A stretch of DNA of 64,000 bases, taken from contig NZ_BDCD01000009.1 of the NCBI RefSeq assembly GCF_001613325.1, forward strand, positions 62,001 through 126,000, written 5' to 3'. This document shows positions 1-64,000 of this stretch, in pieces. A model generated the notes under the pieces. That model made no database searches and was not told the DNA's origin. It saw nothing but the letters and a program-made list of their open reading frames with translations. A program made the translations under genes and the position numbers. Numbering within the stretch: position 1 is the stretch's first letter; the number at the start of each line of letters is the position of its first letter. This DNA is from Nocardia yamanashiensis NBRC 100130 (GTDB lineage Bacteria; Actinomycetota; Actinomycetes; Mycobacteriales; Mycobacteriaceae).

Positions 1-73
1 CGCCGTTTTCGATGACGATATCGACGGCCTCGCCACCCCACGGCCGCACATTCGCGATACGAAGACTGTTCAC
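1..73 (-). CDS. Amidohydrolase N-terminus (partial)
   Basis: Only the first 24 codons are in the window. The reading begins with GTG and runs MNSLRIANVRPWGGEAVDIV, the usual first beta-strands of metal-dependent amidohydrolases such as cytosine-deaminase-like enzymes. The start lies 5 bp after the stop of the upstream lipoprotein gene, so it is probably the last visible member of the peptide-transporter operon and may act on the imported compound. No catalytic residues are visible, so the family call rests on the N-terminus alone. Confidence 0.5.
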   Translation of the reverse strand, partial: MNSLRIANVRPWGGEAVDIVIENG

Positions 74-78
74 CTGGT

Positions 79-1602
79 TCAGCTCCCGAAGCTCGCGGCG
101 TCCACCGTGATCATCCCGTCGGCCCGCGGCGACCATTTCAGCTCGGGATCCACCGCGTAGTTGGTATCCGGCGTGTACAGCCCGATGAGCAGCGAGTGCG
201 CGTCATTGAACCGGAACAGCTCGCTGTAGGCGTCGATCCGGCCCTGTCCGCCGACCGTGCGCGTCTTGGCGACCAGCGCCGCCGTGGCCGGGAGCATGGC
301 GTAATCGTTCTGCTGCCCGCCGAACATGGACGCCACCGGTGCGTCACCGTCCATGGTGGAGGGGGCGTAGGTATTGAGATACAGCCCCTGCGCGGACTTC
401 GTACCGTAAATGATCTGCGAGAAGCTGCCCTGATCGGTGCCGTTCAGCGTGACGGTGATGCCGACCTTGGCGAGATCGCCCTGAATCGCCTGTGCGATTT
501 CGGAACTCAGCGGAATGCGCCCGTTCGTCGCGTACTGGAACGGAATCGCCTGCCCGGTGTATCCGGACTCCGCGACGAGCTGCTTGGCCTTCACCGGATC
601 GTAAACCGCCTGTGGATAGGCAGGATTGAAGCCGCCGACGCTCTGCGCGATCAGCTGATTGTCGACCTTCGCCTTACCGGCGAGCACATTCTTCACGATG
701 CTGTTCCGGTCGATCGCCAGCGCGATGGCCTCCCGCACCTTCTGGTTGGCCAGCGGCCCCGCCGACGAGTTCATCCCCAGGAACGTGACCCCGTTGGACA
801 CATTGGATTTCACCGTCACACTGGATGATCCGCTGACCGCCGACACCTGGTTGGGCGCGATCAACGCCACGTCCAGACTGCCGGACTGCACGCCGTTGAG
901 GCGCGCGTCCGCGTCGGCCACCGTCTTGAAGGTCACCTTCTCCACCGCCGGTGCCGGACCCCAATAGTTCGGATTGCGTTTGACGACGTATTCGACCCCG
1001 CGCGTGTAGTGGTCGAACATGAACGGCCCGGAGCCGACCGGTGCGGCCGCGAAGCCGGCGGAACCCAGTGCGGTGTACACCTTTTCGGGCACGATCGAGA
1101 CGCCGGTGACGATCGAGGGCCAGGCCGAGAACGGCGCGTTCAGCGTGAAGACGACGGTATTGCCCGCGCCGACCGCGGCCTTGTCGAACATCTCCATGTA
1201 CGAGGCCGGGTCGCCGGAGGGCGTCGCCTTGATCGTGTTGTAGGTGAAGGCGACGTCGGAGGGCAGCACCGGATCGCCGTTCTGGAATTTGGCATTGTCG
1301 CGAATCGTGAACGTCCACTGGGTGAAGTCGGCATTGTGCTCCCATGCCGTGGCCAGCAGCGGATTCAGCTTGCCATCGGGATCGAAGCGCGCCAGCTGAT
1401 CGAATTCGGCGAAGTAGTAGTTGTATCCGGCGAGCGACCCGTCGACGATCGGGTCCGCCACCTTCTCCGGTTCGGTGACCGCGCCGACCACGATCTCGTT
1501 GCCGGAGCCGCCGGAGCTGCCCGCCGGTGCGCACCCGGTCAAGGCCAGCGCGGCGGCGAGGACGGTGAATCCGGCTATGGCGGAATGGGTTCGGGATATC
1601 AC
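79..1602 (-). CDS. ABC transporter substrate-binding lipoprotein (peptide/nickel family 5)
   Basis: A 507-aa extracytoplasmic solute-binding protein of the DppA/OppA family that would deliver peptides or similar solutes to the permeases encoded just upstream. A signal peptide ends in a lipobox (ALALTGC, Cys about residue 24) followed by a Gly/Ser linker, so the mature protein should be lipid-anchored. The family-5 core follows ([20 protein letters not shown], then the RNPNYWG motif). I chose the GTG at 1602 because it overlaps the ATPase stop in a GTGA junction and puts the signal peptide at the N-terminus. It is the fifth gene of a tightly coupled operon. Substrate is unknown. Confidence 0.88.
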
Positions 1603-2594
1603 GAGTTCTCCTGGTCGAGGGTGGGGAGGGGGAACAGGCACGCCACGGTGTGACCGTCGGCGCCGGTGGGTTCGAGGGCCGGTTCGCGTTGCGCGCATTC
1701 GGGTTTCGCGATCGGGCAGCGGGTGCGGAAGGAGCAGCCGCCGGGCGGGTTCGCGGCATCGGGCATCTCCCCGCGCACCAGCAGCGCGGCGTCGCGAATC
1801 CGCTTGTGCGGGTCCGGAATCGGCGCGGAGGCGATGAGCGCCCGGGTGTACGGGTGCCGGGGCCGGGTGAAGATCTCCTCGGTGTCGCCGATCTCGACCA
1901 GCTTCCCCAGATGCATGACGGCCACCCGGTCCGCGAGGTGCCGCACCACCGAAAGGTCGTGTGCGATGAACAGATACGACAGCCCCAGCCGCTCCTGCAG
2001 ATCCTCCAGCAGATTGATCACCTGGGCTTGGACGGAGGCGTCGAGCGCGGAGACGGGTTCGTCGAGCACCAGCACCTCCGGTTCCAGTGCCAGCGCCCGC
2101 GCGATGCCGAGCCGCTGCCGCTGCCCGCCGGAGAATTCGGCGGGCCGGCGAGCCAGCGCGTCCTCGGTGAGCCCGACCTGGGCGAGCAGGCGCACCACCC
2201 GGTCGCGGGAGTAGCCGCCCGCGATCCGCAGCGGTTCGGCGACGATCTCGTGCGCGGTCATGCGGGGATCGAGCGAGGAGTAGGGATCCTGGAAGACCAG
2301 CTGCACCCGGTTCCGCAGCGCCCGCCGCTCCCGGGGACGCAACTGCCGCGGATCGTGCCCGAGCAGGCGGATCCGCCCGGCGCTCGGCTCGTTGATGCCG
2401 AAGAGCGTGCGCACCAGCGTGGACTTGCCGCCGCCGGATTCGCCCACCAGACCGAAGGTTTCGCCGCGGCGCACCCCGAAGCTGATGCCGTCCAGCGCGC
2501 GCAGGGTGCGCTTGGCCCGCAGGCCGCGGCGGCTGGTGAAGGTCACCGACAGGTCCTCGACGCGAATGACCTCCTCGACGGCTGCGGGGTTCAT
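1599..2594 (-). CDS. Oligopeptide ABC transporter ATPase (DppF/OppF-like)
   Basis: A 331-aa cytoplasmic ATPase that powers the peptide importer together with its partner encoded upstream. Walker A is GESGGGKST (about residues 53-61), the ABC signature is [10 protein letters not shown], Walker B plus D-loop is [12 protein letters not shown], and the switch His is in FIAHDLSVV. The C-terminal oligopeptide-transporter extension carries the expected cysteine cluster ([14 protein letters not shown]). The start ATG overlaps the preceding stop by 4 bp (ATGA), and the stop overlaps the lipoprotein GTG, which supports translational coupling. Confidence 0.9.
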
Positions 2595-3610
2595 GACACG
2601 TCCTGTCGGATGGCGGTGGCGGCGAGCGCGGGCGGGCAGGCGACGGCGCGGTCCGTACCGAGCGGGATCAGGACCGGCGTGGTGATATCGCAGGCGCCGT
2701 CCTTGCCCGCGAAGTCGCAGCGCGGGGCGAATCCACAGCCGGCCGGACGGTCTACAGGCGCCGGGGGAGCGCCGGGAATCGCGTACGCGCGTTCCCGCTC
2801 GTCGCCCGCCGCGCCGAGCAGACTCCGTTGCAGCCCACGGGTATACGGATGGGCGGCCTCGTCGAACACCTGCCACACCGTGCCCGTTTCGACGACCCGC
2901 CCGGCGTACATGATCGCGACCCGGTCGGCGTGCTGCGCCACCAGGCCGAGATCGTGGGTGATCAGCACCATGCCCGCGCCGCTGCGTTCGCGGGCGGCGG
3001 CGAGCACCTCCATGAGCTGCGCCTGGATCGTCACATCGAGCGCGGTGGTCGGCTCGTCGGCGATCAGCACCGACGGGTCGTTCGCCATGGCCATGGCGAT
3101 GACGGCGCGCTGGCGCATGCCGCCCGACCATTCGTGCGGATAGGCGCGGGAACGCTCCTCGGGCTGCGGAATGCCCACGCCCGCGAGCAGTTCGACCACC
3201 CGGCGCTTGCGGGCGCGGGCGTCCAGGCGCTGATGCACGGCCAGCGCCCGCTCGATCTGGACGCCGACCCGGCGCACCGGGTTGAGCGAGGTCATCGGAT
3301 CCTGGAAGACCATGCCGAGTTCCGCGCCGCGCAATCGGCGCAGCGTCTCGTCGTCCGCGCCGACCAGCTCCCGGCCGCGGAATCGGACGCTGCCGGAGAA
3401 GACGGTCAGCGGCGGGGCGAGCAGGCCGAGCACCGCGAGCATGGTCACCGACTTGCCGGAACCGGATTCGCCCACCAGGCACAGCACTTCGCCCTCGTCG
3501 AGGGTCAGGCAGACGCCGTCGATCAGGATCACCCGCTCGCCGGCCGGGGTGAGGTATCCGACGGTGAGGTCGGTGACTTCGAGCAGGCGGGCGCGTGGGG
3601 TGCCGGTCAT
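2591..3610 (-). CDS. Oligopeptide ABC transporter ATPase (DppD/OppD-like)
   Basis: A 339-aa ATPase, partner of the DppF-like protein. Visible motifs are Walker [10 protein letters not shown], signature [10 protein letters not shown], Walker [12 protein letters not shown] and switch [11 protein letters not shown]-terminal extension with [16 protein letters not shown] is typical of the OppD branch. The ATG at 3610 overlaps the permease stop as ATGA. An in-frame upstream extension exists but lies inside the permease gene and has no family homology, so it was not used. Confidence 0.9.
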
Positions 3611-4473
3611 GCCGTCACCGCCTCGAGGCCGCGCCGGGACCGCCGCGGGGCGCGCACCGTGCGGCGCAGACCCTGTCCCGTCTCGGTGAACCGCGCGCCG
3701 ACCAGCAGGGTGCCGGCGATGACCAGCAGCAGCGCCACCGCCGGGACGATGGTCAGGTACGGCGCCTGCCGGATGTACTTCTGGCCGTCGGTGATCATGA
3801 GACCCCAACTGGGCGTGGGCGGTTGGACGCCGAGCCCCAGGTAGTCGAACGACGAGATCATGATCATCACGTTGCCGAGGTCGGCGGTGGCCAGAATGCC
3901 CACCGGGACCAGCACGTGCGGCACGATGTGCTTGCGCATCACCCAGGTCGAGCGCGCACCGAGCAGACGCGGCGCGATGACGAAGTCGCGGGCGGACAGC
4001 CCCAGCGCCACCGACCGGCCGACCCGGGCGTACCCCACCCAGAACGTGAGGCCCAGAATGGTGGCCATCAGCCCGACGCTCGGACCGCGGATCGCCGACA
4101 GCGCCATGATGACCAGGCTCATCGGAACCGCCAGCTGCACATCGGCATAACCCATCAGCAGGCTGTCGAGCACACCCCGGAAATAGCCCGACACCGTGCC
4201 GATGACCACGCCGATCGCGGCGTTCACCAGCACGATGACCACCACCAGCCCGAGCGTGATGCGGCCCGCCAGCGCCAGGCGGCTGGCCAGATCCCGGCCC
4301 AGGGAATCGGTGCCGAGCGGGTAGTGCGCGGTGGTGAACGGCCGGACGAAGGCGTCCGAGAGTTCCTGTGCGTACGGGTCGTAACCCGGTGTGAACGGGT
4401 AGGCCAGGGCGAACAGTGCGACCGTGAGGATCATCGCCAGACCCAATCCGGCGGCGATATTTCGGGGTTTCAT
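3607..4473 (-). CDS. ABC transporter permease (DppC/OppC-like)
   Basis: A 288-aa inner-membrane permease. An N-terminal membrane segment (AGLGLAMILTVALFALAYPF) is followed by the PLGTDSLGRDLASRL motif characteristic of DppC/OppC, then five further hydrophobic stretches with the EAA-type loop (RLLGARSTWVMRKHIVPHV). It pairs with the DppB-like permease to form the translocation channel. The start at 4473 overlaps the DppB stop (ATGA), keeping the five transporter genes in one coupled unit. Confidence 0.88.
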   Translation of the reverse strand: MKPRNIAAGLGLAMILTVALFALAYPFTPGYDPYAQELSDAFVRPFTTAHYPLGTDSLGRDLASRLALAGRITLGLVVVIVLVNAAIGVVIGTVSGYFRGVLDSLLMGYADVQLAVPMSLVIMALSAIRGPSVGLMATILGLTFWVGYARVGRSVALGLSARDFVIAPRLLGARSTWVMRKHIVPHVLVPVGILATADLGNVMIMISSFDYLGLGVQPPTPSWGLMITDGQKYIRQAPYLTIVPAVALLLVIAGTLLVGARFTETGQGLRRTVRAPRRSRRGLEAVTA

Positions 4474-5396
4474 CGGACTCTCGCTCTCGGGTCGACGATG
4501 CCGTACAGCACGTCGACGCACAGGTTGACGACGACGAAAATGACCGCGATGACCACCAATCCGGATTGCACGACCGGAAAGTCGCGGCTGAACACCGAAC
4601 CGAGCATCAACTGGCCCAAACCCGGCCAGGCGAACACGGTTTCGACGATCACCAGCCCGCCCAGCAGCGTGCCGAGCTGAATGCCGGACACGGTGAGCAC
4701 GGGAAGTAGTGCGTTGGGCAGCATTTCGCGCAGGATGACGGTGGAGCGCCGCTCGCCCCGGGCGTACGCGGTGCGCACGTAATCCTGACCGGCCTCGGTG
4801 GTGAGCGAATTGTCCAGCAGCCGTGTGTAAACGACGAACTGCGCGGTGGCGATGGTGACCGCCGGCATGACGAGCGAGAGCGGATTCGCGCTCGCCAGCG
4901 ACGGCAGCCAGCCCAGCGTCACCGAGAACACCAGCACCAGCAGCAGCCCGAAAAGGAAGTCCGGCACCGCGAGTCGCGCCGCGCCCAGCCCGAGCGCCAG
5001 CCCGCGCAGCGACCAGAACCCGCTCAGGTGGATGGCGAGCACTACCAGGAGCGCGAGCGCCACACCCACCAGGAATCCGGTGCCGCCGAGTTGCAGCGAG
5101 GCCGGCAGCCGTTGCAGCACCAGCGTCATCGACGACGTGCCCTGCTGCCGGTACGAATCCCCGAAGTCCCCGCTCAGCACCCCGCCCAGGTAGTCGAAGT
5201 ACTGCGTCAGCGGCGGCTTGTCGAAGCCGAGCCGGGCGTTGAGCGCGGCGATATCCGCCTCGCTCGCGGTATCCGGCAGCAGCGACGCCGCCGGGCTGCC
5301 GGTCAACCGCCCGAGCACGAAGGCCAGCGTGACCACGACGAAGACGGTGACCACGGCCTGGATCAGACGTCGCAGTAGATAGACGGCCAAGCTCAA
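4470..5396 (-). CDS. ABC transporter permease (DppB/OppB-like)
   Basis: A 308-aa membrane permease, first gene of the peptide-transporter operon. It begins with the family-typical YLLRRLIQAVVTVFVVVTLAF helix, has a periplasmic segment containing NARLGFDKPPLTQYFDYLGG, and ends with the EAA-loop region RTAYARGERRSTVILREMLP and NLCVDVLYGIVDPRAR. The start is read as TTG at 5396; no in-frame ATG or GTG nearby gives a better N-terminus. The upstream region shared with a divergent GntR gene holds two copies of a probable operator. Confidence 0.86.
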   Translation of the reverse strand: MSLAVYLLRRLIQAVVTVFVVVTLAFVLGRLTGSPAASLLPDTASEADIAALNARLGFDKPPLTQYFDYLGGVLSGDFGDSYRQQGTSSMTLVLQRLPASLQLGGTGFLVGVALALLVVLAIHLSGFWSLRGLALGLGAARLAVPDFLFGLLLVLVFSVTLGWLPSLASANPLSLVMPAVTIATAQFVVYTRLLDNSLTTEAGQDYVRTAYARGERRSTVILREMLPNALLPVLTVSGIQLGTLLGGLVIVETVFAWPGLGQLMLGSVFSRDFPVVQSGLVVIAVIFVVVNLCVDVLYGIVDPRARVR

Positions 5397-5417
5397 CTCT
5401 CCTCGCTCTGTGCCATT

Positions 5418-5431
5418 CGGTATACAGAATC
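5418..5431. promoter_or_regulatory. Candidate GntR operator, copy 1
   Basis: The 14-mer CGGTATACAGAATC lies just upstream of the transporter operon. It recurs with one difference at 5511-5524, next to the divergent GntR gene. The GTATAC core resembles the short palindromic sites bound by FCD-type GntR proteins. Binding is inferred. Confidence 0.5.
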
Positions 5432-5510
5432 GAAGCGATGAGTGTCTCTGTCGTGATGATGATGTTTCTACCTAGTGAATTGCGCGGCGTGTCCCATCCG
5501 TCGATCAAAA

Positions 5511-5524
5511 CGGTAGACAGAATC
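5511..5524. promoter_or_regulatory. Candidate GntR operator, copy 2
   Basis: CGGTAGACAGAATC matches 13 of 14 bases of the site at 5418-5431 in the same orientation. It lies 19 bp before the GTG of the GntR gene, a position suited to autorepression. Confidence 0.5.
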
Positions 5525-5543
5525 CGCTTCGTAGACTGAGCGG

Positions 5544-6245
5544 GTGCCCCCAGACCCCCGGTCGCCGCGCGCCGTCGACGACACCTCCCAGACGCGCCGC
5601 ATCTACGACGACCTACGCCGCAGCATCATCACCGGCGTCTACCGCGAGGGCGAGAAACTCCCCGAGGCCCGCCTGGCCGACATGCTCGGCACCTCCCGCC
5701 TCCCCGTCCGGGAAGCCCTCACCCTGCTCGAATTCGACGGCATTGTCACCGCGCTACCCCGGCGCAGCGCCGTCGTCCGCCGGTGGGACCGCACCGCGGT
5801 GGAGGAACTTTTCGACGTCCGCATCGGCCTCGAACCCTTGGCCGCCCGCCTCGCCGCCGCCCGTATCCGCCAGGGCGCTGACATCACCCCCCTCCTGGCC
5901 GCGCTGCGAGAATCCCACGCCGCCATCACGTCTCACGACCCCCGCGACCCCCTGCGCATCGCCGAATCCAACGCCAAACTGCACGGCGAAATAGTCGAAC
6001 TGGCCGGCAACACCCTCCTCACCCAGCTGATGCGCACCATCCTCGCCCGCATGGCCTGGCTCTTCTTCATCACCACCAGCCGCGACACCGCAGTCCAACT
6101 AGACGAACACCAGCACCTCATCGACGCCATCGCCTCCGGCGACGAACGCCTCGCCGAATACGCCATGCTCAGCCACACCGAAGCCGGCCGCGCCCCCACC
6201 CTCGCCATCGTCACCGCCCTGCGGCACACCGACTCTCCCGATTGA
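5544..6245 (+). CDS. GntR-family regulator with FCD domain
   Basis: A 233-aa DNA-binding regulator. The N-terminal winged helix (about residues 15-80) contains IYDDLRRSIITGVYREGEKL and the recognition segment GTSRLPVREALTLLE. The C-terminal helical FCD ligand domain contains EELFDVRIGLEP and a later His-rich region likely to hold metal. It is divergent from the peptide transporter and probably represses it and itself through the two repeated sites in the 147-bp gap. The GTG at 5544 is the only start that precedes the helix-turn-helix closely. The effector is unknown. Confidence 0.85.
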   Translation: MPPDPRSPRAVDDTSQTRRIYDDLRRSIITGVYREGEKLPEARLADMLGTSRLPVREALTLLEFDGIVTALPRRSAVVRRWDRTAVEELFDVRIGLEPLAARLAAARIRQGADITPLLAALRESHAAITSHDPRDPLRIAESNAKLHGEIVELAGNTLLTQLMRTILARMAWLFFITTSRDTAVQLDEHQHLIDAIASGDERLAEYAMLSHTEAGRAPTLAIVTALRHTDSPD

Positions 6246-6271
6246 GAGGGCCGGTGCGCCGAGGGCATTCG

Positions 6272-7694
6272 CTATTCGACCAGCGATGCGCGGCGCACCT
6301 TGCCCGCATCGTCACGCAGCGGTGCGGTGGTGTAATCGAAGCTGCGGGGCACCTTGTAGCGCGCCAGCCGCGCCGCCGTGAAGTCGTGTAGTTCGGCATC
6401 GGTGAGGGCGGTCGCGGTCTCCACGATCGCGTGGACCCGCTGCCCGAGATCCTCGTCGGGCAGGCCCAGTACGACGACCCCGCGCACCGCCGGATGCTCG
6501 CTCAGGGCGGCTTCCACCTCGGCCGGATAGACGTTCGCGCCGCCGGTGACGATCAGGTCGGTGCGGCGATCCGCCAGGTAGAGGTAGCCGTCGGCATCCA
6601 GGGCGCCGAGGTCGCCCACGACCTCCCAGCCGTCCACGAACCGCGCCTCCGCGCCCACGTAACGGTATGTGGGAGTGCCGTTCTCGGGCCGGACCAGGAT
6701 CTCGCCGATCTCGCCGGGCGCGAGGTCCGCGCCGTCGGGGCCGGCCACGCGGACCCGGCCCCACAGCGGACGGCCCACCGATCCGGGCCGGCGCAGCCAT
6801 TCCGTGCCGTCGATATGGGTCATCATGGTGCCCTCGGTGGTGGCGTACATCTCGTGCACCGCCGGTGCGCCCAGCAGGTCGATCCAGGCCCGCTTGACCC
6901 AGTCCGGGCACGGCGCGGCGCCGTGCCACAGGGATCGCAACGAGGTGATGTCGTATTCCGCCGGGGCGCGCTGTAATTCGCGTGCCATCCGGCTCATCAT
7001 GGTGGGTACCAGACTGATCCAGTTCACCCGATGACCGGCGACGGCGCGCAATGCGGTGACCGTGTCGAACTTCGGCAGCACCACCAGGTGCTGCCCGGCC
7101 AGCAGTCCGTAGACCGAGAAGTTGAACGGCGCATTGTGATACAGCGGTCCGCAGACCAGCTGGGTGTCGCCGTCGCGCTGGTCCAGGATCGTGGCGGTGC
7201 TGGTGACGTCGAGCTCTCCGCGCTGGGCCGGCACGATCAGTTTCGGCCGCCCGGTACTTCCGCCCGAGGTGGGGACCTTCCAGGCCGGGGCTATCTGCCC
7301 GGAGTCCAGAGCAGCATCCGAAGTGCCCGGGTCGGGTGCGAATCCGACCGGAACCCAGGGCAATCCCGGATCGCCGGGGCGCACCCCGACGACCAGAGCC
7401 GGTCGCGCCAGCGCCAGCACTGCCTCCTGCTCCGGTGCGGGCAGCAGCGCCGAAATCGGCTGCGGCACAGCGCCGAGCTTCCACAGCGCGAACAGCGCCG
7501 TATAGAACTCCGCCCCGTTCGGCAACGCGACGGTGACCAGATCTCCGGCCCGTACCCCGAGCTCCCGGTAGGCGCGAGCCAGGCGGTTCGCCGCCGCTTC
7601 CAGCTCGGCGCGGGTCCAGGTGCCCCGAGCGTCGGTGATCGCGGCCGCCGCGGGGGAGCGGGCGGCCAGCTCGGTCAGCAGCCGCCCCAGCGGC
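6272..7694 (-). pseudogene. Acyl-CoA synthetase/AMP-ligase, 5' end lost at island edge
   Basis: About 474 codons of an adenylate-forming enzyme of the fatty acyl-CoA ligase type, which would activate a carboxylate as an acyl-AMP and transfer it to CoA. Visible motifs are the P-loop TSGGSTGRPKLIV, the MYATTEGTMM A5 motif, the GDLGALDADGYLYLADRRTD hinge region and C-terminal YKVPRSFDY. The catalytic Lys is probably in DDAGKVRRA at the end. Reading backwards, family similarity ends at LGRLLTELAARSP, just inside a perfect hairpin at 7695-7723; upstream residues are unlike any ligase and no ATG, GTG or TTG fits the expected N-terminus. I infer that island insertion removed or separated the natural start. 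It could still be translated from a fortuitous start. Confidence 0.7.
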
Positions 7695-7732
7695 AGAGCC
7701 GCAGGTCCATGACCTGCGGCTCTTTGTTTGTT
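7695..7732 (+). terminator. Perfect hairpin with T-rich tail at island edge
   Basis: A 13-bp perfect stem (AGAGCCGCAGGTC at 7695-7707 and its complement at 7711-7723) with a 3-nt loop CAT is followed by TTGTTTGTT on the plus strand. It has the form of a rho-independent terminator, but no plus-strand gene lies upstream of it. It falls exactly where the ligase gene loses homology. Confidence 0.6.
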
Positions 7733-7827
7733 GGCAATGCGCGAACCCGCTAGGCGCCCTACGCAGCATCCGACGTTTTGTAGGCTAGGGCGAGGCATCT
7801 CTCTGGAGTCAGAGCAGGCTGCCCGGC

Positions 7828-8070
7828 TCAAGGCGGCTGTTCCGATTCGTCGAATGCGTTCTCTATCAGGTCTTCTGCCTCGTCCGTGAGCTCGTAAACG
7901 ACGCTCCGCAGTTGACACTCGATCGTGAGCTCACGGGCTCGAGTATGTAACTCGGCCTCGCTGGCTGTGCCGAGTCGAACCATATGGATCAACTCCATAG
8001 CGTCATCGACAAACGGGTTGTAGCCGTGTTCCCGGCACCAATCAAGAGTCCACTTGATAGCAGCTTCCAT
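7828..8070 (-). CDS. Small acidic hypothetical protein
   Basis: An 80-aa protein beginning MEAAIKWTLDWCREHGYNPF and ending in an acidic tail (ELTDEAEDLIENAFDESEQ). It is predicted to be mainly helical, without signal peptide or membrane segment. An in-frame extension to 8178 exists, but its composition (Ser/Arg-rich) does not look like the same protein. It is divergent from the HNH-like gene within the older part of the island. I do not recognise the family; an antitoxin or immunity-like partner is possible only by position and acidity. Confidence 0.5.
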   Translation of the reverse strand: MEAAIKWTLDWCREHGYNPFVDDAMELIHMVRLGTASEAELHTRARELTIECQLRSVVYELTDEAEDLIENAFDESEQPP

Positions 8071-8230
8071 GTCCACGTCCACATGTTCCGCGCTTCGGTT
8101 CGTCGGGACTGAGGAATGACCTTCGGAATGAGCACGGGAGTTGACGCCCCTCGGGCACGTGTTGCGCGACGCAGCCAAGCTCGTCGGCGACTAGCCTGAT
8201 TACGCACAGATCCAGGCGGTACTGTTCGGC

Positions 8231-9631
8231 ATGACTTCGGATTCCCCAATCGCCATACCGGTTCTGGCTGTTCGCGTCGGCGACACGATCTTCAAGGATC
8301 GCGAGACAAGACCGCTGACAGTAGACGAGATCGACTGGGTTCTTGAGCACGAGTACGGCCCGGTCGCGCGGTTCATCGGTGTAGCAGAGGGCCGTGTGCG
8401 GCGGACATGGGTGTATCGGCTGTCAGGTGTCATCGGGTGCTTCAACGCGCCAGATGACGAAGCGCTGGAGCTAAGAGAACCCACGCTCCGCAGCGTCGAT
8501 TTGATAGGTGGCGACTCGTCTCGCGGAGTTGTGTCGCACTATGAAATCGCTGCAAAGGACCTGACCTGCGACCACCTGGGACTCTTCATCAGCGCCCATT
8601 CGGATGACGGCAAGTTCAATGTTCCGGCGCAGATCATCGAAATTCACCAGATTCCCAACCGTGCAACGCGCCCCGGCGCAGTCGTCAAGGTGAGAATTGG
8701 GGAGACTCCCAGCCAACCGGCCCGTGTTGGTGGCGGGTTGTATCCGCCGGATCAGGTATTCGAGATCATTGAGCTGTATCAAGAGGGTGATCCGAAATAC
8801 CGTCACCCGCGTTGCTACGCGAATACCCGTGGGGGTTGCTCAGCCACAATCTCGGGTGAGCACTACATATCCCACGGGTTAATCAAACTGTTCACCTTCG
8901 ATGACCCGAACGTCACGATCCAGCACAATCACGGAGCGGGGATCGTGCGCCCCGTCAAGCCCAAGAAGTTCGTCGCCAATGTGCTCTGCACCAGCCACAA
9001 CCACGGACTTCACCCTGCGGATGACGCGGCTATCAGTTTTGCTCGGTTCATTCGGGACATCGCGCTTGAGTGGCGTGGTGGGGCGGGTGATTGGGGAGAA
9101 GAGGCCGAGGTGCATATCTCGGGCAACGATTTCCAGAGGTGGGTCTTGAAGCTCCTGTTGAACCACGCGGCCGCGAAGGCATTCACAGGAAACGGCGGCC
9201 GCGTGCCTACGCCGATACCCCCGGAGGCAGTAGATATCTTGCTTGGCCGTGCCGATTGGCCGGAGACATGGGGAGTGTGCGTGGCAAGTCAAGTAGACAG
9301 CCCACTCACCTTCGACCCTTTCAGCAACCCTGAGCGGGTACTTTCCGATTGGTGGTCGGCGCAGCCGTTCTTGGCCAACGGGACCAATGCGATTCGCGGA
9401 GGTACGGTTCGCCTTGCTGGCGCTGAATTCGGGATCACTCTGTTCAATCAAGGCCGGGAACTAGAGGAGTTCAACGCACCTGAGAATCCAATTCGGGGGT
9501 CGATTCAACGTCCCGGTTTCATGCGCTGGGAGTTTGAGGGAGTCGGCAAGACGGTCCACTTCTCGTGGAAGGACGGCTGGGAGCACAAGACCATCACCTA
9601 CGCGATGCGGCGCTCGCCTATCGGCATGTGA
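8231..9631 (+). CDS. HNH-like zinc-motif protein of unknown function
   Basis: A 466-aa cytoplasmic protein. The central part has CYANTRGGCSATISGEHYIS (about residues 198-217), followed some 45 residues later by VLCTSHNHGLHPADDAA. Paired Cys, an EH dyad and a CxxHN element arranged like this are typical of HNH-type zinc proteins, which are often nucleases. The N-terminal 180 and C-terminal 170 residues match nothing I know. The gene uses codons rare in the surrounding DNA (for example a TTA leucine near 8880) and is less GC-rich than the chromosome, consistent with transfer. It stands alone in the older island unit. A defence nuclease is a reasonable but unproven guess. Confidence 0.6.
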   Translation: MTSDSPIAIPVLAVRVGDTIFKDRETRPLTVDEIDWVLEHEYGPVARFIGVAEGRVRRTWVYRLSGVIGCFNAPDDEALELREPTLRSVDLIGGDSSRGVVSHYEIAAKDLTCDHLGLFISAHSDDGKFNVPAQIIEIHQIPNRATRPGAVVKVRIGETPSQPARVGGGLYPPDQVFEIIELYQEGDPKYRHPRCYANTRGGCSATISGEHYISHGLIKLFTFDDPNVTIQHNHGAGIVRPVKPKKFVANVLCTSHNHGLHPADDAAISFARFIRDIALEWRGGAGDWGEEAEVHISGNDFQRWVLKLLLNHAAAKAFTGNGGRVPTPIPPEAVDILLGRADWPETWGVCVASQVDSPLTFDPFSNPERVLSDWWSAQPFLANGTNAIRGGTVRLAGAEFGITLFNQGRELEEFNAPENPIRGSIQRPGFMRWEFEGVGKTVHFSWKDGWEHKTITYAMRRSPIGM

Positions 9632-9801
9632 GTCCCAGGGTTGGCGCTACGACGGGCCTGTGTGACCGTTGAACGGTATGGCGTAAGTGGGCCGACGCGC
9701 TCGCCGCACCAAACCGCGACAGCGAGCCACCAATGGGCCAAGACAGGCACGAACGCAATTCTATGGCCATACACTCTGGATATCGCCCTTCGACCGTCAG
9801 C

Positions 9802-9843
9802 GGGTTGGGTTGTGACATGGCGAATTGCGCACCAACCCAACCC
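9802..9843. repeat. 11-bp inverted repeat
   Basis: GGGTTGGGTTG (9802-9812) and CAACCCAACCC (9833-9843) form an 11-bp stem around a 20-nt loop at the start of the left recombinase relic. No T-run follows. It lies in the otherwise gene-free stretch 9632-10236, whose remaining content is the relic and the 85-bp repeat. Confidence 0.5.
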
Positions 9844-10054
9844 AGCTCGCCACCCGCCGTGACCAACTCACCGCCACATTGGCGAACGAACCCACAGCCC
9901 GGAACCCGCGGCGCTGGATGGCGTCGCCGACCACATCGCTGACGTCATCACCACCGGCACCCGTACCCAGGCGAAGGCACTGATCGAGGCTCTCGTCGCC
10001 CAGGTCGGCATCACCGGCCCCGACCGCCTCGTCCCCACCTCTCGCATCCCCTAA
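9820..10054 (+). pseudogene. Serine-recombinase C-terminal relic, left copy
   Basis: A fragment of the C-terminal helical tail of a large serine recombinase. Frame one reads TQLATRRDQLTATLANEPTA; after a frame change it continues LDGVADHIADVITTGTRTQ and ends PTSRIP then TAA. The right copy at 22048-22420 reads the same segment in one uninterrupted frame, so the frameshift here is real relative to its relative. No catalytic domain is present. It marks the former end of the older integrated unit. Confidence 0.75.
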
Positions 10055-10137
10055 CCCGGAAACGACATTGGGGCTGGTACCGCTTCTGCGGTACCAGCCC
10101 CAATGGAGTCGGTTCGTGCAATGACACGATTGGTGGA
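10053..10137. repeat. 85-bp direct repeat, left copy (att-like)
   Basis: Matches 22415-22499 at 84 of 85 positions by eye; the only difference is T/G in the hairpin arm. It runs from the end of the recombinase relic through a hairpin to TGGTGGA, the complement of the tRNA 3' end. After it the two copies diverge completely. It is the probable displaced attachment-site end of the older unit. Confidence 0.85.
10068..10103. terminator. Perfect 16-bp stem hairpin in the left att-like repeat
   Basis: TTGGGGCTGGTACCGC and its exact complement flank the loop TTCT. The same hairpin, with one mismatch, lies directly downstream of the tRNA-Ala 3' end in the right copy, where it could end tRNA transcription. 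It lacks a strong T-run, so an att-site function is equally possible. Confidence 0.6.
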
Positions 10138-10236
10138 CCCGACGGACCAGCACACGAACCGCGCGGTGCTGGTCGACGGGCCGGACATCATGATCAGGGC
10201 GGTCGGCGCGCGGCGAACGGTCGGCGGTGATGCCCG

Positions 10237-11499
10237 ATGAACGGCCATCACGACAACACGGCTGCGGATGGGGTGGCGTTTGGTGGCGCGGATGGGTCGT
10301 CGGATGCTCGGCGTCCTATAGCCGCCACCCCAAACGCCGAACACGGCTACCGCGTCCGCGCCGCTCAACACCTTGATCAGGGCTGTGGGTCGAAATCCCG
10401 ACTCAATATCAATACTCATACAAACTCATACCTCCGGCGGCGTGGCGTCCGCGCCGTCCACTGTGGCGGGCACCCGGACGCGGGCCCGTGGTTCCGTCTG
10501 CTCAACCGTGACCGACGTCTGCTTGCGATTCTGGCCGAACACAAGGTGCTCACCACCGACCAGATCGCCGCCCTGGAATTCACCTCGACCCGCCGTGCAC
10601 AAGACCGGCTGCGGAAGCTGCGTGAGATGGGCATGCTGTTCGCCTTCCGTGAATCGCTCTACGGCGGCGGCACCAGCCAAACCCGCCACGCCCTCGGCTA
10701 TCTCGGAGTACGTCTCATCGCCGCCCAACGCGCCGAGAAACCACCCGCGCCAGGCGTACACGCCCTGATGCTCGAACGACTGGCTTGCTCGCCCACACTC
10801 GCCCACCGCCTCGGAGTCAACGACTTCTTCTGCGCCCTGGCTGCCCGTCGCAACCCCGCCCACCACCGCGACTCCGCTAGCCCGGAGCCGGTGGCCGGGT
10901 TGACCCACTGGTGGTCGGAGCGCCAGTGCACCGATTGCTTCCAACTGGATCTGTACTCCGGAGAAACCGTCGGACTGCGCCCCGACGGGTACGGCTGCTG
11001 GGAACAGCACGATCACACGGTGCGATTCTTCCTCGAATACGACACTGGCACAGAGTCATTGACCACCCTCACCGGCAAACTCGCCGCCTACCAGCGCTTC
11101 CCCACCGACGAGTTCGGCATCCTGCTGTTCTCGCTGCACTCGGCCCGACGCGAGACGGCATTCCGGGCAGCGCTGCACCGAGCGTTATCCGGCTATTACC
11201 CGGGCATCATGATCGCCACCACGGCCCGCGACCATGCGCATCCCGACGGCCCCGCCGGCCCGGTCTGGGCACTGTGGACACCCCAGAGCGGCACCGCCAC
11301 CCAACGAATCCATCTTGCCGACTTACCAGAACGTGGCCCCCGCATCGCCCACCACACCGCCATCAATCAGCCCTACAACGAAGCCGCCTTCAACCCCGAC
11401 GCTCCGGGCATCCGTGCCATTCTCGACTCGAACCGGGCGAGGGCTGGCATAACGGACCTGATCGCGGGTTCTGATCCGTCAGAGCCGATCATCATCTAG
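10237..11499 (+). CDS. Replication-relaxation family protein
   Basis: About 420 aa. The recognisable part begins near residue 85 with LLNRDRRLLAILAEHKVLTT, continues DQIAALEFTSTRRAQDRLRK (a winged-helix-like region) and RHALGYLGVRLIAAQ, and ends in a nuclease-like fold region with FFLEYDTGTESLTTLTGKLA. This matches the Replic_Relax family found on actinobacterial plasmids and integrative elements. The first 80 residues look non-coding and no better in-frame start exists nearer the domain, so the 5' end may be eroded. It supports a plasmid or conjugative-element origin for the inner unit. Confidence 0.75.
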   Translation: MNGHHDNTAADGVAFGGADGSSDARRPIAATPNAEHGYRVRAAQHLDQGCGSKSRLNINTHTNSYLRRRGVRAVHCGGHPDAGPWFRLLNRDRRLLAILAEHKVLTTDQIAALEFTSTRRAQDRLRKLREMGMLFAFRESLYGGGTSQTRHALGYLGVRLIAAQRAEKPPAPGVHALMLERLACSPTLAHRLGVNDFFCALAARRNPAHHRDSASPEPVAGLTHWWSERQCTDCFQLDLYSGETVGLRPDGYGCWEQHDHTVRFFLEYDTGTESLTTLTGKLAAYQRFPTDEFGILLFSLHSARRETAFRAALHRALSGYYPGIMIATTARDHAHPDGPAGPVWALWTPQSGTATQRIHLADLPERGPRIAHHTAINQPYNEAAFNPDAPGIRAILDSNRARAGITDLIAGSDPSEPIII

Positions 11500-11590
11500 A
11501 ACGACTCCTGAGCCTTCATGTCCCTGGAATCAATTCGGGTCCAGGATCCTATGCCCGTTCGCTCCGTCATCCGAGGGTGCCTACGCGATG

Positions 11591-12964
11591 TCACTCTCCA
11601 TCGGCGGGGCCGGATTCTTGCCCTGCACTTTCGGTTTCGGCTTCCCCGTTCCCGAGTTGCCCTGCCGCCAACCACTCGTTCATCTGCTTTCGTTCGAGTG
11701 CAGACAACCGTTCCGAACGGATGACGCCGTCCGCTCGGATCAATGTGGGCTCGTAGACTCCGTAGTCGGCAAGCAGGTCCGCTGAGATCTTCATAGCGAG
11801 GGACTTCAGCTGGTCGATATCTGTTGTCAATGCCTCCAGGTAGCCGACGTGATGGCACGGTTCACTCGCGTCACTGGTGACCGGTACACCCGGTGTGTAG
11901 TCGGTGCTGCCGTTCGGCGGCGTACGGTCCAGATGGACCTGTGGTGACGATGTAGTGCTGGCCATGACGTCGACGTCGCCATAAGCTCCTGCCCACTCCG
12001 CGTAGGCGGTGGCGAAGTGCAACGCGCACAGCACTCGATGCTCGAGATGGGTCAGGTTGAGCACAGGTGTGCCACCGAGTGCCGCCGCAGTCGCCACCTC
12101 GACCAGCAGCGTGACGCCTCCGTCGGCATGCCAGACAACGCGAATTCCATTCCCGTGGACTTTAATTCGACCGCGCCGAATCTGCGGCGGGTCCGACAGC
12201 AGTGCGTTCGGCAGGACGATGGCAGGCCCGGCACCCGTGTTACACAGCGCGCCGACGAACTTTCTGATATCGCTCAGGAATACTCGGTCGATTCGGCGTT
12301 CGGCGTTAACCGCGGCCACCAGAGACAGGATTAATGTGACGCCATGAGCTTCATCGCTGGCGAGCCACTTCGAGTCGACCGATAGTTGCTTGCGCACGCG
12401 TTCCGCATGCTGCTCTGCCTGCCGAAACCGATCCCTGTAGAGGGTCGCGATCTCAGCTTCGTCAAGCCAGGCGGTGGTGCTGCCGAGCCGACGGGCATAC
12501 CCGTACCGCAGTTGATCCTTCTCCCCCACCCGGCGCACGGCGTGTGGGGCGATGGGGCTACGCGGCACGCCGATCAAAATGTACCCGAGGTCCGGCGTCG
12601 AGGGATCGTCAGTGATCGACCGGATACTGAAATCTGGTGGCAAGAAGGGGAATACCCTGCTTCGCAACCCTTTGACCATAGAATCACAGATGCCCCCAGA
12701 GATGTCGACCGGGGTGAGTCGCACCGCATTGCCCTCGCCGTCTTCGGCGACGCCGACGATGATCAGGCCGCCCCTCGCGTTGGCCATGGCGGTGACGTCC
12801 TTCGCCAGCTCATCAGGGCCCTTGCGGTATCCGTTGTCCTGCTTGAAGTCGAGGTCTGCGTCCTCAGCGATGGATTGAGAGCATAAGCCCACCAGATGAA
12901 TTCGCTCCAGTTGATGAAAGTCTGCCCCCAACACCTGTGCCAGCCTGTGGATTCGAATCGTCAC
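11591..12964 (-). CDS. AlbA_2/Schlafen-type ATP-binding protein
   Basis: A 457-aa protein. Residues about 30-165 form an AlbA_2 (Schlafen-related) domain, with DADLDFKQDNGYRKGPDEL, DVTAMANARGGLIIVGVAED and a YARRLGSTTAWLDEAEI end. The rest has no domain I know; the last 25 residues are low-complexity Glu/Ser/Gly. AlbA_2 proteins are common in defence islands and some act as nucleases or regulators. The gene is divergent from the helicase with 155 bp between start codons, so the two probably share a regulatory region and it may be a fourth component or regulator of the module. Confidence 0.75.
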   Translation of the reverse strand: MTIRIHRLAQVLGADFHQLERIHLVGLCSQSIAEDADLDFKQDNGYRKGPDELAKDVTAMANARGGLIIVGVAEDGEGNAVRLTPVDISGGICDSMVKGLRSRVFPFLPPDFSIRSITDDPSTPDLGYILIGVPRSPIAPHAVRRVGEKDQLRYGYARRLGSTTAWLDEAEIATLYRDRFRQAEQHAERVRKQLSVDSKWLASDEAHGVTLILSLVAAVNAERRIDRVFLSDIRKFVGALCNTGAGPAIVLPNALLSDPPQIRRGRIKVHGNGIRVVWHADGGVTLLVEVATAAALGGTPVLNLTHLEHRVLCALHFATAYAEWAGAYGDVDVMASTTSSPQVHLDRTPPNGSTDYTPGVPVTSDASEPCHHVGYLEALTTDIDQLKSLAMKISADLLADYGVYEPTLIRADGVIRSERLSALERKQMNEWLAAGQLGNGEAETESAGQESGPADGE

Positions 12965-13119
12965 ACCGAAAGACTAGCTGCACAACACTATCCGGCAACG
13001 CCCAATTGTGCTGTGCCAAGTCACTATTCGCATCGTTGCCGCTTGCGCCCGGGAACCGGGCATGTACGATCTTGAACGATCGCCCAGGGTCGGCGATCGT
13101 CGAGGGGAGGCGTCGGCGG

Positions 13120-16100
13120 ATGTCATTCGATCCGCAGCAGTTAGTGGCAGGCGCGCTGGTTCGCCTGCCGGGACAACCCGATCACGAGACCGTGGTTCAC
13201 GTCCGACAGGGCGCCTTCTGGGAATTCGGCCTCGAGAGCCGGGGCGGAAGATACCGCCGGATCAGTTTGCCCGAAGCCGAGCTACCCGGAATCGAAGTCG
13301 TCAGTACCGGCCGGGATAGTAGTTTCGATGCCGATCCCCGGGCGTTCCGCCTCGGCATCGAGGCTCGCCGCATCCGCTCCAGGTTTCAAGACGATATGGG
13401 TGCACTGGCGGTGTCGAGCATCGATCCGCTGCCGCACCAGCTGGAGGCCGTCTACGGCAAGCTGCTGCAGGAGCCACGCCTCCGGTTCCTGCTGGCCGAC
13501 GACCCAGGCGCCGGAAAGACCATCATGACGGGGCTTTACATCAAGGAGCTCCAACTCCGCGATGTGGCCGATCGGGTGCTGATCGTCGCTCCCGCCAACT
13601 TGAGCTTTCAGTGGCAACGCGAATTGGACGAACGCTTCCAGATCCCTGCTCGCCGGATCACCCGGGAAACCCTCGAGTCGGATCCCATGACGAATCCCTG
13701 GGAGCAGGACGGCGTATTCATCGTCTCCCGCGATCTGCTGAAGACGAAGTCGATGCTGGATTCTTTCACCGCTGCTCAACGACCCTGGGATCTGGCGGTT
13801 CTCGACGAAGCACACGGGTACACGCTGAAGGTCAAGAGCAGCGGCGCCATCGATTCCCGCACCGATCGGTACAAGGCGGCAGAGCGCGTCGCCAGTCGCG
13901 CCGATCGGCTCCTGCTGCTGACCGCGACACCGCACTCCGGACGGGAGGAATCCATCTGGGCGCTGATGCGACTGCTGGACTCTGATGCTTACGGTGATCG
14001 CTGCCCGGACCTGGTCGAGATAATGCCCCACCACTACTCGCGAACTACCAAGGAGCAGATGGTCGACCTGCGTGGGCGGCCGTTGTTCCGGCCGCGTGTC
14101 GCACATACCGTCACCTACGACCTCGACGGCGCGGAATGGGATCTCTACCAACAGGTTTCATACTTCATCACGCAAGGGCTGGCTCAGATCCGCCGGGAAC
14201 AAGCTGAAGGTGGCGCGCCTTCGGTCTCCGGATTCGCATTGACCACAATGCAGCGACGGTTGGCATCCTCGATCCGCGCCATCACCCGCACCCTCGCCCG
14301 CCGCGTCGAGCGGCTGGAGCGCGAACTCGAGCAACCCGATACTGGCCGATCGGGGCGATTCACCGACGTCGATCCAGATTCGAACAGTGACCGCCCCGAG
14401 GACGAGAAATGGGACATCGAGGAACAAGCACTGGATCAGGTACCGGGGTTCCGCAGTCGCGAGGAGCTGGAAGCCGAGCTCGAACTGCTTCGACCGCTGC
14501 TCATACGGGCACAGGAAACCGAGCGACTCGATACCGAGACCAAATTCGGTGAACTCTGGACGATCCTGGAAACCTACGGGGTCGGAGACGACCCGTCGAA
14601 GAAGCTTCTCATTTTCACCGAGCATCGGGACACTCTGGACTTCCTCGTCGAGAAGCTCAGGACGAGATTCACCGTCGCGACGATCCACGGCAAGATGCGG
14701 CCGGCCGAGCGTGTGGCCGCCGAACGCGCGTTCCGCGAGACAGCGCAGATCATGGTGGCCACCGAAGCCGCGGGTGAAGGTATCAACCTGCAGTTCTGCC
14801 ATTTGATGGTCAACTATGACATTCCGTGGAACCCCAATCGTCTTGAGCAACGTATGGGCCGGATCCACCGCATCGGCCAGACCGAAGACGTCCACATTTT
14901 CAACTTCGTCGCCGCCAACACCAAGGAAGGCAGGGTACTCGCGACTGTGCTGGGCAAGCTCGAGGCCATGCGGCGCAACGAGCTGCTTGGTGATCAGATC
15001 TTCGATGTGGTCGGGGAAATCCTGTCCGGGTATCGCTTGCGGGATCTGCTGGAATCGGTGATATCTGAACAGCGCACGCCCAGCGAAGTACTCGCAGTGC
15101 TCGGCGCCGACAACGGCCGCTTCGACGAACGCATCATTGCACGGATGCAAGAACTGTCCGAGAAAGCGCTGGCAACCGGGCATATCGACTGGCAGTTACA
15201 CCGTCGAGCCACAGGCCGCGCCGAGGAACGCCGCCTCGCCCCCGGCTATCTCGCCCGGTTCTTCCTGGATGCGGTCGACTACCTGGGTGGTCGCGCCGAG
15301 GAGCGGCTCGATCGCGCCAGTCTCCGAGTGGTGAGTACACCGGACATCCTGATTGCGCGCGACCGCGACCGTGGTGGTGTCCGCCAGCTGCAGCCCCGGT
15401 ACGAGCGCATCACCTTCGACAAAGGCGTCGCGACCAATCCGGTGGCGCAGGACGCGGAGGTCGGCGCACCGCGCCCGGAGCTCTGCGGGCCGGGCCATGT
15501 CTTGTTCGATGCGCTACTCGAATACCTCACCGAGAGAACAGATCAAGATCTGGAACGAGGCGCCGTGTTCCATGACTCCACGCTCGACGGTCCAGCGCTG
15601 CTGCACGTGCTGGAGGGACAGGTCTTGGACGGGCACGGCAGTACCGTGCACCGCGGTATGGCATGCGTTCTCGAACACGATGGGCAGTTCCAGACGATCG
15701 GCGGCGTGCTGTACGACCTCGCCCTCGGCGCCGGGGCCGCGGATATCGGGGCGCCGCCGCAACTCCCGGTGGAGAGCCTGACTGACTGGGCGCGCGCCAA
15801 TGTCTATGAAGAGCAGGTGCGCCAGGTGCTCGCGCGCCACGAACGCACTGCCGACATCCAAGAAGACTTTCTCCATGCTTCGTTCAGCACCCTGCTAGCG
15901 CGAATCGATATGGAACTCCTCGCTATCGAAGCCGAGGTCGACAACGGCGTAAACGGGGCAGGAGGCCGGCTGCGCCGGACTTTGATACAGCGCCGGACCG
16001 CGGAGGAACGGCGCGATCGGCGTATCGCCGACACCGTCCGCACGCGTGTAATTGATCGGGGGCCCGTCACGCTCGTCGCCCAGGCGCTGATGTTGCCTGG

Positions 16101-16545
16101 GCAGGGTCACGACTGGAGCTCACCGGCCGACGGCGCTGTCCGCGACGTCGTCGACGTCGCCCGCCGGGTCGCCATCGATCATGAAAACGATTGTGGTACC
16201 GAGGATCTCCGCCAGGCGGATGCCGAAGGTCTCGGCTTCGATCTGGTCTCGGAGCGGCCAGACGGCACCCGATACATTCAAGTAAAAGGGCAGGCGGGTA
16301 TCGGCGACATAGAGATGACGTGGTCGGAATACATTGCGGCACAGAAGTTCGGGCGAATGTACTGGCTGTACGTGGTCCTCGACTGCGCGACTCCTACTCC
16401 ACGGATGTACTGCGTGCGCGATCCCGCGACAACTTTGGCCGGCAATATCCAACCCACCCGGGATGTTCGGTACTCCGTCCCCCTCGGGGTGGTCGTCGAC
16501 CGGGCACATGACGAAACCGAGGACACTTCGTGCGACGCGCGCTGA
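13120..16545 (+). CDS. SNF2-like helicase with C-terminal DUF3883-like domain
   Basis: A 1141-aa superfamily-2 translocase, first gene of the presumed antiphage operon. Motifs in order are Walker A LADDPGAGKTIMTGLY (about residue 125; PGAGKT is unusual, as most relatives have GLGKT), DEAH VLDEAHGY (about 227), LLLTATPHSG (about 267), and motifs V-VI EGINLQFCHL and EQRMGRIHRIGQ (about 575). The last 100 residues contain GTRYIQVKGQAGIGDIEMTW and EYIAAQKFGRMYWLYVV, a DUF3883-like domain with restriction-endonuclease-like features. ATG 13120 has a good ribosome site (GAGGGGAGG, 13102-13110). The longer reading from 12937 overlaps the divergent gene and is rejected. The stop overlaps the methyltransferase start by 16 bp. 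Confidence 0.9.
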   Translation: MSFDPQQLVAGALVRLPGQPDHETVVHVRQGAFWEFGLESRGGRYRRISLPEAELPGIEVVSTGRDSSFDADPRAFRLGIEARRIRSRFQDDMGALAVSSIDPLPHQLEAVYGKLLQEPRLRFLLADDPGAGKTIMTGLYIKELQLRDVADRVLIVAPANLSFQWQRELDERFQIPARRITRETLESDPMTNPWEQDGVFIVSRDLLKTKSMLDSFTAAQRPWDLAVLDEAHGYTLKVKSSGAIDSRTDRYKAAERVASRADRLLLLTATPHSGREESIWALMRLLDSDAYGDRCPDLVEIMPHHYSRTTKEQMVDLRGRPLFRPRVAHTVTYDLDGAEWDLYQQVSYFITQGLAQIRREQAEGGAPSVSGFALTTMQRRLASSIRAITRTLARRVERLERELEQPDTGRSGRFTDVDPDSNSDRPEDEKWDIEEQALDQVPGFRSREELEAELELLRPLLIRAQETERLDTETKFGELWTILETYGVGDDPSKKLLIFTEHRDTLDFLVEKLRTRFTVATIHGKMRPAERVAAERAFRETAQIMVATEAAGEGINLQFCHLMVNYDIPWNPNRLEQRMGRIHRIGQTEDVHIFNFVAANTKEGRVLATVLGKLEAMRRNELLGDQIFDVVGEILSGYRLRDLLESVISEQRTPSEVLAVLGADNGRFDERIIARMQELSEKALATGHIDWQLHRRATGRAEERRLAPGYLARFFLDAVDYLGGRAEERLDRASLRVVSTPDILIARDRDRGGVRQLQPRYERITFDKGVATNPVAQDAEVGAPRPELCGPGHVLFDALLEYLTERTDQDLERGAVFHDSTLDGPALLHVLEGQVLDGHGSTVHRGMACVLEHDGQFQTIGGVLYDLALGAGAADIGAPPQLPVESLTDWARANVYEEQVRQVLARHERTADIQEDFLHASFSTLLARIDMELLAIEAEVDNGVNGAGGRLRRTLIQRRTAEERRDRRIADTVRTRVIDRGPVTLVAQALMLPGQGHDWSSPADGAVRDVVDVARRVAIDHENDCGTEDLRQADAEGLGFDLVSERPDGTRYIQVKGQAGIGDIEMTWSEYIAAQKFGRMYWLYVVLDCATPTPRMYCVRDPATTLAGNIQPTRDVRYSVPLGVVVDRAHDETEDTSCDAR

Positions 16546-19196
16546 TCGAAGAGAAGCTCCCACTGGCGACGGTCAATGCGATATCGCTGCGCGAGAAGCA
16601 CCTTCGGCACGGTCACATCTCGACCCTGCACCTATGGTGGGCGCGCCGGCCGTTGGCCATGGCGCGGACGGTCGTCGCCGCGAGCCTATTGCCGGATCCG
16701 GGTGCCGAAGCCGATTCGGAACGTAGCGCCCTGCTCGCCGAGATCGGGCACGCGGCCCGTTTCGAGGCCAGCACAGGGGCGGTCCGCGCGCTGCGCAATA
16801 CGATCTCGGCGGCGTGGCCGCGTCGGCCCAGGGTTCTCGACTGTTTCGCGGGCGGTGGGGCCATCCCGCTGGAGGCCGCGCGCCTGGGGTGCGACACCAC
16901 CGCCGTGGATATCAATCCCGTCGCCCACCTTATCCAACGCTGCACTTTGGAGTTCCCAGCCCGTTTCGGCGAGGTCGACAGCAGCGGCAATCTTGTTTTC
17001 GTCGAAGAACTTTCACGGTGGGCTGAATGGGTCCGCACCAAGGCCGACAACGAGTTGGCCGATATCCTTCCTCGCTACGAGAATGCCCGTCCTGCGGTGT
17101 ACTTCTGGGCACGCACCATGGTTTGCGCCGATTCCCGGTGTGACCGGATCGTGCCGCTGATCTCCTCCCGCAGGCTAGCCGATTCGAGCAGGCATCGGAT
17201 TCGCCTGGACTACGACATCCTCGACGATCGTGTCGAACTGCGGCTCGCAGACGGGGTTCCGGACGACGGTAGTGACTGGCAGATCGGCACCAAAACCAGC
17301 CGAGGGTCTCAAGTAACAGCGACTTGTCCGGCGTGTGGCACCTCCCGGCCCGACCGCGAGCTACGAGAATACGCCCGAGACAAGGGATTCGGCACTTATC
17401 TCTACGCTGTGCTAGAGATCGATAGGGCGGGAGTTCGCGAATATCGCGAAGCGACAGCCAATGACCGCGCTTTCGCTGGCCACGCGGCAATGCGCGCCGA
17501 GGAACTGGTGGATTACCCCGAGGGAATCTCGGCCATTCCGGACGAGCAGGTAACCCGATCACAGTATCGGACGCTTCGCAATCTCACATACGGAATAGAC
17601 ACCTGGGCGGGAATGTTTACCCCACGCCAGCGTGTAGTACTTGCAGTCCTGGCGCAGGCAGTGCGTGCAGCCCACATCGCTATGCTTGAGCAAGAAGTCG
17701 AGCCTGAGCGGGCACGTGCACTGACCACTTATCTAGGACTCGCACTGGACCGAATCGCCGACTACAACTCGTCCTTCACCTCGTGGGCATCCAGTCGCGA
17801 AACGCTACGAAGCACATTTCCTCAGCAGTCGATTCGAATGGCATGGGATTTCAACGAGATTGACCCTTTCGGTGACGGACCGAGCAACTGGACAAGCTCG
17901 ACAGAATGGATCCTGAAAGTTATCCGACACTGCGCCACAGCAGTCAGGGGAAATCCGGTTCAGGTTCAGCGCGGCAATGCCCAACAACTACCGTTCAATG
18001 ACGGCGCGTTCGACGCAGTCATAATTGACCCCCCATACTACGACGCATTTCAATACAGCGACCTGTCGGATTTTTTCTACGTCTGGCTGAAACGCTCTAT
18101 CGGCCATCTTTACCCTGAACTCTTCGCAACGACGCTTACGCCTAAGAAAGCGGAGGTCATCCAAAACCGGGCACAGCCGAACTCCGCCGAATACATCTCG
18201 CGCGGGGAGTTCGAGATCCGACTACAACGTGCTCTGAATGAAATCGCACGAGTCGTGTCCGAAGACGGGCTCGTCGCCCTCGTCTTCGCCCACACCGACA
18301 CCAAAGCATGGGAACACCTTCTCCGCGCTCTGCGGCATTCCGGCCTGGTCGTCACCACCTCCTGGCCGATGCAGTCCGAACGGGCTGGCCGCACCACCGC
18401 CAATATCGGCGCAGTGCTGGCGTCCTCGGTGGTTTTGGTCTGTCGCAAACTCGCCACGGAGACCGACGGGTTCTACGACGACATCGTCCGCGACCTTGAT
18501 GCGCGAATCGCCGAACGGTTGGCGGTCTTCGACGACATGAAACTCTCCGGGGCCGACTATTTCGTCTCTGCTGTCGGTCCCGCCTTCGAGGTGTTCGCCA
18601 AATATCGCCGGGTACTTCGCCTTTCAGGCGAGGAGGTGACTGTGGACGAGCTGATGGTGCTGGCTCGGCAGGCGGTCGCCCGGCATGCGACCCGGGCTCT
18701 GATCCAGGGGGAATCGCTGGAACGGCTCGACAGCGCCTCCCTGCTCTATCTGACCTGGCGTTGGGCCTACAACGGCAACGCTATTCCGGCGGACGAGGCA
18801 TACATGCTGTGCCGGGCTTTCGATTTGCGGCTCGACGGGCTCACCACGACCGGCGGCCTGGTCAAGAAGACTGGGACGGACTACAAGTTGCTGGGACCGC
18901 ACGAGCGAGGCGTCATCGCGCTCGGACCCAGGCCCTCGTGGATCGACATCATGCATCAGGCTGGCCTGTTACACGACCGCGGGAGACGGCAGGAATTGGA
19001 TTCGCTGCTCGGAACCACCGGTGCTGGTACGGATCCGGCCTTCTGGGCCCTAGTCACCGCGGTGACTGAATTGCTCCCGGAGGGGGCGCGTGAACGAAGT
19101 CTGCTCCTCGGATTGGGCGGCAACCGCGATGTTCTGGAGGAACGCGCCGCCAACCACATTCCACAGCTCGATGAACTCACTCTGTTCGGTCTGTAG
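16530..19196 (+). CDS. DUF1156-type DNA methyltransferase
   Basis: An 888-aa putative amino-methyltransferase. The N-terminal DUF1156 signature reads KHLRHGHISTLHLWWARRPL. The SAM-binding motif I is VLDCFAGGGAIPLEAARLG (about residues 101-119) and catalytic motif IV is IIDPPYYDAFQY (about 500), consistent with modification of adenine N6 or cytosine N4. A zinc-ribbon-like insert lies between them (CADSRC and CPACG). The GTG at 16530 overlaps the helicase gene by 16 bp, implying coupling. The stretch around 17.75-18.25 kb is visibly more AT-rich than the rest of the gene. In its module it would be expected to mark self DNA. The target site is unknown. Confidence 0.88.
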   Translation: MRRALIEEKLPLATVNAISLREKHLRHGHISTLHLWWARRPLAMARTVVAASLLPDPGAEADSERSALLAEIGHAARFEASTGAVRALRNTISAAWPRRPRVLDCFAGGGAIPLEAARLGCDTTAVDINPVAHLIQRCTLEFPARFGEVDSSGNLVFVEELSRWAEWVRTKADNELADILPRYENARPAVYFWARTMVCADSRCDRIVPLISSRRLADSSRHRIRLDYDILDDRVELRLADGVPDDGSDWQIGTKTSRGSQVTATCPACGTSRPDRELREYARDKGFGTYLYAVLEIDRAGVREYREATANDRAFAGHAAMRAEELVDYPEGISAIPDEQVTRSQYRTLRNLTYGIDTWAGMFTPRQRVVLAVLAQAVRAAHIAMLEQEVEPERARALTTYLGLALDRIADYNSSFTSWASSRETLRSTFPQQSIRMAWDFNEIDPFGDGPSNWTSSTEWILKVIRHCATAVRGNPVQVQRGNAQQLPFNDGAFDAVIIDPPYYDAFQYSDLSDFFYVWLKRSIGHLYPELFATTLTPKKAEVIQNRAQPNSAEYISRGEFEIRLQRALNEIARVVSEDGLVALVFAHTDTKAWEHLLRALRHSGLVVTTSWPMQSERAGRTTANIGAVLASSVVLVCRKLATETDGFYDDIVRDLDARIAERLAVFDDMKLSGADYFVSAVGPAFEVFAKYRRVLRLSGEEVTVDELMVLARQAVARHATRALIQGESLERLDSASLLYLTWRWAYNGNAIPADEAYMLCRAFDLRLDGLTTTGGLVKKTGTDYKLLGPHERGVIALGPRPSWIDIMHQAGLLHDRGRRQELDSLLGTTGAGTDPAFWALVTAVTELLPEGARERSLLLGLGGNRDVLEERAANHIPQLDELTLFGL

Positions 19197-19231
19197 CAGT
19201 CGCTTACCGTACCCCGTTCGAAAGGCATCCT

Positions 19232-22018
19232 GTGCGCCCGCTACCCGGCTGGACCGAAATCGCCCGTCCGCACGACGATATCGTGGCTGGCACCTTCGAC
19301 GAGGCGCTGTTCGCGGCCGATCTGGGAAGAGTCAGCAAGGGCGAAGGTCCGAGGGATTATCTGGACGCGGCCCTGTTCGCTCGAAAGACCTATCTCACCG
19401 AGAACCTTCGTGTCGCGCTGACCGAGATCGGGAGGCGCCTGGCGGGAGACCCCACCGCCAAACCGGTGCATCGAATGGAAACCGAATTCGGTGGCGGAAA
19501 GACGCATACGATGCTGTGCGCCTATCACCTGTTCGGCCAGGCGCACGCTGTCGCCGATACCGAGCTGGCGAGCAAACTAGCTCCAGCCCTTCCGCAGGGA
19601 GTACTCCCGCAGGCCACCGTGGTCGTGCTCGACGGCTCGGATCTGACACCCGACCTGGATGAGGAATCCAATGGCTCACCCGGTCGTACCTTGCTCGGGC
19701 ACTTGGCATTTCAGCTCGGTGGGCGCGCCGCATACGAGTATGTCCGCTCGTCGGACGAGGCCGGCGAGGCAACCTCGGTCAGCCATCTGGCCGGGCTGCT
19801 TAAACGCCACGGACCCTGTCTGATTCTCATGGACGAGACGCTGGAGTACCTGGCGAAGACTTACGTCACCGACGGCGGGGTCGGCACTCGAACCACCAAT
19901 GCGCTGTTGTTCATCAAGGAACTCGCTAGCGCCGTAGCCTCCGTTCCCGGCGCATGTCTGGTCGCGACCCTGACCGCGTCTCACCTCGAGGATTTTGCGG
20001 GCGCCAACGACGAGGACCTGCTGGAACGGTTGAGCAAGATATTCGGCCGCACCGAGAGCGTCGTAACTCCGGTCGAGGGCGATGACATCTTCCCGGTCCT
20101 GCACACCAGGCTTTTCCAGTCCACCGGGACGGCCGCCGCACGGCGCCGGGTTGCCGATGCCTACGGTGACTACTACGCCGATCAATTCGGTGATGCGATA
20201 CCCATGGAATTCCGTGAGCCCGCGTATAGGGAGCGCATCGCAACGGCTTACCCATTTCATCCCGAGCTCATCGACCTGCTGACGAATCGCTGGGGGTCAC
20301 TGTCGGGTTTCCAGCGCACTCGCGGCGCGCTCCGCACCCTCTCCCACACGGTCAAAGCCTTGCACAACTCAACTCGGTCTGCTCCGCTGATTCACCCCGG
20401 TGACCTGCCGTTGCACGATCCGGGAGTCCGTGCCGAGGTCCTCAAGATCACCGGCATGTCCTACAAATCCGCCCTCAACGCGGACATCATCCGGGCCGAA
20501 TCCCGCGCCCGTATGGAGGACAAACGCCGCGGCGGTGAGGTCGAAAAGGCCGGACTGGCAACGGGGCTGGCGACGACGGCCTTCATTCATTCCTTCGGCT
20601 CGGACAAGGTCCTCGGTGCGTCCGACGCTCAGATGATCATGGGTGTCGGACGACCGGGCATTTCGCGCGGAACCCTCGAAGACGTTCGCGACACCATTAA
20701 GAACGCGGCCTGGTACATGCGCTACGAAGGCGGGCGGTATCGGTTCACGACCGAACCCAACCTCAACAAAGTCATCGTCGAACGCGAAAGCGCGGTCTCC
20801 GAGCAGACGATCGCCCAGCTGCTCGCCGAGACGACCGCGACGGTTGCGCCAGCCGAGCCCCCGTGGCGTACCCAGACCGATGTGCTGACCTCCGCGGACG
20901 TTCGCGACGAACCTCGGCTGTGCCTTGCCCTGCTGCATCCCGATCATCGCGTCGGGCTCGCGGATCCCAAGGCGTCGATCGAGGTGCCCACCAAGATTCT
21001 CCATGAGTTCGACCGGTCCGGACGAACCAATAAGAACACGCTGGTTCTGGTCGCTCCCGACGCCGGTGAATTTGGGCGGGCACGTTCAGTGGCGCGGACC
21101 CTCGCCGCGATGCGCGATCTGCACGGCGACACTCCTCGGCTGAAGAAGTTCACCAAGGAGCAACAGGATGATCTCTCGAAGCGGATCGTACGTGCTGAAC
21201 AGCGCCTCCCCGCTCTCCTCGTGATGGCCTACCGCCATGTCTACCAGCTCGCCAACGGGGTCGAAGGCGGCACGCCCGCGCTCGACCATCTGGATCTCGG
21301 CGCTGCCCGGGCCAGTGAGACCGTCACGTCCAGAGTCTCCGACCGGCTCCGGTCCTCGGATGGCCTGCTGGACAAGCTCGCTCCGGCCGCGTTGCTGTCG
21401 GATCGCTTCGGGTTGGTCCCCGCTGGCGCCGACGCCGTGGAGATCGAAGTCTTGCTCAAGGCGTTTCAACGGTTCCCCCGGTTGCCGAAACTCGCCTCGG
21501 AGAACGTGATTCGTGACTGTTTGACGGAAGGAATCCGGCGCGAAGTCTTCGGTTTGGTATCCGGCTCACATTGGCAGGCTCCGGACTCGGTGGTGCGTAT
21601 CGGTGTGACCGTCGAGCCGGACGAAATCCAGTTCCAACCGGGTACGTGGCTTGTCCGGGCAGCTGCCGCGAGAAATCTGCACGACTCCCGCCGTGGCGAA
21701 ACGGAACCCGAACCGGAGCCAACCCCGGCAGATCCCCGGCCTCAGCCCAGACCGCACCCGAATCCACCGGGTCCGTCGAGGGCATTGCCGTCGGTAGGCC
21801 CGACCACGCTAGAGTTACGGATCGCCGACATTCCGGCCGAGAAGCTGCGGGATGTGGTCAGGATCGCCGCCCTGCAGTTCGCCGCGCAGGGCGCGCAAGT
21901 GTCTGCGATCTTGGAGGTTACCGTCCGCTCGGCCAAGCCGATTCCCGCGCACGTCATCGATTTGGTCGTAGAAGAGGGCCTGGGTCAGCTGGGTCTGCGC
22001 GCGGAGATATCTGAGTAG
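19232..22018 (+). CDS. DUF499-type ATPase of the defence module
   Basis: A 928-aa predicted P-loop ATPase. Walker A is METEFGGGKTHTMLC (about residues 81-95), and a Walker-B-like LILMDETLEYLAKTY follows near residue 200. The region DLLERLSKIFGRTESVVTPV and the C-terminal winged part match the DUF499 family that travels with DUF1156 methyltransferases. A Pro/Glu-rich linker (about residues 825-855) precedes a final alpha/beta domain. GTG 19232 lies 35 bp after the methyltransferase stop. Known relatives are annotated as antiphage-associated; the mechanism is not established here. Confidence 0.85.
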   Translation: MRPLPGWTEIARPHDDIVAGTFDEALFAADLGRVSKGEGPRDYLDAALFARKTYLTENLRVALTEIGRRLAGDPTAKPVHRMETEFGGGKTHTMLCAYHLFGQAHAVADTELASKLAPALPQGVLPQATVVVLDGSDLTPDLDEESNGSPGRTLLGHLAFQLGGRAAYEYVRSSDEAGEATSVSHLAGLLKRHGPCLILMDETLEYLAKTYVTDGGVGTRTTNALLFIKELASAVASVPGACLVATLTASHLEDFAGANDEDLLERLSKIFGRTESVVTPVEGDDIFPVLHTRLFQSTGTAAARRRVADAYGDYYADQFGDAIPMEFREPAYRERIATAYPFHPELIDLLTNRWGSLSGFQRTRGALRTLSHTVKALHNSTRSAPLIHPGDLPLHDPGVRAEVLKITGMSYKSALNADIIRAESRARMEDKRRGGEVEKAGLATGLATTAFIHSFGSDKVLGASDAQMIMGVGRPGISRGTLEDVRDTIKNAAWYMRYEGGRYRFTTEPNLNKVIVERESAVSEQTIAQLLAETTATVAPAEPPWRTQTDVLTSADVRDEPRLCLALLHPDHRVGLADPKASIEVPTKILHEFDRSGRTNKNTLVLVAPDAGEFGRARSVARTLAAMRDLHGDTPRLKKFTKEQQDDLSKRIVRAEQRLPALLVMAYRHVYQLANGVEGGTPALDHLDLGAARASETVTSRVSDRLRSSDGLLDKLAPAALLSDRFGLVPAGADAVEIEVLLKAFQRFPRLPKLASENVIRDCLTEGIRREVFGLVSGSHWQAPDSVVRIGVTVEPDEIQFQPGTWLVRAAAARNLHDSRRGETEPEPEPTPADPRPQPRPHPNPPGPSRALPSVGPTTLELRIADIPAEKLRDVVRIAALQFAAQGAQVSAILEVTVRSAKPIPAHVIDLVVEEGLGQLGLRAEISE

Positions 22019-22047
22019 GTTCGACGCAGAGTTCGACAGGCCGATAG

Positions 22048-22420
22048 ACCCGGGGAACCTCACGCATCGAACTGGACGCCGTCACCGCCGAGCTCGCCAA
22101 AGCTCAGCAGGCGATCGACCGGTACCTAAGCGCCTTCGAAAACGGCACCCTCGACCCCGAGCTCCTCGCCGGAAGGCTCAGTGAATTGCGCGCCAAGACA
22201 GGCCAACTCATCACCCGGCGCGACGAACTCACCGATGCCCTGACGAACGAACCCACCGCGCCGAAACCCGCAACGCTCGACGGCATCGCCGACCAAATTG
22301 CCGACATCATCACCAATGGCACCCGCACCCAGGCCAAGGCGCTCATCGAGACCCTCGTCGCCCAGGTCGCCATCGCCGGACCCGACCGCTTGATCCCCAC
22401 CTTCCGCATCCCCCAACCCG
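22048..22420 (+). pseudogene. Serine-recombinase C-terminal relic, right copy
   Basis: An open reading of about 120 codons beginning after an in-frame TAG. It includes RIELDAVTAELAKAQQAIDR, LLAGRLSELRAKTGQLITRR and GIADQIADIITNGTRTQAKA, the coiled C-terminal tail of a large serine recombinase. There is no catalytic or zinc-ribbon domain. The TAA that ends the left copy is CAA here, so the frame runs on through the 85-bp repeat, across the tRNA-Ala gene and beyond, which is not a functional protein. It marks the tRNA-proximal end of the inner unit. Confidence 0.75.
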
Positions 22421-22499
22421 GAAACGACATTGGGGCTGGGACCGCTTCTGCGGTACCAGCCCCAATGGAGTCGGTTCGTGCAATGACACGATTGGTGGA
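22415..22499. repeat. 85-bp direct repeat, right copy (att-like)
   Basis: Partner of 10053-10137. Its last seven bases (TGGTGGA) are the complement of TCCACCA, the tRNA-Ala 3' end, so this copy spans the tRNA-island junction. The hairpin inside it (22430-22465) has a single G mismatch. Confidence 0.85.
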
Positions 22500-22568
22500 G
22501 CTAAGGGGAATCGAACCCCTGACCTTCTCGATGCGAACGAGACGCGCTACCAACTGCGCTATAGCCCC
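22493..22568 (-). tRNA. tRNA-Ala(CGC)
   Basis: A complete 76-nt cloverleaf with encoded CCA. The acceptor stem is GGGGCTA with TAGCTCC, the D arm has GCGC stems, the anticodon loop is TTCGCAT (anticodon CGC, codon GCG), and the T arm is AGGGG TTCGATT CCCCT. It is the insertion target of the island on its 3' side and appears intact. Confidence 0.95.
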
Positions 22569-22666
22569 GCGAAGTCCGTCTCCGGCCTGCGCTTGCAGAA
22601 CTTTATCAGGTGGTCGGGCGGGAAAACGAATCGGCAGGTTAGGGGTGGTTTTCCTAGGATGGGGCG

Positions 22667-23623
22667 GTGGATATGAGTGCGCATACGGAGACGGTGGCGG
22701 ATTGGGCGGAGCGAGTGCGGGGGATGTTGGAGGGGTCGCCTCGGCGGGAATTGGCGGCGGGGCGGTTGTCGGTGCTGGGGGCGGGGATGGATTCGCTGGC
22801 GGTGCTGGTGGAGGCGGGGGACGGGCGGTGGGTGGTGCGGCTGCCGAAGGGGGAGGACGCGGTGGAAGGGATTGCGCGGGAGGCTCGGTTGCTGCCGGAG
22901 TTGGCGGGGCGGGTGCGGTTGCCGATTCCGCGGTTCGCGTTCACGGCGGCCAATCCGCTGGGGCCGGGGGAGTGCTGTGTGTATCCGGCGGTGCCGGGGG
23001 AGTCGTTGAGTGACGACGAGTGGGTGGCGCGGGGGCTGTTGGGGAGTGGTGCGGTGGCGGAAGCGGTGGCGGAGTTCTTGGATTCGGTGCATGGGTTCCC
23101 GGTGCGGCGGGCCGTGGAATTGGGGGTGGAGGAGGTGGACTTCCGGAAGGATTTCGCGGCTGATCTGGAATTGGTTCGGGCGCAGGTGATTCCGTTGCTG
23201 CCGGAGCGGGAAGGGCGGCGGCTGGCGGGGATCTGGGAGGAGTATCTGGCGGAGGATGCGAACTTCGAGTACGAGCCGGCGCTGATTCATGCGGATGTGA
23301 GTTTGGATCATCTGCTGGTCACCGGTGAATCGATCAGTGGCGTCATCGATTTCGGGGATGTGCAGGTGGGGGACCCCGACTACGACCTGTGTTATCTGTG
23401 GTCCGATGCGGGCGCGGGATTCGTCGAAAGAGTACGGGCGGCACAGGGATTGGGATTCGACGCCCGATTACGGGCCAAGCTGGACTTCTGGGCGTGCGCC
23501 GATCACGCGGTGGATGTGCTGCATGCCATCGAGCACGAGATGACGGAATTCCGGGAGATCGCGATCGCGGGGGTGTGCGAGGCGGTGACGCGGTTCGGGG
23601 GTCAGGCGAGCGGTTCACTGTAG
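22667..23623 (+). CDS. APH-family phosphotransferase
   Basis: A 318-aa kinase-fold protein of the aminoglycoside/macrolide phosphotransferase family. The catalytic segment is ALIHADVSLDHLLV and the metal-binding segment is GVIDFGDVQVGDPDYDL. The N-lobe nucleotide region is WVVRLPKGEDAVEGIAREA. GTG 22667 and ATG 22673 are both possible starts. The first 600 bp are extremely G-rich in the coding strand compared with neighbours. It is convergent with the TetR gene, and the two coding regions overlap by 22 bp. Resembles Mph-like kinases, but the substrate cannot be told from sequence. Confidence 0.8.
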   Translation: MDMSAHTETVADWAERVRGMLEGSPRRELAAGRLSVLGAGMDSLAVLVEAGDGRWVVRLPKGEDAVEGIAREARLLPELAGRVRLPIPRFAFTAANPLGPGECCVYPAVPGESLSDDEWVARGLLGSGAVAEAVAEFLDSVHGFPVRRAVELGVEEVDFRKDFAADLELVRAQVIPLLPEREGRRLAGIWEEYLAEDANFEYEPALIHADVSLDHLLVTGESISGVIDFGDVQVGDPDYDLCYLWSDAGAGFVERVRAAQGLGFDARLRAKLDFWACADHAVDVLHAIEHEMTEFREIAIAGVCEAVTRFGGQASGSL

Positions 23624-24228
23624 GACTCGACCACGCGGCGGAACAGCTGGACCCGATGGTCGCGGACCGCGGGATTGTCGGGCTCCAGCAGGCATTGGGT
23701 GAGGGTGCCGTCGTGCACGGCGATCAGGGAGCGGCCCAGGGCGACCGGGTCGGGGACGCGGCGGCCCGCACGTTCCAGGAGCGTCACCACCACGGGGGTC
23801 AGCGCATTGCTGATGGCTTCCTCCCGCGCCACCATCACCCGGCGCAGTTCCGGATTGCGCAGTGCGTGCGCGGTGAATTCGGCGGTGATGCGAAACCATT
23901 TGTCGTCCATGGGGACCGCGTGCAAAGCGAATTCCACCGCCTGGCCGGGGTCGCCGACTTCGATATCGACATCGAGCAGTGCGGTGACCTGGGTCAGCAT
24001 TTGCGCCGAGCGCTGCTCCCACATGGCGAGGAACAGTTCCTCGAGCGATTTGAAGTTCGAATAGAACGCGCCGCGCGTGAATCCGGCCCGCTCACAGAGC
24101 TGTTCGACCGTGCACCGGCCCAGCCCATCCTCGGCGAAAGCATCGAACGCGGCATCCAATAGCCGCTGCCGAGTCGCCGCCCGCCGCCGTTTCGGTGGTG
24201 CACTCACCGCACCCGTCTCGTCCGTCAT
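23602..24228 (-). CDS. TetR-family regulator
   Basis: A 208-aa one-component regulator. The helix-turn-helix is RQRLLDAAFDAFAEDGLGRC followed by CERAGFTRGAFYSNFKSLEE, the canonical TetR signature. The C-terminal ligand domain is of the type with a conserved RNPELRRVMVAREEAI helix. ATG 24228 gives the usual short basic leader (PPKRRRAATRQ); an in-frame ATG at 24312 would add 28 Gly/Ala-rich residues. No target is obvious; it may control the kinase or itself. Confidence 0.82.
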   Translation of the reverse strand: MTDETGAVSAPPKRRRAATRQRLLDAAFDAFAEDGLGRCTVEQLCERAGFTRGAFYSNFKSLEELFLAMWEQRSAQMLTQVTALLDVDIEVGDPGQAVEFALHAVPMDDKWFRITAEFTAHALRNPELRRVMVAREEAISNALTPVVVTLLERAGRRVPDPVALGRSLIAVHDGTLTQCLLEPDNPAVRDHRVQLFRRVVESYSEPLA

Positions 24229-24332
24229 CACGCCCCCGCGATCCGCCGCCCCGGCCCCGGCACCATCGATGCCGCCGCCCACTCCGGAGTTATCGGCCCT
24301 GCTCACGACCAAATAGTAGCTAAGACAACTCT

Positions 24333-24422
24333 CGTGACTCTCAGGGGCAAGCCCCTGAAACCCCGCATCAGCGGGAGCGTGACTCTCCGGGACAAGCCCT
24401 GAAACCTCGAATCAGCGAGGGG
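24333..24422. repeat. Two tandem 45-bp hairpin-bearing repeats
   Basis: CGTGACTCT begins both units (24333 and 24378). Each unit carries two small inverted repeats: CAGGGGC/GCCCCTG and a CCCCGC/GCGGG type in the first, with matching but diverged versions in the second. The block fills the gap between the TetR start and the end of the glycosylase gene, so a terminator-like or regulatory RNA role is possible. Confidence 0.6.
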
Positions 24423-24500
24423 CGGACCGAACTCGGCGGGGCACGCACAGGCAAGAGCGCGGACTGGACCGGCGGCCGCGGTGAATGCGCGAGTTCTTAC

Positions 24501-25235
24501 CTATCGTGCGGGAAGTCCGGCGGTGCGGGCCGCTTCGGCGAGCACAGCTTCGAGCATGGCCGGGGTGAGGCGGCCGGTGAAGGTGTTCTGCTGGCTGGGG
24601 TGGTAGGTGCCGAAGAGGTGGAGGGGTGCGCGGCCGGGGCGGGCGGGGGCCAGTTCGTAGTGGGCGCCGTGGCCGAACTTGGGCTTGGGTTTGGGTACGG
24701 TCCAGCCGGATTCGGTGAGGGCGGGCAGCAGCGCCTGCCAGCCCCAGCCGCCGAGGACGACGATCGCGCGGAGGGTGGGTGCGAGCAGGCCGAGTTCGGT
24801 GATCAGCCAGTGGCGGCAGTTGTCGCGTTCCGACGGCAGGGGTTTGTTGTCGGGCGGGGCGCAGTGCACGGGCGCGGTGACGCGGGTGCCGAGCAGGCGC
24901 AGGCCGTCGTCGACGCTCAGGCTCGTCGGCTGGTTGGCGAGGCCGGCGCGGTACATGCAGGCGATGAGGACGTCGGCGCTGCGGTCACCGGTGAACATGC
25001 GCCCGGTGCGATTGCCGCCGTGCGCCGCGGGCGCGAGACCGACCACGAGCACCCGGGCGTCGTCCGGACCGAAGCCGGGAACCGGTTTGCCCCAGTAATT
25101 TTCGTCACGAAAGGCGGCACGCTTGTCATGTGCGACCTGTTCCCGCCACTCCACCAGGCGTGGGCAGGCGCGACACGCTGTGAGCTGGGCATCCAGCTCG
25201 GCAATTGTGCGGCACACGGGTCGATTCAAGCGCAC
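24501..25235 (-). CDS. Family-5 uracil-DNA glycosylase (UdgB)
   Basis: A 244-aa DNA-repair glycosylase that removes uracil and other deaminated bases. Iron-sulfur cysteines are seen in LTACRACPRLVEW and later in PVHCAPP and RDNCRHW. The active-site motif A is VVGLAPAAHGGNRTGRMFTGD-like and motif B is GTYHPSQQN. GTG 25235 is chosen because it sits just before the conserved CRTIAELDAQL leader; longer in-frame readings run into the divergent neighbour. Mycobacterial counterparts of this branch are known as UdgB. Confidence 0.85.
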   Translation of the reverse strand: MRLNRPVCRTIAELDAQLTACRACPRLVEWREQVAHDKRAAFRDENYWGKPVPGFGPDDARVLVVGLAPAAHGGNRTGRMFTGDRSADVLIACMYRAGLANQPTSLSVDDGLRLLGTRVTAPVHCAPPDNKPLPSERDNCRHWLITELGLLAPTLRAIVVLGGWGWQALLPALTESGWTVPKPKPKFGHGAHYELAPARPGRAPLHLFGTYHPSQQNTFTGRLTPAMLEAVLAEAARTAGLPAR

Positions 25236-25332
25236 CCGGGCCGGAACCGGGGTGTGAGGTCCCGGCGTGGCGGCAACAGCATAGGGTTCGCGGGTAGCCG
25301 AGAGTTTGCGATTGCGAAGGGAACCCGCACAC

Positions 25333-26016
25333 ATGGCTGATTTGGTGGAGCTCGGCACCGCCGTCGACGCGGCACAGCGCGCCGGAAACCTGCTGGGCGT
25401 GTTCGCATTCGGCGTGTCGGGCGCCCTGCTGGCCGTGCGGCGGCGGTTCGACGTGGTCGGCATCACGGTGCTCGCCATCGCCACGGCCACCGGCGGCGGC
25501 ATCATCCGGGATCTGATCATCGGCCGCACGCCCCCGGCCGCCTTCGTGCAACTGAGCTACGGCGGCGTGGCGCTGCTGGCCGCCGCGCTCATCTTCTTCT
25601 GGCATCCCCCGGTCCGCCTGGTGCGCACCCCGCTGCTCGTCACCGACGCGATCGGCCTCGGCATCTTCTGCGTGACCGGCACCGTCACCGCCTTCCAGTT
25701 CGGCATGTCGGCCACTTCGTCGGCGGCGCTCGGCGTGGTCACCGCGGTGGGCGGCGGCGTCATCCGCGATGTGCTGGCCGGTGTGACGCCCAGCGTGCTC
25801 AGCGACGGGGAGCTGTACGCGGTGCCGGCGCTGCTGGGCTCGGTGGTGACCGCGCTGCTGCTGCACTACGGCCAATACACCTTCTGGACAGGCGGTTTGG
25901 CGGGCGCCGGCGCGGTCGGCCTGCGCCTGCTGGCGCTCTGGCGGCACTGGCGCGCCCCGCTCGCCCGCCCGCACCGCCGGCGGATCGAAACACCGGAGCA
26001 CGGACCCTCGACTTAG
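25333..26016 (+). CDS. TRIC-type cation channel (UPF0126) membrane protein
   Basis: A 227-aa inner-membrane protein with about seven hydrophobic helices. The two family signature repeats are visible: GNLLGVFAFGVSGALLA with TGGGIIRDLIIGRTPP, and GIFCVTGTVTAFQFG with VGGGVIRDVLAGVTPS. These glycine-rich internal repeats define the trimeric intracellular cation channel family, which conducts potassium in tested bacterial members. A basic tail follows the last helix. It is divergent from the glycosylase gene with about 97 bp between starts. Confidence 0.88.
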   Translation: MADLVELGTAVDAAQRAGNLLGVFAFGVSGALLAVRRRFDVVGITVLAIATATGGGIIRDLIIGRTPPAAFVQLSYGGVALLAAALIFFWHPPVRLVRTPLLVTDAIGLGIFCVTGTVTAFQFGMSATSSAALGVVTAVGGGVIRDVLAGVTPSVLSDGELYAVPALLGSVVTALLLHYGQYTFWTGGLAGAGAVGLRLLALWRHWRAPLARPHRRRIETPEHGPST

Positions 26017-26120
26017 CCCATCCTCAGTCGTGTCGCCGAACACCCTTGTGCTCGATTGATAGCATGGCTGAGGCCGCCCGACGGGCTGTGGAAAACACCC
26101 AGAGAGAGCTACTACTTCCG

Positions 26121-26561
26121 ATGCAGTTTGAGATCGTCGAACGCGACGAGACGTGGGTCGCGGGGTTGCCGGTACGCAGCCCCAAACGCGCCCTCGGAGA
26201 ACTGCGCGACCACGATCTGGAAGTGGCCTGGGCCGCCGTGCTGCATCAGGAACTGGGCGGCCCGCTGGCGTCCGCGTACACCGATTACGCGGCCGAACTG
26301 GGCACCTACAACACCCAGATCGTCGGCTACCAGTGCGATTCCTTCGACCGGGTGACCCGCGGCCATATCGTGGCCCGCATCCCCGCCGGCACCTACGCGC
26401 GCTTCTCCTCGGTCGGCAACTTCCCGCGCGTCATGACCGACCTGTGGACGCAGATCGCCTACGCCGAGGAGCACAACCAGATCAAGCGCATCCACACCGG
26501 TGATTTCGAGTGCTATCCGCACGCCTACAAGATCGACCTGTACCTGGCGGTGGAGCCGTGA
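26121..26561 (+). CDS. GyrI/AraC-effector-binding-fold protein 1
   Basis: A 146-aa stand-alone small-molecule-binding domain. The start MQFEIVERDETWVAGLPVRS and end GDFECYPHAYKIDLYLAVEP are the usual first and last strands of this fold, with the central SFDRVTRGHIVARIPAGTYA. ATG 26121 is preferred over an upstream in-frame ATG because it begins the domain. The stop overlaps the next gene as GTGA, so the two proteins are made together. The ligand is unknown. Confidence 0.75.
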   Translation: MQFEIVERDETWVAGLPVRSPKRALGELRDHDLEVAWAAVLHQELGGPLASAYTDYAAELGTYNTQIVGYQCDSFDRVTRGHIVARIPAGTYARFSSVGNFPRVMTDLWTQIAYAEEHNQIKRIHTGDFECYPHAYKIDLYLAVEP

Positions 26562-26992
26562 GCTATTCGATCGTGGTGCGCCCCGGCGGTGTCTACGGCG
26601 GTCTCGTCGTCCCGCGCGTACGCCCCAGCTTCAAGATCAGCACCAGCGACCTGATCGAGTTCCTCCGCGACCGCCTGCGCGACCGCGACGGCGTCGAACG
26701 CCCCCTCGCCACGGTCTACGTCCCCGACCCCGCGGGCAACTACAACGTGCTGGTCTCCTACGAATACGCGGACCCGCACCAGGCCCCCGTCGGCGATGTC
26801 CTGATCCGCGTCCCCAAGGGCGTCTACGCCCGCTTCCGCCCCAATGGCGACTATCACGATCCGGCCGAGGATGTCTGGGCCCAGGTCGACGACGCCACCG
26901 CATCGGCCGAGATCACCCGCGCCTACCGCGAGGAGATCGAGATCTGGACCGGTCCCGCGGATCTGGAGCTCTTCATCTCGATTCTGGTCTGA
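26558..26992 (+). CDS. GyrI/AraC-effector-binding-fold protein 2
   Basis: A 144-aa protein translationally coupled to the preceding gene. It shares the fold pattern: first strand SYSIVVRPGGVYGGLVVPRV, central VPKGVYARFRPNGDY and final EIEIWTGPADLELFISILV, although identity to its neighbour is low. It probably arose by old duplication or forms a pair with gene 1. There is no DNA-binding domain in either. Confidence 0.7.
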   Translation: MSYSIVVRPGGVYGGLVVPRVRPSFKISTSDLIEFLRDRLRDRDGVERPLATVYVPDPAGNYNVLVSYEYADPHQAPVGDVLIRVPKGVYARFRPNGDYHDPAEDVWAQVDDATASAEITRAYREEIEIWTGPADLELFISILV

Positions 26993-27184
26993 CCACCGAC
27001 CGTTAACCAATTGTTAGCTAGACGAGAACCAACCAGTCTTGTCGTTGCTTTTCATGACTAATAGCAATGGTTTGACCAGGGGGGATTTCTTGATACACAT
27101 TCGGGTATCGGACCGTTTGCCGGATATCTGGACAATTTTGGTCACCTGACGGATACTCCCCTAGGTGCCCAAGCCAGGAGCGGT

Positions 27185-27202
27185 CGATACATGACCGTAT
27201 CG
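27185..27202. promoter_or_regulatory. Palindrome upstream of the GNAT-like gene
   Basis: CGATAC and GTATCG flank six bases, 52 bp before the next start. It lies in a 261-bp leader (26993-27253) that is clearly more AT-rich than its surroundings. It may be an operator; nothing else in this leader was recognised with confidence. Confidence 0.35.
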
Positions 27203-27253
27203 GGCGGGAGCGCGCTCGTCGCGCGAAGTCAGCAGTAGTGGAGTGGGAACTAT

Positions 27254-28000
27254 ATGGCAGTCGAACCGATCTCGCTCATCCCGGCCGAAGGTGCAGGTCG
27301 CGGGATGCTCCGTTGCCGTGATGCGCGATCCGGGTGCACGATCTTGATCGGTCCACCGGCCGCGGATCCGCGGCTCTGGCGCGAGTACCTGGACGGCGCG
27401 CTCGAGGTCTACCGTTCCTTCGGCGCCGAGGAGGCGGTCGAGTACGACGCCTGGCTCGACGGCCGCACCACCTCGCTGTTCTGCGTCGCCCTCGATTCCG
27501 ATGGCCGGGTGGTCGCCGGCGTGCGCGCCGAGGGCCCGCACCGGCACGTGGATCAGGTGCACGCCGTGCGCAGCTGGGCCGGCCGCCAAGGCGACGCCGC
27601 CTTCCGCAAAATGGTCGCCGACCAGATCCCCAGCGGTGTGGTCGAAGCCAAGACCGGCTGGGTGGCCCGCGATGCGGAACATCGCCACGCCCTGGCGGAT
27701 TGGGTGGCCCGCGCCATCGTGCAGAGCGCATTGCTGCTGGGTGTGCGCTATTCGACCGGCATCGCCCCGTCTCACGTGCTCGACCGCTACGCCAGCAGCG
27801 GTATGAAAGTGGTCTGGTGGGTGCCGTCCTCGGGCTACCCGAACGAGCGCTACATCACCCATCCGGTGTGGTGGGACATGCAGACGTATAAGTCGGTCGG
27901 AACCCCCGAGCAGGTGCGGTTGATCGAGGCCGAGATGGCCGAACTCACCGCCGGCGGCACGGTCCATCGGACCCGGGGCGAGGGACTGGCGCAGGCATGA
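27254..28000 (+). CDS. GNAT-fold-like hypothetical protein
   Basis: A 248-aa cytoplasmic protein. The middle (TSLFCVALDSDGRVVAGVRA, then HVDQVHAVRSW and ALADWVARAIVQSALLLGVR) has the look of an N-acyltransferase of the GNAT or autoinducer-synthase type, but the usual acetyl-CoA motif is not clear. It ends four bases inside the following E1-like gene (ATGA), so the products are probably functional partners. I cannot name the reaction. Confidence 0.6.
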   Translation: MAVEPISLIPAEGAGRGMLRCRDARSGCTILIGPPAADPRLWREYLDGALEVYRSFGAEEAVEYDAWLDGRTTSLFCVALDSDGRVVAGVRAEGPHRHVDQVHAVRSWAGRQGDAAFRKMVADQIPSGVVEAKTGWVARDAEHRHALADWVARAIVQSALLLGVRYSTGIAPSHVLDRYASSGMKVVWWVPSSGYPNERYITHPVWWDMQTYKSVGTPEQVRLIEAEMAELTAGGTVHRTRGEGLAQA

Positions 28001-30147
28001 GCGCCGGCTCGTTCGCGGCCGGTGCGTACCGACCGCTGCTGCTCGATGAATTCCATCCGGATGACGCTGTACGACTCGCGGCATTACGCGCCGATCCCGC
28101 AATCGAATTCACCGACCGGCGCGATTTGCTGCGCGCCGAATTCGACGGTCTGCTATCCCCGCCGGAATTGTCCGAAGGGCCGGAGCTCGATCGCTGGGTT
28201 TATTACCCATGGCGTCGCTCGGTCATTGCTCTACCCGGTCCGGGCATACTGCGCACGCTCCGGCTGGACCGCAATCGCAATCACCTCACTCGCGCGGAAC
28301 AGGAAAAGCTCGGCGAGCTGACCATCGGCGTGGTCGGGCAGAGTGTCGGTCACGCCGTCGCGTACACCCTGGCGCTGGAAGGCATTTGCGGTGGGCTGCG
28401 GCTCGCCGACTTCGACACCATCGAGCTGTCCAATCTGAATCGCATTCCCGGCACGGTGTTCGACATCGGCGAGAACAAGGCCGTGGTCACCGCCCGCCGC
28501 ATCGCCGAACTCGATCCGTACCTGCCCGTCGAGATCTTCGAAACCGGTGTCGGCGAAGACAATATGGATGCCTTCCTGTCCGGCCTGTCGATCGTGGTCG
28601 AGGAATGCGATTCGCTCGATATCAAGCTCGCCGTGCGCGAGGGCGCGCGCCGGCACCGGCTGCCGCTGCTCATGCAGTCCAACGATCGCGGACTGCTGGA
28701 TGTGGAGCGTTTCGATCTGGACCCGAACCGCCGCCCGTTCCACGGAATGCTCGGCGGTACCAGCTCGGCCGAGCTGCGCGGTCTGTCCACCCGGGACAAG
28801 GCCCCGCACGTGATTCGAATCCTGGACGGCCGCAACCTGTCCGAGAATCTGGCGGCCAGCATGGTCGAGGTCGGTGAAACCCTGAACAGCTGGCCGCAAT
28901 TGGGCGGCGAGGTGCAGCTCGGCGGCGCCAGCGTGGCGAGTGCGGTGCGCCGGATCGGCCTGGGCATCAAGCTGCCATCCGGGCGGACCCGGGTGGATGT
29001 CGAACGCGCCCTCGACGAGATCGTCGAACCGGAGGCGTTCGAGGATCTGGTGTGGCCGGAGGAATCCGACGCCGAGCCGGAACCGGAATCGGGGATCGCG
29101 GCCGTGCTGGCCTGTGCGCAGCGCGCCCCCTCCGGCGGTAACGCGCAACCCTGGAACCTGCGCGCGGATGCCACGGCGATCACCATTTCGCTTGCCCGCG
29201 AACGCACCTCGATGATGGATATCGGCTACCGCGGCAGTGCGCTGGCCCTGGGCGCGGCGCTGTACAACGCGCGCGCTGCGGCTGCCGCGCAAGGCCGCCT
29301 CGGTGCGGACGAATTGCGTACCGGCGGACCGGAACTGCTCACCGCGGTGCTGCGCCTGGGTTCGGACTCGGATCCGCAACTCGCCCAGGACTATCCGGCG
29401 CTGCTCACCCGGCACACCAATCGCCGGGACGGGTCCGGCGCTCCCTTGCCCTCGGCGGTGCGCGACGCCCTCGACGCCGTCGTGACTCACGCGGGCGGCG
29501 GGCTGCGCTGGATCTCGGACCGGACCGAGGTCGAGTACGCAGCCGACATGCTGGCCGCCTCCGAGCGCACCCGCTACCTGACCCCGGCCATGCACACCGA
29601 GATGATCTCCGAGCTGCGCTGGCCCGGCGATGATCTGCGCACCGGCATGGACCTGCGCACCCTGGACCTGGCCCCCGACGAGATCGCCAAGCTGGAGATC
29701 GCCCGCCGCGCCGATGTAATGGCCCTGCTGCGCACCTGGTCCGGCGGCAGCGCCCTGGTCGACGGCACCCGCGACAAACTGCGCACCAGTTCGGCGCTGG
29801 CGGTGCTGACCATGCCCGCCCCGCCCCTGGACGACCCCGCGGAGCTGGCGGCCTACGCGCGCGCTGGCGCGACGCTGCAGCGCGTCTGGATCGAGGCGGA
29901 ACGCCGCGGATTGGCCGTTCAGCCCGTTTCGCCGGTATTCCTGTTCGCCCGACGCCCCGAGGAACTGCATACGGTTTCCCCGGAGTTCGCCGATACACTA
30001 GCGTCACTTCAGGGCCGCTTCCTGGAGCTGTCGGGAGTGCCTGAGGACGAAACGGTGGTGTCGGTTCTGCGATTGGGATACGCACCGAAACCAGCGGTTC
30101 GGAGCAGGCGACTTCCAATACCGGGCGCGGACACCCGCGGTTTGTGA
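27997..30147 (+). CDS. E1-like (ThiF/MoeB) and nitroreductase fusion, Rv1355c-like
   Basis: A 716-aa two-domain enzyme. Residues about 100-330 are an E1-like adenylyltransferase ([20 protein letters not shown] and [20 protein letters not shown]). No CxxC zinc pairs are seen. Residues about 365-710 are a flavin nitroreductase ([20 protein letters not shown] and [20 protein letters not shown]). This architecture matches the mycobacterial Rv1355c (MoeY) family as I recall it, whose role is not established; molybdopterin synthesis was an early guess. It lies between a GNAT-like gene and a cyclic-di-GMP enzyme, the latter also adjacent in M. tuberculosis (Rv1354c). It could modify a small molecule or peptide by adenylation and oxidation. 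Confidence 0.75.
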
Positions 30148-30160
30148 GATCGGAGAAAAG

Positions 30161-32037
30161 GTGCCTCGGCGAACGCTCGACTCACTGGTGACCCAGGTCG
30201 CCTCCGAGTTGATGTCGGTCGATGCCACCACGATGACGGCGGCCAGCGAGCAGGTGCTGTCCTGGCTGGTGGAGCACTTCGACGTCGATTTCAGCTTTCT
30301 GCGCTTCACCGATCAGGTCCGCCGGGTCTCGGTGATGGTCGCGGAGTGGCCGCGCCGCGTCGTGCCCGACCCCGACGACGAAGATCCGCTGCATGTGGCC
30401 CATCTCGACGACCCCACCTCGGCGCTCGGTCAGCTCTCGCACACCACCGAGCCGATCATCATCCGGCCGATTCCCGAATTCGCCGACTATCAGCAGCTGA
30501 TCCAGCAGGCCACCGGTATCGAATCGGTGTCTGTGGCCGCGGTGCCGCTGGTCTCGCGCGGCGAACCCACCGGCATTCTGGGCTTCATCAAGGCGGGCGA
30601 CCGCGAGTGGAGCAATCGGGAACTCAATGTGCTCAAGGCGATTGCCGCGCTGTTCGCCCAATTGCAGGCGCGCGTCGTGGCCGAAGAGCGGTTGCGCTAC
30701 ATCGCCATGCACGACGATCTGACGGGGCTGGCGAACCGCCGGTCGCTGCTCGAGCATATGGAGGACCGGCTCAAACCGGGCAGTCAGGGCCCGGTGGCCA
30801 CCTTCTTCCTCGACCTGGACCGCCTCAAGGCGCTCAACGACTTTCTCGGCCACACCGCCGGGGACAATTTCATTCGCACACTGGCCACACGGCTGCGCGA
30901 GAATCTCGATCCCGGTGACATGATCGCCCGGCTGGGCGGCGACGAATTCGTCATCGTGCCGGCCAAACCCCTCGATGCCGCTGCCGCGGATCAGGAGGCC
31001 ACCCGCATCCAGCAGCTGATCGGCCGCCGCGTCACTGTCGGCGAGGAGACCGTCAGCCGCGGCGCGAGTGTGGGTGTGGCGCTGGGGATTCCGGGGGAGA
31101 CCACGGTGGCGGATGTGCTGCGCCGGGCCGACCACGCGCTGCTGTCCGCCAAGTCGAGCGGCGGCAATGGCGTCGCGGTGTTCACCGATGCGATGCGGGC
31201 GCAGTTCGAGTTGCAGGACGATGTCGAGCTGAACCTGCGCGGCGCGGTGTCGGACGGGTCGCTGCTGCTGCATTACCAGCCGGAGGTGGACCTCAGGACC
31301 GGGCGGGTGGTGGCGCTGGAGGCGCTGGTGCGGTGGCAGCATCCGACGCGCGGCGCGGGCTGTTGCCGCCGGGGGCGTTCGTGGGCGTCGCCGAGGCCAC
31401 CAATCTGGCGGGGGAGCTGGGGCGGTGGGTTATTCGCACGGCGTGTGAGCAGTTCTCGCAGTGGCGTAAGCGCGGGCTGGCCTCGAATGTGGTCATTCGC
31501 ATCAATGTGTCTCCGGTGCAGCTGGTTTCGCTGGATTTCGTGGAGACCATGGAGGATATTCTGCGGCGGTTCGGCATCGACGGGTCGTCGGTGTGCCTGG
31601 AGATCACCGAGCACGTGGTGGTGCAGGATCTGGCGCGCACCCAGGTGACCTTGCGCGGGCTGAAGCGGATGGGCGTGCAGATCGCCATCGACGATTTCGG
31701 CACCGGGTATTCGTCGCTGTCGCATCTGAAAGCGCTGCCGGTGGACGCGGTGAAGATCGACCGCGGCTTCGTGCAGCGGCTGGGCGCCAGCGCCGACGAT
31801 CTGGCCATTGTGAAATCCATTGTGGGACTGGCGGGTTCGTTCGGTTTGGGCGTGGTCGGCGAAGGCGTCGAAACCACCGTGGCGGCGCGTACCCTGGTGG
31901 CATTGGGATGTTATCGGGCGCAGGGATTCTTGATCGCGCGGCCGATGCCCGCGGAAGAAGTCGAAGCACATTTGAGCGCGGGCCGGATAGCGTTGGATCT
32001 GGATCTTCCGGGTACCGGCCGCAACTCGGCCCCCTGA
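30161..32037 (+). CDS. GAF-GGDEF-EAL cyclic-di-GMP enzyme, frameshifted in EAL
   Basis: A cyclic-di-GMP synthase/phosphodiesterase like mycobacterial Rv1354c. The N-terminal 170 residues form a GAF-type sensor, then the cyclase domain with an intact active site ([11 protein letters not shown]); no RxxD inhibitory site precedes it. The EAL domain begins [14 protein letters not shown], then the frame breaks within a GCG/CGG-rich run at about 31347-31360. The remainder, in another frame, reads [20 protein letters not shown] and keeps all catalytic elements ([33 protein letters not shown]). Read straight, translation would end at 31648 with a non-EAL tail. GTG 30161 has a GGAGAAAAG site and lies 13 bp after the E1-like gene. 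A sequencing error is possible because the rest is so well preserved. Confidence 0.8.
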
Positions 32038-32136
32038 AATTAGGGGCATATACCTGAGAATGACCGACTCGCGAACAATAATGTTCGCGAGTAGCGTGCC
32101 GTCTGACAGAGCTGTCAAATTCGAGGATGGATCGGC

Positions 32137-32991
32137 GTGGGTGATCGAAGCCTGAGCGGCAAGAAGACATTGATAACCGGGGCCGCGAGCGGCATCGGCC
32201 GAGCGACCGCGCTGGCCGCGGGACGCAAGGGGGCGCGGCTGGTCCTGACCGACCTGAACGCCGAGGGTCTCGACGACACGGTGGCCGCGGTGCGCGCCGA
32301 GGGCGGGATCGTCGAGTACTCGCAAGCCCTCGACATCAGCGACTACGACGCGGTGACCGCGTTCGCCAAGCAGACGCACGAACTGCTCGGGTCGCTGGAC
32401 GTGGTGATGAACATCGCGGGCGTGTCCACCTGGGGCACGGTCGAGAATCTCGAGCACCGGCACTGGAAGCTCATGGTGGACGTGAACCTCATGGGCCCCA
32501 TCCACGTGATCGAGAACTTCGTGCCGCCGATGATCGCGGCCAAGCGCGGCGGGGCGCTGGTGAACGTGTCCTCGGCGGCCGGGCTGCTGGCCTTCCCGTG
32601 GCATGCCGCCTACAGCGCCAGCAAGTTCGGCTTGCGCGGGGTGTCGGAGGTCCTGCGATTCGATCTGGCGCGGCACGACATCAAGGTGCACCTGGTGGTG
32701 CCGGGCGCGGTGGACACGCCGCTGGTGCAGTCGGTGGACATCGTCGGCGCGGACCGCGACGATCCGCGAATCCAGGCCTGGATCAAGCGATTCCGCCGGC
32801 ACGCGCGCCAGCCCGAGCAGGTGGCGGATTCGATCCTCAAGGGCGTGGAGAAGGGTACCTACCTGATCCACACCCAGTTCGACATACGCTTCGGCTACTG
32901 GTGGGCGCGCAAGTTCGCCTGGCCGTACGAGTTCGCCATGGCCAAGGCCAACGACCTGTTCACCACGTTCCTCCCGAAGGATCAGCGGTAG
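32137..32991 (+). CDS. Short-chain dehydrogenase/reductase
   Basis: A 284-aa NAD(P)-dependent oxidoreductase. The nucleotide motif is TLITGAASGIGRATALAAG, the NAG-type motif is NIAGVSTWG, and the catalytic Ser and YxxxK are in VNVSSAAGL and YSASKFGL. The unusual C-terminus (FDIRFGYWWARKFAWPYEFA) is Trp-rich and resembles mycobacterial SDRs that associate with membranes. It reads from GTG 32137. Substrate unknown; it stands alone between the cyclic-di-GMP gene and soxR. Confidence 0.85.
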   Translation: MGDRSLSGKKTLITGAASGIGRATALAAGRKGARLVLTDLNAEGLDDTVAAVRAEGGIVEYSQALDISDYDAVTAFAKQTHELLGSLDVVMNIAGVSTWGTVENLEHRHWKLMVDVNLMGPIHVIENFVPPMIAAKRGGALVNVSSAAGLLAFPWHAAYSASKFGLRGVSEVLRFDLARHDIKVHLVVPGAVDTPLVQSVDIVGADRDDPRIQAWIKRFRRHARQPEQVADSILKGVEKGTYLIHTQFDIRFGYWWARKFAWPYEFAMAKANDLFTTFLPKDQR

Positions 32992-33023
32992 GGGCCGATC
33001 CTCCGCGACAGGGGGGAAGGGGG

Positions 33024-33527
33024 TCAGGCGGTGGCGGGACCGCAGGTCTTGGTTTCGGCGCAGTTCTCCGCGGCGTGCACGTCCAGCACCCGCGCCCCCG
33101 GGCCCGCCGCGCCCAGATGATCGTGTGCATTGACGAGTTTGCAGCTGCCCAGCGACAGACATCCGCAGCCGATGCACCCGGTCAGGTTGTCGCGCAGGCG
33201 AATCAGCTGCTCTATGCGCTCGTCCAGGTCCGCGCGCCAGTTGGTGGACAGCGTCTCCCAGTCGCGGCGGGTGGGGTTGCGCCCGTCGGGCAGCGTGTCC
33301 AGGGCCGCGCGGATCTCGCCGAGCGGAATCCCGACACGCTGGGAGATGCGGATGAAGGCCACCCGGCGCAGGGTTTCCCGCGGGTAGCGGCGCTGATTGC
33401 CGCTGGTGCGGCGGGCTGTGATCAACCCCTCACGCTCGTAGAAATGCAAGGCGGACACCGCAACTCCGGCCCGTTGGGCCAGCTGGCCCGGCGTCAATTC
33501 CTTCGCTTGCCACGACGCGGTCTGCAT
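33024..33527 (-). CDS. soxR: SoxR, redox-sensing MerR-family activator
   Basis: A 167-aa regulator. The N-terminal MerR helix-turn-helix is LTPGQLAQRAGVAVSALHFY with EREGLITARRTSGNQRRYPR, and a dimerisation helix follows. The [2Fe-2S] ligand motif CIGCGCLSLGSC (residues near 130) is complete, which identifies SoxR among MerR proteins. In actinobacteria SoxR usually responds to redox-active metabolites. No adjacent target with a clear operator was found; the SDR gene is the nearest neighbour, convergent with it. Confidence 0.92.
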   Translation of the reverse strand: MQTASWQAKELTPGQLAQRAGVAVSALHFYEREGLITARRTSGNQRRYPRETLRRVAFIRISQRVGIPLGEIRAALDTLPDGRNPTRRDWETLSTNWRADLDERIEQLIRLRDNLTGCIGCGCLSLGSCKLVNAHDHLGAAGPGARVLDVHAAENCAETKTCGPATA

Positions 33528-33602
33528 ACCTGAAGATTACTCGAGGTTTTTCCCGGGTGCGAATTGCATGCCATCTTTGCCCAGGGGAACTACCGTCAGG
33601 AT

Positions 33603-34832
33603 ATGGGAACAAAGGCTGCGCCGACGGCGCGACCGTTTTCCGTGACCTCGGAGGTCGGCGCGTTGCGCACGGTGCTGCTGCACCGTCCCGGTGACGAGCT
33701 GCGCCGGCTCACCCCGCGCAATAACGATCAGCTGCTCTTCGACGCCATTCCCTGGGTGGAACGCGCGCAGCAGGAGCACGACACCTTCGCCGAGGTGTTG
33801 CGCGGGCGCGGGGTCGAGGTGCTGTTGCTCGCGGATCTGCTCACCGAGACCATCCAGGTGAGCGGGGCGGCGCGGATACAGGGCATCTCCGGCGCGGTGG
33901 ACGCCCGGCGGCTGGGTCACGGGCTGGCCGACGAACTGGCCGCCTATCTGCGCACGGTGCCCGCACCCGAACTCGCGCACATTCTCACCGCGGGCATGAC
34001 CTTCGACGAACTGCCGTTCAGCGCCGACGCGACCTCGCTGGTGCGGCGCATGCACCACGGCCACGATTTCGTGATCGATCCGCTGGCCAATCTGCTCTTC
34101 ACCCGCGACTCCTCGTTCTGGGTGGGGCCGCGGGTGGCCATCACCTCGCTCGCCTTGCCGGCCCGCGCGCGGGAAACCTCGCTGACCGATCTCATCTACG
34201 CCTTCCACCCGCGTTTCCTCGGCGTGCGGCGAGCCTACGAATCGCATACCGCGCCCATCGAAGGCGGGGACGTGCTGCTGCTCGCGCCGGGCGTGGTGGC
34301 GGTCGGGGTGGGCGAGCGCACCACGGCGGCGGGCGCGGAAGCCCTGGCGCGCAGCCTGTTCGAGGACGAGCTGGCGCACACCGTGCTGGTGGTGCCGATC
34401 GCCCAGACCCGCGCCACCATGCATCTGGACACCGTGTGCACCATGGTGGACGTGGACGCGGTGGTCATGTACCCGGCCGTTCAGGATTCGCTGTGCGCGT
34501 TCACCATTCGCCGGCAGGACGGCGGCGGGGTGAGCATCGCCGGACCCGATCCCTTCCTGAAGATGGCCGCCGAGGCCATGGGCATCGGCCGGCTGCGGGT
34601 GGTGGACACCGGCCTGGACGGCGTCACCGCCGAACGCGAGCAATGGGACGACGGCAACAACACCCTGGCGCTGGCGCCGGGCGTGGTGGTCGCCTACGAA
34701 CGCAATGAGATGACCAATGCCCGGCTGCTCGACGCCGGAATCGAAGTGCTGCCCATCCCGGGGTCCGAACTCGGTTCCGGCCGCGGCGGCCCGCGCTGCC
34801 TGTCCTGCCCGTTGTCGCGTGACGAGGTGTGA
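33603..34832 (+). CDS. arcA: Arginine deiminase
   Basis: A 409-aa enzyme converting arginine to citrulline and ammonia. The family motifs appear in order: [49 protein letters not shown] and [11 protein letters not shown] with the nucleophilic Cys near residue 399. ATG 33603 gives the usual short leader; the longer in-frame start at 33564 is less likely. No carbamate kinase or ornithine transcarbamylase gene lies nearby, so it is not in a classical arc operon. Confidence 0.93.
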
Positions 34833-34838
34833 GAAGCC

Positions 34839-35213
34839 ATGCTGGACATCCCGGTCGACCACCACTCGACGGTTCCGCCGTACGAGCAGCTCCGGCAGGG
34901 GCTGATAGCCCGCGTCCGCTCCGGTGAGCTGGCGGCCGGGACGAAGATTCCGACGGTGCGGGCGCTGGCGGCGCAATTGAAGCTCGCGCCCAATACGGTG
35001 GCGCGGGCCTATCGCGAGCTGGAACAGGACGGGGTGCTCGAAACCCGCGGGCGGCTGGGGTCTTTCATCGCCTCCTCCGGCGATCCGACCCGCGATCTGG
35101 CCGGGCGGGCGGCCACCGAATACGTGTCGGTGATCCGCCGCCTCGGCCTGGACGACGAGGCCGCGCTGCGCTACCTACGCGCGGCGCTGGGCGAAACCCG
35201 CTCCGCGCCATAA
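34839..35213 (+). CDS. GntR-family regulator, YtrA type
   Basis: A 124-aa regulator with a winged helix (PPYEQLRQGLIARVRSGEL, TVRALAAQLKLAPNTVARAY) and only a short C-terminal helical extension, as in the YtrA subfamily, which lacks a large ligand domain. It starts 6 bp after the arginine deiminase stop and is probably cotranscribed with it. YtrA types often regulate transporters, but no ABC gene is adjacent. Confidence 0.85.
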   Translation: MLDIPVDHHSTVPPYEQLRQGLIARVRSGELAAGTKIPTVRALAAQLKLAPNTVARAYRELEQDGVLETRGRLGSFIASSGDPTRDLAGRAATEYVSVIRRLGLDDEAALRYLRAALGETRSAP

Positions 35214-35224
35214 ATACTGGAGGC

Positions 35225-35246
35225 CGGGGCGCTGCCCCGTTCTTTT
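35225..35246 (+). terminator. Rho-independent terminator after GntR gene
   Basis: CGGGGC and GCCCCG form a short stem around GCT and are followed by TTCTTTT. A second GGGGCGCAGCCCC hairpin at 35260-35272 could serve the convergent pmt gene. Confidence 0.6.
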
Positions 35247-35275
35247 CCTACGGGGGTGTGGGGCGCAGCCCCGCG

Positions 35276-36883
35276 TTATTTCCAGCTCGGCAACCACAGA
35301 TGGTCGTGCCAGCTGGCCGGGGTGATGGGCATGGCGGTGAGAATCGGCCACAGCCAGATGAAGTTCGCTATCACCAGCGCCAGGTAGATGCAGACCGCGA
35401 GCAGCCCCAGGCCTTGGCGTTCGCTCGGTGGCGTGAACTGCTGTAGATTGGTCGCACCCGAGAGCCGTCGCCCGCTCGGCGGCGCGTGCCCGAGGATATC
35501 GCCCAGCGCGAGAGCCACTCCCATCACCAGGAACGGGGCGAGCGGGACGGCGTAGAAGAAGTACATCTGCCGATCCAGCGACAGGAACCAGGGCAGCAGC
35601 CCCGCGCCGTAGCCGACCAGCACGGCCGCGTAGCGCCAGTCGCGGCGCACGATACTGCGCCACATGGCCCAGGCGAGCATCGGGAACGCCACCCACCACA
35701 GGGCGGGGGTGCCGATCGCCATCACGGCCTTCACGCACTGGGATTGGCCGCAGCCGCCCACATTGGTGTCGGCGTAGTAGTAGAGCATGGGCCGCAGACC
35801 CATCGGCCAGGTCCACGGCTTGGATTCCCAAGGATGGTGATTACCTGCGGAATTGGTGAGTTCCTTGTGGAAGGTCAGTACTTCCCCGCCGTAGAACCAG
35901 AGCGAGCGCAGCGCCGCCGGCACCCATGAGAAGGCTCCGTCCCGGCCCACCTTCACGCCGACGGCCCAGCGGTCGTAGCTGGTTTCGCTGGCGAACCAGG
36001 CGTAGAAGGAAGCGAGGTACACCGTCACCGGCACCACCGCGAGCGCCCAGACGGTCGGCCCCAGGTCGCGCACCGCGACGCCCGCGAACGGCCGCCGCAC
36101 CCGGTAGCCGCGCCGGGCCGCGAGATCGAATCCCAAACTCAGCGCGGCGAATCCGACCACCCAATACGCGCCGGACCATTTGGTGCCGCAGGCCAGGCCG
36201 AGCATGAGGCCCGCGCCGAACCGCCACCAGCGCACCCCGAAGCGGGGCCCGAAATCGCTGTCCCCCAGGCGTCCTTCGGCGGCGACCAGCGCCATGCGGG
36301 CGCGGATATCGTCGCGATCCACGATCAGGCAGCCGAAAGCCGCTGTCACGAACAGGGCTTGGAAGATGTCGAGCATGCCGAGCCGCGACGAGACGAAGGT
36401 GAGACCGTCGCAGATGATCAGGATGCCCGCGAACGCGCCGATCAGGGTGGAGCGGGTCATGCGCCGCACGATGCGAATCACCAGCAGTACCAGGATGGTT
36501 CCCGACACCGCGGCCGTGAACCGCCAGCCCCAGCCGTTGTAGCCGAAGAGCCATTCGCCGAGCGCGATCATCTGCTTGCCGACCGGCGGATGCACCACCA
36601 GCCCGTAGCCCGGATTGTCCTCGGTGCCGCCGCCGTTGAGCACCTGCCAGCCCTGCGGCGCGTAATGCTTCTCGTCGAATACCGGCGTCTTACCGTCGGT
36701 CGGGTAGTTCAGCATGATGAATCGGGTCAGCAGCGCGACCGCGGTGAGGAACAGCGTGACCGCCCATCCGCGCGCCCGATCCAGCGGACCGTAGTCCGGC
36801 GAGGGCAGCAGCGGTGCCGGACTGGACAGCGCCACACCCGCGTCTTCGGAGGCTTGCGGTCGCGTGTCGGTCACCTGGGTCAC
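35276..36883 (-). CDS. pmt: Protein O-mannosyltransferase (Rv1002c-like)
   Basis: A 535-aa polytopic membrane enzyme that transfers mannose from polyprenyl-phosphate-mannose to secreted proteins. It has about eleven hydrophobic segments. The first extracytoplasmic loop contains the catalytic acidic pair in TPVFDEKHYAPQGW and the PGYGLVVHPPVGKQMIALGE segment typical of PMTs. The C-terminus ends with NFIWLWPILTAMPITPASW. It is divergent from rsmI, an arrangement also found in mycobacteria. Confidence 0.92.
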   Translation of the reverse strand: MTQVTDTRPQASEDAGVALSSPAPLLPSPDYGPLDRARGWAVTLFLTAVALLTRFIMLNYPTDGKTPVFDEKHYAPQGWQVLNGGGTEDNPGYGLVVHPPVGKQMIALGEWLFGYNGWGWRFTAAVSGTILVLLVIRIVRRMTRSTLIGAFAGILIICDGLTFVSSRLGMLDIFQALFVTAAFGCLIVDRDDIRARMALVAAEGRLGDSDFGPRFGVRWWRFGAGLMLGLACGTKWSGAYWVVGFAALSLGFDLAARRGYRVRRPFAGVAVRDLGPTVWALAVVPVTVYLASFYAWFASETSYDRWAVGVKVGRDGAFSWVPAALRSLWFYGGEVLTFHKELTNSAGNHHPWESKPWTWPMGLRPMLYYYADTNVGGCGQSQCVKAVMAIGTPALWWVAFPMLAWAMWRSIVRRDWRYAAVLVGYGAGLLPWFLSLDRQMYFFYAVPLAPFLVMGVALALGDILGHAPPSGRRLSGATNLQQFTPPSERQGLGLLAVCIYLALVIANFIWLWPILTAMPITPASWHDHLWLPSWK

Positions 36884-37059
36884 GGCCTCGATCGTAGGCG
36901 GTGCGGGGTGCTCGGGTCCGCCACGGTGAGAACCTCGCCGCCCGGCCGCCCCGGCGCCCGCCCGTATGCTGGGGCGGATGCCCGCCCGGGCCGCGGTGCC
37001 GACCCGCCCGGGTTTCCGCGATATCCGCGCCGGGTTTCACCGACGACAAGGAGTGCGAT

Positions 37060-37914
37060 GTGAGCGGCGAGCCGACCTCGACCGGACGGCTGGTGCTCGC
37101 GGCGACCCCCATGGGCGATATCGGCGACGCCTCGCAGCGCCTGCGCGACGCGCTCGCCACCGCCGACATCGTCGCCGCCGAGGACACCCGCCGCACCCGC
37201 TCCCTGGCCAAGGCCCTGGACGTGGAGATCACCGGCCGCGTGGTCAGCTTCTACGACCACGTCGAAACCGCCCGCATCCCGATGCTCCTGGAGGAAATCG
37301 AATCCGGCAGCACCGTCCTGCTGGTGACGGACGCCGGCATGCCGTCGGTCAGCGACCCCGGCTACCGCATGGTCGCCGCCTGCGTCGAGCAGCACCTGCC
37401 CATCACCTGCCTGCCGGGCCCGTCGGCGGTAACCACCGCGCTCGCCCTGTCCGGCCTCCCGGTCGAACGTTTCTGCTTCGACGGTTTCGTCCCCCGCAAG
37501 TCCGGTCAGCGCAAAGAGTACTTCCGCACCCTCCTGACCGAACCCCGCGCCGTCGCCTTCTTCGAAGCCCCCCATCGTCTCGCCGACTGCCTGGCCGACG
37601 CCGTAGAAATCCTCGGCCCCGACCGCCGCGCCGCCGTCTGCCGCGAACTCACCAAAACCTACGAGGAAGTAGTCCGAGGCCCCCTCGCCGAACTGGCCGC
37701 CTGGGCCGTCGACGGCGCCCGCGGTGAAATCACCGTCGTCCTCGAAGGCGCCCAACCGATTTCGACCGCCCCCGAAGACCTGGTCGACCAGGTCGAAGCC
37801 CTCACCGCCACCGGCATGCGCCTCAAGGACGCCTGCGCCGAGGTAGCGGCGGGCACCGGCGCCTCGCGCCGCGAACTCTACGACGCCGTCCTGGCCGCCC
37901 GCTCCGCCGACTGA
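37060..37914 (+). CDS. rsmI: 16S rRNA 2'-O-ribose C1402 methyltransferase
   Basis: A 284-aa SAM-dependent enzyme. The tetrapyrrole-methylase fold is shown by LVLAATPMGDIGDASQRLRD, ADIVAAEDTRRTRSL, LLVTDAGMPSVSDPGY and CLPGPSAVTTALALSGLP, all diagnostic of RsmI. GTG 37060 is preceded by AAGGAG at 37048-37053. It is the last gene of the mycobacterium-like order before the accessory block begins. Confidence 0.95.
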   Translation: MSGEPTSTGRLVLAATPMGDIGDASQRLRDALATADIVAAEDTRRTRSLAKALDVEITGRVVSFYDHVETARIPMLLEEIESGSTVLLVTDAGMPSVSDPGYRMVAACVEQHLPITCLPGPSAVTTALALSGLPVERFCFDGFVPRKSGQRKEYFRTLLTEPRAVAFFEAPHRLADCLADAVEILGPDRRAAVCRELTKTYEEVVRGPLAELAAWAVDGARGEITVVLEGAQPISTAPEDLVDQVEALTATGMRLKDACAEVAAGTGASRRELYDAVLAARSAD

Positions 37915-38087
37915 CGCGCTCAGCGCCTGCGAGATCGTGCCCTGCCGTGTCAGGTCGGTGATCTGCTCGGGCCGATAGGCGCTGTTGAGTTCCGCCTAGT
38001 TCGGACCCTGACACGCCGATTGGGGCGATGCTGTGGGTGGGCGCGTCGCTGAGCGGCAATGCGGGTGATCTTGGATACCGTTCGGGA

Positions 38088-39185
38088 ATGGGGTTGACCA
38101 GCTGGGTTGCGGGGGTCGCGGCCGGACTGTCGATCGTGGTGAGTGGGGCTGGGACGGCTGTTGCGGAGCCGGATTCGGTGGTGGGGGTGCAGGTGGGGGT
38201 TACCACCATGCATTTGGTGGATGGGCAGCGGGCGGATCCTTGGCGGCGGGGGGCGCGGCGGGAACTGATTGTCACGATGCACTATCCGGCGGTGGGCGGG
38301 GGGTCTTATCCGGTGGCCGACAATCGGCTGGTCGGGTTGCCGCAGCCGCTGGTGGCGGCGCGGGCGCGGGTGGGTGCGCCGGCGGCGGGCGGGGCGAGAA
38401 CGCTTCCGGTGGTGTTGTTCTCGCCGGCGGTGGGGTTCCCCGCGCGCACCGGGACTTCGATGGCCGAGGATCTGGCGGGGCGCGGGTATGTGGTGGTGTC
38501 GGTGGAGGACACGCATGGCGCGTTGCCCGGCACGGTGCTGCCGGACGGGCGGGTCGAGTGGTACGACCTGCGCAATCTGACCGATATTCGTGCGGCGGTG
38601 CGTACTTCGTCGGAGGCGCGCGCCGGAGATATCCGGTTCGTGCTCGACGAATTGACGGCCATGGCGGACGGCGGGCATCGGACACTGCCGACCGGATTGG
38701 CCGCGGCGATGGATCCGGGGCGGGTGGGCATGGTCGGTCATTCGCTGGGCGGGACCATGGCGGTGGTCGGCGACGCGCGCATTCGCGCGGGTATCGACCT
38801 GGACGGCTATCCGCCGCCGTCGTATCTGGCCCCCGGGCTGGTCGCCGATCCGCAGCGGCCCCTGCTGTTCCTGTTCGGCGACACCCCGGATCCGGAGGTG
38901 CGCCGGAAGTCGATCGATCAGCTGCTGGCCGGCCGTACCGGGTGGACGCGCCGCCTCGCACTCGCGGGCGCGGGGCACTGGTCGTTCTGCGATATCGCCT
39001 TCGCGCCGCGGGTGATCACCGAATCTCCGCTGCTCACCAGGGCATTCGGCACCATCGGCCCGGAGCGGGCGCACCTGGTGACCAGAACGTACGTGGCGGC
39101 CATGTTCGATCGCTTCCTGCGCGGGCTGCCCGCCCCGGAGCTGGATGCGCCCGATCTCTTCCCGGAGGTCAGCCCCGCACCTTGA
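38088..39185 (+). CDS. Secreted alpha/beta-hydrolase (lipase/PAF-acetylhydrolase-like)
   Basis: A 365-aa exported esterase. The signal peptide is MGLTSWVAGVAAGLSIVVSG with cleavage near AVAEPD. The nucleophile elbow is GMVGHSLGGTMA, the oxyanion region is VVLFSPAVGF, an acidic residue lies in LFGDTPD, and the catalytic His is probably in GAGHWSFCD. This pattern resembles dienelactone-hydrolase or PAF-acetylhydrolase-type lipases. ATG 38088 is preferred because it starts the signal peptide. It is convergent with the MMPL gene, with stops overlapping by 17 bp. Confidence 0.82.
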   Translation: MGLTSWVAGVAAGLSIVVSGAGTAVAEPDSVVGVQVGVTTMHLVDGQRADPWRRGARRELIVTMHYPAVGGGSYPVADNRLVGLPQPLVAARARVGAPAAGGARTLPVVLFSPAVGFPARTGTSMAEDLAGRGYVVVSVEDTHGALPGTVLPDGRVEWYDLRNLTDIRAAVRTSSEARAGDIRFVLDELTAMADGGHRTLPTGLAAAMDPGRVGMVGHSLGGTMAVVGDARIRAGIDLDGYPPPSYLAPGLVADPQRPLLFLFGDTPDPEVRRKSIDQLLAGRTGWTRRLALAGAGHWSFCDIAFAPRVITESPLLTRAFGTIGPERAHLVTRTYVAAMFDRFLRGLPAPELDAPDLFPEVSPAP

Positions 39186-41307
39186 CTGCGTCCTCGGACT
39201 CGAATACCTGTGCGGGAACGGGCTTCCGGCGTGCCGCAAGCGGGGCCCACCAGTTCGCCGGTCCCATCAGCTTGACCAAGGCCGGGACCAGCAGCATGCG
39301 GACCAGGGTGGCGTCGATGATCAGGGCGATGACCATGCCGAGTCCGAGGAAACGCATCGGTGTCAGCGGCGAGAGCGTGAATGCGCCGGTGATGAGAACG
39401 AGAAGCGTTGCGGCGGCAGTGATCACGCGGGCCGTCTGCACGGTCCCGGTGTGAACGGCTTGCTCGGTGTCCGCCCCGGCATCGTGCGCCTCCACCATGC
39501 GGGAGAGCAGGAAGACCTCGTAGTCGGTGGAGAGGCCGAACACCACCGCGATGATGAGGACGAGCATCCCGGCGGAGAGCGGGCCGGGGCTGACGGCCAG
39601 CGCGCTGGCCAGATGCCCCTGGTCGAAGATCCAGGTCAGGACGCCGAAGGTGGCGGCCAGACTGAGAAAGGCCATGAAAACGGCCTTGATCGGCAGGACC
39701 ACCGACCGGAACGCCAGCGCCAGCATGAGCAGGGTGGCGGCGACCATGACGATGAGCATGAGAGGGAGCCGGGACAGGACGGCGGTGACACTGTCCGCCG
39801 TCGCCGCGCTCTCGCCGCCGACCCGCAGGTCCAGGCCGTCGATGGCGAGCGCTCGGAGCCGGTGGACGGTGTCCTGGGAGGCGGGGGAGCGGTCGGGGGT
39901 GGTGAGTGCCGCGTGAATTACGGCGGTGTCGTCCCGGGTTTCCAGGTGCAGCGCCTGTTTGACGCCGGGGACGCCGCCGATTTCGCGGAGCGCCTTGGTG
40001 ATTGCCGTGGATGGCAGTGGGCTGCCGTCGGATTCGCGGATCAGGATGGTCGCACCGCTGTTGGCGGCGGGGAAGCGAGAGGTCAATTCCTCTACCGCGG
40101 CGCGGGTTTCGTTGCCGGCGGGCAGGGCCGTGTGGTCGACGTCGCCGAGACGGACGCTGGTCACCGGCGCGGCCAGGACGAGCAGGATCGCACCGACCAC
40201 GATCGCGACCGTGCCGGGGCGGCGCATCACCGCCGTCACGACACGCCCCCAGAAACGCTGGGCGCGCGCTTCGGAACGCTCGAAAGCGTCCGCGCGCCAA
40301 CTCCATTTGCCGATGCGCGGGCCGAGCAGCACGAGCGCGGCCGGCAGCGCGGTGACCGACAGCAGCGCCGCCAGCGCCACGGCGGCGATCGCACCGAAGC
40401 CCAGCGAGCGCAGGACCGCCTGCGGGAAGACGAACGTACCCGCGAACGCGCAGATCAGCAGTAGCGCCGAGAACAGCACCGTGCGCCCGGCGGTGTGCAG
40501 CGTGCGGGCGATGGCCTCGGTTGGCGTGCGACCCTGCCCGAGCTCCTCCCGGTACCGCCCGACCACGAAAAGCCCGTAGTCGATGGCCAATCCGAGCCCG
40601 AGCAGCGACACCACGTTCATGGCGAAGATGCTCACCTCGGTGAACCGCGCCAGCAGGCCCACCGTGCCCAGCGCGCCCACCACTGCCAGGGACCCGACCA
40701 GTACGGGCAGCGACGCCGCGACCACGCCGCCGAACACCAGTACGAGCACCAGCGCCGTCAGCGGAATCGAAATCGACTCGGCGACGATCAGATCGTGCCG
40801 GGACTGCGTGCTGATCGCGTCCGCGAGCGCGCTGTACCCCGTCAGCTTCGTATCGACCCCCGGCACGCGAAGATGCTCGGCCAGTTCGGGATACACCGCG
40901 ATCCGCCGATTGTCGTCACCGGCCGCGAACACCACCGCGACGGCCTGCCGCCCGTCCGCCGAGCGCAGGTACTGCTGCCGTGAACTGTTCCAATAACTCT
41001 CGACCGGCCGATCCAGCAGCGCCGGATCGATCCGTCCCACGGCGGCGGTCACCTGCGGGCCGATATCGGCGAGCGACTTCCCTTCGGGCGCAGTGTAAAT
41101 AGCGATCACGTCCGGGTTCTGCGGCCCCAGCCGCTCCTTCACCCACTGATCCACCGCACTGGATTCCCCACCCGGATCGGTGAACCCGGCCGCACTCACC
41201 CGCTCCGCCAGCCCGGTCCCGAACAGCCCGCACGCCAGCGCGAACAACACCGCCGCCACCAGCACCGTCTTCGGCCGGGCGACCACCAGTCGCGCCCACG
41301 TAGTCAT
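39169..41307 (-). CDS. MMPL/RND-family exporter
   Basis: A 712-aa membrane transporter with two sets of about six helices, each preceded by a large external loop. The second helix bundle of each half has the proton-relay type sequence seen in MMPL proteins (LGLGLAIDYGLFVVGRYREE and VVFGLSTDYEVFLLSRMVEA). In mycobacteria such proteins export lipids. It is the last gene of the minus-strand beta-lactone operon, 50 bp after the acyltransferase, so export of the lipid product is a natural inference. Confidence 0.87.
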   Translation of the reverse strand: MTTWARLVVARPKTVLVAAVLFALACGLFGTGLAERVSAAGFTDPGGESSAVDQWVKERLGPQNPDVIAIYTAPEGKSLADIGPQVTAAVGRIDPALLDRPVESYWNSSRQQYLRSADGRQAVAVVFAAGDDNRRIAVYPELAEHLRVPGVDTKLTGYSALADAISTQSRHDLIVAESISIPLTALVLVLVFGGVVAASLPVLVGSLAVVGALGTVGLLARFTEVSIFAMNVVSLLGLGLAIDYGLFVVGRYREELGQGRTPTEAIARTLHTAGRTVLFSALLLICAFAGTFVFPQAVLRSLGFGAIAAVALAALLSVTALPAALVLLGPRIGKWSWRADAFERSEARAQRFWGRVVTAVMRRPGTVAIVVGAILLVLAAPVTSVRLGDVDHTALPAGNETRAAVEELTSRFPAANSGATILIRESDGSPLPSTAITKALREIGGVPGVKQALHLETRDDTAVIHAALTTPDRSPASQDTVHRLRALAIDGLDLRVGGESAATADSVTAVLSRLPLMLIVMVAATLLMLALAFRSVVLPIKAVFMAFLSLAATFGVLTWIFDQGHLASALAVSPGPLSAGMLVLIIAVVFGLSTDYEVFLLSRMVEAHDAGADTEQAVHTGTVQTARVITAAATLLVLITGAFTLSPLTPMRFLGLGMVIALIIDATLVRMLLVPALVKLMGPANWWAPLAARRKPVPAQVFESEDAVKVRG

Positions 41308-41357
41308 CAAGCACTCCGATCGGTATTGCTGCGCTGCCATTCGGGCGTGCTGCTCCA

Positions 41358-42545
41358 TCAGCTCACGCTGGTATCCGCTTCCGCCAGTTCGGTTTCCAAG
41401 GTGCGGACGATGCGGTCCAGCAGCGCGTCGAGTCGCTCCTCGATGCCCCGCCCGTTGCGCGCCGACACCGTGAGCTCGGTGCGCCCGCCACCTTCCGTCA
41501 TACCGATGAGCAGCGGCATGGCGACGCTGTGCTGCGGCAGGATACGGATAGAGATTGGCGTGAAACCGGGTACGGCGAGGGCGTCGTAGTCGTAGCGGCC
41601 CATGTGGGAGACGGTGGCGGAGGCCAGGTTTCGTCCCCAACGGGAGCCGAGCGCGTTCAGCGTGTGCAGCAGTCCGCGACCCACAGCCGGCGGCAGCGCG
41701 GTGAGCCCGCCATTGTCCATCTGGTCGAGTTCCCGGCGTTCCCGCAGCCCGGTGCGCTTGATCTCGGCGATCTCCTGCCAGGTCATACCGGGCGTGGCAT
41801 CGATGAAGAGCGGCAGCGCCAGGTTCCCGGTAGACCGGACCGAGGGATCGTGGCGGCGCAGATCCACCGGCACCATGATGCGGGAGACCGGTCCGCCTTC
41901 GGAGGCGAGCACGGCCGCGACCCGTTCCAGCGCCCCGCGCCCGGTGGCCGCGATGGTGCGGTGCCGCAAGAGATGCCGGTGCACGCCCGGCTCCTGCCGC
42001 CCGCGCCCGGTGGCGGAGCGATAGCGCGGCAGCATGAGCGTCGGCCGCCCGGGCGCTCCGACCTTGCGCACCAGTTCGGCATCGGCGATGGGATCGGGCG
42101 CGCCGAGCGGTTCCTCCCCGCGCAGCACCCGCAGCACATCGGTGAACCACATGATCAGTCCCATGCCGTCCATGACGCCGTGGAAGACCCGGAACACCAG
42201 CGTGGTGGTGTCGCCGGTCAGCAGCAGCAGTTCGACGGTCGCGTCCGGCGTCGGCCCGATCGGCGAGGTCAGCACCGGATCGCCTTCCAGCAGCGGGTAT
42301 TCCAGGCGATGCTCGAGCACCCGCACCGCCGGCGCCACCCCGCTGTCCACCCAGTACTTCCCGTCCCGCACCAGGCGCGCACCGGGATTCGCGGCCGCCG
42401 CCACGGCGACCGCGCGCCGCAACTGCTCGGCGTCGATCGTGCCGACGCCTTCGACGGCCAGTTGCATGAGGAACGGCGGAGCAAGATCCCGCATGGGGAA
42501 GTAGATGAGTTCGGTGGGGGTGATGGGTCGGCGGAAGGTGCTCAC
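41358..42545 (-). CDS. Condensation-domain-like acyltransferase
   Basis: A 395-aa protein of the chloramphenicol-acetyltransferase/condensation superfamily. The catalytic HxxxDG motif is present (VFRVFHGVMDGMGLIMW, about residue 120). A second conserved region VPVDLRRHDPSVRSTGNLAL resembles the PapA and WES/DGAT branch, which transfer acyl groups to alcohols. It lies 34 bp downstream of the epimerase gene in the beta-lactone operon. It could esterify a hydroxyl on the lactone product; this is inference from position and fold only. Confidence 0.7.
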   Translation of the reverse strand: MSTFRRPITPTELIYFPMRDLAPPFLMQLAVEGVGTIDAEQLRRAVAVAAAANPGARLVRDGKYWVDSGVAPAVRVLEHRLEYPLLEGDPVLTSPIGPTPDATVELLLLTGDTTTLVFRVFHGVMDGMGLIMWFTDVLRVLRGEEPLGAPDPIADAELVRKVGAPGRPTLMLPRYRSATGRGRQEPGVHRHLLRHRTIAATGRGALERVAAVLASEGGPVSRIMVPVDLRRHDPSVRSTGNLALPLFIDATPGMTWQEIAEIKRTGLRERRELDQMDNGGLTALPPAVGRGLLHTLNALGSRWGRNLASATVSHMGRYDYDALAVPGFTPISIRILPQHSVAMPLLIGMTEGGGRTELTVSARNGRGIEERLDALLDRIVRTLETELAEADTSVS

Positions 42546-42579
42546 GATTCCCTCTCCTGCACGGCGGCCGGCGAACCGG

Positions 42580-43623
42580 CTACCGCAGCTCCTTGGTCAA
42601 TTCCACGACGCCGCCCTGGGTTTCGAGCCAGGCCAGGAACTCGGTGAGTCCGGTGGCTCGATCCACGACCGCGCGATAGCCGAAATCCCGGGCGGCGGCC
42701 GAGGTGTCGTAGGTGGCGGTGCGGGTCATCAGCGCCACCACGTACCGCGACAGCGGCGGCGACCAGCGGGTGGCGACATACGGTATGCGCCAGATGGTTT
42801 CGATGAGCGCGACCGCCGCGTTCACCACGACGGGATTGGGCTGCCGTGACGGCGGTGCGTACCCGAGCCCGCTCGCCACCTCGCCCAGGAAGCCCCAGAC
42901 ATCGGTCTGCTCGGCGTCGGCGATGAAATACGCCTTCCCGCCGACGTTCTCGGAGCCCGCCGCCTTGACGGCCGCGTCCACGATATTGTCCACATGGCAC
43001 AGCGAGGCGTACACCTTGTTGCCGAACGACAGGTCCGGCAGGCTGCCCGCCGCCGCCCGGCTCAGCAGCCGCACGATCGGCCCGGACCGGTCACCCGCGC
43101 CCCAGATGGCGCGCGGCCGCAGCGCGGTGGTGATGAAACCGTCCGTATTCGCCGCCAGCACAGCGCGTTCCGCCGCCGCTTTGGTCTCGGAGTACAGGTT
43201 CAGGTACCGGGTCGGATAGGGCAGCGATTCGTCCACGTTCACCTGGTCGCCGCCGTCGCGGTCCATGAGCGCGCTGGGGCTGGAGATGAACACGAACCGG
43301 GAAGCCCCGTTGCGGCGCGCGGCGCGCAGCAGCGATTCGGTGGCCGTCAGGTTCTCGGCCACGAACTGCGCTCGCGTGCCCCGTTCGTCCACCCGCGCGG
43401 CGCTGTGGAACACCACGTCCACGTCCTTGGTGGCGCGTTCCAGCGAAACCTGGTCGGTGAGATCGCCGGTGATCACCTCGATCCGGTCGATCACCTCCTC
43501 CAGATCCCGCAGCTTGCTGCTCGCCCGGGCGAGGATCGCGACCTCGTATTCGCCGTCCGCCACCAGCCGGCGCACGATCGCCCCGCCCAGGAACCCGGAC
43601 GCCCCGGTCACCAGCGCCTTCAT
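42580..43623 (-). CDS. nltD: NAD(P)-dependent beta-ketoacid reductase, OleD/NltD-like
   Basis: A 347-aa extended SDR. The nucleotide motif is LVTGASGFLGGAIVRRL, the catalytic YxxxK is in LYSETKAAAERA, and the Ser is in FISSPSAL. In OleD-type pathways this enzyme reduces the 2-alkyl-3-ketoacid made by OleA to the 2-alkyl-3-hydroxyacid that OleC closes to a beta-lactone. ATG 43623 overlaps the preceding stop (ATGA). The symbol is by analogy with the nocardiolactone cluster and needs a homology check. Confidence 0.82.
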   Translation of the reverse strand: MKALVTGASGFLGGAIVRRLVADGEYEVAILARASSKLRDLEEVIDRIEVITGDLTDQVSLERATKDVDVVFHSAARVDERGTRAQFVAENLTATESLLRAARRNGASRFVFISSPSALMDRDGGDQVNVDESLPYPTRYLNLYSETKAAAERAVLAANTDGFITTALRPRAIWGAGDRSGPIVRLLSRAAAGSLPDLSFGNKVYASLCHVDNIVDAAVKAAGSENVGGKAYFIADAEQTDVWGFLGEVASGLGYAPPSRQPNPVVVNAAVALIETIWRIPYVATRWSPPLSRYVVALMTRTATYDTSAAARDFGYRAVVDRATGLTEFLAWLETQGGVVELTKELR

Positions 43624-43889
43624 GCCGCCTCCTGCGTCTTCCACCAGGTGAGCCCGAAAATCTGGGTCAGCACCGCGGTTTCGACGGCCGACCGGTCACC
43701 GCCCTCGGCGGCGCGCAGCGCGGCGGGAATCTGCGCCGCGTGCACCACGATGCTCAGGAACGCGTCGATCCACCACACGGCGCGCAGGAATCGATTGGCG
43801 GGCGCGCGCTTCGCCAGCACCGCCACCAGCCCGGCGAACAGGTACAGCCAGCCGAGTACCGGAACAGCCCGCAGCACAACAGTTCTCAT
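43620..43889 (-). CDS. Small two-helix membrane protein in beta-lactone operon
   Basis: An 89-aa protein with two hydrophobic segments (VLGWLYLFAGLVAVLA and DAFLSIVVHAAQIPAALRA). It is locked between the ligase and the epimerase by 4-bp overlaps on both sides, so its stoichiometric co-production looks deliberate. I do not recognise the family. It may anchor the soluble enzymes or deliver the product to the MMPL exporter. Confidence 0.65.
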   Translation of the reverse strand: MRTVVLRAVPVLGWLYLFAGLVAVLAKRAPANRFLRAVWWIDAFLSIVVHAAQIPAALRAAEGGDRSAVETAVLTQIFGLTWWKTQEAA

Positions 43890-45571
43890 TTTCCCTCGTC
43901 CTTTCCAAGCTGGCCCGTAGCCCAGACGGCCAGCTGTTCCCGGCCGATCTTGGCATTGTGGCGGATGTCGACCGGGAACTCCGGGTGGAACAGGAAAACC
44001 GAAACCGCTTGGGTAACTTCGAATTCCAGCGCCAGCTTGCGCAGTTCCACCGATACGGAGTCCGGGTCGGCTCCGGCTTCCAGTTCCACGCACAGCACCG
44101 GCTGCTGCTCACCGCGCGCGCCGACGCCGACCAGCGCGGTGCGCGCCACGCCGTCGACCGTGTTGAAGACCTGTTCGACCTGCACACTGAACATGGGCCC
44201 GGCCGCGGTCTCCACCCGCTGACTCTTGCGCCCGCAGAACCAGATCCGGCCTTCGTCGTCGATCCAGGCCAGATCCCCGGTGCGATGCCAGACGGTCTCA
44301 CCGTCGCGGATCTTGCCCGCGATATTCGCCGTCCGGGGCCAGTAGTACTCGGTGCTCACATTCGGCCCCGCCACCACCAGCTCCCCGATGCCGCGCGTGC
44401 GCACCAGATCGGCTTCGCGCGCCGCCGCCTGCTCCCAGGTCGGCAGCGGTTCTTCGGTGATCGCGACCAGCCGCGCCCGCACCCCCTCCGCCGGCCGTCC
44501 GATGCAGGTGCCTTCCCCGCGATGGGCGCGCTCGACCAGCCCTCCCAGCAGCTCCCGCGATTCGATGGTCGACATGGGCAGCGCTTCGGTGGAACCGTAT
44601 CCGGCGTGCACCTGCGCGTCCTCGGCCAATACCCGCCGCAGCCCGGCGATGCACCAGTCCGGGACGGGCGCGCCACCGGAGTAGATGCTGTGCAGCGTGG
44701 GCAGTTGCGTGCCGGTGCGCTCCAGATGCCGCAGCAGCGGGATCAGCACGGCGGGGGAGGCGAACATGGTGCGCACCCCGAACCGGTTGATCGCGTCGGC
44801 CACGTGCGCCGGATCGGTGGAGCCGACCGCGCTCGGAATGAGCGGCGGCAGCACGCAGCGCGAACCCATCAGCATGTCGAGAATGCCGACCAGCGGCAGG
44901 GTGATCAGCGAGGTGCCGGGCGCGACCCGATCGCGGGCGGCATCCACCTGATCGACCATGGCGCTGAGATTGCCGTGCGTCATCTGAACGGCCTTGGCGG
45001 GCCCGGTGCTGCCGGTGGTGAAGGCGATGAGCAGCGGCGCGTCCGCCGGTGCGGGCTCCGGAAGCTGCTGCGACACAGCGCCGTTCGGTTCGCGGCCCCA
45101 GCTCGCCAGGGTCGGTCCGCCCCAGCCCCAGCGGCGGCCGACCGTGACGACGGTGCGCACGTCCTTGAAGTAGCGGCGGAACGCCACCCGCGCGGCGTGC
45201 GCGGCCGGAATCCCGATGAACGCCTCCGCGTCGGCGGCGCGCAGGCAGCGCAGCATTTTGCGCACGCCCATGCCCGGGTCGATCACCACGGGCACCGCGC
45301 CGATCTTCAACAGCCCCAGCATGATCGCGTACAGCTCGGGGCTGGGCAGCACCAGCACGATGGTGCGGGTGCCGGTGCCGACCCCGGCGGCGGTGAGCCG
45401 CTGGGCGATGGTGTCCGACCAGCGATCCAGCTCGCGATAGGTGAGCCGCCGGTAGTCGGGCAGGCCCGCGGCGGTGGTGCCGTCCGGGTAGATGACGGCT
45501 TCCCGCTCGGGCTCCGCGGCCACGACCGCCCGGAAGCGGTCGATGGCCTGCCAGTAGGTCGCCACGGTCAC
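43886..45571 (-). CDS. nltC: Beta-lactone synthetase, OleC/NltC-like AMP-ligase
   Basis: A 561-aa adenylate-forming enzyme. The P-loop is AFTTGSTGPAKAVQMTHGN, the A5 motif is GYGSTEALPMS, and the hinge is HRTGDLAWIDDEGRIWFCGR. The C-terminal HPEFPVDIRHNAKIGREQL is the sequence I associate with OleC proteins rather than acyl-CoA ligases. OleC converts a beta-hydroxyacid and ATP to a beta-lactone. It starts at GTG in a GTGA overlap with the nltB-like gene and ends overlapped with the small membrane protein gene. Confidence 0.85.
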   Translation of the reverse strand: MTVATYWQAIDRFRAVVAAEPEREAVIYPDGTTAAGLPDYRRLTYRELDRWSDTIAQRLTAAGVGTGTRTIVLVLPSPELYAIMLGLLKIGAVPVVIDPGMGVRKMLRCLRAADAEAFIGIPAAHAARVAFRRYFKDVRTVVTVGRRWGWGGPTLASWGREPNGAVSQQLPEPAPADAPLLIAFTTGSTGPAKAVQMTHGNLSAMVDQVDAARDRVAPGTSLITLPLVGILDMLMGSRCVLPPLIPSAVGSTDPAHVADAINRFGVRTMFASPAVLIPLLRHLERTGTQLPTLHSIYSGGAPVPDWCIAGLRRVLAEDAQVHAGYGSTEALPMSTIESRELLGGLVERAHRGEGTCIGRPAEGVRARLVAITEEPLPTWEQAAAREADLVRTRGIGELVVAGPNVSTEYYWPRTANIAGKIRDGETVWHRTGDLAWIDDEGRIWFCGRKSQRVETAAGPMFSVQVEQVFNTVDGVARTALVGVGARGEQQPVLCVELEAGADPDSVSVELRKLALEFEVTQAVSVFLFHPEFPVDIRHNAKIGREQLAVWATGQLGKDEGK

Positions 45572-46479
45572 GCGGCGGCTCCCACCGGCGCCGGGAGGCG
45601 ATAGACCACCGCCGCGGCGGACGGACCGGCGCCGGCGGCGACGAACAGAACATGCTCGTACTCGCGCAGTTCGTCCGCCTCGGCGGCCAGGTCGTACGCC
45701 AGCGGCAGCGCCGCGGTGTGCGGATCGCCCTGGGACAGATCGGGCCGGAAGACCGCTTCGGACCGGATGCCGAGCGAGTCGGCGAGCTCGGCCGGGAAGC
45801 TGTCGCTCGGCGTGGACGCGATGAGAGCCGTTGTGCCCGGGTCGATTCCGGCTTCGGCGAGCGCGGTGCGGCCCACCTCGGCGGCCAGTTCGAGCAGCCT
45901 GGCCTCGAAGTCGGGCTCGCGCTCCACGGTCATCAGCTCACGCCCGCGATTGCCCATGGTGTTCACGTCCACGTAGGACTGCACGCCCGGCGTACCCGGT
46001 GCGGTGAGGGTGTGCACCCGGCCGAACCCCTCGGGCTCGTCGGTGCGCTCCAGCAGCAGCGCGGCACCCGCTGTGGCATAGGGGAATTCGTCATCGGCGG
46101 CAGCCCGCTGCAGCGACGGATGGGTATCCCCGGACACGATCAGCACATGCGACGCGCTGCCGGTCTCCAGCACCGACTGCGCCACCTGCACCGCGTTCAG
46201 CACGCCGACGCCGGCGTTCATCAGGTCGAAGGAGAACGAGCGCGGATCGGACTTCTCGTAGTCCAGCCCGATTCCGGCGGCCTTCTGGATCAGCGCCGAC
46301 ACTGCGGGCTCCACGGTATTGGAATCGCGGAAGATGCCCGCGTTGATCAGCACGCCGACCTGGTCGGGCCGAATCTCCGCCCGTTCCATGGCCTGTCGCG
46401 CCGCCCGCGCCGACAGCTCGACGATGCTGTACTCGTCCGTGGCCCGGCCGACGCCGGTGGATTTGATGCGCACACCCAT
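45568..46479 (-). CDS. nltB: KAS III-like partner lacking the active Cys, NltB-like
   Basis: A 303-aa thiolase-fold protein. The segment that carries the nucleophile in its neighbour (DLSNACAG) reads DLMNAGVG, so the Cys is replaced by Gly at residue 90, and clear His and Asn partners are not seen. A Glu aligned with the condensation Glu of OleA is kept (SNTVEPAVSAL, residue 58). This fits the LstA/LstB and NltA/NltB type of heterodimer, in which one chain supplies the Cys and the other a Glu. It lies 8 bp after the NltA-like gene. Confidence 0.82.
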   Translation of the reverse strand: MGVRIKSTGVGRATDEYSIVELSARAARQAMERAEIRPDQVGVLINAGIFRDSNTVEPAVSALIQKAAGIGLDYEKSDPRSFSFDLMNAGVGVLNAVQVAQSVLETGSASHVLIVSGDTHPSLQRAAADDEFPYATAGAALLLERTDEPEGFGRVHTLTAPGTPGVQSYVDVNTMGNRGRELMTVEREPDFEARLLELAAEVGRTALAEAGIDPGTTALIASTPSDSFPAELADSLGIRSEAVFRPDLSQGDPHTAALPLAYDLAAEADELREYEHVLFVAAGAGPSAAAVVYRLPAPVGAAA

Positions 46480-46487
46480 GACAGACC

Positions 46488-47540
46488 TCAGACCTTCAGC
46501 GACGAAATCGTGGTGGACAGGAATCCCGCGACGACGCCGGACGCGGCGGGGACCATGAGCAGCTTGGAGCCGGTGGGAATGGCCTGCTGGCTCAGCTGAT
46601 CGTGCAGGACGATGAAATGCGAAGTGGTGGAAGTGTTCCCGTACTTCTCCAGCACATTCAGATCCGGCGGCATGGGCGCGCCGAACTCGCGTTCGGCAAT
46701 GGCGTTGATGAACGGAATCGCGCCCGCGCCGAACTGGTGGTGAATCATGTAGTCGAAGTTCTCGTCCGCGAACGAACGGCCTTCGCGCTCCAGATATCCG
46801 CCCTGCGTATCGGTCCACAGCAGGAAGCGTGATTCGTTGTGCATCTTGCGGTTGTCGGTGTACAGCGCCACGCCCTGGGACTTGTCGCTGGGCATGCCCA
46901 GGCACAGGTGCGAATACTCCGAGGCGGTGGTGAGCTCGATGTAGTGGATCTTGTCGTTGTCGTCCACGGCCTGGTCGAGCACCACGGCGGCCCCGGAATC
47001 GCCCACGGTTAGCGAGGCGAATTGCAAATCGTATTTCTCGCTGATTTCCGCGACGGCGGTTTCCGCGATGGGTGTGATCGCTTCTCCGCTGACCACAATT
47101 CCGCGGCGCACGGCGCCGGAGCGGATCATGCGATCGAGAATGTAGGTGCCGGTCAGCATTCCGGCGCAGGCATTCGACAGATCGAAGGTGATGACATCGG
47201 CGCGGGCGCCGATCGCCTTCGCGATGGAACCGGCGAAAGACGGTTCCATATACATTTTGGTGCCGTCTTTACTGCGCGTGATCGAGGTCGAGATGATGAC
47301 GTCGATATCGTCGGCCGTGTACTGCGACCTGGAAAGACAGTCCTCGACCGCGTTCATGGCGAGGGTGAACGAGTCTTCGTGATGGTCCGGGCTGGTATCG
47401 CGGAAGCGCCGTTCCTTGACGCCCGTGATGCGTTCGAGATCGAAGCCCGGGGCCTCTTTCAATTGCGCGATGAGTTCTTGGGTGGTGACGCGTTTCGTCG
47501 GCAGATACGCGCCGATCGACTCGAATCGGGAATGCGGCAC
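46488..47540 (-). CDS. nltA: OleA-type KAS III, acyl-CoA head-to-head condensing enzyme (NltA-like)
   Basis: A 350-aa thiolase-superfamily enzyme that would join two acyl-CoAs to a 2-alkyl-3-ketoacid. The triad is present: Cys125 in DLSNACAGML, His267 or His268 in YMIHHQFG, and Asn302 in YGNTSTTS. A Glu at residue 99 lies in the region of OleA Glu117. It is the first gene of a seven-gene minus-strand operon. The promoter must lie in the 370-bp gap shared with the divergent propeller gene. The gene symbol is by analogy. Confidence 0.87.
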   Translation of the reverse strand: MPHSRFESIGAYLPTKRVTTQELIAQLKEAPGFDLERITGVKERRFRDTSPDHHEDSFTLAMNAVEDCLSRSQYTADDIDVIISTSITRSKDGTKMYMEPSFAGSIAKAIGARADVITFDLSNACAGMLTGTYILDRMIRSGAVRRGIVVSGEAITPIAETAVAEISEKYDLQFASLTVGDSGAAVVLDQAVDDNDKIHYIELTTASEYSHLCLGMPSDKSQGVALYTDNRKMHNESRFLLWTDTQGGYLEREGRSFADENFDYMIHHQFGAGAIPFINAIAEREFGAPMPPDLNVLEKYGNTSTTSHFIVLHDQLSQQAIPTGSKLLMVPAASGVVAGFLSTTISSLKV

Positions 47541-47704
47541 TGGGGACTCCTGAAAGTGCGAAGAATGGCAATCCGAAACTGTGACCGAGATGAGGCTACC
47601 GGACGGTAACTAGACCTGCGACCGGGCGAATACACAGAAATCGTCTGAGACATTGTGCACCGGGACAATGGGGCCGGTAGGGGATAGGAACGCGCGGGTT
47701 CCCT

Positions 47705-47718
47705 GTGAGGGACCTCAC
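47705..47718. promoter_or_regulatory. Perfect palindrome in the nltA-propeller gap
   Basis: GTGAGG-GA-CCTCAC, in the middle of the divergent intergenic region. Shape and place suit a dimeric repressor site, possibly controlling the beta-lactone operon. No local regulator gene is an obvious partner. Confidence 0.4.
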
Positions 47719-47781
47719 CTCGAATCCTGGGGATTGCGAATGTAACTCACGGTTACAGAAAAATTCACCCGAAACTGTCTG

Positions 47782-47820
47782 GGCGGCACCGGTTTTCGGG
47801 CCCGGCGGACCGGTGCCGCC
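47782..47820. repeat. 11-bp inverted repeat in the nltA-propeller gap
   Basis: GGCGGCACCGG (47782-47792) and CCGGTGCCGCC (47810-47820) flank a 17-nt loop that itself holds CGGGCCCG. It lies 90 bp before the propeller gene and could form a strong leader hairpin. The rest of the 47541-47910 gap shows only short imperfect repeats such as CATTGT/ACAATG near 47651. Confidence 0.5.
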
Positions 47821-47910
47821 GGGGTTCCGGAGCGCCCGGTGCACACAGTCTTCGCAGGTTGTCGCGAATCCGTCATGGAATTCGTCGGTCGTACTGACTA
47901 GTTTGTCCTG

Positions 47911-48837
47911 ATGGGATTGAGGCGGGTACTGGCCGGAAGCATTGTGGCCGTGCAATTGTGCGCGGGCCTGGCGCTGGCCACGCAGGGCACGGCGGCGGCC
48001 GAAACGACTCCGGGCGGCTGCGGCGCCTGGAGCAGATCGACGGTGGCGAGCGGTTACGGGCTGCTGGAGAATCTGGCCTTCGACGGCCGCGGCAATCTGC
48101 TGCTGTCGGAGACCGCGCTGACCGGATCCGGCGGCGGCGTGCAGCGGCTCGGCGTCGACGGCAAGCGTTCGACTGCGGCACAGGTGGATTCGCCCGGCGG
48201 CATCGTGGTGTCGGGCAATACCGCCTACATCAATACCGGCAACAGCACCCGGTCCGGTCTCACCGACACCGCCGACGGCACCGTGGTCGCCCTCGATCTC
48301 ACCACCGGCGCGCTCACCACCATGGCCACCGGCCTGCGCATGCCCAACGGCTTGGCGCTGCTGCCCGACGGCGGTTTCGTGGTCAGCAAGGACTTCGGGT
48401 CCGGCACCACCCTCACCGAGATCGCCCCCGACCGCAGCACCAAGGTGCTGGCGCCCGGCCTCACCTCCACCAACGGCCTCGCCTACGACCCGGCGCGCCG
48501 AAAGCTGTTCGTCTCCACCACTTTCGACATGACCACCACCATCGCCGCCGTCGACATCGACCATCCCAATGCCGAACCCACCCGCTACACCCTCCCCGGC
48601 TTCGGCCCCCTCAATTCCGCCGACGACCTGACCGTCGGCCCCGACGGCGCCGTCTACGTGGCCCTCAACCTGGCCGGCCGCATCGTCCGCCTGGACCCCG
48701 AAACCGCCGCCACCTGCACCATCGCCGACAATCTCCCCCTCTCCAGCTCCATCCGCTTCGGCTCCGGCCCCGGCTGGGACCCCAAGTCCGCCTACGTAAC
48801 CAGCTTCCTCGGCACCGTCACCCGCCTCACCCCCTGA
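47911..48837 (+). CDS. Secreted SMP-30/gluconolactonase-like beta-propeller
   Basis: A 308-aa exported protein. The signal peptide is RRVLAGSIVAVQLCAGLALA with cleavage near GTAAAETT. Repeated blades carry LAFDGRGNLLLSE, PNGLALLPDGGFVVSKD, NGLAYDPARRKLFVS and DDLTVGPDGAVYVALN, the pattern of SMP-30-type six-bladed propellers, which often bind calcium and hydrolyse lactones. Single Cys residues near each end may pair. It is divergent from the beta-lactone operon; a link to the lactone product is possible but unsupported. Confidence 0.75.
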   Translation: MGLRRVLAGSIVAVQLCAGLALATQGTAAAETTPGGCGAWSRSTVASGYGLLENLAFDGRGNLLLSETALTGSGGGVQRLGVDGKRSTAAQVDSPGGIVVSGNTAYINTGNSTRSGLTDTADGTVVALDLTTGALTTMATGLRMPNGLALLPDGGFVVSKDFGSGTTLTEIAPDRSTKVLAPGLTSTNGLAYDPARRKLFVSTTFDMTTTIAAVDIDHPNAEPTRYTLPGFGPLNSADDLTVGPDGAVYVALNLAGRIVRLDPETAATCTIADNLPLSSSIRFGSGPGWDPKSAYVTSFLGTVTRLTP

Positions 48838-48839
48838 CC

Positions 48840-49748
48840 ATGATCGAAATCCCGGAAGCCTTCGCCCACACCAAAATCGCAGGTGAGGGCGAAGCGGGGC
48901 GGGCCTGGATCGCGGCGCTTCCCGACGTGGTCGACGAGCTCCTGCAGCGCTGGTCCTGCACGCCCGCCGGACCGGTCATGCACGGTCAGGTCGGGATCGT
49001 CGTGCCGGTCCGGAACCCGGACCTGCCACCCGCGGTCATCAAAGTGTCGTTCCCGCACCCGGGGAACGTCCATGAACCGGACGCCTACGAGGCGTGGCAG
49101 GGCCGGGGCGCCACTTACCTCTACGCACGCGCCGACGAGCATTTCGCCATGCTGCTCGAGCGTGCCACCGACCGCACTCTCGCCACCATCGCGAATCATG
49201 AAGAGGCGCTGGTCATCCAAGGCGGTCTGTCCCGCCGTCTGGCCGTCGAGGGGCCGACCGGTCTGCCCCGGCTTGCCGATCAGGCGAAGTGCTGGGAACG
49301 CGAAATGCGCGCCACCGCGACCGAATTCGGTGATCCGATACCGTCCCGCATCCTCGATGCCGCGCTGGCCACGCTCCGTGACCTCGGCCCGGATCAGCCC
49401 GCCACCCTTGTGCACGGTGACCTGCACGATGCCAATGTGCTGGCCTCCGACCGTGAACCTTGGCTGGCGGTGGATCCCAAAGGTCAGGTCGGCGACCCTG
49501 CGCAGGACGCGCTGAACGTGATTCGGAGTCCGCGTTTCGCATCCGTGCTTCTCGATGCGCCGAACCTTCGTCCCGCGGTTTTGCGGCTCCTCGAAATCTA
49601 TTGCGAAGCAGCCGGAATAGAGTTCGATCGGGCGCGCCGCTGGATGCAGGCCGGTGCGGTTCGGGAAGCCCTGTGGGGGCGCGCCCATGGTGATCCCGTG
49701 TGGCTCGTGGATTGCACCGAGCAACTGGCCGCTGTACTCACCTCATAG
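48840..49748 (+). CDS. APH(6)/hydroxyurea-kinase-type phosphotransferase
   Basis: A 302-aa kinase-fold enzyme of the streptomycin 6-phosphotransferase family. The catalytic segment is LVHGDLHDANVLAS and the metal segment is EPWLAVDPKGQVGDPAQDAL, both typical of this family rather than APH(3'). ATG 48840 lies 2 bp after the propeller stop, suggesting cotranscription. Family members phosphorylate streptomycin or hydroxyurea; the substrate here is not certain. Convergent with the MarR gene, stops overlapping by 6 bp. Confidence 0.83.
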   Translation: MIEIPEAFAHTKIAGEGEAGRAWIAALPDVVDELLQRWSCTPAGPVMHGQVGIVVPVRNPDLPPAVIKVSFPHPGNVHEPDAYEAWQGRGATYLYARADEHFAMLLERATDRTLATIANHEEALVIQGGLSRRLAVEGPTGLPRLADQAKCWEREMRATATEFGDPIPSRILDAALATLRDLGPDQPATLVHGDLHDANVLASDREPWLAVDPKGQVGDPAQDALNVIRSPRFASVLLDAPNLRPAVLRLLEIYCEAAGIEFDRARRWMQAGAVREALWGRAHGDPVWLVDCTEQLAAVLTS

Positions 49749-50189
49749 TGGCCGGAAGGCTCGGTCGGAACCGGAATCCGTTGCGGTGCTGACAATCTCA
49801 CCCAGCACCGCTCGTAGCGTTGCTACCTGGTCCGCGCCGACCTTCTCGATGAGTGCTCGCTCGTACTCGGCGTGAAACGCTCGGACCGTATCGAGCATGT
49901 CCCGGCCACGGTCGGAAAGATGAAGGAGCTTGGCTCGCTTGTCGGCGGGGTCGGCGCGGCGTTCGATGTAGCCGTGCTTCACCATCTCGTCGACCACCTT
50001 GGCTGCGCCCTGTGCGGTGATTCCGAGCCGTTCTCCCAATTGGCTTGCGGTCAGCGCGGTCTCGGCGAGGCTGCGTAGTACGTATCCGTACGAGGCGCCG
50101 AGCGTGCGGTGGCCGCGGGCGGCCAGCTCGGCGTGCATGTCCTGGACGAACGCTTGATACGCCTGGCCGAGCAGGACTCCGAAATCCAT
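49743..50189 (-). CDS. MarR-family regulator
   Basis: A 148-aa winged-helix regulator: LTASQLGERLGITAQGAAKV is the recognition region and IERRADPADKRAKLLHLSDR the beta-wing. ATG 50189 is chosen over a longer reading that runs into the divergent cupin gene. It probably controls itself and the cupins through the repeats at 50220-50267. Confidence 0.85.
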   Translation of the reverse strand: MDFGVLLGQAYQAFVQDMHAELAARGHRTLGASYGYVLRSLAETALTASQLGERLGITAQGAAKVVDEMVKHGYIERRADPADKRAKLLHLSDRGRDMLDTVRAFHAEYERALIEKVGADQVATLRAVLGEIVSTATDSGSDRAFRPL

Positions 50190-50219
50190 CCTTGACTCTT
50201 CTCTCCTCGTTCCGATATT

Positions 50220-50267
50220 TTCAACTTCAGTTGAACACATTAGTTGAACACCTTGGTTGAATACTAG
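50220..50267. promoter_or_regulatory. MarR-type operator: palindrome plus three tandem 13-bp repeats
   Basis: TTCAACTTCAGTTGAA (50220-50235) is a perfect 7+2+7 palindrome. From 50229 three 13-bp units follow head to tail: AGTTGAACACATT, AGTTGAACACCTT and GGTTGAATACTAG. The last reaches the cupin ribosome site (AGGAG at 50266-50270). Regular spacing suggests cooperative binding of the divergent MarR protein. Confidence 0.6.
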
Positions 50268-50277
50268 GAGACACAGC

Positions 50278-50652
50278 ATGCCACTCATCAAGTCCGCAGA
50301 TGCGCCCGTGTTCGAAGGTCCCGGCATGCGTGCCGTGGGGTTGGCTGCGCCCAGTCGTGGTTCCACTGAGAACAGCGTCTGGCGGTTCACCTTGAACCCG
50401 GGCAATCCGGGCCACGAGCACGCGGTTTCCCGTGAGGAGATCTTCATCGCGCTCTCCGGTCGCGGCAGCATCACCATCGACGGCGAGACGCGCGACTTCG
50501 CGGCCGGCGACGCCCTGGTGATTCCCGCCCACACCGTCTTCCGGCTGTCGGTGCCGGGCGACGAACCCCTCGAGGCTGTCGCCATCCTGCCGGTCGGCGC
50601 CTACGCCCAGGCCCCCGGCGGCGACCCGGTCAGCCCGCCCTGGGCGCAATAG
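50278..50652 (+). CDS. Cupin-domain protein 1
   Basis: A 124-aa single-domain cupin. The metal-binding motif 1 region reads PGHEHAVSREEIFIALSGRG and motif 2 GDALVIPAHTVFRL, keeping the usual His and Glu ligands. It starts from an ATG with AGGAG upstream, directly after the tandem operator. The following gene is a close paralogue. Enzymatic role unknown. Confidence 0.85.
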   Translation: MPLIKSADAPVFEGPGMRAVGLAAPSRGSTENSVWRFTLNPGNPGHEHAVSREEIFIALSGRGSITIDGETRDFAAGDALVIPAHTVFRLSVPGDEPLEAVAILPVGAYAQAPGGDPVSPPWAQ

Positions 50653-50687
50653 TCCGACCCCGATTCCGCACCGCCCCAGGAGGATTC

Positions 50688-51062
50688 ATGCCGCACATCA
50701 CCGCCGACCAGGCCCCGCGCTTCGAGAACGACCACGCTTCCTTCATCGGCCTGGCCGCCCCCAGCCGCGGCTCCAAGGAGAACTGCGCATGGCGCCTCAG
50801 CATCAAACCCGGTGTCGACGCCCCGCCGCACGCCCTCGACCGCGAGGAGATCTTCATCGCCCTCGCCGGGGCGATGAACGTGACCATGGACGGCGAAACC
50901 TTCACCGTCGCAGCCGGAGACGCCCTCATCGTCCCGGCCCATCACCAATTCGCCATGGCCAACCCCAATCCTGAGCCCTTCGAAGCGATCGTCGTGCTGC
51001 CGGTCGGTGGCCAGGGACTGATCCCCGGGCAGCCTCCTGTCATCGCACCCTGGGCGCGGTAA
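50688..51062 (+). CDS. Cupin-domain protein 2 (paralogue)
   Basis: A 124-aa cupin of exactly the same length as its neighbour, sharing GLAAPSRGS near the start, DREEIFIALAGAMNV and GDALIVPAHHQFAM. It begins 35 bp after the first cupin (AGGAGG at 50680-50685), so both are likely cotranscribed. The pair clearly arose by tandem duplication. Confidence 0.85.
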   Translation: MPHITADQAPRFENDHASFIGLAAPSRGSKENCAWRLSIKPGVDAPPHALDREEIFIALAGAMNVTMDGETFTVAAGDALIVPAHHQFAMANPNPEPFEAIVVLPVGGQGLIPGQPPVIAPWAR

Positions 51063-51078
51063 TCGGGGCGCCTCGCAA

Positions 51079-51116
51079 AATATTCCTTGACAGGAATATT
51101 CCCTTGATGGAATATT
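51079..51116. promoter_or_regulatory. Overlapping ArsR-type operator and promoter
   Basis: AATATTCC/GGAATATT arms occur twice with 6-bp spacers and share a central element: 51079-51100 and 51095-51116. A TTGACA -35 box (51087-51092) sits in the first spacer and AATATT at 51111-51116 can be the -10, 18 bp away. The start ATG at 51123 then lies about where transcription should begin. Confidence 0.65.
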
Positions 51117-51122
51117 GTGGGC

Positions 51123-51944
51123 ATGGACGAAATCTCGGCAGCGCTCGGGGACAGTGCGCGCTGGCGCATGGTCGAGTTGCTCGCGGAGCGGCCCCGGGCG
51201 GTCGGTGAACTGGCCGAGCTGACCGGGTTGCGGCAGCCGCAGGCGACCAAGCATCTGCAGACGCTCGCGCGGTCAGGGCTGGTCACCGTGTTTCCCCTCG
51301 GGCAACGGCGGGTCTATGCGCTGGAAACCGGGCCTTTGCAAGCCTTTTCGGCTCGGCTGCGGGAGCTGCTCGAGACAGCCGAGGCGCATGCGGGCGAGCG
51401 GGATGTGATCGCACGGTACCGGGCGGCCATCGATCGGGAAGCCATTGCGGCGGATCGGGATCGGTGGGCGGATGGGCGCGAGTTCGCGTTCGAGCGGACC
51501 TTCGACGCGGGGCGGGAGCGGGTCTGGCGGTATTGGACCGATGCGGATCTGCTCGGATCCTGGTGGGCGCCGAAGCCGTTGACCATCGCCGAATGCGTCT
51601 TGGAGCCTCGGCCGGGCGGGCGGGTCGTGCTCGAGTATCGCGACGAGGAGGGGCGGCGATACCGCTCCGAAGGGCAGGTGCTCGCGGCCGATGAGCCCGG
51701 TGTGCTCGTCTTCGACCTCGCGGTGCTCGACGCCGCCGGGGCAATTTCGTTCACCGGTCGTTACGACTTGAGCCTGGCCGCGGTCTCGCGGGGAACCCGG
51801 CTGCGACTGGGGTTGACCATTGCCGAAACGACCATCGGGGCTGCGCCTTTCATCGCCGGTATCGAAACCGGATGGGGGCAGGTTCTCGACAATCTCGCCG
51901 AGCTCATCGGCGCACACACCGACGATGAAGGAGCGGAATCATGA
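51123..51944 (+). CDS. ArsR helix-turn-helix fused to SRPBCC (AHSA1) domain
   Basis: A 273-aa two-domain protein. Residues 1-90 are an ArsR-type winged helix (RWRMVELLAERPRAVGELAE, GLRQPQATKHLQTLARSGLV) without metal-binding Cys. Residues about 115-265 are an AHSA1/SRPBCC hydrophobic-ligand domain (FAFERTFDAGRERVWRYWTD, DLLGSWWAPKPLTIAE). It is probably a ligand-responsive autoregulator acting at the overlapping palindromes just upstream. A GTG at 51117 is an alternative start. The stop overlaps the next gene (ATGA). Confidence 0.85.
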   Translation: MDEISAALGDSARWRMVELLAERPRAVGELAELTGLRQPQATKHLQTLARSGLVTVFPLGQRRVYALETGPLQAFSARLRELLETAEAHAGERDVIARYRAAIDREAIAADRDRWADGREFAFERTFDAGRERVWRYWTDADLLGSWWAPKPLTIAECVLEPRPGGRVVLEYRDEEGRRYRSEGQVLAADEPGVLVFDLAVLDAAGAISFTGRYDLSLAAVSRGTRLRLGLTIAETTIGAAPFIAGIETGWGQVLDNLAELIGAHTDDEGAES

Positions 51945-52371
51945 ATGCGCGCAGAGTTGCGGCCAATATCAGCATCACCCTCGATGGGCGGTACTCCGGG
52001 CCCGGAGGCGCGGCTGATCTGGGGCGCATCGTCAAGTATGCGACGACCGAGGTGGCTCGGAATCAGATGAATCGGATGTGGGAGCATGCCACCACGGCGG
52101 TGCTCGGGCGGGGGAATGCCGAAGGGTTCATCGGGTATTGGTCGACGGTGGCGGGGGCGGGGACATTCTCGTCAACACCAGTCCGAGCATTCTGAAGCCG
52201 CTGCTGGCGGCAGACCTTGTCGACCGCCTCTACCTCGTCATCTGCCCGGAGATCGCCGGCGGTGGTGACCGGCTTTTCGAAGACGGGCTGCCGGGATCGG
52301 AATGGACAGTGGTACAACAGGAAATCGGGGAGCTCGGCGAGATCGCCGTGGTTTACGACTGGGTTCGGTGA
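51941..52371 (+). pseudogene. DHFR/RibD-C-like reductase, decayed
   Basis: The N-terminal part reads RRVAANISITLDGRYSGPGG and TTAVLGRGNAEGFIGYW, typical of the dihydrofolate-reductase-like RibD C-domain family. The C-terminal part, GGDILVNTSPSILKPLLAAD and LVICPEIAGGGDRLFEDG, is in another frame. Between them roughly 50 residues expected for the family are missing and the frame changes near 52150, so an internal deletion is likely. The first frame stops at 52195. It is coupled to the ArsR-SRPBCC gene by an ATGA overlap. Confidence 0.75.
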
Positions 52372-52498
52372 GCGGCGGCCGGGCGGCGGCGAGGATCATG
52401 GTCTCGGTGGCTTTCCGTCGAAAACTGCACCGATGAATGAGTGAAGCACTATTGTTTCGGATTACTCACGCAGCTGTGAGTACCGAAGGAGCACACTC

Positions 52499-52921
52499 AT
52501 GACGAAATTCCACCGGGCCGGCTTCGGCGCCACCGCCTTCGGCGCCCTGGCCGCCACCGCGGTCCTCGCCGCCCCGAGCGCGAACGCCCTGGTCACCGGC
52601 ATCTCCGTCTCCGGCGACAAGTTCTGCACCGGCAAGACCTACACCGTCACCGTCGACGTCACGGTCACCTCATTCCTGTTCGACGTCACCCTGACCGACG
52701 GCAGCACCGAGGTCGGAAAAGCCAAGCCCTCCAACGGCAAAGCCACCTTCTCCTGGACCCCCACCACCACCGGCTCCCACACCCTGAAAGCCGTCCAGGA
52801 AGTAATCAGCAGCAAGACGACCACCGTCTCCGTCGTCGACTGCACCCCCACCGGCGGCGGCACCGGCTCCTTCGACGGCAACCCCTTCGCCAGCATCCTG
52901 AGCAGCCTCTCCGCCAAGTAA
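52499..52921 (+). CDS. Secreted small Ig-like protein
   Basis: A 140-aa exported protein. The signal peptide runs to about residue 30 ([20 protein letters not shown]). The mature part is a single beta-sandwich-like domain with two Cys (DKFCTGKTY and VVDCTPTG) likely to form a disulfide, followed by a Gly/Ser tail. It resembles small Ig-like wall-associated proteins of Nocardia and Rhodococcus. ATG 52499 has AAGGAG about 10 bp upstream. Function unknown. Confidence 0.75.
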
Positions 52922-52991
52922 CCCCCCGCCCCGAGCCCCCGACGATCGAGCCCGTCCGGCATCCCCGATGCCAACCCGGCAAGATCGTCGG

Positions 52992-53390
52992 GTGGGTGAA
53001 AAACATCTGGTCTACTGCCGCATCGAACGCGACGGCGCAATCCTGCTGATCCGCCGCGCACCCGGCGTCTTCCTATCCGGCCGCTGGGAACTCCCAGGCG
53101 GCGGCGTCGAACCCGGCGAACTCCCCGAAGCCGCCGCCATCCGCGAGGTATCCGAAGAAACCGGCCTCGCAATCCAAATCACCGCCGAACGCGCCACCCA
53201 CTCCTGGATGGACATAACCGGCCGCCCCCTCCGCATCCACGCCCGAATCTACGAAGGCATCGAATCCGCCACTCACCCAGTAACTCTCAACCCCGCCGAA
53301 CACGACGACCACGCCTGGTTCACCCCGGAAGAAGCGATTGCCCTCGACCTGGCCGACCATTTCCGCGCCGCACTGACCCCCAACCCCTGA
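52992..53390 (+). CDS. Nudix hydrolase
   Basis: About 132 aa with a complete Nudix box: [24 protein letters not shown] in pattern (G at its head, REVSEETG metal site). Such enzymes hydrolyse nucleoside diphosphates linked to another group. GTG 52992 is favoured because the conserved fold starts at [19 protein letters not shown]; an ATG at 52968 is possible. Substrate unknown. Confidence 0.83.
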
Positions 53391-53420
53391 CCGGCTCAGC
53401 TCTGCACAGGGCGGCTCGGG

Positions 53421-54089
53421 TCATCGGGTGGGGGTGAAACCCAGGACGGCGTGGACGAATTGGATGAAGGTGGGGGCGAGGGTGGGGACTTGGGTGGCGC
53501 CTTCGGTGACTATTACGCGGCGGGTGCGTTCGGCTATGGCGTCGGGGATGAGGGCCAGCATGGTGTCGGAGAGGTGGGGGAGGGCGGGGTCGGATTTGCG
53601 GGCTTGTTCGTAGAAGAGGCGGTAGAGGGCGGCGAAACCGTCTACGGCCTGGTCTCGGAAGCCGACCGCGCTGGCGTCGACCTTGAAGGATTCGACGAGG
53701 ATGAGGCGGGCGAAATCCGGTTCGGTGGCCACGGTTTCGCAGAAGGTGTTGACGATGCATTCGATGCGGGTGACGGCATCGGCGTCGGGAGGAAGCTGGG
53801 AGAGTTCGTCGGCTATGCGGGCTTGGACGATGTCCATGCCGGCGTGCACGGCCTCCACAAAGCACTGTTCCTTGTTGGTGAAGTGCTCGTAGAAGGTGCT
53901 GCGAGAGACGCGGGCGCGGGCGACCAGATCGGTGAGGGTGGTGGCGGCATAACCTTTGGCTTCCACGCATTCCACCATCGCCTCGATGAGGCGGCCGCGC
54001 TGTGAGGTGAGTACCGCGTCCCGGGCGGCGCGATGCCGCTCGTCGAAACTGGTGCGCTGCAATGTCGCCCGCACCTGCTGCTCCCGCAT
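53421..54089 (-). CDS. TetR-family regulator
   Basis: A 222-aa regulator with the helix-turn-helix RLIEAMVECVEAKGYAATTL, DLVARARVSRSTFYEHFTNK. The C-terminal half is an all-helical ligand domain (RIECIVNTFCETVATEPDFA). ATG 54089 is chosen over longer readings whose extra residues are low quality. It is divergent from the XRE gene with 85 bp between, a likely shared promoter. Confidence 0.83.
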   Translation of the reverse strand: MREQQVRATLQRTSFDERHRAARDAVLTSQRGRLIEAMVECVEAKGYAATTLTDLVARARVSRSTFYEHFTNKEQCFVEAVHAGMDIVQARIADELSQLPPDADAVTRIECIVNTFCETVATEPDFARLILVESFKVDASAVGFRDQAVDGFAALYRLFYEQARKSDPALPHLSDTMLALIPDAIAERTRRVIVTEGATQVPTLAPTFIQFVHAVLGFTPTR

Positions 54090-54174
54090 GCTGCCCTCTT
54101 TCGCCCAACCGATATCAACCGCTTCCTTATTATCGGCCGCGGTGTGAAACTGTTGCGTTCGGTGCTGCTGGCGG

Positions 54175-54996
54175 GTGACCTCAGTTCCGAATCGGGTATC
54201 GTCCGAGCCCGTGCTGGGAGCCATCGATCAGGGGACGGAAAAGCCGCTGCTGCGTGCGTATATGCGGTATCGGCGGGAGAGCCTCGGCCTGACCCAGCAG
54301 GATGTGGCCAACCGCATGTTCGTCAGCCTGTCGCTGTACCGGAAATTGGAGAAGGGCGAACGCCCGCTCACCGGCAGCCGGCTAGAGGATTGGTGCCGCG
54401 CCATGGACGCCCCGGTCTGGCTGATGGAAAAGATGGCGACCCTGGCCTTGCCGGGCATTTCCACCATCGCGGTAGGGAAATGGCCGCCGGTGCTCACCGC
54501 GGAGGATCTCGACCATCTCGAATGCTTTCCGTTTCCGGCGTTCTATCACAAGTTCCCGGAATACGAAGTGCTCGCCGCCAATCAGGTGGCCCGAGAGGCA
54601 TTCCCGTGGCTGCACCCCGCACCGCTCGACGCCGAACGCCCGACGAATGTGATCGAGCAGATGGCCAGTGTGCCGGAAGCCCGTGCCACCCTGATCAATT
54701 GGTACGAGATCGTGCACCGCCTGATCTACATCCTCAAGACCAGCGCCCCCGGCATTGCCGATCCGGTGCGGCTGGCGCAGATCCTGGAAACCTGCCGCCG
54801 CGAAATCCCGGAATTCGAAACCATGTGGAACACCGAAATGGACGAGGAAACCTACAACCGGGCGACCGCCCTGGTCCGCACCCCGGACGGCGGCCGCCTG
54901 GCCTTCACCATGCGTTCCTACAACTCCTGGCACCCGAACGACCGCCAGTATCAGCTGTTCATGCTGACCCCGGCGCGCCTGCCGGACGAGCCTTAA
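54175..54996 (+). CDS. XRE regulator with MmyB-like ligand domain
   Basis: A 273-aa protein. The N-terminal lambda-repressor-type helix-turn-helix reads [34 protein letters not shown]. The rest ([40 protein letters not shown], ending [17 protein letters not shown]) matches the PAS-like MmyB ligand-binding domain common in actinobacterial regulators. Start at GTG 54175; GTG 54211 is an alternative. Its stop and the metG stop share the bases TTAA. Confidence 0.8.
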
Positions 54997-56552
54997 GCCT
55001 TGGGCTCCACGTACTTCGGGAACACCACCTGCGGTTCCGGCAGCGCGATCCCGCCCTTCAGAGGCGTGCCGATATCGGCGAAATCGCGTCCGGTCTGACC
55101 GAGCAGATCCAGGATCTTGCCCGCCGACGCCGGAATCACCGGCTGCACCAGAATCGACACGATCCGCAGCACCTCGGAGGTCACGTAGAGAATGGTGCCC
55201 TCGCGCTCGGTGGCCTCCGCCGTGCCTTCCTTGGCCAGCGTCCACGGCGCCTGCGCCGAGAAATAGCGATTCGTCTCACCCAGGGTCAGCCACAACTGCT
55301 CCAGCCCCAAATGGATCTGCTGCTGGTCGAATTCGGCCCGCACCTTCTCCAGCAGCCCGCCCGCGCGATCCAGCAGCGCCTGATCGTCGGCGGTGAACGC
55401 GCCCGGCGTCGGCAGCACCCCGCCGAAATCACGCCCCACCATCTTCAGGCAGCGCTGCGCCAGATTGCCGTACTCGTTGGCCAGATCCGAATTGATCCGC
55501 CCCACAATGCCTTCGTGGCTGTAGGACCCGTCCTGCCCGTAGGAGATCTCGCGCAGCAGGAAGAACCGCACCGCGTCCAGCCCGTAGGTGTCCACCAGTT
55601 CCATCGGGTCGACGACATTGCCGACCGACTTCGACATCTTCTCGCCCTTGTTGTAGAGGAACCCGTGCACGAAAACGCGCTTGGGCAGCTCGATTCCGGC
55701 CGACATCAGGAACGCCGGCCAGTAGACGGTGTGGAAGCGGGTGATGTCCTTGCCGATGATGTGCAGATCGGCCGGCCAGAACTTGCGGAACTGCTCGGAC
55801 TCGACGTCCGGGAAACCCGCGCCGGTCAGGTAATTGGTGAGCGCGTCCACCCACACGTACATGACGTGCGCCGGATCACCCGGCACCGGCACACCCCAGT
55901 CGAAGGTGGTGCGGGAGATGGACAGATCCTTCAGCCCCGCCTTCACATACGAGACGATCTCGTTGCGGCGCGTGCCGGGCGCGATGAATTCCGGATGCGT
56001 CTCGTACAGCTCCAGCAGCTTGTCCTGATAGTTGGACAGCCGGAAGAAGTAGTTCGACTCCTCGGTCCACTCCACCGGGGTCTTGGTGTCGGTGGAGATG
56101 CGGGTGCCGTCCTCGAGGACGGTGGTCTCCTCGTCGGTGTAGAACGCCTCGTCGCGCACCGAATACCAGCCCGCGTAGGTGTCGAGGTAGATGTCCCCGT
56201 TGGCGGCCATCTTCTCCCAGATGGCGATGGCCGCGGCGTGATGATCGGCGTCGGTGGTGCGGATGAACCGGTCGAAGGAGACGTCGAGGGCCTGGTCCAT
56301 GCGCTCGAACACATCCGAGTTGCCGGAGACGTACTCCCGCTCCGGCTTGCCCGCGGCCTTGGCGGCCTGCTGCACCTTCTGGCCGTGCTCGTCGGTGCCG
56401 GTCATGAAGAACACGTCGAACCCGTCCAGCCGCTTGAAGCGGGCCAGGGCATCGGTGGAGATGTACTCGTAGGCGTGCCCGATGTGGGGCGCGCCGTTCG
56501 GGTACGCGATAGCCGTGGTGAGGTAGAAGGCGGGGCGTTCGGATGCGCTCAT
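54993..56552 (-). CDS. metG: Methionyl-tRNA synthetase
   Basis: A 519-aa class I synthetase that charges tRNA-Met. The HIGH motif is [13 protein letters not shown] (about residue 23) and the KMSKS motif is [16 protein letters not shown] (about residue 300). The zinc-knuckle cysteines of the E. coli type are absent, as in mycobacterial MetRS, and the anticodon-binding helical domain is at the C-terminus. It is divergent from tatD, the same arrangement as Rv1007c-Rv1008. Confidence 0.96.
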
Positions 56553-56574
56553 GGTGCTGTCTACTCTAAACGGC

Positions 56575-57411
56575 GTGTCCGCAAAGAGCAGCCGCCGACC
56601 TGCGCCCGAACCGCCCGAGCCGCTGTCGCCGCTCATCGACGCCCACACCCATATCGACGCGTGCGGCGCGACCACGCCGGAAGCGGTTGCCGCCCTGGTC
56701 GATCGGGCCCGCGCGGTGGGCGTGCGGGAGATCGTCACCGTGGCCGACGATCTGGAAGCCGCCCGGTTCGCGGTGCGCGCCGCCCATTGGGACGACCGGG
56801 TGTACGCGGCGGTCGCGCTGCATCCCACCCGCGCCAACGCCCTCGACGAAGCCGCCAAGATCGAGTTGGAACAGCTCGCCGCGGACCCGCGCGTGGTTGC
56901 GGTCGGCGAGACCGGGCTCGACTACTACTGGCCCGGCAAGCTCGACGGCTGCGCGGATATCGAGACCCAGGTGGAGGGTTTCCGCTGGCACATCGATCTG
57001 GCCAAGCGCCTCGGCAAACCGCTCATGATCCACAACCGGGAAGCCGATCACGATCTGCTGGCGGTGCTGCTGGACGAGGGCGCGCCGGAAGAGGTGATCT
57101 TCCATTGCTTCTCCTCGGACGCGAACATGGCCCTCGCCTGCGTGGAGCAGGGGTATGTGCTGAGTTTCTCCGGCACGGTGAGTTTCAAGAATGCCCAAGA
57201 ATTGCGGGAAGCCGCGAAACTCGTTCCCGACGATCACATTCTGGTCGAAACGGACGCGCCGTTCCTGACCCCGCATCCCTTCCGAGGTGCGCAGAACGAG
57301 TCGTACGTGTTGCCGTACACGGTGCGGGCGCTGGCGGAGTTGCGCGAACAGGATCCGGCGCAGCTCGCCAAGATCACCACCGCCAATGCGCGCAGGGTCT
57401 ACGGCATCTAG
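56575..57411 (+). CDS. tatD: TatD-family metal-dependent DNase
   Basis: A 278-aa TIM-barrel hydrolase. Metal ligands are visible in [43 protein letters not shown] and [18 protein letters not shown] 56575 is chosen, since the in-frame ATG at 56551 overlaps the divergent metG start codon. A TACTCT box 10-15 bp upstream would give a nearly leaderless message. Confidence 0.92.
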
Positions 57412-57506
57412 CGCGCCGCCCGGCGGAATACGGCCGCTCGCAGCTTTTTTCGCGTTTCGTATCTTCGGTGCGAAACGCCCTGCCCGATTAGCGCCGTGTG
57501 GGATAG

Positions 57507-58772
<1,266 letters not shown>

Positions 58773-58780
58773 AACGAGAA

Positions 58781-58817
58781 GGGGCGTGAGGTCGAACCTC
58801 ACGCCCCCTTTATTTCT
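58781..58817. terminator. Terminator between rpfB and the SDR gene
   Basis: A 12-bp stem GGGGCGTGAGGT with its complement (58781-58807), loop CGA, followed by CCTTTATTTCT. It ends rpfB and separates it from ksgA, and can serve the convergent SDR gene from the other side. Confidence 0.85.
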
Positions 58818-58820
58818 CGA

Positions 58821-59591
58821 CTACATCAGCGCTCCGCCGTCGATGCGGAGTTCGGTGCCGGTCATGTAGCGGCCGTCGTCCGACGCCACCATCGCCACCA
58901 CGCCCGCGATGTCCTCGGGCTTGCCCAGCGTGCCGCCCTCCAGCCAGCCGGGGAGCCGGGCCATCAGGCTCCAATCGGCATCGGCCGGAAGGTCGAGGCC
59001 CGCGGTCAGGCTGGTGCCGATGCCGCCCGGCACGATGTTCACCGCGCGCAGGCCCTTCTTCACGTATTCGAGGGCGATGGTGTGGGTCAGGGCGTTGATA
59101 CCGGCCTTGGACGCGGTGTAGGCCGCCATGTACGGCGCCGCGCCGAATGCCGACGTGGAGGAGAAGTTCACGATCACCCCGCCGTGCGGCGAATCGAGCA
59201 GCTGCGGAATGCCCGCCTGCACCATGAGGAAGGTTCCGGTGAGGTTCACCGCGAGCACCTTGTTCCAGGTCTCCAAGGGCAATTCGTGGGTGTGCCCGGC
59301 GCGCATGATGCCCGCCGCGTTCACGAGAACGTCCAAACCGCCGAGGAATTCGAAGGCCGTCGCGGTGGCGGCGGCCACCGATTCCGGATCGGCCACGTCC
59401 AGGACGACCGTCTTCAATTTGTCCCGCTGGTCCGCCGGTACCGCTTCCACCGTTGCGGCCAGGCCGTTTTCGCTCACATCCGCCGCCACCAGCTGCGCGC
59501 CCTCGGCCAGCAGGCGCAGGGCGATGCCCTGGCCGATGCCGGACCCGGCTCCGGTGACGAGTACCCGACGTCCATCAAATCTGCTCGACAT
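58821..59591 (-). CDS. Short-chain dehydrogenase/reductase
   Basis: A 256-aa SDR with VLVTGAGSGIGQGIALRL, NAAGIMRAG, the Ser in VNFSSTSAF and YTASKAGINAL, ending with the classical YMTGTELRIDGG of the FabG-like branch. Substrate unknown. It sits between rpfB and ksgA on the opposite strand, where mycobacteria have no gene. Confidence 0.88.
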   Translation of the reverse strand: MSSRFDGRRVLVTGAGSGIGQGIALRLLAEGAQLVAADVSENGLAATVEAVPADQRDKLKTVVLDVADPESVAAATATAFEFLGGLDVLVNAAGIMRAGHTHELPLETWNKVLAVNLTGTFLMVQAGIPQLLDSPHGGVIVNFSSTSAFGAAPYMAAYTASKAGINALTHTIALEYVKKGLRAVNIVPGGIGTSLTAGLDLPADADWSLMARLPGWLEGGTLGKPEDIAGVVAMVASDDGRYMTGTELRIDGGALM

Positions 59592-59736
59592 GGCGAGAAA
59601 TTAGAACAAGTTTCAGGTGGCGTCAATGCTTGCCGGGATAGCGAATTGCCAGAGAGCTTTTAAACTGGTCCGTTGTTCAAATCGTTTAGGCTCGATCGGG
59701 TTTGTTGATCATGGGTCGGGGCTGATGGAGGGTTTC

Positions 59737-60894
59737 ATGCGGTTGTTCGGTTGGCGGACGCGGATTTTCACCGCGGCCGTGGCGTCCACGGGTGCGTTGC
59801 TGGTGCTGCCGGGCGTACCGGCACAGGCGGCCACACCGGGCAGCGTGATCGAAACCGTCGCCGCGCCGGACGGCTTCCGCGGACTCGCCAACGGCACCAT
59901 CGTCGACTACTGGACCACCCGATCGAACGGGGAAGCGGTGCAGGCCAGCGGCGCGCTCTTCGTCCCCGACGGGCCGGCGCCGGCGGGCGGGTGGCCGATC
60001 ATGGCCTACGACCACGGCACCTCCGGAATGGGTCCCGGATGCGGCGGGCAGACCAGCACCAAATTCAGCCGGCCCATCGAGGATCGGGTCATCCAGTACT
60101 TCGTGAACAAGGGCTTCGCCGTCGTCGCGCCGGACTATGTGGGGCTGGGGCGGTTCGAGACCGGGCCGCATCCGTACCTGGAGATCCGGACCGAGGCCAC
60201 CGCCACCATCGACCTGGTGAAGGCGGCGCGCAGCAGCGACTCGCGGCTCTCGCGCACCTGGGCCGCCATCGGGTTCTCGCAGGGCGGTCACGCCGCGCTC
60301 GGCGCGGGCCACCTGCAGCGCACCGAAGCCCCGGACCTGGACTTCCGCGGCGTCATCGCCTCCGACCCGGCCTCCGATATCGAGAAGGTCGCGCCCTTCG
60401 TCGGTCCGTACGTCCCGGCGATTCCGGGTGATGCCGGTACGGCCGTCAACGGATTCGTGGTCAGCATCATGGCCGGGCTGCGCGCCACCCATCCGGAGCT
60501 GGACTTCGACAGCTACCTGACGCCGGTCGGGCAGCAGACCCTGGATCGGATCTCGAGGCTGTGCTTCCGCGACATCATGAGCTCGGTGCAGGGCATGAGC
60601 CTCGGCGAGCTGGTGAACAAGCCGTTGAACGACGAGCGCTTCCGGACCGCCATCGATTCGTACATGACCGTGCCGACCAGCGGTTACGACGCGCCGATTC
60701 TGTTGCTGCTGAACACCAATGACATCACCGTGCCCTCGCCGCTGCACGCCGCGCTGGCCGCGCAGTTCGCCGCCAACGGGGTGGATTTCCAGACCGTCGT
60801 CGGCACCGGTTCGCACACCCAGCTGAACCCGCAGATGTGGGATGCCATCGGGGCGTTCAGCGATCGGATTCTGGCTACCCCGGCGGTCTCCTGA
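59737..60894 (+). CDS. Secreted lipase (LIP family), copy 1
   Basis: A 385-aa exported alpha/beta-hydrolase. The signal peptide is RTRIFTAAVASTGALLVLPG with cleavage near AQAATP. The secretory-lipase pattern is clear: [20 protein letters not shown] oxyanion region, FSQGGHAAL nucleophile elbow and VVGTGSHTQLNP catalytic His. ATG 59737 is favoured since GGAGG precedes it; ATG 59725 is possible. The next gene is a close paralogue with the same upstream GCTGATGGAGG context. Confidence 0.83.
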   Translation: MRLFGWRTRIFTAAVASTGALLVLPGVPAQAATPGSVIETVAAPDGFRGLANGTIVDYWTTRSNGEAVQASGALFVPDGPAPAGGWPIMAYDHGTSGMGPGCGGQTSTKFSRPIEDRVIQYFVNKGFAVVAPDYVGLGRFETGPHPYLEIRTEATATIDLVKAARSSDSRLSRTWAAIGFSQGGHAALGAGHLQRTEAPDLDFRGVIASDPASDIEKVAPFVGPYVPAIPGDAGTAVNGFVVSIMAGLRATHPELDFDSYLTPVGQQTLDRISRLCFRDIMSSVQGMSLGELVNKPLNDERFRTAIDSYMTVPTSGYDAPILLLLNTNDITVPSPLHAALAAQFAANGVDFQTVVGTGSHTQLNPQMWDAIGAFSDRILATPAVS

Positions 60895-60996
60895 GATCGG
60901 CTTGACCGGCAAGGCAATCCATCGGCAAATTCCCGATTCGTTAAGCTCTGAACTGATCTGACGGATGCTGCGGGCGGGGCTGATGGAGGAATTGTC

Positions 60997-62166
60997 TTGT
61001 TCACCAGTGGTTTTGTGAAAAGTTCGATGGCCGCTGCGGTCGCGGCCGGTGTGTTGTTCACGCTGCCCGCGACCGTCGCGCAGGCCGATCCGGCGGGAAG
61101 CCTGATTTCGGCAACCGCACAGCCGTCGAGCTTTCACGACATACCCAATGGGTCGGTGGTGACGTACTGGACGACCCGTTCCAATGGCGAGCCGGTGCGG
61201 GCCAGCGGGGCGCTCTTCGTGCCCGAGGGGCAGGCGCCGGCGGGCGGCTGGCCGATCATGGCCTACGACCACGGCACCACCGGGCTCGGCGCCGGATGCG
61301 GCGGGCAATCCGATCCCGCCACCGCGCCCTGGCCCACCGAACGCGCCAACGAAGACGAGATCATGCGGTACTTCGTGAGCCGTGGCTTCGCGGTCGTCGC
61401 ACCCGACTATCTGGGGCTCGGGCTGTTCGAGATCGGGCCGCATCCGTATCTCGAACTGCGCAGTGAGGCGACCGCCACCATCGATCTGGTGCGGGCCGCG
61501 CGGGCGGCCGAGCCGGCGCTGTCGCGGACCTGGGCCGTCACCGGGGCCTCGCAGGGCGGGCAGGCGGCGCTCGGCACCTCCAACCTGCAGGTGAGCGCCG
61601 CGCCGGAGCTGGACTTCCGGGGCACCATCGCCATCGATCCGGCGTCGGATGTGGAGAAGTTCGTGCCCGTGGCCGGGCCGTGGGTGCCGGGGCTGCCGGG
61701 CGAATCCGGTTCCGGCATAGACGGATTCATCGCCGGGATCCTGGCCGGCCTGCGGGCCGCGCGGCCGGACGCGCAGGTGGACAGCTACCTGACCGATACC
61801 GGGCGGCAGCTGCTGGACAGCATCGGGGACGTGTGCCAGCCGGAGATCACCCGGCGCATGCAGGCCGCGTCGATCGGCGCGCTGCTGTCGCGGCCGCTGT
61901 CGCAAGGACCGCTGCCCGCGGTGCTGAACGATTACATGGCGGTGCCGGTGCGGGGCTACGACCAGCCGATCCTGCTGCTGGCCAATGCCACCGACACCAC
62001 CGTCCCGTCGCCGCTGCACGCACTGCTCGCCACCCAGTTCGCGGCCAACGGCGTGGACTTCTCGACCGTGGTCGGCACCGGCAAGCACTGCCAGTTGAAT
62101 CCGGCGATGTGGGCGGCCATCGACGCCTTCACCACGCGTGTCCTCGCCACCCCGACCGTGTCCTGA
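60997..62166 (+). CDS. Secreted lipase (LIP family), copy 2
   Basis: A 389-aa paralogue of the preceding gene; long identical stretches include [12 protein letters not shown] and the ends [16 protein letters not shown]. Nucleophile elbow [10 protein letters not shown], His region [12 protein letters not shown], and a signal peptide cleaved near AQADPA. It starts at TTG 60997 after GGAGGA. The two genes are separated by 102 bp and reflect tandem duplication. Likely substrates are acylglycerols or other esters. Confidence 0.82.
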
Positions 62167-62192
62167 GCTGGCGGGTTGATAGGTTTACCGGA

Positions 62193-63074
62193 ATGTCCGA
62201 ACCCGAGAACGCCGGCCGCGGGAAAGCCGCTCTGCTCGGCCCCGCCGAAGTCCGCGAGCTGGCCGAGCGATTCGGCGTCCGCCCGACCAAGCAGCTCGGG
62301 CAGAACTTCGTGCACGATGCCAACACCATGCGCCGGATCGTGGCGACCGCCGGGGTCGGGCGCGAGGATGTGGTGCTCGAGGTCGGGCCGGGGCTGGGTT
62401 CGCTGACCCTGGCCGCACTGGATGTGGCCGATCGGGTGATCGCCGTGGAGATCGATCCGACCCTCGCGAAGCATCTGCCGGAAACGGTCCGCGATCGCGC
62501 GCCCGAGCTGGCCGACCGGCTGACGGTGGTCGGCATGGACGCCATGAAGGTGACCCGCGCCGATCTGCCGGCCGAGCCCACCGCGCTGGTCGCGAACCTG
62601 CCCTACAACGTGGCGGTTCCCGTTCTGCTCCACCTGCTGGCCGAATTGCCCAGTATCCGAACCACTCTGGTGATGGTGCAGCTGGAAGTGGCCGACCGCC
62701 TCGCCGCCACCCCCGGCGGCCGCATCTACGGCGTCCCCAGTGTGAAGGCCGGTTTCTTCGGCACCGTCCGCCGCGCCGGCACCGTCGGCCGCCAGATCTT
62801 CTGGCCCGTACCGCAAGTCGAATCCGGGCTGGTCCGCATCGACCGCTTCGAGGATTCCCCCTGGCCGCAGGACGAGGAGTTCCGCCGCAAGGTGTACGCC
62901 GTCGTGGACGCCGCCTTCGCGCAGCGCCGCAAAACCCTCCGCGCCGCCCTCGCGGGCTGGGCCGGTTCCCCCGCCGAAGCCGAAAAGCGGCTCACCGCAG
63001 CGGGAATCGCCCCCACCGCCCGCGGTGAAACCCTCGACACCGCCGCTTTCGTCCGGCTCGCCGCACAGAACTGA
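62193..63074 (+). CDS. ksgA: 16S rRNA dimethyladenosine transferase
   Basis: A 293-aa enzyme that dimethylates A1518 and A1519 of 16S rRNA. Diagnostic motifs are [48 protein letters not shown] and [14 protein letters not shown], with [13 protein letters not shown] in the C-terminal domain. It starts at ATG 62193. In mycobacteria it directly follows rpfB; here 3.4 kb intervene. Confidence 0.95.
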
Positions 63075-63095
63075 GCGAGCCGGACCCCACCGGCG

Positions 63096-63623
63096 TCAGA
63101 GCGAAACGCTCAGCCCTTCGATCACGGTCGCCGCGTCCGCCCCATCGTGATCATCGCGAATGGTGACCGTCAGCTGCACCAAGAACTGGTCATCCCCGTT
63201 CTCCACCACCACATACCGGTGATACGTCCACAACTGGAACGGCTCGACCTTGTAGCTCCCCGTGATCCCCGCCGACGGAAAACCCCCGAAGTCCGCGACA
63301 TCGGTCTCACTGTCCCGCCACTCCGGCAGCCGCCGCGCATCCCCGAACGCGTAACTCAACAGCTCCTTCGCATCCACGGCCTGCGAGAACTTCACCACCA
63401 GCACGACCGCGTTATCGGCCCACCCGCCCTCGGGCGCCTGCGTCCACACCCCATAGGCCCCCGGGAACAACTGCGCCGGCACCTGCTGCCACCCCGCCGG
63501 CACCGCGATGGTCACCACCGGCGCCCCGGGCGTCCCCGCCGCCACCGGCGCGGCCTCCACCCCGGCCCCGGCCAGATACTCGGCAATGCTCGGATGCGCA
63601 TCGGCCGGATTGACAGACGTCAT
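63096..63623 (-). CDS. LpqN/LpqT-like protein without signal peptide
   Basis: A 175-aa protein with the LpqN pattern: IAVPAGWQQVPAQLFPGAYG, GGWADNAVVLVVKFSQAVD, FPSAGITGSYKVEPFQLWTY and a final VTIRDDHDGADAATVIEGLS. The mycobacterial relatives are lipoproteins, but this one starts MTSVNPADAHPSIAEYL with no signal sequence, so it may be cytoplasmic. Function unknown. Convergent with ksgA. Confidence 0.75.
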   Translation of the reverse strand: MTSVNPADAHPSIAEYLAGAGVEAAPVAAGTPGAPVVTIAVPAGWQQVPAQLFPGAYGVWTQAPEGGWADNAVVLVVKFSQAVDAKELLSYAFGDARRLPEWRDSETDVADFGGFPSAGITGSYKVEPFQLWTYHRYVVVENGDDQFLVQLTVTIRDDHDGADAATVIEGLSVSL

Positions 63624-63708
63624 CAGCTTTCCTCCTCAGGCAGCGGTCGGCCATCCCGTACCAGGACGGCGGGGTGAACCCTACCGCTGCACCCCCGCAC
63701 CGGGGCGC

Positions 63709-63948
63709 TCAGGACAGCTCGAACCCCGCCTCTAACCAGTCCCCGGCCCCCGCGTGGGCAAGCAGTTTCCGGCGCTCCGGATGATCCTTCAAATCGGCCA
63801 GCACCCTCAACATCCGATCCGGATCGCATTGCAAGAGGTAGACCGGCAACCCGAGCCGGTCCGGCGCATCCCAGCCGCGGTGTTCGACCGGAGTCCGGTT
63901 GTGCGCCAACCGCAATGCGATCGTGGGGAAGGCGACACGAGCTGTCAC
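63709..63948 (-). CDS. Doubtful small hypothetical protein
   Basis: A 79-aa reading from GTG, containing GLPVYLLQCDPDRMLRVLAD and LKDHPERRKLLAHAGAGDW. The latter looks protein-like and the base composition is consistent with coding, but I know no family. No clear ribosome site. The final 52 bases of the window show nothing recognisable. Confidence 0.3.
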   Translation of the reverse strand: MTARVAFPTIALRLAHNRTPVEHRGWDAPDRLGLPVYLLQCDPDRMLRVLADLKDHPERRKLLAHAGAGDWLEAGFELS

Positions 63949-64000
63949 GCTACCGCCGGGGCGAACCTGTGACTATCGCGGGGTGATGGGTTGTCGCAGG

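Follow-up and report, generated by a model that had tools for sequence, protein, structure and literature searches.

What does a fatty beta-lactone operon do with a small membrane protein, an acyltransferase and a transporter of its own? The question is raised by a locus of Nocardia yamanashiensis NBRC 100130, which we analysed within a window of 64,000 nucleotides of contig NZ_BDCD01000009.1 (positions 62,001 to 126,000), from a genome of 9.1 Mb. As the original prediction had it, seven co-oriented genes occupy positions 39169-47540 on the minus strand. All seven open reading frames are intact, and in the direction of reading we call them A, B, C, m, D, T and X. Two starts were corrected, B beginning most likely at the ATG at 46479 and X at the ATG at 41307. 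Compared with N. inohanensis, the nearest relative, each of the seven genes has a dN/dS of 0.06-0.19, indicating purifying selection, and the OleC-type proteins (C) of the window and of N. inohanensis NBRC 100128 are 94% identical. The genes had been described as mostly overlapping by 4 bp. This is the case at B/C, C/m and m/D, three of the six junctions, and not at A/B, D/T and T/X, where gaps of 8, 34 and 50 bases are found. Because 4-bp overlaps recur across the 61 named Nocardia loci (B/C 50/55, C/m 48/56, m/D 50/60, T/X 41/58), the operon from A to X is likely expressed as one transcript; scans for promoter and terminator consensus sequences gave nothing above chance.

The small membrane protein, the acyltransferase and the MMPL protein had been taken for extra genes appended to a nocardiolactone-like operon. 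That view turned out to be wrong, as the order A-B-C-m-D-T-X is the standard form in the genus, complete in 52 of the 61 loci of this type (type 1) in named Nocardia records. Most of the remaining type-1 loci either run into a contig end or contain a C gene whose in-frame insert escaped our filter; in the N. camponoti locus, m and X were not detected. The conserved order, together with the low dN/dS values, argues that the seven-gene arrangement is not due to chance. The insert, seen as split matches, lies near residue 160-170 of the OleC-type protein in a Nocardia subgroup (loci L088-L094, L145 and L151-L153, also genome G011 and others), and the window's copy lacks it.

The nocardiolactone part of the prediction stands. 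The nlt cluster of N. brasiliensis, a nocardiolactone producer, has the A, B, C and D gene types in common with the window, and both N. brasiliensis OleC loci, in strains NBRC 14402 and IFM 10847, carry the full seven genes in identical order, differing from the window in sequence (64-81% identity per gene). By synteny and gene content, the window operon is thus Nocardia's standard seven-gene fatty beta-lactone operon, of the nocardiolactone type, and some species of the genus making this compound class are human pathogens. A survey of 2020 counted 36 nocardiolactone clusters in Nocardia, six of which antiSMASH had first labelled lipstatin-type, and in the accessible text of that survey we found no mention of an acyltransferase, a transporter or an NRPS origin for the operon (PMC7413640). 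The operon itself is of a known type, and what our sequence comparisons add is the identity of T as a lipstatin-type synthetase domain.

The four lactone-building assignments of the original prediction, an OleA-type pair with OleC and OleD homologues, hold by profile matches. The Ole and Lst pathways proceed through condensation, reduction and ring closure. A (46488-47540, 350 aa) and B (45568-46479, 303 aa) are KAS III proteins (PF08545/PF08541), NltA/LstA-type and NltB/LstB-type respectively. In A, the catalytic residues are C125, H268 and N302, with E99, and the spacing of the Cys-His-Asn triad (143, 34) equals that of LstA, whose triad is C128, H271 and N305 and whose partner LstB has an essential glutamate, E60 (PMC12141560). 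In B, the active-site Cys is replaced by Gly or Ala, as in all the type-1 and type-2 loci examined, and Glu57, which corresponds to LstB E60, is kept, so that both the LstA triad and the LstB glutamate are matched in the window. One subunit with Cys-His-Asn and another without the Cys fit the nlt-type pairing. In the paralogous type-2 loci, the Glu is missing from A but retained in B, which supports a mixed active site in which the A and B sites complement each other.

C (43886-45571, 561 aa) is assigned as an OleC/NltC-type beta-lactone synthetase by profile scores and by its tree. The OleC-containing family NF006754 (cut-off 478) matches it at 592.7 bits and the Xanthomonas OleC model at 502 bits, the best long-chain acyl-CoA ligase model giving 145 bits. 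These scores bear on the suggestion that C is an ordinary acyl-CoA or acyl-AMP ligase and that the operon yields an olefin or a simple 3-hydroxy acid. C does fall under the strict Xanthomonas and Shewanella OleC equivalog cut-offs (900 and 850 bits), but its scores on OleC models greatly exceed those on every acyl-CoA ligase model, and in the tree, a check proposed along with the prediction, it groups with OleC-like proteins, apart from the FadD proteins and NRPS adenylation domains of the genome (SH-aLRT 100) and not with acyl-CoA synthetases. An olefin would moreover call for OleB, the decarboxylase that would yield it (PMC7064751), and an oleB gene is neither next to C, nor fused to it, nor in the conserved operon. 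We consider this suggestion extremely improbable. D (42580-43623, 347 aa) has as its best model OleD, the 2-alkyl-3-oxoalkanoate reductase, which it matches at 192.5 bits against a strict cut-off of 580, and is assigned as an OleD/NltD-type enzyme.

The expected lack of OleB was confirmed by profile searches of the operon, none of its seven genes encoding an alpha/beta hydrolase. Compared with bacterial oleABCD olefin clusters, the Nocardia operon shares OleA, OleC and OleD homologues but lacks oleB and has its KAS III split into two unlike subunits. A hydrolase gene next to X on the plus strand (38028-39185) was considered as OleB-like or as an immunity gene and rejected, being PAF-acetylhydrolase-like and absent beside other loci.

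T (41358-42545, 395 aa), a standalone condensation-domain-like acyltransferase, matched no Pfam or NCBIfam family, and its origin was revealed by comparison with Rhodococcus. There the operon reads A-B-C-m-D, then a synthetase made of T, adenylation and PCP domains, then a formyltransferase and X, an MMPL protein, and is collinear with that of Nocardia. Identities between Rhodococcus sp. H-CA8f and the window are 69, 56, 64, 53 and 68% for A, B, C, m and D, and 58% for X, and T is 54% identical to residues 8-389 of the H-CA8f NRPS. R. qingshengii TG-1 carries a plasmid-borne operon like that of H-CA8f, and the NRPS-bearing order was also found in genomes of further genera of the family. Gene for gene, the Rhodococcus plasmid operons (NZ_CP023721.1, NZ_CP077418.1) differ from that of Nocardia in that the place of the lone T is taken by a complete T-adenylation-PCP synthetase and a formyltransferase; between D and X of the window, a search of open reading frames and Pfam revealed neither an adenylation nor a PCP domain, and no N-formyltransferase was found in the operon. 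Both Rhodococcus loci lie on large plasmids, with cmrA, a chloramphenicol efflux gene, a few genes away.

In a tree of 51 T domains, the 29 standalone T proteins form one clade (100/99) nested among NRPS domains, inside a group with the unlinked NRPS domains of Nocardia (95/92). The tree is rooted on two distant NRPSs, on which the position of the root depends, and one Nocardia NRPS (L243) forms a very long branch. By this phylogeny T is the first, condensation domain of a lipstatin-type, LstE-like synthetase, left standing alone.

The resemblance extends to the lipstatin (lst) operon of Streptomyces toxytricini, which, like the Nocardia operon, has LstA/LstB-type residues, OleC and OleD homologues and no OleB. 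The lst operon reportedly also encodes a formyltransferase and an NRPS. The counterpart of T is the condensation-type domain found in LstE-like NRPSs from related genera, which, rather than the S. toxytricini LstE, are the proteins compared. The Nocardia operon differs from lst in having neither adenylation and carrier domains nor a formyltransferase, and in adding m and an MMPL exporter. Judged by its genes, the Rhodococcus-type operon is of the lipstatin type plus an exporter, and such full lipstatin-like operons with exporters stand uncharacterised in Rhodococcus and related genera. Given the 54% identity of T to the NRPS domain and the place of the standalone clade inside the synthetase domains, the Nocardia operon resembles a trimmed lipstatin-type operon, one that has kept the condensation domain of its synthetase and shed the amino-acid-loading machinery. 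The simplest reading is a single truncation that left the condensation domain where it was and removed the formyltransferase along with the adenylation and carrier domains. Gene-for-gene synteny would thus connect nocardiolactone with lipstatin, from which the drug orlistat derives.

LstE-like genes of other arrangements were also found. In the same genome, an unlinked LstE-like T-adenylation-PCP synthetase is followed by a formyltransferase (locus L208, G000:C48:25000-44999, positions 9445-13307). Six of the seven Nocardia genomes with an unlinked LstE-like synthetase also have an OleC gene with no T beside it (type 2 where read), and the two loci may work together. In another family of the order, two loci (L196, L197) hold a single OleA-type KAS III, a P450 (by Pfam in L196), OleC, OleD and a T-adenylation-PCP synthetase. 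T-like domains, 36-38% identical, start single-module NRPSs outside lactone operons in Streptomyces plasmid records (L248, L249 and others), for example adjoining a type I polyketide synthase.

The descent of T from the condensation domain of an LstE-like synthetase makes ester formation the leading idea for its function. The HxxxDG motif reads HGVMDG in T of the window, and across 88 standalone T proteins it is HGVMDG in 87 and HAVMDG in one; the AlphaFold model of T (pLDDT 90) has a condensation-domain/acyltransferase fold. A point against an ester step is that the closest fold is the C-domain-like dehydratase AzeD (Z 32.4, about 6 units above the next match) and that the second Foldseek match is a dehydrating AmbE domain. 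T might then form no ester and instead carry out a dehydratase-like or other modification of the acyl chain, for example removal of the 3-hydroxyl, leaving a plain dialkyl beta-lactone for X to export. Nocardia does lack the adenylation and carrier domains by which the acyl donor was supplied, and the title of the isolation paper, as given in the reference list of PMC7064751, calls nocardiolactone a 'dialkyl-substituted beta-lactone' and names no ester, which fits such a product; if the pathway ends at the dialkyl lactone, T must do something else. The identity to AzeD is just 17%, however, and the model also matches ordinary NRPS condensation domains (Z about 25), PapA5 (1q9j, Z 24.8) and alcohol acyltransferases well, condensation domains and PapA5 covering a range of Z 24-32. 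The nearest relatives of T in sequence belong to adenylation- and PCP-bearing NRPS modules adjoining a formyltransferase, which is the setting of ester formation in lipstatin, and the HxxxDG motif is kept throughout. We therefore regard a dehydratase-like role as unlikely and retain ester formation as the favoured function of T.

X (39169-41307, 712 aa) matches the MMPL profile. It scores 515 bits against the NCBIfam equivalog for MmpL3 (cut-off 1400), a cut-off that the best MmpL3-like proteins of the genome miss too. X and the MMPL proteins of the NRPS-bearing operons form one clade (SH-aLRT 100), whose sister group (SH-aLRT 99) consists of four MmpL3-like proteins from the genome of the window. 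This separate position argues against X being the MmpL3 of the genome; X is probably a dedicated transporter. The pairing with T recalls mycobacterial PapA and MmpL pairs (e.g. PapA5/MmpL7), in which an HxxxDG acyltransferase of the same fold stands beside an MMPL exporter of surface lipids; the Nocardia T differs in belonging to a lactone operon and in deriving from an NRPS condensation domain, not from the PapA family.

The likeness of X to the MmpL3 group, which moves mycolate lipids, and the existence in the genus of type-2 lactone loci with neither T nor X would agree with T, X and m being passengers, co-transcribed with the lactone genes and serving another lipid. The distribution of T speaks against it. 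Among 148 Nocardia genomes, an OleC-type gene is present in 111 and a standalone T in 101; T adjoins an OleC gene in 100 of its 103 copies, in two of the three exceptions T and OleC are on different contigs, the OleC gene lying close to a contig end, and no genome has T without C. Added to this, the collinear order recurs in Rhodococcus and other genera, where T is an NRPS domain, and X of both operon forms is one clade, so that we find the passenger reading improbable. The sister position of X to the MmpL3-like clade can also be read in another way. The chemistry of OleA and OleD leads to a 2-alkyl-3-hydroxy acid, the skeleton of mycolic acids. The beta-lactone could be an activated, mycolate-like donor whose ring T opens, passing the 2-alkyl-3-hydroxyacyl group to a sugar or lipid, with X exporting the conjugate to the envelope. 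But free nocardiolactone has been isolated from Nocardia strains (PMC7413640), and the relatives of T are domains of lipstatin-type synthetases, where the lactone stays closed; a role of the lactone as acyl donor is thus very improbable.

Between C and D lies m (43620-43889), a conserved helical protein of about 90 residues (90 in the window), probably membrane-bound. It belongs to no Pfam or NCBIfam family, and comparison of its structural model with the PDB gave no meaningful match. Both the type-1 operon and the NRPS-bearing operons have it, as do 7 of 15 named type-2 loci; since type-2 loci carry neither T nor X, m goes with the C and D enzymes and not with export.

Taken together, the favoured reading, to which we give a probability of roughly 0.58, is that the product of the operon is a long-chain beta-lactone that is acylated and exported. 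A heterodimer of A and B would join two fatty acyl-CoAs, A giving the Cys-His-Asn triad and B the glutamate, and one of the two acyl-CoAs probably bears a 3-hydroxyl, as in lipstatin. In the order that we infer, D would then reduce the beta-keto group and C close the beta-lactone ring, which would be kept, there being no OleB in the operon. T would esterify the chain hydroxyl with a fatty acyl or similar donor, on CoA or a carrier; a non-aminoacyl donor is suggested by the loss of the amino-acid-loading domains and the formyltransferase. m probably serves as a membrane anchor for the C and D enzymes, and X would carry the product out of the cell. The reading predicts an overlooked acyl-ester step, performed by a standalone condensation domain and coupled with a dedicated exporter.

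Further lactone-type loci were found. The 15 named type-2 loci have neither T nor X, and one of this kind is present in the N. yamanashiensis genome itself (L047, G000:C49:14000-33999, positions 9832-16180), with divergent B-A and C-D pairs and an OleC 72% identical to C of the window. It is followed by a conserved alpha/beta hydrolase and flanked by genes for a LuxR-type regulator and a secretory lipase. The nucleophile of OleB is an Asp; the hydrolase conserved beside type-2 loci has a Cys (GNCFG/GHCFG) and was rejected as OleB on that ground. In some Nocardia, type-3 loci (L085, L086, L201-L204) consist of A-B-C-D with an adjoining MMPL gene and no T or m. The MMPL proteins of these more distant loci form a clade separate from X, so there are at least two lineages in which an MMPL gene neighbours OleABCD genes. 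Next to P450-like genes, and distant from any OleC gene, lies a second standalone T (L245, G132:C1, 6949-8298). Finally, a genome with no close OleC has a diverged lactone-type locus (L244, G006:C1, about 2976-8879) carrying relatives of B, D and m together with an AMP-ligase and an acyltransferase-like gene.
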